Positions 1 through 64,000 of a stretch of DNA of 64,000 nucleotides are shown one piece after another. Below the pieces are notes generated by a model. It saw nothing but the letters and a program-made list of their open reading frames with translations. It ran no database searches and had not been told where the DNA came from. Both the position numbers and the translations under genes were made by a program. The number at the start of each line of letters is the position of its first letter. The stretch's first letter is position 1. This DNA comes from Tribonema minus (lineage: Eukaryota > Sar > Xanthophyceae > Tribonematales > Tribonemataceae), in NCBI GenBank assembly GCA_017506865.1, contig JAFCMP010000527.1, positions 248,001 through 312,000 on the forward strand, given 5' to 3'.

Positions 1-329
1 TGGCAGGGAACGCTACGTACAGCTGAATTTCTCTGCCGTAGCGCCAGCCTTGCCTTCCTGCATTCGCTAGCATCGGCCACCACCACGCGCCCCCCCCTTT
101 CCTTTCCTTCACCCACGTGATCAGCGAGTGGGGGTCGAGTCCGCGTATGTGAGCGGACGTGAACGTGCTGGAAGAACAGTTCTATTTAGAACTGTACGTT
201 AACGCTTTTGCAAGCCAAAAGCACCATGTAGAGTTCATTGATGAACCTTCACCTGCACCTACTTTTGTAGATGACATGACAGCATCTACTTCATTTCAAG
301 AACCCACAATGTTTACGCTCGGGTGATGT
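1..329. other. No gene recognised
   Basis: I see no coding signal here. A short inverted repeat (ACAGTTC, six-base loop, GAACTGT) sits at about 176-196. The stretch ends where the first retrotransposon tail begins. Confidence 0.4.
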
Positions 330-380
330 ACAATCATCTGGGCTTTTTCGCGCCCTGAGCGAGAATAAATAAAAAGTACA
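330..380 (+). mobile_element. 3' tail of a non-LTR retrotransposon (copy A)
   Basis: This 51-bp segment matches the last bases of the copy ending at 2460: ATCTGGGC, a TTTTTCGC loop, GCCCTGAGCGAG, then AATAAAAAGTAC. Only the 3' end is present, as expected of severe 5' truncation during target-primed reverse transcription. It is directly followed by AACCCAG and then the next copy in the same orientation. Confidence 0.7.
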
Positions 381-386
381 ACCCAG

Positions 387-2460
387 GCTAACGCACTCTC
401 TGGATGGGCGGGGGTGCTACAGCAGGCGGCTCCTCAAGCGGCTGCAGACAACGCTGCTGAGGATGCGGCAACACAAGCGGCACCGGCAGCAGCGGCAGCA
501 GCACCAGCACCAGCAGCATCAGCAGCGGCAACTGTTACAGCGGCAGCGGCGGTTGCCAGTGGAGGCGCGACCACTCCGGCAGCGGCAACTGCATCAGCGG
601 CTGGCCGCGCTTATGGCGCAGCCATTCCGGCAACACACAACGCAGCTGCCGCTGGATCAGGGGCCGCGGCGGCAGCACAGGCGGCACCAGCGGCAGCAGC
701 AGCAGCGGCGGCGCACGGCGCAACTACTCCGGCGGCAGCAGCAGCGGCGGCAGCAGCAGCTGCTCCAGCATCAGAGGCTGCTGCAGCAGCGGCAGCAGGT
801 GTTGCACCTCAAGTGGCCTCGGCGGCATCACTAACTGCAGCATCAACAGCAGCGGCTGCGGGCATAGGCAACACAGCTGCTACAGGCCCTACTAGCCTAA
901 GGGCTGCTGCAGCACCTGCAACAGGAGCAGCGTCGGCAGGCGGCGCCGCAACCGTGCCGGCTGCGACAGCGGCAATGGCGGTGGCAGCGGCCAATGCGGC
1001 AGGTGCTGCACCAACACCTGCGGCAGCAGCAACACCACTGGCAGCAGCAGCAACGGCAGGCGGCACAGCTGCAGCACCAGCGCACGCAGCAGCGGCAGCC
1101 GTCAATGCAGGCGCTGCGCGTTCCACACCAGCAATGCTACAAGGCGCAGCAGCAGCAGAGGTGGCGCGCCTGCCCCTCATGCGGACGATCGCCACAGCTG
1201 CCACATCTCTACGTGCAGCAACAGGTGACAAGCTGGAACATATACTGCCACCAGCGCTAACGCCACTGCAGCAGCAACCACCTACGCAGCAGCCGCCGCT
1301 GCGGCCGACAGCAGGTGGTGGCACTGGTGCGGATGCTGCTTGCGTACTTGACGCCAGTGCTCTGCAGTTGCAGTGTAGCCTGAAGCGCCCCAATCAGAGT
1401 GCGCTTGCAGATGCCGTCGCTACCGAGCTTGCAGATAAGGTGGAGGCGGACCTGCAACAGCTGCCGCAGGGCACGCAACGCACGCAAGCACTTGCTCGAT
1501 TCCGGTCGCAGCGCCACATGCACTCGATCGGCATGGCATTCCTCAACGAGCCCATGTACTCCACAACGGCTTCGTTCGATGGCCTATCCTGGCAGCTGGC
1601 CGTCAAACGCGCCATCGGAGTAGAGGAGCAGACGGCAGGCTGCAAGCTGTGCGGGAAGTCGCCGGGCGGCACCCTGCATGCACGGCTGTGTCAAGCGCCA
1701 CGCGTCAAGGCGCACGACACCATTGTCCACAATAGCGTCAAGAGGGCCACGCAGCGCCTCCTGCGGCAATACCTCAAAACGGGGCTGGTGGACGAGGACT
1801 ACACGCCGTTTCTGGGGTCCGCCGGGCCGCCGGGGAGTCGCAGGATGGACATCGTGCTGCCTGCCGACGCCTTCCCGGTGACCGGCTACGACGACCCGAC
1901 ACGCCACCTACCGCTCATGGTGGACGTTACCTGCTTCGAGGCACAGGTGGCGTCGCGGGCGGCGAAGACTGCAGCAGACCCCGAGCGATGCTGCCGCGAC
2001 CAAGAGGCCGCCAAGACTACCCACTATTCTGGTCATTATGATCAGAATTGCTACAAACTTGCCACTTTGGCAATAGGGTCATTTGGCAGCATCGGGGAGC
2101 AGGGGCGGAAGCTGCTGGAGGCTGTGGCGACGGAGTATGCCAGCAGGATGTCAGTGCCCGGAGGAGCGCGCCCTAAAGCTCTCAAGGGCATCGCCCTGGC
2201 GCGCTTACGCTCGGCACTGTCGGCAGCGCTCCACATGGCGTACTCTGGCCGTGTCATGACACACATGGCAGAATCCAGGGGGGGGGGGCACATGGAGGAG
2301 GACGTAGGGGAGGACCCCGAGATGCCATTTGGCGGCGGCGGCGTTTGAGTGGTTGTCGTTGCGACACTTTCAGACTGTCATACGACATGTAGATTCCTTA
2401 CAGCTAGATGCCAATCATCTGGGCTTTTTCGCGCCCTGAGCGAGAATTAATAAAAAGTAC
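387..2460 (+). mobile_element. 5'-truncated non-LTR retrotransposon (copy B)
   Basis: This copy runs from just after AACCCAG (380-386) to the shared family tail ending AAAAAGTAC at 2460, where AACCCAG occurs again. The 7-bp repeat could be a target-site duplication. The body holds one long open frame and a 3' UTR of about 110 bp. No reverse transcriptase region is present, so the copy is probably 5'-truncated; a non-autonomous derivative is the alternative. Further tails of the same family lie at 330, 2881, 7611, 18018 and about 30193-30442. Confidence 0.75.
414..2348 (+). CDS. Retrotransposon ORF fragment: zinc knuckle and restriction-like endonuclease domain
   Basis: This is an unbroken 644-codon frame. 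It has no ATG for roughly the first 180 codons and stays open back to 369, so it is probably the C-terminal part of a longer polyprotein. Residues 1 to about 260 are extremely Ala-rich, encoded by GCA/GCG/CAG-type repeats. A C-x2-C-x7-H-x3-C knuckle follows (C410, C413, H421, C425). Next comes a segment with MD at 478-479 and VDVT with D504, matching the layout of the restriction-like endonuclease of R2/CRE-type elements. The same knuckle plus endonuclease order ends the long ORF at 33791-37969, and the pre-knuckle and post-endonuclease regions also look related. There is no reverse transcriptase. The intact frame suggests a recent insertion. Host expression is unlikely. Confidence 0.7.
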   Translation: MLQQAAPQAAADNAAEDAATQAAPAAAAAAPAPAASAAATVTAAAAVASGGATTPAAATASAAGRAYGAAIPATHNAAAAGSGAAAAAQAAPAAAAAAAAHGATTPAAAAAAAAAAAPASEAAAAAAAGVAPQVASAASLTAASTAAAAGIGNTAATGPTSLRAAAAPATGAASAGGAATVPAATAAMAVAAANAAGAAPTPAAAATPLAAAATAGGTAAAPAHAAAAAVNAGAARSTPAMLQGAAAAEVARLPLMRTIATAATSLRAATGDKLEHILPPALTPLQQQPPTQQPPLRPTAGGGTGADAACVLDASALQLQCSLKRPNQSALADAVATELADKVEADLQQLPQGTQRTQALARFRSQRHMHSIGMAFLNEPMYSTTASFDGLSWQLAVKRAIGVEEQTAGCKLCGKSPGGTLHARLCQAPRVKAHDTIVHNSVKRATQRLLRQYLKTGLVDEDYTPFLGSAGPPGSRRMDIVLPADAFPVTGYDDPTRHLPLMVDVTCFEAQVASRAAKTAADPERCCRDQEAAKTTHYSGHYDQNCYKLATLAIGSFGSIGEQGRKLLEAVATEYASRMSVPGGARPKALKGIALARLRSALSAALHMAYSGRVMTHMAESRGGGHMEEDVGEDPEMPFGGGGV

Positions 2461-2467
2461 AACCCAG

Positions 2468-2930
2468 ACCCACTATTCTGGTCACTATGATCAGAGTCGT
2501 TACAAATTGGCAATCAGGTCACTGGCATCGGGGCGCAGGGGTGGAAGCAGCTGGAGGCTGTCGCTACGGCGTATGCGATCAGGATGTCGGTGCCCGGAGC
2601 AGCCAGTCATGTAACCTTGAAAGGCATAGCACTGGCTCGTATACGCTCAGCTCTCAAACTGGCGGCACTGGCACCGCTCCACATGGCGTACTCTTTATGT
2701 GATGACGCAACATGGTGGAGTTCATGGGGGGTGAAGGGATGGACGAGGTCTCCGGATATAAGGGGCGGAGATGCCATTTGGCGATGTCGTTTTTTGTGAC
2801 TCATCGTGAAAGCGCAGTCAGATGCATTCAAGTTGTCGCAAGATGCATAGATTCTGGTAGCAACTTGGCAAGTTTGACGTCAATCATGTGTTTTTTCTCT
2901 GGCCGTGAGCAAAATGAAAGACAAGCACAC
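2468..2930 (+). mobile_element. Degenerate 5'-truncated copy of the same retrotransposon (copy C)
   Basis: From 2468 the sequence repeats 2021-2300 of copy B with many substitutions and small gaps. Shared landmarks are CCACTATTCTGGTCA, the GCATCGGGG stretch and CTCCACATGGCGTACTCT. It then continues into a worn version of the 3' UTR (TGCCATTTGGCGATGTCG) and tail (CTGGCCGTGAGCAAAATGAAAG). No frame survives. It is clearly older than copy B, which ends immediately before it. Confidence 0.7.
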
Positions 2931-3368
2931 CACATCCCATGGTGCTGAAAGAAGAAGCCTGACGGAATGCACATAACATGTCTTCGCCAGGTACATACTG
3001 TTGATGCTCCATTGCTTCTGGCCGTGTGGAGCCAGCTGACATTTCAGTCTACTTGAAGTATGCATCATGATCAATGGTAAACAAATGCCTCCGTTTAAGC
3101 GTAGGCCTACGCGTAGCCTGCAAGGTGCTTACTGTGCATGCGCGCATGAGCTCAGACTCTCGAAGCTCCCACACCCATAGTGGGCCAAGCGTGGTGCTAC
3201 CATGGTGGTGCAATCTGCAATCATGATGTCAGAGTTGCTGGCATGTGAAACTTCTTCTTTCAGCCAGCATCCAAACGCCAAGTAGATTATCGACTTGTGT
3301 CTGAAGATCCGCTCAGCTCGTTGAAGGTGAACTCGGTTGGATTCATATATATACCCTGCAACTTCAAT
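2931..3368. other. Intergenic; downstream of the PA-domain gene
   Basis: No coding signal is seen. The stretch lies 3' of the minus-strand PA-domain gene and should contain its 3' UTR. I found no clear TGTAA poly(A) signal. Confidence 0.35.
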
Positions 3369-6300
3369 TTATGCAGAGGCAGTGCTCAGCAAGGCAAAAG
3401 CGGCCTCCAAAGCTGCAATCCTCTCAGGGCGCCCCTGGTGCCGCTGCTTCAGTTCGCCAAGCCTTGCAACGCGGTCCTTGTGGTTGCCTGGCCAAGCTCC
3501 TGGGTTCTTGTACATGGACACCTCCAGCCAAGCAGTAGCGGTTACTGCCGGGTCCAAAGTGAAGGCGGCGGCCACTTGGGCGCTGCAAAATGGACGTGTC
3601 ACGAGCCAAAGCGATTGTGAGATGGCGTGGCAGGGCAGTGCAATTCACACAAGTCTCGCTTGGTACTGTTTTACTGTTTACTTGAGAGATGACAGCCTTG
3701 CATGATAAAGAGTATAGAAGTATGTGGAGTTTGCACATCACACCGTTACTAACAACTGCCCCCCCTGTGCACCCAGGCTGCGCCTATGCGCGTTCCTACT
3801 GCGCCCAACAGAAGCTACTTTTATGCTGTGCACCACTGTCCAGCTTGTAGTTTATTTAGTGGACCTCTGCAACCAATACGCTGCAAAGCGCCAGACACAG
3901 AAACAGCTTTCAAATTGCAAGGTACAGTGAACAATAGAAACCAATGTAAAGGTGAATCATCGATTTTGTGTGTGGTGTCATCCGATTTAGTGCCGACAGG
4001 CCTGTCCACTTTAATGTAGGTCTAAGTATTGGCGCATGTGTGCCAACTGGTCGGCCTTTCACAATGATGTGGGAAATTCACCATGTGCACCTGCATGCTG
4101 TGCCACAATATCAGTGTGCGATTACGAGCACATGTATTGCCAAGCCAGTAGTAAGTGCAATGAGGTGAGCAGGAGTGTCTAATCCAAAAGGCAATGGCCG
4201 TCGTGTCCTCGACGTGGCGGAATAACATAATAACGATATCCAGCTTCCCTCGATGCCCAGCTAAATTGCACGGTTGATTTGTGCCACCAAGTCATGATGG
4301 CCTGAGGTGCACACAGCGCTGACATTTTGCACTTTACACCAAGGATTGTGACGTACAGAAGCTTATCGTCTATGAGCGCGCACTGCCTTGAAGTTGACTC
4401 TGGAGATTCCTTCGTCCTACGTTGCCATGTGAGGTCTGTTACTCATGCATATGCACTGTACCACAGATGCTCATGCCTCTACCGCTGCGTTGCCGTTGAT
4501 GCCCTGCAAAGTCGCTACATCCAGCATCTGGTGTTTGACAGTCTAGGCACTAAGTACCATTTGACACTATCTCAGAGTTGTTCACCTCAAAGAAAGGCAT
4601 CAACTGACACAACTGTGAGAGTAAATGCCTTGACAGCACAGACTTTGTGGCAGTGTGCCCTTCACATTTTAGCGAACACACATGTCAACGACTCCACAAC
4701 TTGAAGGAAAGACCCACTGAGACAGAGATGATCAATCGGGATTGTGCGCACCTGTCGGACTTCTCGGTGGCGTGCTGGAGCGCATGTCCTGCAAACAACA
4801 CACAAGGTGAACAGCAAAGTGTAAATGTGATGCTTCTCTTGAAGTATGAGCTGACAATAAAACAAGCAAGCAACTGCATCGAAACATTGTGGCACTTCAT
4901 TTCTTCAGATCACTGTTTACGGTTTCTCTAGCCCCAGCCAAGACACTCATGCGGACACGCTCCACCCCAGAAGGGACACTCATGCGGACATGACATGCTC
5001 AACGATAGCGTCTGTCCCTTGCTGGCTCAAATGAATTCCGTATCAACGAGCAAGCTATAGTCTACTGAGTTCAACATTTGCATAGCATGGCAAAATGCAG
5101 CACCAGGGACTCCATGAAGACCAGCGAGTGCGTTGGCCGTACCAAGTCGGCAAAATGGTCGCTGGGCATTTCGGACTAAGAATCTTCTGGAATGTTCATC
5201 TTCAGCAACTCTCAAGCTAGGAATTCCATAATGTCATTTCTACCCAGAGCTGCCTCATCATGGCACATGGTGAAGTCTCTGCAATCATGAAGTACGTCAT
5301 GCAAAAGACCACTCGAGCATTTTGCCCCCCTATTTGTAAGCGTACTCAAAGAAGTACTTTGAAGTACGTTTCATACATGTGCTTGCGTGATTCTGCTTGG
5401 ATGCGTTTGATCACACCTGCTGCTTGTCCGACAGAGACAACTGCAAGATCCACATCAGCAACTGTCCATGCAGGAAGGGCACCCATCACCACCGGCGCAT
5501 CACCGTCGCTTTCCCTGCTCAGCAACAGCCACAGAAGGGGCAACAAGTAGGATAGATGCAGAGTCAAGAGTTGGCTGGTGCCAAGCTGAGATGATGAAGG
5601 GGAGTTGGGGAACTTGTAGAGTGTTTGCTCAGGCTGACTCCAATGATACGATTCACTATGGGCCAGGCACATCGACTTTAAAGAACCAAAGCAAGTATTG
5701 CACCAAAGCCCGAAGGCTCAGTTGACAGCCCACGCTCACGCTACCTTCAACGCTTTGGCGACGCTTTGTCGCCAAAATGAATGCATTTACATCGCCCAGT
5801 AGAAGGCCAACTTGATGACTCACTTGCTGTAGACAATGATGGCTGCTGCGCCCGCTGCTTGGGCCTGCTTGGCTTTGCGTGCAAAGTCACAGCCGCCGCC
5901 GCGGATGACGAGCACTGCCTTGCCGGCAGCATCCTGTTCATCATGCAAAACGCCAACAGTATTTGAGACCAGATGAGGGCTTATAAGTTGTAATGCTCCT
6001 GACAGAGCAGCCACCACAATTGTTAAAATGCCACAACAATTTGAAAATGGCCTCCAGGTTGCAAGTCATCTTAGAAGTATCATTTGCACAGCCAGTGCTG
6101 CATTCAACTGATAAATTGGCCAGTACTGCGTGTTGGTGCATGTGCTGGTTCACATCACCTGCTCAATGCATTGCACATGTGCCAGTACGGCATGCACTCA
6201 AGAATGCAGCTGATGATTTCAGGACAGACACTGGATCACTGAGCACTGACACATGCGTAAGAGCGGATATTTGCTCGCTGCCAGATTAGGAAGGCATACC

Positions 6301-9300
6301 CTTCTCAACAATGAGTACGCTTGCACCCACCTCAGCATTTTCCAGCGGGAAGCATGCCGTAGCAGGTGAAGCCACCACCAGCGGGAGGGGAGAATCAGGT
6401 GTTCCAGTACCAAACTGGCCCTGCCAAAGCACGCCACAAGCATCATAGAATCATTGCCATTGCATAGTCAGTAACACATAGGCAGTTCTAGAGCAAGCCG
6501 GCAGGTACATCGTCGCAATATGCTTGTCGCCTTTACACATTTTCGCCGCTATATGTTCATGATCGCAACCATGCTGGCGGTTTCAGCACTGGCAGTGATG
6601 CTGTTTGCTCAGACAGACTGCAATGCATGCCCTTCTAACAGCACAAGTTGATGTCTGCCGCTGGCAGTGTACAGCAATACGCTGCTGAGCAACAGTAACA
6701 CGCTGCTGAACAACAGCAACATGTGACAGCTCGCCACGCTGCCACAGGCATTAACAACATGCGCTGCACAATCAGCATGAGCAACCGACATGCAAGCTGG
6801 TGGTAGGCAGGATGTGCTGCTTTGCGCTGTTGTGTTGCCAGTCAGCACTGGCAAACATCACCATGAGATTGCAGTCACATGATCCAAATCTTATCCTCAC
6901 CACCAGGTACTCAAAAGAGCTGTCGTTGCCTTCAGACCCCATGAGCTTCAGGTTGCCACCAAGCACACGGCTCGTCAGCACCTCCCTGCAATAGGCATGG
7001 CAGCAATCAAGAGGCAGTTGGACGCACTCAATAACCATGTTGAAATCCGAAGTACATATTGCGCCCTAGGCTGCTGATGTGTACTGCTGATGGCATGGGT
7101 CGCACAACCTCGTCAGCTGGCCCATGTGGGGGCTGCTCTTGTGTGTCAGAATATGCGTGCATTGCATACTTGTATCTATGGCTTGCACTTCATGATACAC
7201 TGCATCTCACCAGAGCCGCAATGCATCAGTGCTCATTATGGTGAGATGACTGGGTTGAATGCATCCAGCACCTGGGGTAAGAGTGAGAATAAGCAATTAC
7301 CGACCTTGATGCGCTTGCGAAGGCAGCGGCTTGTACCCTTCTAGCACTGTGTGCGCTCTTAAGGCAAACGCCAGATAATGGCTACATTTGCACAACATCA
7401 CCACACGCTCGCAGCAGAAGCACGCGCGTAGCATATGTGACAGCAACGGAAGAAGTAGTGCATACCTGGATAACTACTGGAATGATGCAGCCCACAAACT
7501 TCAATGTATCATGCGCACACCGACGCAGTACTCCCGGATGGTGCTACTCCAGAGGCACTTGCTCCAGTGGCACTACTTCAAAGTACATCCCCCGTACCGG
7601 GATCACTTTTTAGATGCCATTCATCTGGGCTTTTTCGCGCCCTGAGCGAGAATCAATAAAAAGTACATTCAAGCCATCAACTCAAAGCAACGATTGCACG
7701 CTGATCAGACGCTCAAAACCCAATGCAGGCTGCTACCTTTCCGCCATAGTGGTGGCTTGGCACGGCTCCCCCGCCCCTATTTCGCGTCCACTGTCGTGGC
7801 AGTTGATGGGGATGAGACGTGCCATGAGTCCACCATTGCCTTCGTTGGCTCTCTTTTGCAAGGCCTGCAGTTGACATGTCACGGTGTCATGCATGTCATG
7901 TTGGACCAGTTGCAATTCATGAACCTTGAAGTTTGTAAGATAACCAGAGCAGTGTCAGCACTCATAGCATGTGGCGTATCTGTCCTACAGCATGCATCCG
8001 CTGTGGAAGGATTAGGGTAATGCAAGAATTGAAAGAGCTTGAGGGCAAGCATAGCCTCCACTTTGCTTGCTGGAGACCATGTGTGCAGCAGCGCAAATGA
8101 ATTGCTACACTGTTAGCAAGAGATTACATGTGCTAACACCTGTTGGTATGGGAACCAGATTAATGTCCACTAATAAGCAGACGCTGCTGAGGGACTTGTA
8201 CAGCTTTCACGCAGGTGCAGAGCATCTGCGGACATAATTGTGATGTTATGATGAGTCCAGATGGCCACATTCTACTCGAGCCACGAGTCACCTGGCTTGG
8301 TTCACATCACAGTGAATGGTACTGAGCTGCCATCGTTTTAGCAGCCTTGCACGTAAACACTTGGCCATCTACGTTATTGGCATGGGCTCTTGACAACATT
8401 GCTGGCAATGCAAGGTGTTGGGAGCTCGGCATGTTGAGAGCCTCCATAGCAGACGTTCAAGCTGCCGCATGGAACATCGACTATCAAGCTGATGCCGCAT
8501 GCTACAGTAATTGCTAGACACACTGCAGTTTGAAACCAAGATACGCTTGCATCATATTTTGAAATGTGTGGCATTTTGATGCGTCACCGTACCTTGATGA
8601 CAACATTGCCAGCAGGCTTGGCGACCATGGCCACAAACACCTGCACATCCACCGCATCAGGCATGGGGGGGTGCAGGTTCCCCTCCGCGTTGTTGACGAT
8701 GATCAGTCCTGCCGCGCCCGCCGCCTGTCATCAAAGAGCAGTGCTCAGCATGGTGATGATGGCGGATACAGTTGCGACGCGCGAATCAATGTGAGCTGCT
8801 GAGGTGGCAGTGTCCCCGCTGTTGACGGTCAAGCATCACTGCTGCGTGTGCACCCTGCAGCATTCGCAGCATCCAAAGCAGTGCTAGAACTGGCCTAAGA
8901 TTGCAGCTTGCTTGTTTAACCAGTGTGCATGGCCATGCACAATGAGGTGAACTTGAAGAATACAGCGGCAGCATTGATACGCATTGCATACTCACTGACA
9001 GGTCGCTCTCCGCGTACCAATCGTGACATTGACCGCCATTAACACACTGCGGCTCGTCACAGCAGGTGCAGTGCTTGCAACCGCTCAATGGCCATACATT
9101 GTCCACATCACTGGCCGTACTGTTTATGAGCCGCAAAACCATGCATGCATTGGTGCGTTATTGTGACAGCCAGCGCACATCAAGCCCATTGAGCAGCATA
9201 GCGCCCATCGTGAGGTTATTAGCGCTCACCAAGAGCTCTGTGACACTGCATTCAATTTTATGATGCACTTTCAATTGCGTGGGGGTTTGCATTGCCCGAC

Positions 9301-12300
9301 ATACCTCTGCTATGGTTGCCTTGGTCCCAAAGGTGCATGTCCCTCGCCACGCAACCACCACCTGCACCAACCAGTTGCCGACACAATGGCACACAGTGCG
9401 TGGCTCATGAGCAACAACTTCAAGCAAAAGGCTGTTGATTATTGGCACTATGCTATTGCGTGCACTTGGGCGCCATAAAGCAGATGCCAAACTGCTATCT
9501 ACTGCCTGCACTGCTCAGTGGAAGTGGAACCAGCAGAGCTGTGACTTGGTCGCTATCATGTGACTGATGACAAACAGCTTGTCACAGCAGCTTGTCACAT
9601 CGGCTGATGCCGCTGCAATTACACAGCATGACCAGGCTGATGCAAAGGATTAATGTTTTGTGCTCCTGTTGCAAGGTTATTGTGCCACCAACTTCTTCTA
9701 CAGTAGCACAATTGATGGGCACTGCACACGTCACTTATAGCTTCACTTGCGGCTTCCCACAGGCGTCAGATGAGTCTCAACAGTGCCACCTATGGAGAAT
9801 TGGGGCGCTAGATGCGAGATCAATTCTAAACATCATTATATGACCATAACTTTGTACACTTCGCAACGTACTCATCAGCACACTCGTTCACAAGTGGGTT
9901 GCAGATGTCTTCTGAAGTATGCCGGGCTCACGCATGCAGTTAACAGGTTTCACATCCACCACCACCATGAGTATTTGAAGCCCCCATTCAACCAGGCAAT
10001 AATCAATGAGGCATGCCGGCCACAGTGATGGTTGTAGTCGCATGTTTGGGCAAGTCGAAAGCAAGACTTCATGCCTGGGCTGGATTTTAGCAGCGGGCTC
10101 ATTTGCGCTCGACAGCCATGCCATGCAAACGCAGAAGCTCTATGCCCCCTTTCATCATTACAGACCCAAGTCTGTCCTTTACATTGACAATCACGGCCGA
10201 ATAAAGTACTACCTGCTTAGCACTAACAAAAAGCAATGACTATATACCTTCCCCTTCACATCGTCAGCATTGGCGAGCTGCGTGCAGGCGTCTTCGGGCT
10301 GTGCTGCCACCAGCTCTGTAGGCCCCGCTGGCGGTGCGCCCCCAAAAGAACCACGCATGTACTGCAGATGCGTCGGCCACCTGTGAGCGCCCAACATGAA
10401 ATTGTGCAAGACACAGTTCGTGGTACTGAGTAAGGTCAAATGGACTGTATGTTTGTAGTATGTACTACTTGATAGCGTGCCATTACCTCTGCATGGATGA
10501 GCAGGTGTGCCCTACCCTGACCTAGCCCTAACATAACCCTAGAAGTTTGCATGGCACTGAGTACTGCAGCGATCAGGACATAACATACCGGTGTGGCATA
10601 CACATGACAAGCAGCACAATCTGGACAGGGCAACTGGAAGCAATCTATGAGTCATAGAACTAGGGCTAGTGCACGACTCCTCCGTCATGAATTTTGTCCT
10701 TGCCGGTGCGGATATAGTTATGGTGAGCACTGCTCACCATACTGTTGCATCGTCCCGAGTGCAGGCCTTCCACCCCCGCCCCATCTTTGCTGTACGACAG
10801 TGGCTGCTGCATTAACCAAAAAACTGATCCAATCTTTAGGAGACTGCATCTCAATACACCATGGCTCGCACATGCAAATTAAACCGTGCAGAGGGACTGA
10901 TGACATTTGCGACAAACTCAATGCAAGCTCACTGCAGCATCGGTGCTAGCTCCTCTTCGGCTGAAAATGGCCCAGGCTTTTAAAATCCCAATGAAGCAAG
11001 CAAGGCTTGACCTGCAGTCTACATCATTAGACCAGAACACCAAAACAGGGCATCCTTCATACTTTCTTGCAATACTTCAGCTTACCAGCAATATAAGATT
11101 CACAGAGGGTACTTACCCGTCAATGTAGACGCGTCCCCATGGTCTTGAAGCACGCAGATCCACCTCTGCCTCATCATTCCCCTCTTTGGCGAACGCTTGC
11201 GGGTCAAAGTTGATCAGCGAGGGCACCTGTCCCTTGAAACGCAGTACAAGTTTGTTGTTAGGATGCGTAGTTCTTCCTGTGACGACAGAGTCACCTCTCT
11301 ACAATATCACGGTGCTCACTTTGATGCTGCAGCTGGTAGCAATCAAGTTAATCTCATTCGTGAAAGCACCCAGAGCGTCATTGTGCTCTACTTAGTCGAC
11401 GACAGGCCCGAATGAACAGTTTTTCAACGTATGCACACTAGAACGCATAATGTTGGGTGCCAAGGCTAGGCTTTGTACTTGAAGTACTACTTCATGTATT
11501 ACTGAGCTGCGCGAAATGGATTTGCAATGTTGCTGCTCATAAGTTGGCACGCATAGCCCCTGCGGTTCAGAGCATATGCCCACTGACACTGGTTGATGTA
11601 GGGTAGGGTCAGGGGTTAAGGTTAGGGGTAGGTTTAGAATAGGGATAGGGTCATGAGATGTCTGCAGTGATAATCTTTTTTTTTAGGTAGAGATCAGAGC
11701 ATCACTGGCATGCTGTAGGAGTACCAATCAATGTTCAAGACTATACTAAAGTGCTGACATATTGGTGGCTGTGTGCGTAAATCAAAGTTGGAATCGCCAG
11801 CTTCACAGTGCAGTGGTACTGGTGCACAAAGGTCGCTCTTGGCCGCTCTTGGCCAAAGGCCCAGCCAGCTGTTCAATTGCTTGCTGATGCTACAACAACT
11901 CAATACAGTAAGCGCACCTTATTCGTGAGTACTTTGTGAGGATAACGACAGCTGTAGTAACGTCCACGGCTTGTACCATTGCAGGTCAAATATTAAAAGT
12001 GGGCCATAGTCCGTGATACTACAATGTATCACGAATTCGAGGCGGGACATAGTTGCTGCTGCAGGCTTGAGAAGATGATCTGATTCAGAGTCATTGAGTT
12101 GACAAGTCCTGCAGCACCTCAACATGATCCCTGACCCTGGCTAATTCCCTGCTGCTGCGCATCTTCGTACAAGTGGCAAAGCGCACGCTGACAACATGAG
12201 GCCGTACCATCACAACAGCGCAGGATTTCAGGTGTGAGTTACAGTGCAGTTGATCTGACCTCAGGCAGTGCCAGCTGCTGCCCGTTGACATCAAACAGGT

Positions 12301-12416
12301 TTGGCGGCCTGTCAAGCTCCTCCCCCATCCACAGGTACTTCTGCCCCTCCTCCTGAGGCTTGGGCTTGCTCTCCTCATAGTGAAAACCATCTCCGCGCCT
12401 AGCCAGGATCCCGCAG
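3369..12416 (-). CDS. Protein with two protease-associated (PA) domains; 5' end unresolved
   Basis: Ten exons read in one frame with matching phases: 12260-12416, 11117-11226, 10248-10380, 9305-9361, 8588-8724, 6901-6985, 6331-6420, 5824-5933, 5377-5514 and 3369-3582 (TAA). Together they encode about 409 residues. Two PA domains are visible. The first has GSFGG...AAQPEDAC...LANADDVKGK, then VVAWRGTCTFGTKA, AAGAAGLIIVNN and a PAGNVVIK end. The second has GQFGTG...ASPATACFPLENAE, then VLVIRGGGCDFARKA, AAGAAAIIVYSK and GALPAW...VGQAAGVIKRI. PA domains are non-catalytic lid or ligand-binding modules of proteases and sorting receptors of the secretory pathway. No protease domain was found. The first exon(s), perhaps with a signal peptide, must lie between about 12.5 and 14.4 kb; a possible small exon at 12680-12716 did not chain in phase. 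The junction between the last two exons and the 8588 donor are the least certain. Introns carry retroposon fragments and telomere-like arrays. Confidence 0.72.
7611..7666 (+). mobile_element. Short 3' tail of the copy-B retrotransposon family (copy D)
   Basis: TAGATGCCATTCATCTGGGC, the TTTTTCGC loop, GCCCTGAGCGAG and AATCAATAAAAAGTAC match the end of copy B almost base for base. It lies in an intron of the PA-domain gene, in the opposite orientation to the gene. Confidence 0.7.
11599..11652. repeat. Degenerate telomere-like (TTAGGG-type) array
   Basis: A run of TAGGG, TTAGGGG and variant units lies in a region upstream of the first confirmed PA-gene exons. It is less regular than the arrays at 28874 and 61370. 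Confidence 0.5.
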
Positions 12417-12716
12417 CTACACAGCAATTCGCGCATTGGAGCATTGGCTCTTGTCAACGCATGATGCCGACTACTTTAGAGAGCAGATGAAGGTTGTTAA
12501 ACAAGCAGATGCTTCCTCTCCTCACTTTGCCTGCACCTGGCCTGAACGCCGCATTTGCGAGAAACCGGAAATGGGTTTGATGGGCAAGCATCAAGTTAAT
12601 GTAGGATTCCAAACATGTGGGTCATGTTGTGATTTTGGGCAACTATAAAGCACTACATAATTCAAGCTGAATCACATACCTCTGCAAATGGGTATGCGAC
12701 CGGACAGGTGCCAGAT

Positions 12717-14422
12717 CTGCATGTATGCAACACGGCTAGCCCTTGAGATGATCAAAGAGTATTTATGTACGAGCAGTTGATTCATTGCTGACGCACCTGA
12801 TGATTGCTGTTGATGGACGCATGTCGCTATGCAAATGGAGCACTAATGCAAGATAGCATCATTGGCATATCACATGAAACAGACACAAGGCTGTGTGCAC
12901 GGCTTGTTGCTGAGTCCGTGCTCACTTGCGTGCCATTCAGATGCTACGAATGTGATATGTATGCGTCGCTACCAGCGATGTCACTGCCATGCTAAGCAGC
13001 AGCCACACTGTTTGTTAGCAGCCACATCGTCCGTAGTGCTGCGACACATTCATCATTGAAGCGTGTGTGAAGGCTGGGCAACCAACTCAACAGTTTTGAC
13101 GATGCTCTACATGAGTCTCACCATAGCGTGGCCGCCACCACTGCTGTAAGCATCGCTTGTTGTATCATGCCACCAGCTGCTCCTGCTTTGCCGATGCTTC
13201 TTCTGTTCAGCACCAACAACAGATCCAACCGTATGGAAGATACTTTTGCTCCGATTTGTTAGCTGTTGCGCTGGATCTGCGATGCTCGTACCTACCACGC
13301 TCACTGCTGATAAGATTCCTGCATTAAGTCCCCCCACGCGTTCGCCGTCGTTGCCGGTGCGTAAGCAAGCGTGTATGAGATGTTTTGACAAAAAGCCGTT
13401 GACGCAATGGGTTGGGTGACAAAACCCAGCAGTTGGCACACGCGGCGCGCGGCTGCTTGGACCAGAACACGAACAGTGTACTGGGAGACAAAGAGCAATG
13501 TAAATGTAATTTAATGACCATTCTCAACATGACCATTTCCAACATGTGCTGGCAAGTACGTCATCACTAGGCTGCTGCGTTGACGCAAGCTTTTCGATTG
13601 CATAGGCAACCCGGCTTCCCTTGGGCCTTTATAAATACAAGTCCATACGTACGTCATCACGTGCAACTGAGGAGTGCTGATGCTGAATTAGACAATAGAA
13701 TATGATCGAGGACCAAATCTTAACAGTCACAGAAATGGTGACCATCCTCCTGACTGCGGCGCGGCAGTAAGCGCATTAGCCACCAAACGGCTCTGCATTC
13801 TTGAAGACAAGCACATCAAAGTAGATCCAACGCCCTTGCTGGAGCACACAGTGTACTAGTAATAACCTAGGCACCATGCTGGACGTGCGCCATTTTTGTG
13901 TATCTCAGACATTTTTACAAGCTTCAACTGCTTCAGTTACCGATGTGGTTGGGTCCATCCACATGGTCAAGTTGGGTCGATGGCGTGTGTTCTGATCGTA
14001 CAACATTTAGGTATACAGGCGCCGATTATGCGCGTTGACTGACACACCTCACATTGTTGGGCGTTTACGCACATGCAGTAGGATGCATACATGTAAAAAC
14101 ACACTGCACATGACCAGGCGGACCAGCGGGTGCATCCAAGATCATTGGAAAGGCATGTCAAACAAGCAGGAAATGCCGGCTCAATATTGTGCAAATGACA
14201 AATTGAACGCATATGTGAGTGTTGCACGGCCTTTGCGGCCGGTGCGTTCGTGCGTTGAAGCTGATTCACGGCTCCTCTTTTGAAGTGCCGGGCCTGTATT
14301 TATAAAGCAATGAGCTGAGGAAATGGGCGTTTAAGGTATTCTCGTGGCAGCAGCAGCTGTGAATGCGGCGATGCTATGGTCCAATGCTCATCTGATGCTG
14401 CCTTGACAGATTATTGCATCGT
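12717..14422. other. Probable 5' exons of the PA gene and 3' region of the MYCBPAP-like gene, unresolved
   Basis: I could not place coding exons here with confidence. The missing start of the minus-strand PA-domain gene should be in this stretch. Acceptor-like sites exist near 13460 and 13150, but none chains in phase to the exon at 12260-12416. A short retroposed element lies at 13568-13648. Confidence 0.35.
13568..13648 (+). mobile_element. Short retroposon (SINE-like) with 12-bp target duplication
   Basis: An 81-bp insertion lies between two copies of GTACGTCATCAC (13556-13567 and 13649-13660). Its last 41 bases (AACCCGGCTTCCC...TTTATAAATACAAGTCCATAC) recur in inverted orientation at 15256-15296, where a different 12-bp direct repeat flanks them. 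Shared 3' end, variable 5' end and individual target duplications are the marks of non-LTR-type retroposition. Confidence 0.65.
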
Positions 14423-14427
14423 TTACA
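14423..14427 (-). terminator. Candidate poly(A) signal TGTAA of the MYCBPAP-like gene
   Basis: TTACA on the plus strand reads TGTAA on the minus strand, about 190 bases past the stop at 14620. TGTAA is the usual poly(A) signal of Chlorophyceae such as Chlamydomonas. The pentamer is short, so this is suggestive only. Confidence 0.35.
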
Positions 14428-14619
14428 TCAACATGGACATACAATGTGCCGCAAGCAACTGGCTTAGAGGAAGCAGACGCCGTGATGGCACCACAATGCC
14501 ATTTCATGGACGCAGATGGGTCACCTCAAAGTAAAGTCAATTGCAAAAACATCCTTGTACAGCAGGTATCGTCATATTCACAGGCTCCATTTTTTTCGCA
14601 TTGACAACCCCCCCCCCCC

Positions 14620-17600
14620 TCATTCGTCATCCTCACTACCCCCCTCTTGGCCCTCCGCTTCCTCCTCCTCCTCGCCTTCCTCTTCAGGGGGCGCCCTAGA
14701 CTCTATGAGCTGGGTTTCATCTAGCATTGGGTCCCTGACCGAGAACAGTGTGTGCAGCGCTCCGCGTTGCAGTGGACGGCCTTCAAGTAGGCGTGTGCAC
14801 AGGGCTGAGCACTGACACGCGTGGGATACGCCCTCTCCCTGCCCCAGCTCCAAATCCTGCATGCCATAGAGAGGTATTTCATAGTGTTGGTCAGACTCTG
14901 AGCGCGTCTTTTGAAGTGATGAGTGTGTTATACCTGGGAGCGTTAGGCACTGTGTGACAGCAACGACCGCTCTAATACCGACACAATATGCTTTAAAAAC
15001 CTCTGCTGCCTACTTGATGCTGAAAGTGCCGAAGCAAACATTGCATCACAAACAGGCTCTACAGACACAGCTACAGACACAGAGAAATACTGTTGGTAAA
15101 CTGAATAAGAGTACACCTCCAGTGAACAAATATGCAGCAACCGAGGAGCAATCAAGCCTTTTCAAGTCCAGCGGAAACAGCAGAGTACCATCAGCTCACA
15201 TTCACCCAACCAGATGTTGTTGTGTGTCATATGTCATAGGCGAACAACATTGTACGTATGGACTTGTATTTATAAAGGCCCAAGGGAGGCCGGGTTACAA
15301 CATTGTACTTTGTAGTGAGCTAGTCACACCCGTTGAGTGCGATTCCGCGATGGCAATGTCTGCTCGCAGTTACAAGTAAAGTTACAGCTGGCATTGCGAC
15401 AATGGCGGTGAAGCAGCACCAGCGCCACAATCAAATGCAACATATTACGCCCGTTGAGTGCGGTTCCGTGGTGTCAATGTCTGTAGTTACAAATCAAGTT
15501 CAAGCTGGCGGTATGTCAATGATGATGACCACAGCCAACTGCAAACATCTCACCGGATTATCAGACTTGAACATGCGCCTCGCCCAGTCACCAAGTGTGT
15601 CCCCACAAAGCACCACGAGCGGAGGCACGCCTGTGTCTGGCCGTCCATCGGCAATGCTGTGAGCGCTGAGACATGCCTCTAGCAGCTCTCTGGTCCCCGC
15701 CTATGAGGCAATGTTGCAGATAAAATGTCATGTTGTAACTGCTTCTGAAGTTATGTTGAGTGTATAGACAAGTCTGAACTTGTACCATTCTGATGCGTGC
15801 TGAAGCTGTAGTCGACGTGCAACGTGCAATCATGGGCTGTGCTTGATGGCGCCAAAGCTATTAATAACTGATAGAGCTGTACGCGCCAACGCAAGGCCAC
15901 ATACTTCCAGTTTCAGGTGCGCTTCCGCTGTAACCCCAGGTCTGAAAGCTGCTAGACTATGTGGCCTTGTTTAAGCAATAGTGTACATAGGTCAAGAGCA
16001 TTTGAGGAAAGCTCACAGCTTGCATGATGCACTGTGTGGTCGAATCATCAAGTGCATTGCCATGGTATGATGCTACGTCAGCACTGTTTGTAGTTAGAGA
16101 TGGTACCTAGCAGATTTGCTGTTGCAAAAGTCGATGAGCTACTTCCACAAGATGGCAACTATTGCCATGTACATTAAGTGTATCGCATACCTGGAAAGCT
16201 GCGCATTCTGCAGCCCCCACCATGCCGTGCCAGAGAACTGCATTGCTGTGCTTCACAGCCTGTAGACGGAGTAACAAACACAGCAATGGGATGTTGAGGT
16301 GATGGGGTGACCAAGGCACAGCGTGCGGATCTTTCTGCGCAAAGGCAGCACATGCCTCACATGCGCGGAAGCCACATGACCAGCCCCACAGCTTGAGCCA
16401 TGTCTCTGGTCCGAACCATGCCCTCACACTTGTCCTTCTCCCTATTTGCAAGCCCTCAATGACCTCAACACATGAGGGGTACGCAAACATCTCCAAATGC
16501 AACTGATCTTCAAGTCATGATGCCAGAGGGAGACTGTGACTGGTGCCAAACCAGACATAGTGCTGCCTGTTCCTGCAGCATCTGAAGTAACCCTTAGGGT
16601 TAGGGTTAGGGTCAGGGTTAGGGGTTAGGGTTAGGCTAAGTCGGGCGGCCAGGGTGCGAGCACAACTTGCAGCTGGAGATGTGCAGCAACTCCATGCACA
16701 CATGTGGCGATGCAATGACACGTCGCCAGCATGAGAGTTTGCGTCTCCTGAAGGGGTCGTGTAGCTTGACTTTGTCAGCCTGCACGAGAACACTGCATCG
16801 CTGCTTTGAGTGCTGCAGCACCTTTACTCTAGCTGTGCATTCAAAACCTTGCGTCAAGAGGGAACATGGGGCTCCAGTCAACATTACATTCTGGATTTCG
16901 CGAAGTCATTCCACATCATGCTGAAGAATCAGCATGGGTGAAATCAAGTGCTCACCTGCTTGAGCGCGGCAATCGTGGCAGGTCCAATGTCAAGAGCAAA
17001 CCGCCTCTGAGGCACCCCTGTTGCGACCTGTCGGCACCAAACAGTGAATTGCTGACTTCTATCAGAAATACAACTCAGCGATGCTGCTGAGTGGGCGCAG
17101 ACGCAGGTGATCTGCGTCTGCTACATGACAACAGTCCCTCAGCAGCCAAATGGTTGACAAGGCATACATTGAAATGGGTGCGATGCAAACAGGGGTTTCA
17201 GGTTAACAGTGCATGGTAGGCTGCAGTCTTTTCGCAAGCACACAAAATGACGCATGAAACTGGCGCTTCGAAGCAGCACCAGCGACAAGATTGCATGTAT
17301 CATTGCCCTTCATCAAGTGAGCACTTCCAGCATTTACTAATGTCATTTAGCTCAAGTGTCTTTCAATGACGTCGTTGCGGCCACAGCTCAGCGTGGACCT
17401 CATGAGCATAGAAGGTTGTTGAATTTAATGATCAGCATACCCCTGCAGCTTTTGCGCCAGCATGCTGCCTTTACAACTTCAGGCAATACACAGTGAAGTT
17501 ATGGGGCAAACAATGTAAGATGTTTGTCATGCTCGCTCTTCACACAAATCTCTGAACCGTGACTTAATGTTCTCACCAGCACATCCTCCGTCTCTCCAGC

Positions 17601-20600
17601 ATACTCAAAGCCCTCTGAGGGGTCAATCTCGGTCTTCACAGACTGCGTCTTGGATTTGCTGTCGTCATCGGGGGCGTCCTCCAGTTGCTGTTGCTGAGCG
17701 CTGCTGCAGTGCAGAGTGAAGCAAAGCGCAGAACTAGATCTGTCACAACTCGTTCTTGGTAGAAATGCTGGTTCCATGTAACTCAGAGCGCTGCACGCCA
17801 TGGAATGTTTCTGAGTTGAGCTGCAGGAAGAATGTGACAACAGCCCGCATGTGCTTGCTGCGCTGATGTTGAGCGCTGCTGCGTCATAACTGACCACTGA
17901 CAAATGCTAACAGCGCAGCAGTAACAGCGCAGTGGCAGGCATTGTTTATTGTACATGCAAGAACCTTCGAGCAGCATGTCTGCTCTCAATCTTTATGGGG
18001 AGGCATATGCATAGAACGGGGGGGGGGGCACATGGAGGAGGATATAGAGGAGGATCCCGAGATGCCATTTGGCGGCGGCGACGTTTGAGTGGTTGTCGTT
18101 GAGACACTTTCAGACTGTCACACGACATGTGTAGATTCCGTACAGCAAGCTTCAAGTTAGATGCCATTCATCTGGGATTTTTCGCGCCCTGAGCGAGAAT
18201 TAATACAAAGTACAACTATCATCCCACCCACATCAGCATGCCCCATCAGCCATAATCACAAATATTCTAATGACATGTATGCATACTCCGTGAACACACC
18301 CAACTGCGGCCGTAACGGTGCTGCCATTCTGCCGAAGGGTCGTGCACAACGATGTCCATTGCCGTGCACCTAGCCTCGTCAGTTTGCTCGAGTCAGCGAC
18401 GGCTAAACTGGTGTCATGTGTAACCCTAACCCTAACCCTAACCCTAGCCCTACCTCTGACCCTAACCAGTGATAACATTTTCTAGCTTTCGAACTCAAAC
18501 TCAGACACAGGGGTATGTATACTCAGACACGCGTATGTGAAGTCACTCACCTTGCAACAGCAGGCATGTCACCGACCACCAGATCAGTTGGCAGAATGAC
18601 ATCGACTCCCCGTTGTCTGGCCTTGCTGAGCAGCCACCTCACGGCACCAACAGTTTCGGGGGTGTCGACGGCTGTCACACGGCTTCCGCATGCAGCTAGT
18701 GCAGTTACGCCAACACCACCCACCAACGCCATCTGCATCATGCACACCACACAGCAATGCGACGTGTACAGTGGGATGATTTGGAGGGCTGCAGTTGCAG
18801 CTGCTGGTACGTTGTCTACACTGGAGCTGTAACCATTATTTCAACGCCAGGAACGTTAGTACCAACAAAAAGAACACTCGTGGATACTTCAAAGTACATT
18901 GCAATGTGAGCAGCGCAATGCATCTATATGTCTGAAACTCCTCAATGCCAGTTGCAGCAGCGCACAAGCAGACAGGTAACGTGAAGATTGCAGGATGGCT
19001 ATGCGCTTTGCACACATCACATTGGTCTGCTGCTCAGTCGTCAGCTCTGAGCATATTGTTGCCACGGTATCTCGAGTGTACTTGTCTTCTACTGCACCCA
19101 AGCACAGGCACACGCAATATCCTAGCTTTCTTCTTGGCAGTTGTGAAGGCTCACCTGATCACAGACATCAATCATGGCATCGATCAGCCGCAGACGCTCT
19201 TCCGCTCGGGCCCCACCTATCACCACTAATAGCGGGCTTCTGGAAGGGACCTCAACTCCAAGCACCTGAAGGGAGGAGAGAAGGAGCAGAGCATGTCAGG
19301 GTGTTGTGGCCTCATCTGGCAATGCCTTGCTGTGGTTGCATCCAAGCCAGGACACAACCCTACCACCCATCATGTACTCGTGGCTGCTCCACGTGAGTCA
19401 CACTTGATGATAGTTCTGCACACTACCGCACTACTCTCAGATGAGTCTTTACTGCGTCGTCCGCTTCTTCAACACGTGTATGAGGTAACAAGCAGTCTGC
19501 AAACATAAACATCTGTTGGGAATGGTGCATCGTCGCACAATGCAATGGCAGCAAGCAATAGTGTCAGACACCATTTGAGGCTGCTGGCTTGCATTGATAC
19601 ACGAACAGCCAAACGCAGGTCCTACTACGTAGGGTTAGGGTTAGGGTGTGCCACCGCAGTCAGCACTCCACCACTGAGTGCCTCAATCAAGTGCTACATC
19701 CAATGCTAGGACATTTGTAACTGGCGCATGCTTCTTAGGGTTAGAGTTAGCCTAAACCTGTACTTGATGCAGTGGCAGGATACTTCTTGAAGTTGATGAT
19801 TACACTTGAGGAGTAGAGTACAGAGTGCCTGAAGCTGTACAAGCTGTGAAAACACTTCGCCCGCTCCTGTGCCATTGACACCGCAGTGCACCATGTCTGC
19901 AAGGCACGCCCAGTGCAATCGTTGCAGCACCACCAACTGCCTGTGTCACTAAGACTAGCGCTAGGCTAAATCTGGGGCATAGTCACACGGCACAACAGGC
20001 CATTGCGCCATGGCTACATGTACTGAACTTCACAAATGTAAACAGTATACGTTGCAGAAAGCACAAGTTCAACAGCACACACCTGGGAGACGGCAATGAG
20101 GTCCTGTGACAGCGCTCCGCCGGCTGCCACCACTGCCCCCTGCAGCTCGCCTTTGTGAACCACACGATATGTCATGTCCACACAACAGGTGCCGTTTTGC
20201 ACCACCACAGTGTCGGTGGCACCGCTGAGTGCTTCGCTGAGGCTGTATTCGGTGGGGGGTGGGGGGGGAGGGGGGGGTTCCTTGCCCCATAGGAAGTCGG
20301 GCAGGCGTTCCTCCTGTCAGGGCAATCATAACACAGCATCGAAGATTCAGTCAGGGTGTGGCAAAGTGATGAGTTGTCTTGGTGCAGATATTGTGAGTGT
20401 TGCATCAAGTGAACAGTCCCATGCTCAACAGACATACATGCATGCTGTGAGGTATGTACAGCATGTGACAACACCGACCACAGTGCTGTGCTAAAGCCAA
20501 CAGTAAAGCTACCGCTACTTGTCAAAGTGCACTTTTTATGCGCAGAATCGATTCCACGGCAATGGCACTGCACCCCATCTTGCGGATGCGTTTGCCAGCT

Positions 20601-23600
20601 TGATCTGAATGTTTTGTCAGCACCCTAACGTACACAATACCTATCCACCATGAGGTAGGCTAGTACACATCAAATTGCTCAATCACTTCAATGCGCACGT
20701 CTGCAGTGTCAGCAGCATGATGTGGCACTTCGTTCAAGCATGTTTGTCTCCGTCACGCATGACCAATTGAGCAGCAAAGCACAGCTCACAATACAGAAAG
20801 GAAACACTGGCGCCACTGCCGCATTAAGCCACAGCCAACCAGGAGCTAACCTGTGCCAGAGTTTCGAGGCATTTGTATGATACATCTGTTGGTAGCATGC
20901 ATACAAAGTTGAGATCAAGGATGCCGGCTTAGACGAATGACCTTGCTGCTGTCTGACACAGAAGGGCTTAAGTGTTGTGCTGATGACGCAACCTTAATTA
21001 GAGCCAGCATTTGAAGCGCAAGCACCAACCTCATCATCGCTGTGGACCTCTGGTGGCGGCGGCGGCGGCGGCAGTGGGTTCCCATGCTCCCCGCAAAGAG
21101 GGTCTACCACCGTAATGATGCTGCCTCTTCCGCTGATGTCATTGGCGTCAAGCGCATGCTTAGCAGCCTCTTGCACCGTTGTTGCTGCTGTCACTACAGC
21201 CGTAGTGACAGCAGTGCTGGCAGCACCGATGCTGGCGTCCGGGGTGACGGCAGCTGCTTCCAGCCGTGCCTGAAGTCTCGTGCACATGTCGGCAGCTGGA
21301 GGTCCACTTTCTGTTACAACAGTGATGGCCTGAGGCTTGCAGCCTAGGACCCAGAGCACCTGTACAGCACAGCGCGCATGGCATGGAGAATTAACATCCA
21401 GCACAATATGTTTATGAACGCGCTTGTTCGGTTCAAGGATGCAAGTGCCGTTCTCATGATGGGTGCATCTCGGTGCTCAGAGTATCTGCGTAAGCATTAT
21501 GCATCACCAGACAGGTCGATGTCAATGCATACTGCACGCGCTGAGGTACTTGAGATCCCCTGCACATGCCGCAGTGAAGTGTATTATTGTTGTGCGCATC
21601 TGGCATAGTTGGGATTAGGGTCAGGGCATATACTAATAGTTGCAATTTTTCTTTCGCTGGACATTCAGCAACACTACAATGCGCCATCGCGAACACCACA
21701 CAAATACATCAAAAAATATGTTTGCAGATGTACTTGTGTTCAGCTGCTGCATACAGCATCTGTGAAGCATTCCCATTCGTGTGAGTCGCTGTACCAGATG
21801 TACACACAAATACAGGCAGCAAGATCCATGCGCCACAGCAGTGGTGAGCAGCCCACCTCCTTCGCCAGTGCTTCTATTGAGTATGTGCCGTCTTCCTTCA
21901 ATGAGCAGTCTCCCATTACCACGATGCGCCTGCCGCATATGTCGTTGGGCCGTGCTTGAGCGTTTGAGAGCAGCGGTTGGGACGCATAGCGCTCCAGGCG
22001 ACTTCGCTGGCGGCATTCCGCAGCAGCGGCGGCGCGTGCATCCTGCATAACGCGGTAGAGCAGCAGCAGTCGCAGTATTACCGTAGTCACAGATCATGAA
22101 TAGAGAGGTCATGTGCTGTGTGTATGAGGGGGGGGGGGGGGGGATGACTTGTTGCGTGTGCTACTTGGCTGCTTGCGCATCAGGCACTTGGATGCAAACC
22201 CATATGCTGGCTGCACATATGGCTTACTGCAGCAGCCGCTTGCAGTGGGTCCAAAGTGCCACCTCCTTGTCTATGCTATACGCAGGCGTTGATACATGTT
22301 CTACCGCACCTTTTGCTTGCAAAGGCAGATGAGCAGAGGGTCAAGTGCCTGCGGAACATTGATGTCGATACTAGCTCGGCGGAAGCAGACGCAAGTGTGG
22401 GCACACTGCAGCAGCACATGCGGTGCAGTAGAACGAATCTAGTCCTGATCCTTGCCACAACCTCAGTCCGAGTAGACTTGAACCCACTCCCACACCATCA
22501 AGCATAAGGAAAGTTGTGACATACGCCATGTGTAGACTGCGTGATCACCAGCGGGCGTGCACAACTTGTCGATCATAACGAGAAGGCCCTGCCTTACCTC
22601 AAAAACGTCGAGTGACGCGCATATTGCCTTGGTGACACCAGCGCACGCGAGGACGCGAATGGCGGCCAGGTGATTGGCGCCTTTCCCAATACAGAGCGCT
22701 GCAGCTTTGGCTTTGGCATCAGCACCAACAGCTGCAGCCACACATGAACAGCAGCAGTAAGCCATGGGTCAACAGGGGCTGCTGTATGGCATGTTCTTGT
22801 ATGTAGGCATCAGAGCGTGGCATGGGCATCGTTGGGCATGCACTGGTGCATAAAGGTTCCACTCAACCCTGATCAGCAATCGTAAGTGTGCCCCGAGCAC
22901 CATTCTGCCCCCATGCAGGCTAGGCTGGCAAGTGATGCTGCGGTCGGCAATTGCCAATACCTCTGCACCATGTCCACCAATACCTATCTAGTGAAGAGTT
23001 GCTTTATGAACAGATGCCAGCACTTTCGCTCATTCACAGCTCGCAAGTGCCGCCATCCCAAGCTTGACTGCAGGACGACTCCTATTCAATACTTCCCGGA
23101 AATATAACCAATAATTCAACTGTCTAGTCTACCAGTCAAGATGCTGTTCACCAAGAGAGGAGACATACTTACCATTGTCCACCAGCGCCCACGCCGTCTT
23201 GGACTCAGGCGTGTACTTGCAGCCCGCGGTTGCCGCTGATGGTGGCTTGTATGTAGCCGGCACTGTCACACCTGCTGCCGCTGATGCACACGCTTCGGCA
23301 ATGGCTGCTGCAAGGCCGCTGCGCATGGCTTGCAGGGGAGCATCTGCGGCGCAGACAAGGGCATGCGGCGCAAGAATGAGTGGCATATTCATAAGATATA
23401 CCAACGAGAAGCAGGGTCTTGGAGCAGAGTTTTCGTAGTATGAGTTGTACATACTGCAGCGCTCGCAGTTTGCTGGAATGCGTGGTCCAAAGAGTAGCTC
23501 AAAGGGGCAATACCATACCGGCATACTCATGAAGACATTGGAGAAGTTGAAGTCAAGCAGACCGACTTGGGCAAGAGTACCATCTGACGTGCATATGAGT

Positions 23601-23674
23601 GCAGTACACATTTGCATCTGTGAACATGCATGCTTCTTAGTCGCTCTCAGTGGTCACAGGCGCATCGTTCAAGG

Positions 23675-23737
<63 letters not shown>

Positions 23738-24372
23738 CGCGTTCTCCGCCTACCTGATGCTTCGCCCGGTAGCAGCTCTGCAGCAGCGCGCAGCGTGCGC
23801 CACCGCGACACAAGCTTCGCGTGCAGAACTTCAAGTGGGTGCAGCACCACCGGCGGTTCCTCATGCGGGGCCTCGGCATCCCCCTCTGTCCCCTCCTCCT
23901 CTTCATCATCACTCCCTTGGTCGCTGCCACCTTCATCGCTAGCATCTGCACCTGCCTCCGCGTCTGCTGTAGCTGCTGGCGTCGAGGATTCTTGCACTGT
24001 AGGCGGCGGTGGTGGCGGTGGCTCGGGCACCCACTGCAACAGCGCATCGATATCTGACATGACGGTGTCCATGCTGCCGTCCCACTCTTTGTCGCTGAGG
24101 ACTTGCAGCATGGCCTTGACGGCCTCCAGTGGCAGTGGCGCGTCAGTGCTCGGCATGGCGCCAGCGCTGCCACTGGCAGTTACGCCATCGGCAGTTACAC
24201 TGTTGGCAGTTACAATTGTGCCGTTGTCTGCTGCGCTGTCAGCGAGTGGCCCAGTGACGCTGTCAGAGCAGCTGGTAATAGCAGCAGCGCAGCCAGCGTC
24301 AGGGTGATTGCCATCCCCTGTGTCAGCAGCTTCTGCATGGTCATTGGTAGCCCCACGACCATCGTCAGTAGC

Positions 24373-24409
<37 letters not shown>

Positions 24410-27400
24410 GCGGCAGCAGCTCGCGCCTCTCTCAGCAGCGCTGTGAATGCGTCGTAGAGTTGTGGGGTGAAGAACGGCGCGACGGCGGCGTTGGCGGCCG
24501 CAAACAGATTCCGTTGGTGACCACGTGCAGCGCTTTGACGGGGAGGCGTCTTGACTCCACTGATGACCTCGCGAACCAGCTCTTCCACCTGTCCGCGAAC
24601 GATAGACCATGTGTAGGTCAATCATGGGTATGCTTTAAAGTGCACATGGACGTCTGATGATAAGGGTACATAGTGTGATGTCACATCATGGAGAGGTGTT
24701 GTGATGCTCATGTCCCCGATTGGCTGCAAGACTGACGGTGGTGGCATCCCATATGATTGGCGGGGACCAGCTGGTTTCATATCGTATAGCGGCACACGTG
24801 CGGGCCACATACAGGCATTGGGTATCACAGAAAAGACATAGAAGTAGGCACCTTGTTTGCAAGCCATGCAACATCAGATGTATGAACACGAAGGTATGCA
24901 ACATCAGATGTATGAACACGAAATTGACACATCGTGACTTATTATGAGACGTGGTAAACATGGTGCCATGGTCTCAAACCGCATGTGCCATGATTCGTGG
25001 GCAACCTCTGTGATGAGCAGACTGGATTCAATGTAGGATCATGTTTACCTTTGCCGTCATGATGCCATGCTCAATACGCACAGCTAGCTGGGCACGGCGG
25101 TGTGGCTGCAGATCCTCCTCATATGCAGCACCCCTCAGGTAGATCTCAAAATACGATCCTGCTTGCTGTTGCTGCTGCTGCTGCTGCTGCACTGCTGCCA
25201 CATCATCCAACTGGTTGCTCCTGCAGGGAGGGCGGGCAAAGCGCGATTCTCAGCAATGTCTACAACATTTGAAGCACGTCTGCAGCTCTACGCTCGGCCA
25301 AGCTCAATGAAACCTGGAGAGGATACTCGGCATGTTCGTTCTGTAGGCAGACTTCACAAGAGTGCTGGCGATGGCTGTATGCTCCGAGCTAAGGCCCTCA
25401 CGTGCATCTAACGCTGTCAAATGCTGGTCACGGGGCTATGACCGCACCAGTACAATGTCAGTTTCAGTGCCTTTCATGGTTCGGCGGCCTGGTAATACTA
25501 TTGTAACTGGACAACGAGCATGCCAGTGCGTTAAGGATGGCCATGTTGTCATGATTTTCACCCCACCACTTCTGCAGGGTCCTGAAAGAGGAATGCCAAT
25601 GCAGATGAACACGAAACAGGGTCACAGACACTGTACAAGTGCAAATACATAAAAAAATAGCAAACACCAAAGGAAACCAGCCTGCAGTGGCGCCGAGCCC
25701 GGTACCTGATGCGCCGGAGTGGCGATTTTGGCTGAGCGCTGCGGTTGATGGATGGATCGTGCAGAGTCAGCACGCCACCTGGCACCATCTCCAGTTGCCA
25801 AGTGTCAGCAAAGAGGCCGGCAGCTGCACTGGCAAAGCTGAAGTGTGTCGACTTTTTGTCGCCAGGGAGCAGCGTCCTGATCGTGCAGAGAGAGAGGCAG
25901 AGGCAGCTTCATTATTAGGGTTGTACAGCAATAGGGCCCCAGCAGCATGCACTCTCAGGCAAGGACAACATATTTGCTCATGTAGCAGCACCAACAGTGT
26001 TCAAAAGCCACCTCATCTCCCAGCACGCTCAATACTGCATGAGCTACTCATTTCAATCCTGTAGTCAGCGCTGTCTTGGTCTCCGTGCAGTGTCATGGGT
26101 ACCTACTCTGTCCTGAGCGACGTCGGTGTCCTCAGCAATGCTCATTCAATAGGCGCCAGTCACCTCAGGCTCTCTTGCTTACCACTGCATAACGTGAGTG
26201 ACACCACAACGTGTGTGACGGAGTAAGAAACTTACACACCTACATTGCATGTGCCTACATACCTGCACAGGTTCTCGTCACAGTGGAGCTACTCATGTTA
26301 GTCCACCATGGACTGGGCCAGCATCAGTTCAGCACTGTTCCGACCCTGCGGCAGGGCTGTTTCTTCATTTGCACAAAACCACGCACATAATAATCACTAC
26401 TTTGCACACCAGCCTGCCCTGGTCAAGTGCTATTCTGCACTTAGGGTTAGGGTTAGGGTTAGGGTTAGGCATTGGGTCCACCTTGAGTGTCCTACTCTGC
26501 CACGATGTTCAATTCCGTCAGTGGGCATGACAGCAGTGCTCATATGCGCTACAAGCCAAGCACGTGTCCGCCATGGCTCCATGGTGATGTGTGCCTGCGT
26601 CTATGCTCTTAACCTCAGCATGAATGCTGCCTCCTTGAAAGTGAAGTTCAACGTGAGTGCTGCCTCTTTGGAACTGAAGTTCGAACCCAACTGTGATGAT
26701 TGTTGGTCAATATGCCCAGTAGATTCCTTGCGTCTAACGCTGCAGTAACAATTCGAGGTTTTATCATCACCATTGACATCATCTGTATCATCTGTTCACA
26801 CCATCTACGGTTACGGTCTCACCCTTGCGCGTCACTGCAGTTGAAGTATGGGTCCGGCAGGATGCCAGGGGGTTCGTCCATCCCCTCTTTGCAAATGCGC
26901 TTCCAGTTGTAGAACACAGCGGTGGAGCCCGTGTTTCGCAGCTTGAGGGCAGCCACAGCTGGGTTGCCTCCAACACGGGCTTCCAGGAGAGTATAGCGGG
27001 GTCCCACGACCTGTGCACAGGAATGAGGAACGTTCAGCTCAAGCAAGGTGCCAGGGCCACTGGCTGTTGTGCGCGCGACTTCCAAAGAATGATGTGTCCT
27101 GAGGTTGGACATGAAGCGAAGAGGTCTGGGGAGTGCCTGGCGCATACTAGTAGTCGTGTCCTACACACAATCGTTCATTGTGTACTTCAAATGCCACCTT
27201 TCATGCAGCAATGCTTCGCGCACATCTGCCTGAGTAGTAGCTTTGGCGTGCAAACGCAAACCACTCCTCTCAAGATAACTGCAGCAAGACCGGGGTATCT
27301 CCGCTTTCGGCGTGCGGGTGCCCCCCTATCACTGGTTGCAACACTCATACTGCAGGCACAGGACCCCCAGACGGTTGGTTCACTGCAGGCCACCCCTGCT

Positions 27401-30400
27401 GTGAAAGAACAGACTTTACCAGGGATGTGCTTCAACATGGACACATGAGTCAGCAGCCGCAGGCTCAACATACCTCCAGAGCAGGTCCTTGTACGGCGGT
27501 GGGTAATGCTCCTGGCGTGGTTACAACCCGTAGTGCAGAGACCCCCTTTGTGTCCCCTCCTTCAAGTAGCCCCCTGTCAAACTCTGCCTGAGCATCTACC
27601 TTGTCCAGCTGCTGGTAGTACTCCTTGCTTGAAGTTTCCGCCCACTGCAGTAGGGGCGTGCCCTGTATGAGCAGTGCTGCTGTTTCGTTTGCCGCCAGTT
27701 CCCTCGGCTTGTGCTCTGTTGATGATGGCAAGTGAAGTGGCAATGAGACAGTATCGTGGCGTATGTGCGCTGGCGATGTTAGACAAGGCACCTGTGCAAC
27801 TTTGGAGCACGCATCTTGTTGTGTCCCTGCACAAGGTGTGTTGAGCAATGTTGTGTGAAATACTCTCAGCTGGCCCAACACTTCTGATCAACCTTACCTG
27901 CTGCTCGAAGCACTGCATGTTGTCACCCACATGCATGCTTGCATGCAAACAAATGGTAATCATACTTAATACATAAATGCTACAAGCTTGTCGAAGTTCG
28001 CAACCAGTGCTCCATTCTGGCCGCTGACTCATATATGTACTTCGTACAACGTTTTCACATATACTTCATGAGGTCATACATGCACATACCTAAGTTCTCG
28101 ATGTTAGCTGCAAGCTGTCTCCTCCGCCGCTTCAGAGGTTCCTGCATTTAGGGCATGGCAAAGCAGTCAGCACTGACTGCCTGTGAGGTGCAAGACGCTG
28201 AGCCTGCCACCATATGACTGAGCGCTGCGCGTGTGCATGGCCTGCGCAAGTGCCACTGTGCCTTCGATGCATGCCATATAGAGCTTGTTGCAGGGGACCG
28301 CTTCAGGCATAGACAAGACTCGGGTACCGCCTTGTGTCGTGCTGCATCTGCCCACCGTTGCCCACCATTGTTGACATGAGCATTACAAGTAATGATAAAC
28401 AATTAATGATTAACAATTAATGATTAATGATGAATGATTAATGAGAGAGATGTCATCCAGTAGACCGGCAAGCGAACTCTGCATGTTGGTCAACCCCAAC
28501 TGACCGACCTGCTCAAGATCAGAGCACTGATGAAGCTTCCTCAGCGCTTTCGCTCCAATGCGTCTCAACTACTCGAATGCATGTTGGTGGTTTCCGACAA
28601 GCAGGTCAACAACTCAGTCGTATTGCACACATGTCTTTCCCAACATCACCAGCTCGGACACGATACCTCTATGTGCGCAGCATCAGATCTACCATTACAT
28701 ATAAGTACTTGTGCAGCTCACCGAGTCTCTCCATGTGCGGTGCCGCGTTGCATCCGGCATGCGGTCAGACGGGCGGCGAACCGTCTGCAATGACGCAACA
28801 AAGATCAACATGATCATGGGTGTAAGGCTTGGAGCTGGGAGGAAGGGTAAGCTTGGAGTAAGGATGAGGTCTACTAGGGTTAGGGTTAGGGTTAGGGTTA
28901 GGGTAAGGGTTAGGGCTACATAGCTTTGAGTACGTTTGTAAACGATCAGGGCAAGGGTGAGCATTACGTGAAACATCGGGCCTTGAAGTGGCATTAATAT
29001 GGATGCTGTGATGTGGCTACACCTGTGGTTGTGACTGCTGGAAGGCGCACCAGAACATCTGCGAGTGCCATAAACAGTGCAGGCAAGGGCCTGCACGGAG
29101 GCAAGCAGGACTGTGAATTGAAGATGCGATGGTGGCATGCGCAACGGACATTCCACAAGCTGCCATTGAATCAGAGCAGAGAGGTGTGCGATGGTGCTGC
29201 AAGCAGTGTGACATGTAGGTACGGTAGCACTCATGTGACAGCAGCTGCACTGTGCAACTGCGGGGATGCCTACCATTTCAAGGCGCGTGATGATGGAGCA
29301 TGGCTAGCCTGTTTGACAGCACCTATTTTTGACGCTTTTGCAGATCACAACAAATGTAACCGCCCAGAATGACAACGGGGCTTGTGGCATTTTGGGGTGC
29401 ATCAACTGAGCCCATGCCACAACTTGTCACATCGCTTCATGAAATGCAATGCACTGTCCAGGCACGCAGTGTTCTGCGACATACTTCAGGGATGTATTCC
29501 GAAGTAGTACTTCTGAAGCATGTGCATACCTTCAGAGGCACTCCTCCCTCTTTGACGTTGCATGCTAGCCCTGTGAAGATGTTGCCAACAGCGGTTTGGC
29601 GCTCGCCAATGCCTCTCAGGCTCATTTCCCAGAACACTTCGCTTGGAAACCTGCGCAGTGAGCAGGGTGAGGGTATGGTAAGGGGCAGCATAAGAACTGG
29701 CTGTATGAGGCCTTAGGGTTAACTTCAGGCAAAGACGACTATAATTCTGGAACTAACGCAACCTCATGCCTGCAAAGTAATGTTTACCAGTACACTTACT
29801 TGACGAGGTATGATGTCACCCATCACGGCAAGGGGTGCAACATGAATGACTGAGCATTGAGAATGGATGCCAACCATATTTTCATGTATAGGACTGGCGT
29901 GGTTGACTGCACCTCATGTCCAGCAATGCTAGTGGGATGGAACACGCTCAAAGCGCTTAGCACGTCACACAGTAAAACTGCTTGCTGAGCGCATGGCAAC
30001 GAGTACAAGCTGGGTCTGCTATGCACTGGCCCTGTGGGTGCTGAAGTAGCTAAGAGCATAAACCACTGTGTCCTCGGCACAACATCCCTCCACAACTGAC
30101 AGCCGCTGCTCACTGCACCTCATCCAAAGTCACCAGTAACAGATGCAAGTGGACGCGCTGGAGCGCAACGGTGGTACCATGTTTGGCCAGGACATGCCAG
30201 TTGGCGATGTCGTTCAGAAGTGATCGTCATTGCGCATTTACACTGTTCACAAGGATACATGAAGGTTCTGGTTGCGAGCTGGACATGCACCATCTGTTTT
30301 ATTTTTTTTTAAACGCCCCCCTGAGCGAGAGTGAACAACGAGTACAGTGTTTGCTCACTTTTTAAGGGTGTTCACAAGGACACATGTAGATTCTGGTTGC

Positions 30401-32605
30401 AAGCTGGACATGGAGCTCTAAGCAAGAATTCATAAAGAGTACAATGTTTGCTCACTTCAAGTGTGCCGGTGTGGCCGACTGCAGGAGCTGGTACGCCTCG
30501 GTGCGCTCCCTGAACTCATCGGCCGTTGACATTACCAGGTCCTCTGGGGGTTTGCCCACGGTTTCAGATATGCCAGCCTGAAATGCAAACCGACGTGGTA
30601 GTTGCATGGCAGTCAGTCACAGGGTTGACAGCACATTCATGTGTTTGCTGCGCAGCATGCAAGTGGCATCTTATGCGCCCGATATATATTAAACGATAAC
30701 TCCACTACAACTGCCCCGAATCAAAGTAACAATGCCTGCTAGCCTCATCCTTGTCTAGAAGTTAGACTTGCAGGCAGGACTGGCAGGCTGACGCTTTGAA
30801 GAACTTGAGGTGGGGCAGCGTGAAGTTGAAGTTGGGGTGTGTGTTGTGTCTAGTGCATCACCCAGCCGCTCTGACGGTATGCCATCTCACAAGTATTGAC
30901 CGGCGTGCCGGCTCTGCTGCATGCGTCAACTGATGTTGACAGTGCGCAAGCTAGCGCAAAAGGGTTGCTTCCAAACCTGTGGTTCCATTGCAGTGCATAC
31001 ACTTGCCGTCTACCTCGGATGCCGAGCATGACCTGAAAACGCCCCATACAGTAGGAGGAAGACAAAATGCTGCCGAGACAGAAGCAGCCAGGAATGGCAG
31101 TGCCTAGAACTTTGACATCAACTTCATGAGTGGCGATGCTCAGCAAGAGACTTCAACTTGGCATCATCACCAGTCAAACAAAACTTCACAAGAGAATACT
31201 TTGAAGTATGTACATCCAAGTGCAGAGCGTCTGCAGTCACGGTGTTCACAGCAGTTACACTTGTGCCAGCATTGACTTCAACACTGCAGCTTCAACACCT
31301 ATGACACCCTCGATGGAGTCCCAGCGGTTACAGTCAGTTACGCCAGCATTGACTTCAACACTGCAACTTCAACACCTGTGACACACCTTGATGGAGTCCC
31401 AGTTCTGCCCCTGTTTCTGCCAGCGCTTGATGACACGAGCCTCTCTCTGCATGCGCAGTCGCTCAACAGGGCCCAGCCGGGACAGCGTCATGTTGCTCCC
31501 GGTTTCCCTGGATCGCTGTATGTCCTGAATTCAGATTACAGTGCACGGGATTCAAATGTGGCTCGTGACGTTGCTGGGTTTTCTAATATGATAATAGCAG
31601 ATGTGCTAGCGCATACATTCGCTCTGACAACATCTGTAGGTGCACGCGAAACACTTGAAATATAGATACAGTCTCACTGCAGGGACTCATGCACTTCGTA
31701 CTTGGAAGCGTATAGCATAGGTAAGCATGCGCGGATGCTCAACAGGGCCCAGGCGTGGCGGCACTATATCCCTCGAACGCTGCTGCACCGCGTCTGCAGT
31801 GTCTGATCTTCAGATGCAATGCGACGTGCACGCCGGCCAACGTTGGACGTATCTTGAGTAGAAGTCCTTTGGCACGCTATTCACTTAGTTTAGCGATGAA
31901 CACCACGTCCCATGGGGTCTTCATGCGGTTTTGAGGCCATTCAGGTGGTATGTGATCTGCCAGTCTGAGGGGGCGCATTGACGTAGTAGTGCAACTCGCA
32001 TGCCTGCCCCCACAAGTAGCCTGCTAGTGGGTGAATCTGCAACAGTACGACAACAGTGTTGCTTGATGTCATAAGACTGCACTAAGCGTATGGAAAACAC
32101 ACCTCCCCCCTCACAAACCCCTGCCGCACCAGGCCTCAGCACTGACCTGCTGCGCCGCAGAAAGCCGGTCAAAGTACCGCTCCCGCTCCCCCTTCCCCTC
32201 CTCCCCCCTCGACCCCCTCGTCCCAGTCAGAAACAGCGTGCCCCCCGCAGTCCCCCCCCCGCTGCCCCCCGCACCAGCGCTCAACCGTGCCGTCCTCGCA
32301 CTCCTTGAAGCAGCAGTGCTCATGAAGCTCGTCGTGGCAAAGGTGTTGCCGCTGCTGCTCATCCGCTGGCTCTGAGCGCTGCTGCCGTAACTGCCGTAAC
32401 TGCTGTGGGCGTCGTACAGGGGGCCGAGAACGGGGTGTCCGAGGGATGCGTCCACGCTTTCAAATTCGCCCGGCGCGCCTAGGACGGTGTGAGGGAGCAC
32501 CCTGCCGTCGTACGATAGTTGAACTCCAGAGGAGTTGGAGGATCCGTGGCTCCTGTGGGCGTACATGAGGTTGGCAAAATTGTGAACCTGATCTAGTCCG
32601 CACAT
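14620..32605 (-). CDS. MYCBPAP-like ciliary protein fused to a degenerate phosphoglycerate kinase-like domain
   Basis: Twenty-two exons chain without a phase break (about 1521 residues): 32147-32605, 31387-31515, 30456-30577, 29530-29650, 28090-28141, 27474-27715, 26823-27010, 25706-25876, 25049-25220, 23658-24588, 23173-23343, 22598-22731, 21857-22042, 21030-21359, 20083-20313, 19155-19265, 18551-18732, 17577-17700, 16956-17027, 16191-16259, 15554-15685, 14620-14856. The first half follows MYCBPAP: W-rich helix (VIKRWQKQGQNWDSIK), GKPPEDLVMSTADEFRER, SEVFWE, an Ig/ASH-like stretch (ALKLRNTGSTAVFYNWKR), LLPGDKK...FADTWQLE, YFEIYLRGAAYEED, VEELVREVISGV. From about residue 1000 it follows phosphoglycerate kinase: VVVIGGAR, LPTDLVV, ALDIGPAT, VLWHGMVG, VLCGD. 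An acidic tail ends the protein. MYCBPAP orthologues belong to the axonemal central apparatus. Poly-Ala and poly-Gln tracts interrupt the middle. The weakest points are the start codon, the donor at 23658 and the acceptor at 15685. Confidence 0.8.
15256..15296 (-). mobile_element. 5'-truncated copy of the 13568 short retroposon
   Basis: On the minus strand this 41-bp segment reads AACCCGGCCTCCC...TTTATAAATACAAGTCCATAC, one mismatch from the end of the 13568-13648 element. It is flanked by ACAACATTGTAC on both sides (15244-15255 and 15297-15308). It lies in the last intron of the MYCBPAP-like gene. Confidence 0.65.
15330..15520. repeat. Local tandem duplication in an intron
   Basis: CCCGTTGAGTGCGATTCCG...GGCAATGTCTG...AGTTACAA at about 15329-15377 recurs as CCCGTTGAGTGCGGTTCCG...GTCAATGTCTG...AGTTACAA at about 15451-15493. 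The unit is about 120 bp and diverged. No coding role is seen. Confidence 0.55.
16593..16636 (+). repeat. Telomere-like TTAGGG array (interstitial)
   Basis: About seven TTAGGG-type units with single-base variants (GTCAGGG, TTAGGGG), in an intron of the MYCBPAP-like gene. Confidence 0.75.
18018..18213 (+). mobile_element. 5'-truncated copy of the copy-B retrotransposon family (copy E)
   Basis: A G-run followed by CACATGGAGGAGGAT, then GATGCCATTTGGCGGCGGCG, the 3' UTR (GAGTGGTTGTCGTTGAGACA) and the tail GCGCCCTGAGCGAGAAT...AAAGTAC correspond to the end of copy B from about 2280. Differences from copy B are few, so it is fairly young. It sits in an intron of the MYCBPAP-like gene, opposite to the gene. 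Confidence 0.75.
18421..18467 (-). repeat. Telomere-like CCCTAA array (interstitial)
   Basis: Four perfect CCTAAC units followed by variant units (CCCTAGCCCTACC), C-rich strand on plus. It lies in an intron of the MYCBPAP-like gene, 84 bp from exon 18551-18732. Confidence 0.75.
23676..23737. repeat. CAG/CTG trinucleotide tract encoding poly-Ala
   Basis: About 20 uninterrupted CAG units on the plus strand. On the coding minus strand this is read in the GCT frame and gives a poly-Ala run near the end of exon 23658-24588. A second such tract (24374-24408) lies in the same exon. Confidence 0.8.
24866..24922. repeat. 30-bp direct tandem repeat
   Basis: ATGCAACATCAGATGTATGA followed by ACACGAA occurs twice in succession without a mismatch (24866 and 24896). 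It lies in the intron between exons 25049-25220 and 23658-24588 of the MYCBPAP-like gene. Perfect identity implies a recent event. Confidence 0.8.
25162..25195. repeat. CTG/CAG tract encoding poly-Gln
   Basis: CTG repeats on plus (CAG on the coding minus strand) give nine consecutive Gln codons in exon 25049-25220 of the MYCBPAP-like gene, interrupted by one CAA codon. Confidence 0.75.
26441..26469 (+). repeat. Telomere-like TTAGGG array (interstitial)
   Basis: Four to five perfect TTAGGG units in an intron of the MYCBPAP-like gene. Confidence 0.75.
28874..28917 (+). repeat. Telomere-like TTAGGG array (interstitial)
   Basis: About seven units, nearly perfect, with one TAAGGG variant. It lies in an intron of the MYCBPAP-like gene. 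Confidence 0.78.
30193..30442 (+). mobile_element. Two worn retrotransposon tails in tandem (copies F and G)
   Basis: TGCCAGTTGGCGATGTCGTT at 30196 resembles the 3' UTR of copy C. The segment ends CCCTGAGCGAGAG...CGAGTAC at 30345, a degraded family tail. A second unit from about 30369 repeats TTCACAAGGACACATG...CTGGTTGCAAGCTGGACATG and ends AGCAAGAATTCATAAAGAGTAC at 30442. Both are followed by the same flank (TGTTTGCTCACTT), so the second arose by local duplication of about 97 bp. The duplicated flank includes the donor of exon 30456-30577 of the MYCBPAP-like gene. Confidence 0.55.
31265..31402. repeat. Tandem duplication covering an exon end
   Basis: GCCAGCATTGACTTCAACAC...CAGCTTCAACACCTATGACA...GATGGAGTCCCAG (31265-31324) is repeated at 31342-31402. 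The second unit contains the real 3' end and donor of MYCBPAP-like exon 31387-31515. The first unit carries a decayed copy of that exon end in the intron. Confidence 0.7.
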
Positions 32606-33716
32606 GCGTGTGAATGCGGATTACGTGCAGAATTCCGGGAGGTGTGCGGTGGGTTGCGCCAAGTGAGTAGCCGCCGATTGCGATGCCTCGTCGCAATACG
32701 CGAAACAGTGCGCACCTCTGGTGCCGCGGCAGTTGCCTTTGAAATGAGGTCTGATTGGTCCGGACCTGTGAGTGCAGGCGTGTCGCGCGGAATATAGCAA
32801 GGGGTGTCCGGGCATGTTTGAAGTTGCCTCAGCACTTCTTTGTGGTGGCTTCATTGATTGAATGGTGGACTTTTTTGCGCCCCATGCGCTGCTTTGAGCA
32901 AATGGTAGTGTGCTACAACTGCACGAAAAGCCGCCTTTGCGTTCAGTGTATGCACTGAATGCACTACAGGCTTGGCACACGGCTTCTAGAAGGGTGAAGC
33001 GCTTCTGGGTTAAGTAGTTCTGAAGGCAAAATGGGGGCTTTGTTCACGTGGAATTGACAACTTTGCATGAGCTGACTTGTGTAGTACCGTGCTACACCAA
33101 GCTGAGCCTGCTTTTGCCGGTTCCGGGTATCTTGTCTCTGAAATGGGCAGCTTTAAAGAAGTACTGAAGTTGGATTCCAAGAATCTGCCGGGAAATCACA
33201 GTAGTGTGCTGTGCCCACATCACAAGCTAGAAGATCCGAACAGTGCAGGTATTGACTCATGTATGGCCTTGTCCATACTGTGGGTAAATACGGCAGCAGC
33301 CGGCAGTCGTCAGAGTATTAGGCTTGCGACCGATAGTTGCGCAACGTGTGAACACACAGACGCCAACACCCCTATGACCTGCGACTTTCAAGCACGTCGA
33401 CGGCTGCAGCATGCTGCTGGCAGATATGCCACTACGATGCTGTCTTCCATCCTCGGCAAAGGGCAAGCTTTCGTTTTGTCACCTGTTCTCCTCTCCTGGC
33501 GCTGGGTAGGGAATCAGAGCAGCCTCGCTGGGACGTGGCTTCCGGGACACAAGCACAGTCTTCTTCATTCTGCCCGACGCCAACGCCGGCGCCGACGTCT
33601 GCTGATGCTGCAATGGCGGTGTTGGCGATAGCACCCTCATGTCCAGCGTAGTGTTCAATCAACAGCAAACAAACATCGAACAAAGAAAGTAACGCACAGT
33701 TACTGTCGCGATATCA
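32606..33716. other. Upstream region of the MYCBPAP-like gene; no gene recognised
   Basis: Open frames exist on both strands (for example plus 33077-33631), but none shows a family signature, a convincing splice context or a clear bias. The promoter and any 5' non-coding exon of the minus-strand MYCBPAP-like gene should lie here. Confidence 0.35.
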
Positions 33717-33728
33717 TAGTTGAAGTTG
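33717..33728. repeat. Target-site duplication, 3' side of the full-length retrotransposon
   Basis: TAGTTGAAGTTG, identical to 39666-39677 on the other side of the element. Confidence 0.75.
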
Positions 33729-33790
33729 TATATTATGTCCTGGACCGCATGGGTTGCGCGCACGATAAATCGGGCTTGCAATAACTAAAT

Positions 33791-36700
33791 CTACGGAGGG
33801 GCCGGCGGTTCGGCGCTGGCCGGCGAGGGCCGCGGCACTTGCAACAGTGCGATGCGGCGGTAAGCGCTGACGTCGCCATCAGGGGCAATGACTGCGGTCC
33901 AGTTGTCGATCACGACACGTGTGAGCGCGCGCTGTAGCGCGAGGGAGGTGCTGCGGCGCCAGAAGGCAACGCGCTGCGCGAGATTGTAGCTGCCCTGCGA
34001 GCTCTGCGCGGCGAGTGCGTGTAGCAGCGCTTGGGTGTCGCGTGACATAGCGCCGAAGTGGTCAAAGGCTGCGGAAAATAGGGTGTGTGTAGTGGGGTCC
34101 AGGGCCCCTGAGACTATGTATGTGTCTATCTTTTCCTGCGAAGCCGATTCAAGCACGCGCTGCACATCGCGCGCGCCCCCCTGAGCCTGACGGAGGCGGG
34201 AGGGGCATGAGCTGTCACGTATGGTGACGTCTATGCAACAAGCTACTTCAAAGCCGCCGCGCAGTTTAGTGCACCGGCCTGCTGCTACCGCGTCGGCGCT
34301 CGGCTGCACTTTAGGGACTGGAAGGCAGACCTGGTTGCTGCCAAAGACGATGTCCATGAACTTGTTGAACCCGTGGCGCGCCGCGTAGCGGCGGAAGGGG
34401 GCAAGGGTGTCCCGGTCGAGACCGCGGAGGTGGGCCACCTGCTTGAGCAGCTGAAAGAGCGCGTCTGCGAGCAAGTTGTGTCGCGTGACGTTAAGCCCTT
34501 GTGTGCAGCGGCGCAGGTGGGCACCCGAGTCCACTGGTCTATGGCACTTGGGGCACCGCGCCACAGCGGGGGCGGGGCGCTCCACGCCCAGGTGGCGCCG
34601 CAGCGTCACGGTCTCGCGGAATTCCGGCGGGGACATGGTCTCCGCTGGGTCAGTGCTCGGCAATTGCGCCAAGAAACCCATGGCCCCCTTAGAGGCGCCG
34701 CTGCGCCACGCCGCGACTGCTTCCAACGCATTTGCTGCTTCAAGCCGACGCAGCTGCGTGGCGGCGAGCGCTGCGTCTAGCACCCGTGATAGCGCCGCTT
34801 GACGCCGCGGCAGCACGGCGGCCGGCGGGGCTGGGGCAGAGCCTGGCTCGCGCGCCACCGCTGGCGCAGCAGCGCGGCGCGCGCCGGCGCGAGTCCGCAT
34901 GCCCGGCCCCGCAGCTCCGCCTGCCCGTTGCAGCAGATCGCGCAGCGCCCGCCATGCGCCGTCGTCGTGGCGCCAGTCCTGGTACCAGACCGTGGGCAGG
35001 AGCAGTGCGAGGGCCGCTGCAGCCTCATCGCTGCCGCTGCGCAGCTGCTGCAGGCAGGTAGCTATCTGGGTGAAGGTGAAGCCATAGCGGGCATGCTCTA
35101 GGACGCGGCTGCGTGCCGCGACTGGAAATGCCGCCAGTGCCGGCCCCATGCACTGAGTCTCGAGGGAACGTGCAGCAAATGCGGCACATGCACGGGGCGC
35201 CGCGCCCAGCACGCCAAAGCCACCACTCCCCAGCCGCAGATGCACGCGTACCTGCTGATGTGCTGGTAGCGTCACTGGGGCCTCGCCACCCCAGTCGGCG
35301 CCGCGTACCCATGCCACTGCCGCCGCCCACAGAGAGGGCGGCGCCGCCGCCGCCGAAACCGCCGGCGGGCCGCGGCAATCGTCACCCACCGCCGGCGCGC
35401 CCTGGTGGGCCGGCGGCGTAAGACCCGCCGATGGCTCCTGCGCCAGCGCGGCCACGGCCGCTAGCGTGATGGCGTCGAAGCGCCGTAGCTCCTCGTGCGT
35501 GAGGGATGGCGCTGTATTGCGCGAGACATGCCCTGCGCGGGCGGGGACGGCAAGACGCAGAATGGAGAAGGCAGCCTGCACATCCTCCATCTGCACAAGC
35601 TCCGCAACCAGGCGGTCGGTGCCGGGGGCACGAAGGGTCGCCGCCACTTGCGCGCGCACGAAGCCCTCGGTGCCGACCGGCACCCCCATCAGCGTGATGC
35701 CGTCGTCACATACTGGTACGGGGACATTGGCGGCGGCAAAGACGGCGGCGGCGCGCTTGCGGGCGCCGCCTGAGGCCGGCACCAGCGCCGCGCATTTCGT
35801 GACGTTGACCTGAATGTTGAGCTCGCTCAGCGCCTGTTGTATGAAGCAGAACGCGCGGCCAACGTGGCCGAGCACCGGCGCGTCACAGCTGGGCGTCATG
35901 ATGGTGAGGTCATCGAGGTAGCCCGGAAGCGTCAGTTGCGGGAACTTGGCGCGGGCAGCCACCATGGTGCCGCGCAGTGCCAGCGCGAACAGCAGCGGCC
36001 CCAATGGGCCGCCCTGCTGCACGCCCTGTTGGGAGAGGATGATGGCGGCGTCGGCGTGCCCATCTAGGCCAAATTGTAGCCAAGGGGCCCGGCCGGGGCC
36101 GTAGATGTGCTCGACGTAGCCGTACAGGCCAGGCAGATGCTCGGCCACCGCGGTGAGGACTGCCGAGCGCGACAGCGCGTTGAAGGCATTACTGCCGTCA
36201 ATGGCAAGGAGCACGCCGCCGCACTCATGCGTGAGCTGCGCCATGAGCGCCACTCTCTTTGCGCCCCCCCGCGCGCCGACCCCAAACTGGCCAATTGGTT
36301 CCAGCAGCGCGGAGACGCGGTCCCGGGTGTCCGTGCAGAAGGTGCGGGCGAACAGGCGGCGGATGGTGTCGCCGCACGCGATGGGGCGCGCCTTCTCGCC
36401 CACAGCGCTGAGGCGCGCGGCCGCGTGAAGGCGCCAAAAGGGGGCGGGCAGCGCGGCGGGGGTGGAGTACACCGCGGTACCCAGCCACGCCAGCAGCTCA
36501 AGGAGCCAGTCAACCGTGCGCCCCGACGTGTGCGCCGTGTGCCGGACGCACTGCTGGAGGTGGGAGTTGCGCAGCCCAGAGGGACCGGCGGCCGAGCCAG
36601 GGTTGGCGGCGAGGATGGCCTCGCGTAGCCCGTCCGCCGTGAATGAAGCGCAGTTGAGTGGTGCCGGCGCCGCCAGCGCCGCCGCCGCCACCAAGCTGCG

Positions 36701-37969
36701 CGCCCGCGATGCCGCGGCATCCAGCTTCGCAGACGCATCGCCAGCTGGGTGTTTAGCCTGCAGTTTATGCAAGGTAGCGGAGTCGCGGGGGGCAGATGTG
36801 TCAGCACCCTCCGCCAGCAGCCGCGCGGCGCGCCCGACGCCGCCCGGCTGCCGCGCCGTCGCCGCCGCGCGCTCCCGCACTGCCGCCGCCGCCTCCGTCA
36901 TAGACCTAGCGCGGCGCGTGCACGCACGGGCGGCGCCGCGGCGGCAGAAGGCCAGCGCTGTGCGCGTGAGCAGGTCCAGGTCGCCTGCCACGAAGGCCGC
37001 AAAACGGTGCGCCCGCGGCAGGGAGCCGTCGGGTACAAGCAGCAGGCACGGCAGCAGATGCAGCAGCTTGCACCATGCACCGGCTGTGGCGGACGCCTGT
37101 GCCGCTGCCTCAACCCCGTGTGCCTGCGCTACCGCCGTCTGCGCTTCCCGGAGGCCCGCCAGCGTCGCCGTCAAGGCGGCTGTGAAGTCCGAGCGGTGCT
37201 CCAGGCGAATGCAGCGGCCGACCACCAGTTGCTGCTGCAGAACATAGTCAAAGGAGAGGTCGTCAAGCGCTGCGCGCGCGGGCGAGAGCGGCGCCAGCGT
37301 CCAGAGCGGAAGCGCGCTGCGCCATGTTGGCCCTGCCGCAGCCACAGCGGCAGCTGCGCGGGCGCCGGGGCCGCGCGCGCCGCCGCTGGCTGTAGAGAGG
37401 GGGAGGATGGGGGGCAGAGGCGCGACGCGGGGCCCGTGTGGCCGCTGCGTTGCGGCCGCCCCCCGGGACTTGTACAGGTGGTCGCGCTGGTGCAATTTCG
37501 TGCGCACGCACCCTGGCTCGCCGCACGAGGCGCATGCGCAGAGTAGCAGCTCGGGTTCCACGGCGTAGTAGGTGCCCGCGCCGGCTCGGTGGAGAGTCAA
37601 ACACTCATCGTCGACCGCCTGCATACGCGCGAGAAAGTCGGCAGGCACATTCGGATGCTCGCGGCGCTGGTGATCCGCCAGCGTCTTGGCGATGCGGCGC
37701 GCCAGCGCCAGCGACGCCGACGTCTGCGCCGTGAGCGTGTGCGCCTCCCCGTTCCGGCGGAGGCGCGGTTTGGGCACTGGCACCCGAAAGAGGCAGCCAG
37801 TGTCATATAAAGGGCAGCGCGGATAGATGGCAGCCGTTGCAGGCTGAGCGGGCGCCTGCACTGCCTCAGGCTGCGCAGGGTCTATGCCCGCCGCGGCAGC
37901 CGCTGCTGCAGCAGCAGCTGCCGCAATGGCCGCCGGTGCGGCTCCCCCTGAAGTAGAGTCAGACATCAT
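33791..37969 (-). CDS. Retrotransposon ORF2: reverse transcriptase and restriction-like endonuclease
   Basis: 1392 residues from ATGATG at 37969 to TAG. An Ala-rich leader is followed by two Cys/His clusters (about residues 52-110, CPLYDTGC...HQRREH; about 143-162, CASCGEPGC...HQRDH), likely DNA-binding zinc fingers. RT motifs are clear: LAIDGSNAFN (Asp near 591), GVQQGGPLGPLLFALAL, and YLDD at 684-687, so the catalytic aspartates are present. A CCHC knuckle follows (C1139, C1142, H1151, C1155). The endonuclease-like domain has FMDIVF (D1206) and IDVT (D1247). The protein would nick target DNA and prime cDNA synthesis from it. No apurinic-type endonuclease domain was seen. The start is 33 nt after the ORF1 stop, in the same frame. 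Confidence 0.88.
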   Translation of the reverse strand: MMSDSTSGGAAPAAIAAAAAAAAAAAAGIDPAQPEAVQAPAQPATAAIYPRCPLYDTGCLFRVPVPKPRLRRNGEAHTLTAQTSASLALARRIAKTLADHQRREHPNVPADFLARMQAVDDECLTLHRAGAGTYYAVEPELLLCACASCGEPGCVRTKLHQRDHLYKSRGAAATQRPHGPRVAPLPPILPLSTASGGARGPGARAAAAVAAAGPTWRSALPLWTLAPLSPARAALDDLSFDYVLQQQLVVGRCIRLEHRSDFTAALTATLAGLREAQTAVAQAHGVEAAAQASATAGAWCKLLHLLPCLLLVPDGSLPRAHRFAAFVAGDLDLLTRTALAFCRRGAARACTRRARSMTEAAAAVRERAAATARQPGGVGRAARLLAEGADTSAPRDSATLHKLQAKHPAGDASAKLDAAASRARSLVAAAALAAPAPLNCASFTADGLREAILAANPGSAAGPSGLRNSHLQQCVRHTAHTSGRTVDWLLELLAWLGTAVYSTPAALPAPFWRLHAAARLSAVGEKARPIACGDTIRRLFARTFCTDTRDRVSALLEPIGQFGVGARGGAKRVALMAQLTHECGGVLLAIDGSNAFNALSRSAVLTAVAEHLPGLYGYVEHIYGPGRAPWLQFGLDGHADAAIILSQQGVQQGGPLGPLLFALALRGTMVAARAKFPQLTLPGYLDDLTIMTPSCDAPVLGHVGRAFCFIQQALSELNIQVNVTKCAALVPASGGARKRAAAVFAAANVPVPVCDDGITLMGVPVGTEGFVRAQVAATLRAPGTDRLVAELVQMEDVQAAFSILRLAVPARAGHVSRNTAPSLTHEELRRFDAITLAAVAALAQEPSAGLTPPAHQGAPAVGDDCRGPPAVSAAAAPPSLWAAAVAWVRGADWGGEAPVTLPAHQQVRVHLRLGSGGFGVLGAAPRACAAFAARSLETQCMGPALAAFPVAARSRVLEHARYGFTFTQIATCLQQLRSGSDEAAAALALLLPTVWYQDWRHDDGAWRALRDLLQRAGGAAGPGMRTRAGARRAAAPAVAREPGSAPAPPAAVLPRRQAALSRVLDAALAATQLRRLEAANALEAVAAWRSGASKGAMGFLAQLPSTDPAETMSPPEFRETVTLRRHLGVERPAPAVARCPKCHRPVDSGAHLRRCTQGLNVTRHNLLADALFQLLKQVAHLRGLDRDTLAPFRRYAARHGFNKFMDIVFGSNQVCLPVPKVQPSADAVAAGRCTKLRGGFEVACCIDVTIRDSSCPSRLRQAQGGARDVQRVLESASQEKIDTYIVSGALDPTTHTLFSAAFDHFGAMSRDTQALLHALAAQSSQGSYNLAQRVAFWRRSTSLALQRALTRVVIDNWTAVIAPDGDVSAYRRIALLQVPRPSPASAEPPAPP

Positions 37970-38002
37970 TACGGTGGATGAGGGGAGCGCCGCACCGGCG
38001 GC

Positions 38003-39601
38003 TTACAGGCCCGAGGCGCCGCCGCCTCCCTCCGGTGCCGGCGGCTGGGCCGTCGAGGTGGAGAGGAAGCGGTCGGCGGCGGACTGACCTTGGGGCAGCC
38101 CGCGCGCGGGGCGTGCAGCGGGGGGTTCCGCCGCCGAGCCCGGCGTGCGCTCAGCAGCCGAGCGCTTGCGGCTGGCGCGGGGTGTGCCACTGTCGGACAT
38201 AAGCGCGCTGCTGTCACTGGCAGGCATGGGGGGCTGCCTACTGCGCGAAGGGGAGGCGCTGCAGTCGCTGCCGTGCCGAGCCGCTGGCGACGATGCGCGC
38301 CGACACCGCGAGCGCCCGCGTGAGCAAGAGTGCGGCGGCTGCCGCGGCGCCGCCGCTGCCTCCAGTGCCACCGCGGGGTCCGCCGCCGCGCTTGCGGCCG
38401 CTGCCGCTGCCGCGCTGGCAGCACCTACAGCAGGCGGCGGCGCGCCCGCCGCCGCCGCGCCTGCCGCCGCCGCGCCCGCCGCCGTTGCCCCGTCCGCCGC
38501 CACCGCCGCCGCAGCGCCAGCCGCTGCAGAGCTAGCCTCAAGGTCTCCCGCCACGGGCGTGGTGGCCACCGCGCCGGCGGCGTCCGCCGCCGGCACCGCC
38601 ACTCTCGCAGCGCGCGCCGCTTCCGCTGTCAGCTGCGCCTCGAGTCGAGCGGTCGCCGCAGCGTTGCGCACCTGCTCTCCTTCGCGCAGGCTCCGTTGCT
38701 GCGCCGCCAGCCGCTCCGCACAAACTTGCTCTGCCAGAGACCGGTCGCGATCGGCCTCAGCAGCCCGCTTTCCCGCCTCGGAGGCTGCCAGCAGCTTTGT
38801 CAGTGCCTTGACCTGCTGCTGCAGCCCCTTCCGCGCGGTCCTCCCCTCCAGGATGGCCCCCTGCAGCTGCTGAATGCGCTGCTCCTGGCCCAGCTGCGCA
38901 GGGTCCGCGTCGGCCGCCGGCGGCGGCGGCGAGGCGCCCGGCGACGCGCTCGCCAGCGCGGGCGTCGAGGCGGCGGCAGCGACCGTCGCGGCGGCGCCGG
39001 TCGCCGCCGGCGCTGGGGGGTGCGAGGCGGCGGCGCCGGTGGGCGCACGCTGCGTCGCGGCGGCTGCCGCCGCGGCGGCTGCAGCCGTGGCTACCGCAGG
39101 GGCACCGGCGGCTGTGCCAGTGGCGGCGGCTGGCGTGGTGCAGGCCGCGGGGAGCGTGGTGTGCGCGCGGCGCGTTGCCCGGCACTGCTGACCCGGGCGC
39201 GTGAAGTGCCGTCGCAGGCAGGACGGGCACGCTGTCAGATTGTCAGGGCCCAGCAGCCGCAGCGCTACTTTCGTGCCGTCCACCGCGCATAGGACCGAGT
39301 GCGCGAGTCGCCGCGCAACGCCGCGGACCACTGTTAGCTCCCAAACACCCGCGGCGCCTGGCGATGCCGCCGACGCCGGCGCCGCGGATGAGGCCGCACC
39401 GTTAATGCCTACGCCGCAGGTCTTCAGAGCGCTGGCCAGCAGCAGAAAGGCGGCGGAAGTGCCGCCGCCGCCCGCCCGCAAGCGCACCGGCGCGATGGGC
39501 ATGCCAGGAGCTGCGAGTGCGGGCGCAAGCAGCATTGCAAGCTGCGCTGCAGACCACGCCGCCGGCGCGCCGCGCACGGTGACCGTGAGCGGGGCGCTCA
39601 T
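38003..39601 (-). CDS. Retrotransposon ORF1: zinc-knuckle and coiled-coil RNA-binding protein
   Basis: 532 residues from ATG at 39601 to TAA. The first 115 residues may form an RRM-like fold (uncertain; beta-type pattern around VTVRGAP and WELTVVRGVARR). A Cys/His cluster follows (C125, C128, H132, C140). A long Ala-rich linker leads to a strong coiled coil at about residues 237-335 (QRIQQLQGAILEG, LQQQVKALTKLL), then Ala- and Ser/Arg-rich segments. This is the usual ORF1p plan: an RNA-binding part plus an oligomerising coiled coil. The 11 codons between its TAA and the ORF2 ATG contain no other stop. Confidence 0.8.
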   Translation of the reverse strand: MSAPLTVTVRGAPAAWSAAQLAMLLAPALAAPGMPIAPVRLRAGGGGTSAAFLLLASALKTCGVGINGAASSAAPASAASPGAAGVWELTVVRGVARRLAHSVLCAVDGTKVALRLLGPDNLTACPSCLRRHFTRPGQQCRATRRAHTTLPAACTTPAAATGTAAGAPAVATAAAAAAAAAATQRAPTGAAASHPPAPAATGAAATVAAAASTPALASASPGASPPPPAADADPAQLGQEQRIQQLQGAILEGRTARKGLQQQVKALTKLLAASEAGKRAAEADRDRSLAEQVCAERLAAQQRSLREGEQVRNAAATARLEAQLTAEAARAARVAVPAADAAGAVATTPVAGDLEASSAAAGAAAAVAADGATAAGAAAAGAAAAGAPPPAVGAASAAAAAAASAAADPAVALEAAAAPRQPPHSCSRGRSRCRRASSPAARHGSDCSASPSRSRQPPMPASDSSALMSDSGTPRASRKRSAAERTPGSAAEPPAARPARGLPQGQSAADRFLSTSTAQPPAPEGGGGASGL

Positions 39602-39665
39602 GTCACCAGCGCGGGTGATGCGCAGGCGGAAGCCGCTGAAGCTGAAGTCAGCGGAGTCGCCGGCG

Positions 39666-39677
39666 TAGTTGAAGTTG
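39666..39677. repeat. Target-site duplication, 5' side of the full-length retrotransposon
   Basis: TAGTTGAAGTTG, identical to 33717-33728. Confidence 0.75.
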
Positions 39678-39697
39678 GAACCCGATCCCGGACGACG

Positions 39698-39990
39698 ATG
39701 GTCCCTGTGCTATGACTTGCGTGTGGTGTAGGCACATATGTACAGTATATGTAGAGGTGCCTACATGTTGTGCAAGCGCAAACTGTTATATTCAGTCAAC
39801 AGTGCCAGCTGAGTGAGAGCAAGTATATCCACTTCGACCCAGGCACCTACCTGATGGTTCCTGTGCTGTGACACTTGCGTGTGGCGTAGGCACATACAAG
39901 CAGGATGAAGAGGTGCATATGTAGTGTGCAAGCGCATACATATATACTCATGCCAGTCGACAACAAGTGCCCAGCTGGGCACTGTATCCT
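39698..39990. repeat. Tandem duplication of about 155 bp beside the retrotransposon
   Basis: GATGGTCCCTGTGCTATGAC...GCGTGTGGTGTAGGCACATA (39698) recurs as GATGGTTCCTGTGCTGTGAC...GCGTGTGGCGTAGGCACATA (39851). Both units continue with matching blocks (GAGGTGC, TGCAAGCGCA, GTGCCAGCTG/GTGCCCAGCTG). The units have diverged. No coding potential is seen between the retrotransposon and the ISOC-like gene. Confidence 0.7.
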
Positions 39991-40750
39991 TCCCATACTG
40001 CAAGGAATCCAGCAAGAAAGTGAGCCATGGCTTTTGAGCCATGATGCGAGTCCAGTCATGACAAGTCACGAGCATGCGTTTGTGATGTCTAGCACACACA
40101 TATGCATTCAGCTCCTACGTTGTACTTGAACACTGGCTGCACTGCGTGTAAAACACCAATAACACCAAGCCTGTGTGCCGGCGTCATGGCATTTAGGGTG
40201 CACCACACAAAATGGCAGTAACAGAAGAGGTCAAACAAAAGACAGCATTCGTTGAGCAAGGCTCAGTGCTGAGGCGAACGTGCAGTAGCAGATTCCGAAG
40301 TCATCACTTGGCATGACGATCAAGCAGTTCAAGCCATTGCAACAAGGCGCATGACGCAATGCATGACTGTAGCGCGGCGTCCTGTATTGTGAGATACTGC
40401 AAGGAGGCAGGTTTGCACATGCAACCATCACATCAGCGCAACATCGTCGTCTTCTGTTTAGTGACAATGCTCAGCGTGCCAGTGCTCAGCTGCAGGGCCG
40501 CTGATGCTCAGGCCACACCACCTCCCCCGCCGTATACTTGGTACCACATACTCTTTTTTTCAAAAACGCAGTGTTTGTATGCACAATGGCATGCACTGTT
40601 GCTCTAAGCATGACTGAACACAAACAAACTGTGGTCTACAGCAACACAAGCCCCTGGGCCATCGTGGCCTGCCCTGGGAGCGTCACTCCCAATTGTGATC
40701 CAATACGAGGGCTTCGGTTTGAAGTCGTGCCTGGCTGCACAACGGGCGCT
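39991..40750. other. Intergenic; 3' region of the isochorismatase-like gene
   Basis: No gene is recognised. The stretch lies between the retrotransposon flank and the stop codon of the minus-strand isochorismatase-like gene and should contain its 3' UTR. Confidence 0.35.
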
Positions 40751-43700
40751 TCAAAGCGATGCCATGTTGGCAAAAGCTTGGTCAGGGGACTTGGCGTGCT
40801 CCTTGACGAGTGCCGATACCTTGCGGAAACTGTTGAAGTTGAGTGAAAACATGCGCAGCAGCAGCGGCGGCAGTGGTTAGTGCAGGCGCGTCACAAGTGC
40901 CAAAAGATGTCAGAACAGATGCCAGCGGATGCAAGGGCTTAGCTATCGTTGTGCCAGCGGGCAGGGCAGAATGCTGCATGCGCAAGTGCATGAGAGAACC
41001 ATTCACGCGATGCATCAAACAGATGACGCAAAGCTTTAACTCCAATTGTTGTGAGCGTTGCTCCCGTTGAGCAGCTGCGCTGGACCAGCATTTCCAAACA
41101 GCATGGAACAGTGCATCTGCAATGAAATCCCTATTGTGCAGCTGCTTCAAGTCGAAACGTGCACAGGAGTGGCAGAAGATGACTGATTTGCATCGCATAC
41201 CTTGAAGCACTTTAAAATAAGAAAATGCAGCTTAGCTCTGACATACTGGTGTGACCCTGTCTGCGTCAACACCCCACGGCTACATCACGTCAGCGGCAAC
41301 TCGGTCTCCGATAGCTACTTCTTTATGTCAAAGGTGCCACAAGTAGCAGCAAGCGCTTGAGGAGAGCATACGTTAAAAACATGTGTTGAAGTAGTCAAGA
41401 GGAGCGTCACCTGGGGTTGTCGGCGGTCTCCATCATCTGGAATGTGACGGACTCAGCAGTGGTCAGGAATGCGCCAACCTGCAAGAAAATAAAGCATCAA
41501 GCAAATACCGTGTCTCGTGCTTCAGGTGCCAACAGCATCCGCAGGTGGGTTCACACACTTGTGTGCAGCTCGACCTGGGACATGTGTGCTGTCGCTGGGT
41601 GCTGTCAAGTAATTGAGGAAGTTGAGGACAACACAGCTGCTGTTTGGAGTACTTGAGGCGGCATAGGCGCACTGCACCTGCATACATTGTCTACTGTAAC
41701 ACCCGCTTCAACTACTTCTATTTTATAGAAGTATAGCATACAGCACTGATTGAATGCACAGCAAAGCGCACAATTGCCAAGCAACGACTGGTGCAGGGCG
41801 CAGTATCACCATACCTTGTGCACGCCCGTCAGTGTGACAAGAGTCTTTGGTGTACTTTGTATCTGCATATGCGCATTTCATCTTACCCTAAATTAGCGCA
41901 ATGAGCTTGCATGTGCGTGCTGTCCCACCTGCTGCATGCGGCGGAGCGCCACAGCCCTGTCCAGTGGCCTCTGGCTGCTGACGCCGTCCACCACCACATG
42001 GACAGAGTACCTGAACACGCAAGAAAGCCCAGTCAGTGAGTGTTGGTTATAGTTGGTTATATAAATAGTCGTTGCAACTGGAATGCACTGGACGTTGCAC
42101 TGATGATGCAACCCTGACCCTAACCCTAACCCTAACCCTGGCTGCTGATGCCGTCGACTACCACATGCACAGAGGTTATAGTCGCTGCGACAAATGCACA
42201 GAACATCGCATCATTAGTGCACCCGCGTGTACAGGTATCTGCCTAACCCTAACCCTAAGAGCAGTCACGGCAACCACTTGGAGTGCTGCACGCATGTCCA
42301 GTCCTGTCTGGAGCTCAAATCATGTACTCTATTGGTGATGTTGCCCAATGCACATGTACACAAAACAATTGCCAGTACATCCAGTAGTGTTTGTTGAAAA
42401 CCTTCCACCAGTGTTTGCTCATGCATTCTGTCAGCACAGCCTTTGTGCCGCCAACAAGTGGTGATGATCATCTATGTAACCACTTCCCACAATGCATGTC
42501 TGTAGTGTCTATCATCCATGACACCCATATGAATGTGAGTCCTGCCGCAGCCTTCCGCAGCGTTCCTCAAAACCCAGCACTGCCCAATCCTAGCGTTACT
42601 TTGATGTCGAACCTGTCTGCGTGTTTTGCATTCGCTTCGCGGTCACATATCCCCAGCGCAAGCCCAGAGTCTCAATACAATACCTGTATTGTACAAGAAC
42701 GTGAAATCAACTCCGGATATCATGCAACCGGTCAACTTTTGCCCACCAAGTGCAGAGGGCCAGGTTGCAGGCATACAATGTACTTTGAAGTATATGATTG
42801 TTCAGGTCTTGCTGTTGCGTTAGTCTCATTTAAGTGCTACTGGAAACGACTCACACTCATTGACTCTTGGTTGGGTCGCTGATGCTCCCACATCATTATG
42901 ATTTCTCGTTGCTCACCCGTTCTGCATGAGGTCCAGGCACGTCTGCAGCACACACACGTGGGCCTCAATGCCACAGAGTATCACAGTGTCGCGCTGCAGC
43001 TGCAATCCGCTGGCAATGGCGGCAAGCACAGTCGCACACAGGAAAGAGTCACACAAATGCAGCCCGCAACAAAGTCGCTGCACCAGAGGGCTGCGCAAGT
43101 GCCAACATCATGCAACATCAAGGAAGTGCAAAGTTCGGCTCAGCAGACGGCTGCAGTAGTGTGATCATGATGGAGCAGTGAAGCTGATGAAGCTGCAACA
43201 AACACCAGAGCGAGCTTGCGAAAAGCATCATGGGGACTGCTGTAAGAACTTCCAAGTGCAGCTCTGCAAACCACCCATTCGTCTATGCTGTTATCTGATT
43301 GTCCTGCAGAGTGTGAATATGCCCACTGAGGTTTGCCTTTTCGTGACGGTGCTTTGTCTGTTTGTGTGGCAAAGCTTTAATGGTGCTTCAGCAAAACAGT
43401 AATCCCTGCTGAACAATGAAAGTCTGCTGCTTCAGAGCTGTGCCCTTGCTCTGCGTGTACACAGCTGTACTTGTCCCCAGTGATCTGAATCGTGTCTCTA
43501 CAGTAGTCATCACTACAGCATAGGGTCAAACGCTACTAAAGTAGTGTATAGCTTGCACTCACGTGTTGAGCTGTGCCATGTGCGCCTGCACCTCGTCTGT
43601 CCACATGCTGAACTTCTGCTTGGCAAATATGGGCACCGCTGGATGCGAGTTCACGGCACCTAGCTGCAGCTCGGGTACGCTCGGCAGCAGCACGCGCGGA

Positions 43701-46700
43701 TTCTGCACGGACGCATGGAATGTAGACGGAGGCTGTGGCGCATGGCACAGGTTCAGTACATACTGCGTAATCCAGTGGCCGCGTGAGGATTGTGTTGTGT
43801 GGACAGCAGGTGTGCGGACCATGCGTAGCACATGTAGGGTCACTTGTGGGCGGCGAAGCTTGCGTAGATGGCGCCTGTATATTCAAACACCAACTGATCA
43901 TAGAGAGGCAGGATTTGTTTGGCAGCACATGATTACTGACAGTCGCCATCAAGGACAGACCTTTGTCAAAGCGAGGTATTGACACAGTTCAGGGTTAGAG
44001 CTGATCGCAGAGCTCAGTTTGAGCAAGGTGTTGAGACAGGTTAGGGTTGGGATTACTCTTTGTTGGAGCATATGGCAGTCACATGCTCATTACTAGGGTT
44101 AGGGTTAGCCCTAGGTACGTACTTCCAGACAAAATACAATACATTCACTTCTAGCAGCACACGACTGGCGTCGGTCTTCTGTTGCATTGGTCGCCTTGAT
44201 GTCTGCCTCTGCCGGTGTGGGCAGTGAGCAACAGCTCTCTACGTTGCCACACTCTTAACACCTCCTGTACCTCCAACTCAACCCCTCGATTAAAGTCCTG
44301 ATCTAACATACACCCGACGATCATTAGAGCGTCATTATGAGATCAGCAGCCTTCTATACTCAGCTGCAGCGAGATGAAATTGCAGGACGCTGCAAGACTT
44401 CAGCAGTTGATGTACACTTGGACAGCAGTTGAAAGGGCTTGGCCAATATGATGGTGAAGACTTGGAAGGCGCGTATCATAATTGGCATGTTCTAGCATCA
44501 GAGTGAGGCAGCTGCAAAGGCTGATTGTGTTTGGTTATGAAGCTAGGGTTGGCGTAGGTCACCTGCTCTGTTGCCAGACATGGCACGCCCAGCTCTCTGC
44601 ACACGCCCACCATGTGCCTGCAAGTGCAAGGCAGAGCAAGCAGTATGCATGACAAGCAGGTCGTTGTAGAGTATGGTCAGAAGCTTGGTCTTTACAACAC
44701 CACATACTGCTACCGTGTGGCTCATCACATATGACTGCCAAGAGTGCCACCCATGTATTTAGCTTCTGTTTCTAGCACCTATTCTGTGTGTTACAGCCTG
44801 TACCGCATGTCAACACAGGATGAACACCAGGCAAGAAGGGCGACCAGCTAGTGCTTGTGACATACGACATCTGCTGACCTGAACTTTGAAGCCAAGCGGC
44901 AAATGCCATGTTGGTTGCAGGTAACACGTCAAGTATGGCAGAACAACAAAGTGGTGATGTCCTCATAAATACATCTGCTCACTGACTGCAGCGCCCTTTC
45001 AAGAAGCCAATATATGAAAGCGGCGATGAAGAAAGGAGGATCGCGCCCATGTAGTAGAGCATCTATGATGTCGACACACTGTGTTGAGCTGCGCTGAATC
45101 GCTTGCGATCTGCCTTGCTGCGAGGTGCTGAGGGTTGCAGCCCAACAATTCAGTTCATATCGTGAAACATTGAATCAAAAGTACTTCAAAAAGTCAACAG
45201 CGTGTTCGTCAAGGTCTACATTTACAGGTTTGGTACTCTGAGAGTTGCAAAATTGCAGGCGGTTGTTCAGCTGCAGACGTAAACAATGCCACTCTCCACG
45301 CACGTGAGTGCAATGGGCCTCCTCTGATTGCATCTCTCAATATCCCATTGGCTTTGGCTTGATGGCACCATCAGCTGCTGCTGAGCACCCTCTGCCCTCA
45401 GCCACGCACCGTGGACATGGGATGAGCCGCCAACTGGTCGCAAAAGAAGGTGTTGGGAAGAAGACCCAAATAAGCTACTCTTCAGTTTGATGCTCACCCC
45501 ACGAGTCTTGCCAACACAATGCGGCAAAGTGCCACTACACCACATCACTGGAGAAGAGGGTGTAGTGTCTGAACATGGAACAAGACGCTGCTGAATGTGT
45601 GGCTGGAGAAAGCTACTACAACAGGAGGGATTAGACAAGCTTGCGCACAGCAGACATGAACTGGCCTACAGACTCATTACTGTTGCACATCATTATGAAC
45701 TGCATGAGGCGATGTGGTGAATGGCAAGAGCGGCGTGCTCAGCTGTACAGTGCGATTACTGCATAGTACTTGCCTTGTTGTCTCAATGACTGTGGGCATC
45801 TGGTGAATGACAGATCGAAATCGCTCTTGAATATCGCACACAAAGAGTATGCTGTGAGGACAAGACAGACGAAACACGGCGCGAAGCTTGTTGACTTTGT
45901 GAGTATCTGCAATTGGATATGATGCAGAGGGTGACATCATGCAGAACTAGCCAGGGACCCGCCATCACGATGCCATGCAAGGAGCACTCCAGTTGATGCT
46001 GCATGAGCACTCTCACGCATCAGCACAAGCGCACAGGCAGCTGAAGATGCGTGTGCGAAGGGGATAACCATCATCAGGCGAACGTATCGTCCTAACCACA
46101 GTTCAAAGCCAAATGTGTTGCAGCATCACTGCAATGCCTAATGGAAACCATGCTCAGGTGATGAGCAGTTATGTCGTTCCCCTGCAGCAGCAATGATGGC
46201 ACCAGCCTGGAAGATGTGCCTCAGAACAGACCCTATCGTTCACGACATGCACCAAGTCAAACATTCAAGCGGCCTGCCGGCCAGATGTGTTGTGGGCGGT
46301 GAGGTGTGCGTTTTCCAAAAGTCACCATGGGTCAGATCGCATCAGATTCTGTATGGACACTACCATCACCCAATGTCAATTGAGACACTTCAGAGCACTG
46401 CTTCCGTGACTCATGAAGCTAGGCAAGGGGTCAAGAGCGTGCATCAGGCTGGTTGCAATGACACACAGAGTTGACGGGATGCCCCTGTGTAGACGCCTAC
46501 GACCAATCACTCTGAAAGAGTTACCACAGTCGCTGAAGCGATTGTTCACGGACATATGAACGACTCGAACGGCCAAGGCTAAGCGTGGCAGCTTGCACCA
46601 AGAAGTCACTGCCGTGCTACGCTAGCACGGCGCTCTTGGTCGTGGTTGATAGTAGAAGCCAGACACTCCCTTAGTTGTGGTCGAACAACAGCTCGTGCGT

Positions 46701-46890
46701 CAGCACAATTCCATGCCGCGAAACCCTGCCGTCGCAGTGCGTGAACCCCGTCGAGTGTCACATGATAATCGCCAAGCTGTGTACAAAGATTAGTTGATTG
46801 AACTTCAAATTGAGGGAATCACCTGCAATTGGGATCCACTTTGCCCAGCGCGCGGGCTGTCTGCCTGATGATTTTGGCTCCAGACAGCAT
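40751..46890 (-). CDS. ISOC2: Isochorismatase-like hydrolase (ISOC1/ISOC2 family)
   Basis: Eight exons, all phases consistent, give 220 residues: 46823-46890, 45774-45851, 44563-44617, 43563-43702, 42917-43009, 41929-42010, 41410-41477, 40751-40829 (TGA). Family landmarks are ILFVCDIQERFR (Asp29), VPCLATEQ, IFAKQKFSMW (Lys95), VILCGIEAHVCVLQTCLDL (Cys133), HVVVDGVSSQRPLDRAVALRRM and VGAFLTTAESVTFQ. The Asp-Lys-Cys triad of the cysteine-hydrolase superfamily is complete. Length and order match animal ISOC2 (about 205 residues); the true substrate of this family is not established. The second intron appears to be GC-AG (AAG before GCAAGT), because only this donor keeps the frame and the expected length. 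The start ATG at 46890 lies 97 bp from the divergent PPR gene. The last base of the short first exon, AG, joins C to give Ser23 before ILFVCD. The gene symbol is by homology. Confidence 0.88.
42111..42140 (-). repeat. Telomere-like CCCTAA array abutting an exon-fragment duplicate
   Basis: CCCTGACCCTAACCC and further units run directly into CTGGCTGCTGATGCCGTC, a copy of part of ISOC-like exon 41929-42010. A second short array lies at 42242-42259. Confidence 0.75.
42138..42176 (-). repeat. Duplicated fragment of the ISOC-like exon 41929-42010
   Basis: CTGGCTGCTGATGCCGTCGA...CCACATGCACAGAG corresponds to 41971-42007 (CTGGCTGCTGACGCCGTCCA...CCACATGGACAGAG) with few differences. It lies in the intron upstream of the real exon and is not needed for the reading frame. 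Confidence 0.7.
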
Positions 46891-46987
46891 TGTTACCAGG
46901 CTTCCTTCCGTCCTGTGTCCGGCTTACGCCTTACGTTTGCGTTTTTCTCAGCATCATGAAGTTCAAGTTTGACGTTCGTTAATAAGC
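46891..46987. promoter_or_regulatory. Short divergent (bidirectional) promoter region
   Basis: Only 97 bp separate the ISOC-like ATG (46890, minus) from the first ATG of the PPR frame (46988, plus), or about 154 bp if the PPR start is 47045. Both 5' UTRs and core promoters must fit here or overlap the neighbour. No TATA box is evident. Confidence 0.5.
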
Positions 46988-48715
46988 GTGTTCACCATGA
47001 TCTCGGCTGATGCATTTTTTGGCGTGTGTTGGGAGGGCGGCGAAATGCTAGCAGCTGCACGATGGCAAGGCAGGCGAGCTGGCAGGGAGCTCCAGCGGCT
47101 CTTGATCTCCACTGCCAGGCGGTGGCAGCGTTCACAGCACGTCACGGAAATTCAGCAGCGTGAGTTTTCATGCGTGCTCGCCCTAGGCGGCGTAGCTGGC
47201 CATGTAGTGCGCAGCTGCCGCAGCATCGATTATGCGCGCCGCAGCTTTACCGGCGTGTCCTCGACGAAGGTTCCAGCGGCGGGCACAGCTGCCGGCGACG
47301 GTCGTCAGGATCCTGCACTGGAGTCAGGCAAACACTCATCAAGCACGAACTCAATCAACCCTCATCAAAGCGTCAGCAGCAGCAAAGCCAGCAGCAGCAG
47401 TAGCCATGACAAGGCACCCACCGCTGAGAAGCGTCAGCTCGTCGCCACGGACGCCTATTCAGAAGTCGTGCGAAAGAAATTGGAGGAGGGCAAACTAGAA
47501 GCCGCGGCAGGGTTTCTTGGCGGCATGGTGAAAGGCGGGCATCGTCCCCACATCTCGCTCTTTCACCGCTTTCTAAAGGCTGTGGCTGCCAAATGTGGAG
47601 CGAAGGAAGCGTGGCGTGTGCTGGCACTCATGAGGCAATCTGGCACTCAGCCAGATGTGATGGCATACAATTTGGCTTTGCGCTCACAGACCACCTTGCA
47701 GTCTGCTGATTTGCTGCTCAAGGAAATGGTGGACGCTGGCGTAGCCCCAGACAGGGGCACATACACGGCGATGCTGCGCGCGTGCCGCGTGTCGCGTGAC
47801 ATGCCGCGTGCGCTGGAGCTCTTCGCTCAGATGGAGGCAACCGATCCCAGCTTCGCCGATACGCCGGCGTGGAATTTGCTCCTGCATGCAATCATTGCAA
47901 GCGGCAATCCACAATCAGCACTACGAAAGGCCACCGAGATGACACAGCGCGGCGCTGCACCTAATGCAGTCACATTCTCCCTGCTGCTGGCAGCCCATGC
48001 AGCTCGTGGTGACCAAGCCAAGGTAGACAGCTTGGTCTCACAGATGAGTGCCTCAGGAGTGGAGATCGCGCCTGCGTATTATCGCTGGGTTATTGAGGGG
48101 TACGCGCAAGGCGGGCTCATGCAGCGCGCGGAGGACGCATTGGAGGCGACCCTGACGAGCGGTATATTTAAGCTAAACATGGCCGTTTCACTTCTGTGGA
48201 ACTACAGCAATGCAGGAAACCTGCCACGGGTTGAGTACTGGCTACGACGCTTGTCAGCGTCAGGCCACAAGCCAACTCTGACCATGTGGAGCGCGGCCAT
48301 CAACACGGCCCACCAGGCAGGCGACACGGACACAGCGGATGCACTCTGGCGAGACGCAGAGGCGGCAGGCGGCATGGGTACTATGTACAAGGAAATGCGG
48401 AGGGTCAGGGGGGGTGGGGGATGGCACATGGTGCGCGATCAGCCCGCACGCTCACGGGATGCCGGGAGCACAGTGCTGGATCTCACCATCTGCGGTGTCG
48501 GGGTGGCGCTGGCGGCGCTTCGCGCGGAGGCGCATGACTTGCGCAACAAGTCACCCTCGGCGTTCAGGTATGTATTCATGGGGACGCGCATGCCCTTGAA
48601 TGTCAAGAATGAAGTCATGGACGGTATGCATGAGCTAGGATTGCAGGTGTCTGAGGTGCCGGGGGCTGCCTATTTCTACAAGATTGCGGTGCTGGCCAGC
48701 CAGCGTCAAGGATAA
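46988..48715 (+). CDS. Pentatricopeptide repeat (PPR) protein with SMR-like C-terminus
   Basis: A single uninterrupted 575-codon frame with no visible intron. About eight PPR units occupy residues 187-460, each a helix pair ending in a G-x-x-P[DN] pattern (for example LALMRQSGTQPDVMAYNLAL, LLKEMVDAGVAPDRGTYTAM, ATEMTQRGAAPNAVTFSLLL). PPR proteins bind organellar RNA and act in its processing or translation. Residues of about 495-570 (VLDLTICGVGVALAALR...FRYVFMGTRMPLNVKNEVM) look like an SMR domain, but the usual DxH motif is DLT, so nuclease activity is doubtful. The Arg/Ala-rich, acid-poor stretch after Met20 (MLAAARWQGRRAG) reads like an organelle transit peptide, so the true start is probably ATG at 47045. 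It is divergent from the ISOC-like gene. A TGTAA lies at 48960. Confidence 0.85.
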   Translation: MFTMISADAFFGVCWEGGEMLAAARWQGRRAGRELQRLLISTARRWQRSQHVTEIQQREFSCVLALGGVAGHVVRSCRSIDYARRSFTGVSSTKVPAAGTAAGDGRQDPALESGKHSSSTNSINPHQSVSSSKASSSSSHDKAPTAEKRQLVATDAYSEVVRKKLEEGKLEAAAGFLGGMVKGGHRPHISLFHRFLKAVAAKCGAKEAWRVLALMRQSGTQPDVMAYNLALRSQTTLQSADLLLKEMVDAGVAPDRGTYTAMLRACRVSRDMPRALELFAQMEATDPSFADTPAWNLLLHAIIASGNPQSALRKATEMTQRGAAPNAVTFSLLLAAHAARGDQAKVDSLVSQMSASGVEIAPAYYRWVIEGYAQGGLMQRAEDALEATLTSGIFKLNMAVSLLWNYSNAGNLPRVEYWLRRLSASGHKPTLTMWSAAINTAHQAGDTDTADALWRDAEAAGGMGTMYKEMRRVRGGGGWHMVRDQPARSRDAGSTVLDLTICGVGVALAALRAEAHDLRNKSPSAFRYVFMGTRMPLNVKNEVMDGMHELGLQVSEVPGAAYFYKIAVLASQRQG

Positions 48716-48959
48716 ATGCCACTGCAGCTACTTGTCCAGTGCACAAGTCCGTTGGTGACTCGCATCCGTTCCCTGAAATGTTGTTGTTGTTCTGTTTGAC
48801 ATTGAAGAGGTGCTGCTGATGCTAGCTGTCGCATGTTGACAGGATGTGTGTTGAAATGTGTCATGCATGCTCCAGGGGCTACTTGTATAGGATCCTGCGT
48901 GCTTGTGTGTCGCAATTGATGAGGAATGCAATGCGTGTGGTTTGAGCTATCTTGCTCTT

Positions 48960-48964
48960 TGTAA
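48960..48964 (+). terminator. Candidate poly(A) signal TGTAA of the PPR gene
   Basis: CTTTGTAAAC, about 245 bases past the PPR stop codon. TGTAA is the typical chlorophycean poly(A) signal. Confidence 0.4.
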
Positions 48965-49581
48965 ACTTTGTCAGATTTCTGGGAGGCAGCAGCTGCCGTA
49001 GGGTAAGTGGCACCAGTGCACGTGTCCTGCATAGTTTGGGGCCTGCACTGGCTTTGTTTGATTTTGATTGTTCAGCTGCGCACCCTTGACATTCATGGCT
49101 TATTTGCCTGGAGGATCGTGCCTTGCGCAGCTGTGGTATCAATTGGTAAGCTTAGGCTGACTTTGCTGCATCTCAAATTCTGCCATGATAGGCACGCACA
49201 TCTTTTTTTGTCGTGCACACATCAGCTTTGGCAGTGCTACGCTACATGGTCCAAAATCATGCTGCAATGCAATGAATGTGTCTGGCACACTGTCTGCAAT
49301 GTTACATAAGGCGGACTGATCATCATTTCAGGCTGCCATTGTTCAATGCAAGTAATCAGCCTTTCAGAAACTTCAACCCTGAAAAGAATTCATGAGAGGC
49401 AGTATTTCAGCCGCGTGGGGCAAAAAGATGATGGGACACGAAATTGGAGCAAAATTTGGGTGAAGTTGGCGCTGACTTGCAGTTTGAGTGAGACTGCGTT
49501 TTCACGGGTTAGCAGAAGCAGGAGGAGGCTTCCTCCTCTAGATCGATGATTGAAAGGGGCTCGAGCAATTGCTGACGCTCC

Positions 49582-50148
49582 TTGTTGCATCGCATGTGTG
49601 TCACAGCATGGCAGCCCTGGCGGCGGATATACCACTTCAAGAACGCCAATTTGAGCCGCGCTGGAGCAGGGCTAGCGTTCTTGCTGGCGCCTCAAACAGG
49701 CAGCAGATGTTGCCAATTCTTCAGTTTTGCTGCAGTTGAAGATGCACCAGCCTTGCAGAAGACGGCGTGCGCAGCAGCTTTCAACTGGATGTTGCCGGGC
49801 GGCGCGGCGTCGCTCAAGGAGCGCAGCTGCGGCTTTGATGCCAGGGAGGACATCAAGTGCTGGCAATCATGCAAAAGGATTAAAATGGCACATGAGCATG
49901 CGGTTGCGCTGTGGAAGCTGCTGCGCAGTGAGGTGCTCCTGCTGGAGGCGCAGCCAACTGAGGTGCTGTCACAGGAGCTGGACTGGAAGATTGTGGGCCT
50001 GCATGGACGTCTCAGGCGAGCTGTTGCATACTTATTTTCCACAGGCGAGCAAGCGCGATTGCAGCATAGTTGGCATGCTCTTCCGGCGCCTGTCATGATG
50101 CCTGCGCACCTTTCCAGTCACTTCACAGCTCGCATGTGCTGCTCGTGA
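49582..50148 (+). CDS. Hypothetical protein or exon, unrecognised
   Basis: A 188-codon frame. Residues of about 65-165 have a plausible helical composition (AREDIKCWQSCKRIKMAHEH, ALWKLLRSEVLLLEAQ, QELDWKIVGLHGRLRRAVAY) rather than the Ser/Cys-rich look of the opposite-strand frame. No family is recognised. An acceptor-like TTTTGCTGCAG at about 49735 suggests it could be an exon of a spliced gene. It lies between the PPR gene and UTP25. It could equally be non-coding. Confidence 0.3.
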   Translation: MLHRMCVTAWQPWRRIYHFKNANLSRAGAGLAFLLAPQTGSRCCQFFSFAAVEDAPALQKTACAAAFNWMLPGGAASLKERSCGFDAREDIKCWQSCKRIKMAHEHAVALWKLLRSEVLLLEAQPTEVLSQELDWKIVGLHGRLRRAVAYLFSTGEQARLQHSWHALPAPVMMPAHLSSHFTARMCCS

Positions 50149-51562
50149 CATGCCTGCGTGTCGCCGATTAGTACTGGCGCATAGCTGGCAATGGTGAACC
50201 TGTGCCGCTCATCGAGCTCAGTGGCGGCGCAAAACCTGTGCTGCGCCATTTACGGTGGCGTCAACGCAAACACACATAACGATGCAGCTTGCGGCGCGCA
50301 CGCGTGCTGTCGCCCATTGAAGCCGGCGGCGGCGCGATGTGCGTGGCTATTTCACGGAGCCGGTGATGTGCACTCAATCTGCCACCTTCAGCAGCCAGCG
50401 AGAGTGACATAGTCTTCACTGCTGATGCAGCGTTGCCGCTGCCCATGGATGCAGGCGGCAATTGAATGTCATACGTTGCGGCTCATGCATTCTCAGGCTC
50501 AGCTAGCTGCGGTGATCACAAGCGTTGCTGCACATGCAGTACAGCTTGGTGTTGTGCGCATCAGTGATATGCCCATTCAACGTGAAGCCAGCGACGCCGC
50601 ATCATGCGGCGGCGCGCGCGTTCGCAGCGCCGCCCATTGCATCTGGATGCAATGCGCACAAGCATCGCTTGCAGGCAGCTGGCAGCGGCGGTGGTACACA
50701 AACACTTCGCAGCACTTGGATTTGTCACATCCTACCATGCCCGGTGGCTTGAGTGGGCGCTGCACGGCGCGCAAGTTTGTTTGTTTGGGGCGACGGCACA
50801 CAGACTGCTGCGCTGCTTGGCTTTCTCTTGGGGTGCATGTTGGCTTGCAAGGTGCACTTGCTAGTGTGTAGCAAGTGCTGAGTTTGCATAGCATGTTTTG
50901 TTTATCAGAACCCATAACATGTGGACACGTATCTCTGAGCAATGGCGCAGATGTGCTACTGGCAGGGACCATGCCTGAGGGTTGAAACTTCAAAGTTGCC
51001 TGAATGTCAAATGCCCTAGAAGTGAGCAGGATTCTAATTCTGCAAATACGTTGATCACTTATGTTGCGTTGGTGATGTGCATTGTGCAGTGTGCATTGAA
51101 CATGCACATAGCAGATTTTGTGCGTAAATGCTTAATACAGCCATGGACTCTCAGCATTAATTATTGTGGGCACGTGTGGCACCATCAATATGGCAGATTG
51201 GTGCTGCTTTTGCACGATTCTGCGGCTGTGCCCCTGCAGCGGCTGCCACATGTGCTGTGCCGCATGTCTTTATGACTCTGCACACCAGATGCTAACAAAT
51301 CTTAGGCCTGAAGCCGCGCTGCGCGCAGCGAGTACGCCCGCGGCGGCGGCAGCGAATTTTAGCCGAAATCTCCTCTTTTCTTCCCCCTTTTTTTTCCTTT
51401 TTTCCCCCTCAAACCCACACAGCTAAAAATTTGCCGAGTTGCAGCATGCTCTGATTTCCTTTCCCTTCCTTCCTCAAGTGCAAGTTGAACAGGTGACATG
51501 CCATTTTTTTTACGAGGAGAAAGTTGTGGTGAGACGAGAGACGCTAGAGCCAGGGCGTCAAC
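50149..51562. other. Intergenic, upstream of UTP25; overlapping weak frames
   Basis: Frames on both strands at 50425-51107 overlap one another and none shows a family motif. A pyrimidine-rich stretch at 51365-51410 and a GC-rich patch at 51310-51350 precede the UTP25 start and may belong to its promoter or 5' UTR. Confidence 0.35.
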
Positions 51563-54500
51563 ATGGGCAAGGGCAAAGGCGGGAAGAAGAGCGGCGGCAA
51601 GGGCAAGAAAGGGAAAGGCAAAAGTCCAAGGGCGCGCTGGGGTGATGAGGACGAAGTGGCAGCGCCGCCGCAATCTCGCAAGGTCTGCTACGAATGGAAC
51701 TAGACTAGCAAATAGCAAGTAGTCAGCGTAGTGCACGAAAAATGTTCAGTCGCTTGCTTTTCCGTTCCCGTCAACACCACAGCGCTGTGTTGAGGCTTTC
51801 ACTTCAAGTATTTCGAGGATTGCTGAAATTCAGATTCATCTGAGGCATTCCTCGGCACAGGAGCTGAAGGAGCGCAATTGGCATGCTCATATAGATCTTC
51901 AAACTGGGTAGATCTGCAGCGCCAGCGGCTTTGCGCTTCTTGCACAATCCACCAACTAGGCTGCTTCATGAGGATGTCATGCCGCACATTCGGCTTAGTG
52001 AAATGCAACCCGTGAGTACCAGCGTCAACATGATACGAGAAGATCATACAGTTGACAACACCAAGGCGGCGCCTCAATTCGTGCACAAGGGGCTGCAAGG
52101 CACGCCTTGCACTTGCAGAACAAGCAGAAGCCGGAATTACCAGCTGTTGAAGCTGGCTACTGCTTTGTACGCAAGTGACTTGCAGGCTCTAGTCATGCAT
52201 GTTGGCATAAAACCTATAAAATCTGTGAGGCATGACTTGCCGTTCTTTTGCATGGTGACATTCAAGCCAGGCATGCCTTGCCCTCGTTCCACCTCTGAAA
52301 ACTGTTAATGGCCAAGCCGTGCGCGATGCATGACGCATGAAGGGCGTTACTGCCTCATTGTGATTTTTAAAATCAATGTGCATGTTTTGTGACACTGCCG
52401 ACAATAATAGTACATGTTCGCATCATCCAAAATCATAGACTAGTGCCGTCACGGGTCTGTCAGCATGTGTGCGCTATGCACACGACCACTCAACAGGCGG
52501 AATACACATCGGCAACAAGATGCATTTAGCCGCTGCCTATACATGATGCTGCATTGATGCACATGAATGCACATTCTGGTGATGCTGATGTGCCACGCCA
52601 TGTGTTGTCTGCTGGTACTCAAATTCAGCGCTGATCCTGTTGACTGTTGTGTGCACGACAGTAGCGACCAGCTTCATTTGCCACTGTGCTGCATTGCCAC
52701 AACGGCAGAAGTTTGAGATGGCAGCGACGCTGGCAGGTTACGACACCGCATTGCCGACAGAGTGACACGAGGCATTGAACCCGTACATAGTCCTACACCT
52801 ACGTTGCGGGGGATGCCGCGAATGCCGACGCGGTGTGATCTATGTACAGTGTTGCAGTTATTCATCATCACACATATACATACATGCCTGTCCTGCAGGG
52901 CGTTAATGCAGCGGCGGGAGATGGGCATGGTGGTGGTGACCGGCCACCCAGGAAGCGGCCACGTGTCACACAGGAAATGCAGGACAGGTATGTATGTACG
53001 TGTGTACTTGTATCATCTGAGCGTAGCCAAGACTGAGCCTGATCCTAGGAACACACCGCTATTAGTTGGGACATAGTGCTTCTGTGCGTTGGCAGCTGGA
53101 GCTTCAGCTCAACTTCAAGTTCCAACATTATGGCATACGTCAGTCAAACTGCGCATGGAGGCAGCACGGAAGGCCTACCGCACTGAATGGTTGAGATGCA
53201 GCAGCGCTGATTCTATGTTTGATACAGCTCTGACTCCGAGACTCGAAATGTCTGTGCCTCAAAATCACTACAGTTTTTGTGCTGATGCTGAAAGACATGA
53301 TTGTGACTCAGGGCTTTGAGCAGTGAGGTTACGTAGTAGCAGTGCACCAGTCAGGACTTGCCTGTCTAGTCAGTGTCCTCTTGCTCTCTTTTTAATGCCA
53401 AAATTACCCGCACATTTCTTGACAATATGCAGGTTCAGAATTGTGAGCGACTCTACTTGGAGTTGGCTTGTGCAACGAATGCAAACGGTGCATAGCGGCC
53501 CACAACAGATGCGCCCAGCTGCTTACCTGGTGTTTCCGGCTTACACTTTTCATGATGTTTGACACGTCTACTTCTAGTCTATAGCTGAGCCAAGCAAACC
53601 AGCACACACCAGCTTTTACATTGACGATATCAGTGCCTTATTCTGAGTGTGTCTGTGCCATATGCGACAGGGAGCGTCGGTTGAAGATCATGTCGCTGAA
53701 CCGCCAGAAGGAGCGGGGATTGACACAACAATTGTCGCTGCCCAGCAAACCAGACCTGCTGGCCCCTCCTAAGGTATGTCAGCAGAGCTCAAGTGTGATC
53801 ATCAAGTACGCGCTTGTGCCACCACAACCAGGGTGTGTATGTATGTACCCCTGCTCATTGCCATGGTGCCTTGCAAAAAAGCAGCAGTTGCTGCGGTACC
53901 TGTGGTTAGGAGCACTCAGTGGCAATATGGACCTACATGGTCTTTCTGAGGTAGACGGCTGCTGTTGAAGTTTCAGTTGCTGTTGAAGTTATTTGTTCTT
54001 CTGGTGCTGAGCATCATTTGAAGGCTGCGCCCACCGCATGCCTGCCGTGTACTACTGCTCTTGCCGTATGACAAACAAGCGCTGTCGACCATTAGCGTGA
54101 TGCACCATCTTCTTAGCAAGAGGTGTAGATAGGTCTGAAAAGCAAGGGCAGTGCTCTGTGCTGACCGCATCTTACGGTTAGTATGCTATGTATATGGACA
54201 GTATGTAGGTATGCAGCTGGTAGTGGCATGTATGTGAGTAGAGTGGGTTACGCTGGCACTGGTAGTGTGTACAGCAGTACGTCAACTTGAAGTGAGCTCC
54301 ACGCGGGGGCGATTCAAGAACTTCAACAAATACTTTTTCATATCACCGTCTCAGCGTGTGTCTCTGCTTTAATCAACTGCAGTCTCTCCTGGCGCAGGCA
54401 GTGGCACAACGGAACGTCCCCGGGCACATGTCACAACGCCAACTTGCTTGCTTCAGTGCTCAGCTATTGTCACGCTTCATGCATGCACACAGCACCTGCT

Positions 54501-57500
54501 TCAGATGCACCATCAATGAAGATAGTTTAGGTATGTGCGGGCTCTGTGGCAGTGCTCACCGTGGGGCGCATGATCCTGAATCCTCTTTCCTGGTGGTGCA
54601 GGCAAAGAAGCCACGCAAGTCACGGAACGCAAACAAGAAGCGCGTGCGACGTCATGACGATGGAGCAGGGGACAGTGATGATGACGATGGTGTCAATGGC
54701 GCGGATGCGTACAAGCAGCTTTTGGAGAGCCTCATGCAGGGCGGCGGCGCAGGCTCAACAGTGCAGGTGGGTGGGCCTGAACCAGCAGCGTACCCTAGGT
54801 GTCCTCTGCGCGTACTCTCGCTTCATCATTTGGGTCACAGGGCCGTTGCTGTCGTAGAACTTCAACGTTGCCTATACAAAGACAAAAGGCCAGGTGTTCG
54901 GTAACCGCAAGCGCCATGTGCAGCACTGGGTGTCTTGCTTGGATGTGTACAGTAGGTGATGGAATCCACTTTGAAGTCCGGATATTGACGCAGCACGACA
55001 CATTGTGGAAATGCGTGGCACTGGTGGCACTTTCAAACTGGAGACTCTTCTATTGCCTTGGCCATCCTCACCGTAATTGCATGCCACCTTTTCATGAACA
55101 AGAACCTTGTGGGGTAGATGCAACAAGTGCCGTCCTATGCACATGTTCATCCATTCACAGTCAGTGACTTCCTATTGACTGTAGGCACTGGCAGGCATTG
55201 ATTAATGGCTGATTGCGTCAGAGGGAATTCATGCCCTCAGGTCTTTATTCATGTGTTGAAGACCTGTTTGGCCGTCTCTGGCAGTCTGAGAACACAAGTG
55301 GCTGCACAGATAGCTGTAGGCAGTACACGATGTGTACAGCTGTACATGGTGTGTACTGCTGCTTTCAGTGTGCACATACGAAATTGCTCATGTGCGTCAT
55401 CTCCATGTCTGTGTATTCGTCTATGTACTTTGCAGGCAGCGCTCAGGGCGAGGCGCCTGGAGGAGACAGGCAACGACCGCCTGGACTCAGATGAATCTGG
55501 CGACAACGATGAAGGCTCAGATTTGGACGGGGAAAACGCGGGAAACTTCTCAGAAGAAGAAGAAGGTTCCGATGCATCTGGCGAAATGGCTGATGCCGCA
55601 AATGGTGAAGTTGGCGATGGAGCGGAGGCAGACGACACTGTGGAGGGGGAGGGTGGGGATGGTGCCAGCGGGGACTCTTCCCAGGAACAGTCCTCAGATG
55701 AGGAAGAGGAGGAGGAGGAGGAGGGTTCAGACTCTGAGGCGGAGGGCGGTGAAGCAGCGGGCACCAGTGCTGCAGGTGCGTTGCCTCGCAGCATTTTCAG
55801 CTCGTAACTGTCACTGATATGCATGGTCACAGGTGGTGCGCAGCAGCTGCAGCCGCTGTGGTGCTGTCTGACGGTTGCAGTAGGCTTCATGCAGAGTGTA
55901 GGTTCTCGGCAGACATGCACTGCAAGCATTGGTGTGGTGATGAGACTCATGCCTTGCATGAACAACAAGACAATCTGAAGCTCTCAACCCAGAGCATTGC
56001 GCCACTGCTGTGACGGTCTTCAGGAGCAGACCTCGAGGCTACCTACACGCCTCTTCTAGTGCCTAGTCTAGATCATGATCAATTATCCGATGAGGAATAA
56101 ATCACAAATCTGCTTTGCTTCGGTGTTTCGATCGCCCATCGCGCAGTCAGCACTGGCACCAAGCAACGAGCAAGCGATACCATGCCTACCCCCTACCTGG
56201 ACCACTTTGCCGGCGCCCCGCTGTTCCGCGAGGCCGCCGCACAGGCGCTGCTCAGCGTCAACTTCAACTTGAAGTACAAACCCCTCGCGTCCGCGGCAGC
56301 CGTAGCAGCACCCGCAATGAACGGCGACGCCGCTGCGAAGACGCGCTTGCAGCAGCGCTCAGCACCGAGCACTGATGCTGCTGCTGCTGCTGCAACAGAG
56401 GCGGCGGCGGCAGCGGCGTTGAAACGCGCCGCGAAGCTGGTGTCGAAGCTGGGTCTGGAGGCTGCCGTGCGTGAGCCGCTGCGCTCTGCCGCAGTCGCTG
56501 AGGATGCGCTCAGCAATGGGGGTCAGGAGGGGGCAGAGAACGGGCACGGGAACGGTCTGAACGGGGGCGAAAAGTCTGCAGAAAATGCTGCAGCAGCAGC
56601 GGATGATGCGTTGTCGACGCCCCTCAAGTGCCTGGCAAATGTCCCCTCTCTACTCGGCGGTGATTACGGGGAGCGGGGTCTGGTGGGATTGGGGGTGGGC
56701 GCTGCCCTGGCCAAGCGGTGGAGCAGCCTCAGCCCTGGCCCTAGCCCTAGCCCTAGCCCTAGTTCTGACATCAGGAGCTTAGGGTTGAGCGGAGGTGAGG
56801 TGTCGGCGGTGCAGGCGCTGGTGCTGCCGGTGCTCACGGGCTACGTGGATGTGGTGCACACGGGAGTTGCGCCTGCAGGTAAACTTTAAGCCCTAATGTT
56901 ATAGTTACTCAAGGTGTAAGGAGGATGAGGTTATCGATGTGCATCAGCCCCTGTGCATCTGCCAAGTGAACTTCAAACGCTACTGTAAATACTGAGGGGG
57001 AGGGGGGGGGGGGGCACATTTGGTCCCAGCCTTTTTCTGCTAGTGAGTGGTGATTGCCATGTTCGCTGCTGGTAGTATAGGGCTGCTGGTGAGGGTCTTT
57101 CTACATTTTGACAACAGTGAGTGGCTTGCTATGGCATCCACCACAAAGGGGTGCACACGAGAAGCGTAGGTTGCAGTACTGCAACGGAGCTCAAGTACAT
57201 GTCATTCAGTACACGCCTATCACGCGCCAGGTGCTGTCATGTAGGTCTGCCTGTGCTGCACAGTGCTTGCTGCGCTGGACCGTGTTCTTATACATACATA
57301 TCTACCACATAACCACCAAAGTAATCAAGCGTGGCTCTACATAACGTCGCCACGCACTACACCAGCTCCAAAAAGTCATGTCAGGCAGGACACACATGAG
57401 CATGATTTGCAATCTGCTAGCTGCCAAGCATATTGAATATGTCTGTGTAAGGCACAGTGTACATTCGATACATTCATCTGCAGACACCCGACACTGCGCA

Positions 57501-60500
57501 TGTTGAGCCCCTAAGTAGTGACAGAATCACGCGCACCCTCTCTACCACTTTTGATGATGCGCTGCAACCTATATTGACCTCACTCATGCCAATCGTGTAC
57601 GTCACTTACTCCAAGTACGCCGCCTACTTCAACTGCAGGCGCACGAGACAGCGCCGCAGCTGGCAGCTTGGATGAAGCATCAGAGCTGAGGCGTGTGTAT
57701 GCGCTTCATGCACTCAACCACGTGGTCAAGTCCAGGCTGCGCGTGGCCAGGCACAGCCTGCGCATCAGGCGCGCGGAAGCGGCCGCCGCAGCCGGTGAGA
57801 ATTGAATTGAAAATCTCATTCAACCTAAGTTCAAGTTCATCCCTAAACAAGCCATGTACATAGCATTTTTGGGTCAAAGCCCTAAGCAAGACATGTATAT
57901 TGAAACTTGGGGTCAAAGTGGCCATGGGTGTGAGCTCACTGGCATGAACATGTGTTCACATCTCAAACTCCATGACAGCCTGCGCATCAGGCGCGCAGAA
58001 GCGGTCGCCGCAGCCGGTAAGAGTTGAACTTTCATCCAAATGCTAACTTGAGCGCTAAGAAAGCCATGTGTATTGCAATTTTGCGTCCAAGAACACTAGT
58101 AGTAGTCAGGAGCGACGGCTGATCTTGCCCACATCTTTGACTCCATGATGCGAAGCGGCGACGGTGGCTGCTGCAGCTGGGTAAAGCCTTTTTTGTCCAA
58201 ATGACACCGAGCCTGCGATTCACACAAGATTGTTCGTTTGATCATGTTCTTGAACTTGATTTCATGTGTTCTAAGTTCATATTTTTCAAGGCAGCTTCGT
58301 TGCGTTGCTCAGTCGTCAGAAAAGAACATGTAACAAGTGTGCAATCTTGTTATCAAATATATGGCCTGCTTCAAACGCAACCGCTATCGTCGCCTTCATT
58401 TGCGGCCATTACACAACTGGAGCATACCTCTGTTTCTTATTTGACGCCACTGCATGTTTGTATGCGTGCAATCAGCTGCCGCTCAGCTGCGGGAGGAGGC
58501 TGGAGGCCAGGACAAGAAGAGGAAGCGGCTACGCAAAGCCGAGCTTGAAGGTAACACAATTCTTACTTCAACTTCAACTTGACATGTGACCCTAGACCCC
58601 GACCTCAACTGCAACATCCGTATGTGGAGCAATAGCTTACTGTCATCTCCTGCTCTTGGGTTTCGGGCTGAGCTATGTCAGTGCTTGTTAAACCAGGCCC
58701 AAACTCTTTGCATTTGACTTAGCCATAGAATTCACTGTCAGTCTGTGGCGTAATGTGTGATTATCAACAATGACAGCAACGCCTGTCTCCCACAGTGCTG
58801 GCACTGCAGCAGTGTTCAGGACATGTCACTCTCTGCAAGGTGATTGTAGCTAAAGTACATGCTCTTTGAAGTGTGCAAGTGTGCAAAGTCATCCATACAT
58901 CGGTCATCGCTGTTTGTAATATTTACTTGCTGCAGCACTGGCGGCAGAGCGCAAGGCGCTGAAGCGTGCAATCGTACATTCGTTGAAGTGTGCAATCGTA
59001 CATGGTCATCAGATGTTCATCGCTGTTTGTTATAGACGAGGGATCCCGGAGAGGGGGCAGCGTCCAACCGGAGGTCGGCGCTGGGACCGTGGTCCCGAGC
59101 CTCATAGATCGTGATGCACGCATATGTACGTAGTAGTAATATGAAAAAAATCATTTGCAGGGGGGGTCCAATTCTCGGGCCATCAGGTCGATGGTGTGCA
59201 AAGCCTTCAGCTTGTGAAATGCCGATCGCTCAGAAAAGTAAGCACTTACTCGCTGCACAGGGCACTTCAGGCGGCGCCGGTGGTTGGAGCCGCACCGCTG
59301 CTGCTGTTGCCAACTGCCCCTACCGTACCACTGTCATCCCATGTGATGGCTGGCGAGAACGAAGCCTCGACCAGTTTGATGGGGTCTGACACGCTCACGG
59401 CGTGTCACTTGCAGTAGGCTGACGTGCAGGTGGTGCAGTAGTACAGCCTTACGCACTCACAACGTCGCTGGTTCAAATCTGATGACTTTGATGGTGCTTT
59501 ATTTTTTGCGAGCGATCCCCCGGCGAGGGAGAGGTTTGCAAGTAAACTACCCTGCCCCCTGCACGCAACGGCGCATCCTCCTAAATCAAACTCAATGTGG
59601 AGTGTTGTATGCACATACCGCTTTGAGCGCAGCTTATCTTTGGACTGACAAGGATGAACATAAACATGAACGCAACTGCAAATATATGTCATGGGCAGCT
59701 TGCATTAAATTAACGAATAAAAGCAATTGCAAAGATTGTAATGGGCAGCTGGATGCGCCGCTGATCCCGAGCCCACCCCCCTCTGGGGGGTCCTTCTGGT
59801 ATTTACTTACAGCACTGGCAGCGGAGCGCAAGACACGCATGGAGACAGCAGCGCTCAAGGCAGCGCAGGCTGTATCCGGCATCGACATTGATGACGACAA
59901 CGACCAAGATGAAGACGCTTGGAAGCGGGACCAGGGGTTCACCAGGCCCAAGGTTTGTACTTCGCACATGAAGTTGTCAGATATGCAGTTGCACTTGTGC
60001 TGTATTGTTTTGACTCACTGGTGTCAGGCATGCCACCATTGCTCAGATGAAATGCGTGCTGTATCGAGGCAGTCACCCTTGAATTCTGCAGCAGCCCCTT
60101 ATTGCAGTTGGCCTCACCATGAATGTGAGGGCCCGGTGATGGGGGCTAGGATCGGGGTGAGATGGTGATGCGCACACACGTGATGACTCATCCATGAAGT
60201 TGTACTTAAGCTTTGACAGGGCTCACGAGAACCAAGTACTCATGGTGACAAAGCCGATCACCTGGCCACCGTTTGGGTTTTGCAGAGCACGCACCGGCGC
60301 TGGCATTGGCTTGATGCTGCTGCTGCTGCTGCTGCTGCTGTTACAAGCAAAACACCATCAATTGCGATCGTGGTCTTGGCGGTGCTCAAGTTGCTGGTGC
60401 TCATGAATACTGTGTTGGCGCTGCTTGGCTGCCTATGGTTGTGCAGGTGCTGATACTGTGCCCGCTGCGGCACGTTGCGTATGATCTGGTCATGGCAATG

Positions 60501-63500
60501 CGGGCCCTACTCGGACCCCACGCGGCATTTGCAAATCTGGACCGCTTTGAAGAGGAGTACGGCCCTGCTGATGACGATGACGATGAAATGGACGAGGAGA
60601 CGGCAAAGAAAGCGGTGAGAACATGGCGTCCTGTCCTGAACCCCGCAAGCTTTACAATGCCTGATCACAAGCCCCTCAACCTCAACTTCAAGACGACCAT
60701 CAAGGAACGGCTTGCGCATTGCACTTGAACCATGACACGGACAGCCACATGTACAGAGGTCATGAATGCCTTGCAGAGGATGGCCGTACGGTATGTGCAT
60801 GTGGTTGCAGTGCGGTTTCAAGCCCTCGGCCAATGTCAATCGTGTGGTGCAGTGTGTGCCGCAGTGTCAGTCTGTACATGTGTACATGGCAGGGTGTGGT
60901 AAGCCACATACTTCGCCACACCAGGCACATGGTCGATTTGGGCCGTGTTTAAGGTGCTCACAACCTTCACCATCACTCTGGAAAGTGGGTATACTTGCCA
61001 TTGCACCGTCATATACATTGTCGGTTGTGCACATTGAGTATAAGACTGAAGATCCCCTCTGCACTTTTTTCTTGTTGTGCAGGGTATCAACCTCAACAAG
61101 GTCAGAGCACGGAAAGCACGCGAACGCCTGGTGGCTGGCCAGAAGCCCCCTGATTGGCAGGTACGCCAAACATATTACGACAACCTCTACCTGCATACCA
61201 TATTCAAGTCCCTGCCTCTTCTTGTCACAATTACCCCATTAGTCGCGCGTCAAAACTCTTGTTACTAAAGCACGCGTGTGCGTGAATCAAAGAACAGGCA
61301 CACTATTGCACTCAAGCACCTCAGTGGAGTGTTTCAGCTTTTCCTTGGCAGCAATGGCTACAGGCCTGGCTTAGGGTTAGGGTTAGGGTTAGGGTGAGGG
61401 TTAGGGTTAGGGACCCTACCCTAAGCCCCTGTGCAAGTTTATGATTGCAGCTGAGCTAAGCTTCAAGTCCATGTGAGGTGTTTCTACTGCTGTACCACAA
61501 AACTGAGTGACGTGAGACATCCATGACACTTGGGTTAGGGATAACCCTCACCTAGTCCTTACTCCTAACCTTAAGTTCAACTCGGATACGACAGCCATCA
61601 CTTCAGACAATACAGATAGACAGAGGCTACCTAGTGGTGTTTTGTTGCTCCCCATGATCCGCTGCATCATCTGCGGAATGCGCTGTTACGAAGCATGTGC
61701 CGTTGTGCACTACCAGTACGTCATATGTATGCTACCAGCACATGATTCTTGAACACGCTGACGAACACATGGCCCCGGTTTGTCCATTGCAGGCGTTGTT
61801 TGGAGGCGGCAAGAACTGCGACGACGAGTTCAAGTTGGGCATATCCATCATGCCCAAGGCTGGCAGGCAGCAACGCCGGGGCACAGAAGAGGCCGGTGAC
61901 GCTCCATCTGATGAGGATGACCCTGAGGAGGTGGGTTTGAAGTTCGACCGCATGCGCATACATCGATGTGACTTCTAATTAATTGTGGGCGTACAGCAGT
62001 TGCTGAGCGCAGGAAACTGAAGCGCGAAACTGGCATATTACTACAAGCAGCAGCGGTCGCAGCAAATGTCGTCTGCTGGCAGGGACTGCGCGATGCATGC
62101 AACAATGTGCACATGATTTTTGATACCGAGCACACGAGCCTACAGAGGTGCACCAAAAGCGCGTGCATCCAACGAGGCCCTGCTTTTGCGTCTTCTGCGA
62201 CCTGTGCTCATCTGTGCACATGTGCTTACTTAGGGTTAGGGTCAGAGCTGCAAAATTAGGTGCCGGCATGGTGACGACACACATCAGCCGTGACCTGTAT
62301 GCAGAATGCAACTTTGAGGTATCACACGTGATTGAACTGCTAATCAAGTACATGTCAGAGCACGCCACGTAGTTGAATTATACCATGTTTCATGAGATGT
62401 GAACGTTTGTTGCAGAAAAATCGCAACCATGCCGCCACATAGATGTATGTATGTATTTATGTATGTGGTGCCTGTCACATATCTTCAGAGCTACTCAGTC
62501 GAGATTCCGCAAACAAACCAGGCAAGGTCATTATTGGGAACCTGGACAGCTGCATGCAGATTCTCATATGACTTTCTAAGCGCACAATTATGCAGACACT
62601 ACCATGTAGGGGCGTCATGCATTCGGGAACCTGTCACATGAAGGTTGTACTGCTGTCAAACTTCACAATTACAACCTGGTCAAGAAAGAGGGGGCCAACA
62701 CGGTCATCTACAGTCACCAGCATGTTGGAGTTAAAGTCCCTCTCTGCACATGTGCCCTTGCGTCCCACAGGAGTCAGAGGGCAAGAAGAGAAGCAAGGGC
62801 GTCGCTGTGAAGCTATACGCTGACTTCTACCACAGCGACATACTCATTGCGTCGCCTCTGGGCATGCACCTAGCCACGACGGTGGGGCGTAAGGAGGGTG
62901 AAGAGGGGGACGATGGCACCCCCCGCACTGTTGAAGACAGCGACTTCCTCAGCAGCATTGAGGTGGGAAACTTTGTCGGTTCTTGCATCAGGCCGTCATG
63001 CCATGGTGTGCCACTCGCGCGGTGCTTGCGATTCTGCCGCTTTTGCTAGTGTGCAACAAGTGGATAGGTGCCTTGTGAATGTCAGTGCGTCACATTAACG
63101 TTGTAATCTGTAGTGAATGTTGCGCAGGACATGCAGCGGGCGAACACCTCTTTGTGCTGCGAGTGAGACGCCACGTACAAGTTGTTCACGAGTATGACTT
63201 ATGACATTGCAAGATTGCAACCGATAACTTGCCATTGCTCGCCTCAGCTTACCCTATATATATATACTGCACTATCACACGCGTGCCACACAGGTGTGCA
63301 TTGCATTTGGCGCGGATATGATGCTGCGAGTCAGACACCTGCACGCTAGTGTTGGCGCGCATGACTTTAGATTTGCGAGACTGCATCCACCAGTTTGTCA
63401 TTGCGCGCCTCGTCTCGCCACTGCAGGTCTGCATTGTAGATGGCGCGGATGTGATGCTCATGCAGAACTGGGAGCACGTGGTGACAACGCTCGACAAGCT

Positions 63501-64000
63501 CAACGCTCAGCCCAAGCGCGACCGCGGCACAGACTTCTCACGCGTCTGGCCGCACCTGACGCACGGTCAGGTATGTATGTATGAAAATCAAAAGATCGTA
63601 AAGCTCCAGGTGACAAGGGATGGTTAGCCGAAGTGCCTTTCAACAATAACCGTGGTCGCCGCTGCTGCGGCAATTGGCCACGAGTCAAACAGCACCACCA
63701 CATCCACAGTAGTCAAAAGACTTCAGTGTGCAAGCTTTCAGCGTTTGAGGCGTGGGTGTTCAGTATACTGCTGGGGTATGTAGGTATGATGAGTTCTCGT
63801 GTGTCTGGCCGCACCTGATGCATGGGCAGGTATGTGTACTGCTGGAGTTGGTATGTAGCTGGGGTATGTAGGTATGATGACTTCTCGCACGCCTGGCCGC
63901 GCTTGAAGCACGGTCAGATATGTACTCAGAAGCATACTGTTAGAGTCATGCACTTCAAGTATGCCGCTACCACCTGATGCACAGTCGCATGTGTATGCAT
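51563..64000 (+). CDS. UTP25: UTP25, helicase-like SSU-processome protein (3' end outside the window)
   Basis: Fourteen exons chain in phase (880 residues so far): 51563-51682, 52899-52987, 53671-53773, 54602-54766, 55436-55775, 56147-56878, 57639-57794, 58476-58550, 59813-59952, 60447-60614, 61083-61160, 61793-61930, 62771-62962, 63427-63570. The Lys/Gly-rich N-terminus (MGKGKGGKKSG) and acidic exon (EEEEEEEEGSDSEAEGG) are typical nucleolar features. UTP25/DIEXF landmarks follow in order: PYLDHF, LRRVYALHALNHVVK, DQGFTRPK, VLILCPLRHVA, LDRFEEEYG, CDDEFKLGI, KLYADFYHSDILIASPLGM, DFLSSIE, VCIVDGADVMLMQNWEHV, FSRVWPHL. UTP25 acts in the nucleolus in the U3-containing processome that matures 18S rRNA; the family has a DEAD-box-like fold lacking standard ATPase motifs. 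The first exon, start and several intron choices rest on phase only. Introns contain several decayed copies of the gene's own exon ends. Confidence 0.88.
56733..56762 (+). repeat. Telomere-variant CCCTAG repeat inside a UTP25 exon
   Basis: CCCTGGCCCTAGCCCTAGCC and two more CCCTAG units lie within coding exon 56147-56878 and are translated as a Ser-Pro run (SPGPSPSPSPSS). The frame stays open on both sides. Confidence 0.75.
57741..58080. repeat. Duplication of the end of a UTP25 exon plus its intron start
   Basis: CAGCCTGCGCATCAGGCGCG...GCCGCAGCCGGTGAGA (exon 57639-57794 and its donor) recurs at 57977-58017 as CAGCCTGCGCATCAGGCGCG...GCCGCAGCCGGTAAGA. Matching intron sequence follows in both units (GCCATGT.CATAGCATTTTTGGGTC and GCCATGTGTATTGCAATTTT). 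The second copy does not chain in phase with flanking exons, so it is probably not translated. Confidence 0.72.
58936..58965 (+). other. Possible 30-nt duplicated UTP25 exon
   Basis: CACTGGCGGCAGAGCGCAAG, preceded by ATTTACTTGCTGCAG, copies the start of exon 59813-59952 and its acceptor (ATTTACTTACAG then CACTGGCAGCGGAGCGCAAG). With donor GTGCAA after GAAGC it would be a 30-nt exon, phase 1 on both sides, adding an ALAAERK-like repeat. The donor is weak, so it may be dead. Confidence 0.4.
61370..61434 (+). repeat. Telomere-like TTAGGG array (interstitial)
   Basis: About eight TTAGGG-type units followed by a short inverted CCCTACCCTAA, in the UTP25 intron between exons 61083-61160 and 61793-61930. 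It is the longest array in the window. Confidence 0.78.
63295..63330 (+). repeat. Duplicated start of a UTP25 exon
   Basis: GTGTGCATTGCATTTGGCGC GGATATGATGCTG copies the first codons of exon 63427-63570 (GTCTGCATTGTAGATGGCGC GGATGTGATGCTC), preceded by CACAG. It is out of use in the current model. Confidence 0.6.
63780..64000 (+). repeat. Repeated copies of a UTP25 exon end
   Basis: The end of exon 63427-63570 (TCACGCGTCTGGCCGCACCT...CAGGTATGT) recurs at about 63794-63836 (TCTCGTGTGTCTGGCCGCACCTGATGCATGGGCAGGTATGT), 63882-63920 (TCTCGCACGCCTGGCCGCGC...GGTCAGATATGT) and partly at about 63962-63990 (GCCGCTACCACCTGATGCACAGTC). The first two units share a flank (GGTATGTAGGTATGATGA). The spacing is about 90 bp and the array continues past the window. 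Confidence 0.7.

Follow-up and report, generated by a model that had tools for sequence, protein, structure and literature searches.

The window analysed here is a stretch of 64,000 nucleotides of Tribonema minus DNA, and the gene of interest occupies its minus strand from 32605 to 14620. We built the gene model by hand, using open frames, GT-AG sites and the landmarks named in an earlier, sequence-only reading of this DNA as guides; exon borders were set by eye so as to keep the frames coherent and to take in known landmarks. The spliced model has 23 exons and a coding sequence of 4560 bases, encoding 1519 amino acids with a single terminal stop and no internal stop. The exons are as follows:

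32147..32605, minus strand: exon 1, start ATG at 32605 and next in-frame ATG at 32566; low-complexity N-terminus
31387..31524, minus strand: exon 2, start of the MYCBPAP region
30456..30577, minus strand: exon 3, MYCBPAP region; PF14646 E 9.5e-4 in the exon-by-exon genome search
29530..29650, minus strand: exon 4, MYCBPAP region
28722..28784, minus strand: exon 5, MYCBPAP region
28090..28141, minus strand: exon 6, MYCBPAP region
27474..27715, minus strand: exon 7, MYCBPAP region
26823..27010, minus strand: exon 8, MYCBPAP region; PF14646 E 0.0065 for the lone open frame, below cut-off
25706..25876, minus strand: exon 9, MYCBPAP region; PF14646 E 1e-4 for the lone open frame, below cut-off
25049..25220, minus strand: exon 10, MYCBPAP region
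23754..24588, minus strand: exon 11, end of the PF14646 match, then a linker (poly-Ala, poly-Pro, acidic)
23173..23343, minus strand: exon 12, linker without a family match; donor ATG|GTAAGT
22598..22731, minus strand: exon 13, linker without a family match; mediocre acceptor, with an in-frame ATG at 22765 just upstream
21857..22042, minus strand: exon 14, expected start of the phosphoglycerate kinase (PGK) N-lobe, GRRIVVMGD; z 1.8, 28 of 500 shuffles as good, not significant
21030..21359, minus strand: exon 15, N-lobe position, low complexity
20083..20313, minus strand: exon 16, N-lobe position; z 0.2, 163 of 500 shuffles as good
19155..19265, minus strand: exon 17, PGK C-lobe, IGGAR...EER (IGGAKVSSK in the host C3 PGK)
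18551..18732, minus strand: exon 18, PGK C-lobe, VGGVG and LPTDLVV; PF00162 E 6.8e-4 for the lone open frame, below cut-off
17577..17703, minus strand: exon 19, PGK C-lobe and an acidic insert
16956..17027, minus strand: exon 20, PGK C-lobe, LDIGPAT
16191..16259, minus strand: exon 21, PGK C-lobe, LWHGMVG...E (canonical WNGPMGVFE)
15554..15700, minus strand: exon 22, the C-lobe GT motif first, then LCGDT (canonical GGGDS), placed by alignment order
14620..14856, minus strand: exon 23, CQCSA...LLEG (canonical STGGGASLELLEG), acidic C-terminus and stop codon

All 22 introns, 374–946 bases long, have GT-AG borders, and phase agrees at each of the 22 junctions. The sequence-only reading had described 22 exons without a phase break; the continuity of phase holds, while the exon count is 23. 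The landmarks that it named are all present, in order, on the minus strand within 14620–32605. When each exon was scored with a codon table derived from the other exons (leave-one-out), the model frame gave the best log-odds in 23 of 23 exons and mean scores were positive for every one. This test is partly circular, because table and background derive from the same gene model; despite this, the codon scores show no exon out of step. A pure CAG/CTG repeat of 20.7 copies (23676–23737) lies in intron 11 just past the donor, and a second array (24366–24420; 18.3 copies, 88% matches) codes for poly-Ala in exon 11. Short TTAGGG/CCCTAA runs were seen by eye in the introns, at about 16590–16640, 18420–18465, 26440–26470 and 28870–28920.

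Before joining, the signal from individual open frames was faint: among 10 frames, PF14646 (MYCBPAP) was matched by two (E 1e-4 and 6.5e-3) and PGK by one (E 6.8e-4), and none of these matches reached its curated Pfam cut-off. The sequence-only reading had suggested a profile search of the spliced protein, and this yielded PF14646 at residues 180–624 (E 1.4e-38; 133.5 bits versus a curated cut-off of 24.5), followed by PF00162 (PGK; E 1.5e-28), both above their cut-offs. A sequence search of the PDB matched the MYCBPAP half to Chlamydomonas FAP147 (7n61/7som; E 4.3e-13) and to mouse MYCBPAP (9ijj; E 1.3e-8). Exon 1 carries an LPH-x-x-LG motif like that of the mouse protein, although the alignment with residues 120–150 of 9ijj_v scores 0 bits and speaks for order only. 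These matches place the first half in the FAP147/MYCBPAP family. Exon 3 of this gene was the sole PF14646 locus detected in the genome (158 Mb, 554 contigs; E ≤ 0.001), in a search run on single exons, by which a second, diverged copy could be missed; by this measure the gene is the only detected MYCBPAP/FAP147 orthologue of the alga. Han et al. 2022 (PMC9113940; authorship as given in PMC13345628) assign to FAP147 the role of rachis in the C2a arm of the central apparatus, and MYCBPAP is handled as a C2a protein in an eLife 2026 study of the vertebrate C2a (PMC13345628). The mouse sperm central apparatus structure includes a MYCBPAP model, but the two major C2a components that it identifies are CFAP65 and CFAP70, not MYCBPAP (PMC12297659), which speaks against such a role. 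By family membership, the algal protein would likewise be axonemal.

The second half is a different matter. The best stretch of the PF00162 match covers residues 1191–1406 and profile positions 161–337 of 379 (100.3 bits, cut-off 27), and a search of this half against the PDB gave PGK matches with a best E of 5.7e-17. The signal comes from exons 17–21 (residues about 1206–1400); by a position-specific score, the C-lobe core at residues 1212–1400 reached z 30, with none of 200 shuffles as good, and the lobe also aligned to a profile of four host PGKs with an hhalign probability of 97.6. The flanking segments behaved otherwise. At the N-lobe position (residues 985–1205), local alignment gave z −0.3 (283 of 500 shuffles as good) and end-to-end alignment z 0.5 (154 of 500), pairwise comparison with two host PGKs left 193 of 300 and 232 of 300 shuffles as good, and the similarity was not significant by Pfam, host or broad PGK profiles, although a diverged lobe is conceivable. 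For the CGD/LLEG end in exons 22–23, 41 of 500 shuffles did as well under local alignment (z 1.5) and 130 of 500 under end-to-end alignment (z 0.5). To the eye, GRRIVVMGD and LSEALSGATDTVVVQN resemble strands of PGK, an impression that the scores do not back, and exon 13 was rejected as a piece of PGK (20 of 200 shuffles as good). Since exons 12–15 and most of exon 16 have no above-cut-off Pfam match, the bridge between the two halves is without homology support. With a strong C-lobe and neighbours that are not significant, the safe wording is a PGK C-lobe whose ordered neighbours may be diverged PGK. On sequence similarity, homology of the second half to the nucleotide-binding C-lobe of PGK is firm, and firm for that lobe only.

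Seven of the eight genome matches to the PGK-like part lie within this gene, so that one copy was detected; the eighth is an exon of the C3 PGK gene, at 31% identity. A recent copy of a host PGK can be rejected as its origin, because core identity to the four host genes (25–31%) is not above that to bacterial PGKs (26–34%). A relative in viral contigs was also sought: five stretches fitted a pattern, and none codes for a relative. The PGK half matched 48 PDB sequences at E up to 1, and these include neither FAP147 (976 amino acids) nor mouse MYCBPAP (932 amino acids). Both proteins match the first half only, which for mouse bears out the earlier statement that vertebrate MYCBPAP ends before this region.

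The second lysine of GGAKVSSK and the STGGGA loop are functionally relevant positions in PGK. We aligned the protein with 55 canonical PGKs, four from the host genome and 51 bacterial. Both GGAKVSSK lysines, Lys in 55 of 55 references, are replaced by arginine (Arg1225 and Arg1229), and the equally invariant Asn of WNGPMG is His1380 (WHGMVG). The first Gly of GGGM is Val1246, GGGD has become LCGD and STGGGA has become CQCSA; each Gly of the latter two loops is present in all 55 references. The core landmarks LDIGP, W-x-G and GT are kept, as are Glu1387 and Asp1426, with Thr1427 in place of Ser. The alignment is secure as far as the GT motif at 1394–1395 and weaker beyond, so that LCGD and CQCSA rest on a stretch that is not significant alone, and Asp1426 and Thr1427 fall within this weakly aligned end. 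Section 3.1 of PMC7729029 sets out what the lysine, Asn, Gly-Gly-Gly and Asp positions do. As residues invariant in active PGKs are replaced, the PGK part probably makes no ATP, and on this sequence evidence it is most likely not a glycolytic enzyme; the retained Asp1426, Glu1387 and Thr1427 possibly leave room for nucleotide binding. At least four canonical PGK loci exist elsewhere in the genome, on contigs C3 (L010), C13 (L012/L013), C113 (L014/L015) and C468 (L011), the C3 gene matching in three pieces and the others in seven to eight short pieces each. This copy was therefore free to degenerate.

The combination of domains has a precedent. Tetrahymena thermophila has a MYCBPAP-PGK protein, TTHERM_00856750, beside a canonical PGK, for which a role in conjugation or transcription was suggested (Rojas-Pirela et al. 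2020, PMC7729029). Because of that report, the architecture itself is not new. As described there, the ciliate protein holds both domains in one polypeptide alongside a separate canonical PGK gene, as our gene model predicts for the alga; its authors regard it as a PGK of the multidomain type that may act in the nucleus (PMC7729029). Enzyme domains within central apparatus subunits are also described for CPC1, FAP42 and FAP246, although these are adenylate and guanylate kinase domains and belong to another arm, C1b (PMC9113940). A preprint on the Tetrahymena ciliary cage complex reports contacts with a phosphoglycerate kinase, which one not being specified in the part cited (PMC12485934). Among the matches listed in our search of the open-licence literature, none placed a MYCBPAP-PGK protein in the central apparatus.

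Trypanosoma brucei offers a further comparison, PGKL. PGKL is described as a flagellar PGK-like protein without catalytic residues (Brown et al. 2014, PMC4106842), and according to the 2020 review it is tightly bound to the axoneme (PMC7729029). It shares with the algal protein, which is predicted to be axonemal as well, a degenerate PGK (PMC4106842, PMC7729029). The arrangement differs: in PGKL the PGK stands at the N-terminus, ahead of a cyclic nucleotide-binding domain and a helix-turn-helix region, with no MYCBPAP part mentioned in the accounts cited. A cyclic nucleotide-binding domain after the PGK part of the algal protein was sought in the spliced sequence, with no Pfam match at E up to 1.

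Homology confined to the C-lobe, a replaced active site and four ordinary PGKs together make a pseudo-PGK lobe on a FAP147-type rachis the most likely reading. Our preferred explanation, which we consider probable, is a single gene for a MYCBPAP/FAP147 orthologue whose C-terminal extension contains a degenerate PGK C-lobe, acting as a non-catalytic docking module on the C2a rachis. The N-terminal half would build the rachis of the C2a arm, like FAP147 in Chlamydomonas, and the part derived from PGK would be carried on it as a pseudoenzyme. The module may retain a changed nucleotide- or phosphate-binding pocket, capable of binding without turnover; it could hold adjacent C2a subunits or tune the arm to a metabolite, and would probably produce no ATP. 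The sequence-only reading had proposed a glycolytic fold built into a structural axonemal protein, perhaps as a scaffold or nucleotide sensor, and had noted that glycolytic enzymes supply ATP in Chlamydomonas flagella. A PGK-derived lobe is indeed joined to a FAP147 orthologue in the model, and the C2a rachis role of FAP147 fits. The fold, however, is demonstrable for the C-lobe only, and with its active site changed it probably does not supply ATP; it may still sense nucleotides.

Whether the halves form one gene turns on intron 12 (23172–22732), where a good donor (36 of 1183 regional GTs score as high) is paired with a mediocre acceptor (208 of 1218 regional AGs score as high). Two same-strand neighbours could be drawn instead: a MYCBPAP gene that reads through exon 12 and stops at 23129, after 14 codons, and, from ATG 22765 onwards, a divergent PGK-like gene. 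This ATG shares the frame of exon 13, and an in-frame TGA lies 6 bases before it. Further in-frame ATGs in exons 12, 14 and 15, and the absence of a PGK part from the Chlamydomonas and mouse proteins, would suit such a split, as would the mediocre acceptor. However, the additional codons that it requires look non-coding, scoring −7.35 (11 codons) and −4.26 (14 codons) where all 23 exons are positive, and terminator and promoter together would have only about 360 bases. A search between the halves for four poly(A)-like words found none, a point of little weight, since the 300 bases past the real stop hold only one TGTAA. A candidate for the second start codon, which the sequence-only reading had named, together with a promoter, as a sign of two genes, is present, but the codons that it would add do not resemble coding sequence. 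Since these codons look non-coding and both domains are reported in one Tetrahymena protein (PMC7729029), we regard a fusion as very probable within the gene model, with a single transcript predicted, and two separate genes as unlikely.

With the single gene preferred, the role of its tail can be read in other ways. The C2a rachis could ancestrally have been a FAP147 with a PGK-derived tail, which ciliates and some algae retained while Chlamydomonas and animals lost it, the tail serving as a non-catalytic sensor of ATP/ADP or of a glycolytic intermediate that tunes C2a; we think this unlikely. It also seems improbable that a normal FAP147 carries the PGK part at its end as a non-functional relic of evolution. 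Its strong degeneration and low-complexity inserts would fit, as would T. brucei PGKL, which is described as axonemal, probably dead and non-essential in procyclic cells under the conditions tested (PMC7729029); yet exons 14–23 keep an open frame with coding-like codon use, and the LDIGP, W-x-G and GT landmarks persist. A nuclear or transcription-linked protein, as guessed for Tetrahymena MYCBPAP-PGK, is highly unlikely: the 2020 review drew that role from expression during conjugation (PMC7729029), whereas work on Chlamydomonas and mouse assigns FAP147 and MYCBPAP to the central apparatus (PMC9113940, PMC13345628, PMC12297659). An active or partly active PGK supplying or buffering ATP at the C2a arm would have company in the nucleotide kinase domains of CPC1, FAP42 and FAP246 and the enolase of the C1b arm (PMC9113940), and could point to the retained Asp1426 and Glu1387. 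Replacement of the two invariant lysines, of the Asn and of the glycine-rich phosphate loops, together with the lack of a recognisable 3-phosphoglycerate lobe, speaks against it, and it is the reading to which we give least credence.

The central apparatus was already described as holding nucleotide kinase domains and a glycolytic enzyme (PMC9113940). What is added here is an algal member of the MYCBPAP-PGK architecture, the degeneracy of its PGK part and a proposed link to the central apparatus. With a ciliate and now a second lineage, the pairing would seem to be of early origin or to have arisen repeatedly, and both the placement and the age of the fusion become testable. For the Tetrahymena protein, the C2a arm becomes a location that can be tested, in place of a nuclear role that was a guess. 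Should the PGK part be dead, as seems the case here, structure or sensing would be favoured over local ATP supply.

A genome search for CFAP65-type Ig domains returned 21 matches at E up to 0.1 on several contigs, 12 of them above cut-off, and prokaryote controls matched in three of 14 cases at E up to 0.1, none above cut-off. These matches are consistent with motile flagella and a C2a partner, or with related proteins. Light-harvesting proteins gave 92 matches in the genome, by which the alga is photosynthetic; together with the absence of an RbcS match in the genome search, they hint at a red-lineage plastid. Elsewhere in the window, a G+C-rich block (about 70%) at 33791–39709 on the minus strand contains two abutting long open frames, of which the 1403-amino-acid frame matches the RVT_1 reverse transcriptase (E 2.7e-9) and the 568-amino-acid frame matches nothing; the block, probably a non-LTR retroelement, lies on the gene's own strand some 1.2 kb upstream of it. 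On the plus strand, a 659-amino-acid alanine-rich open frame at 369–2348 has an end that resembles a retroelement protein tail by eye, and a 580-amino-acid open frame at 46973–48715 contains pentatricopeptide repeats (PPR_2, E 1.1e-21).
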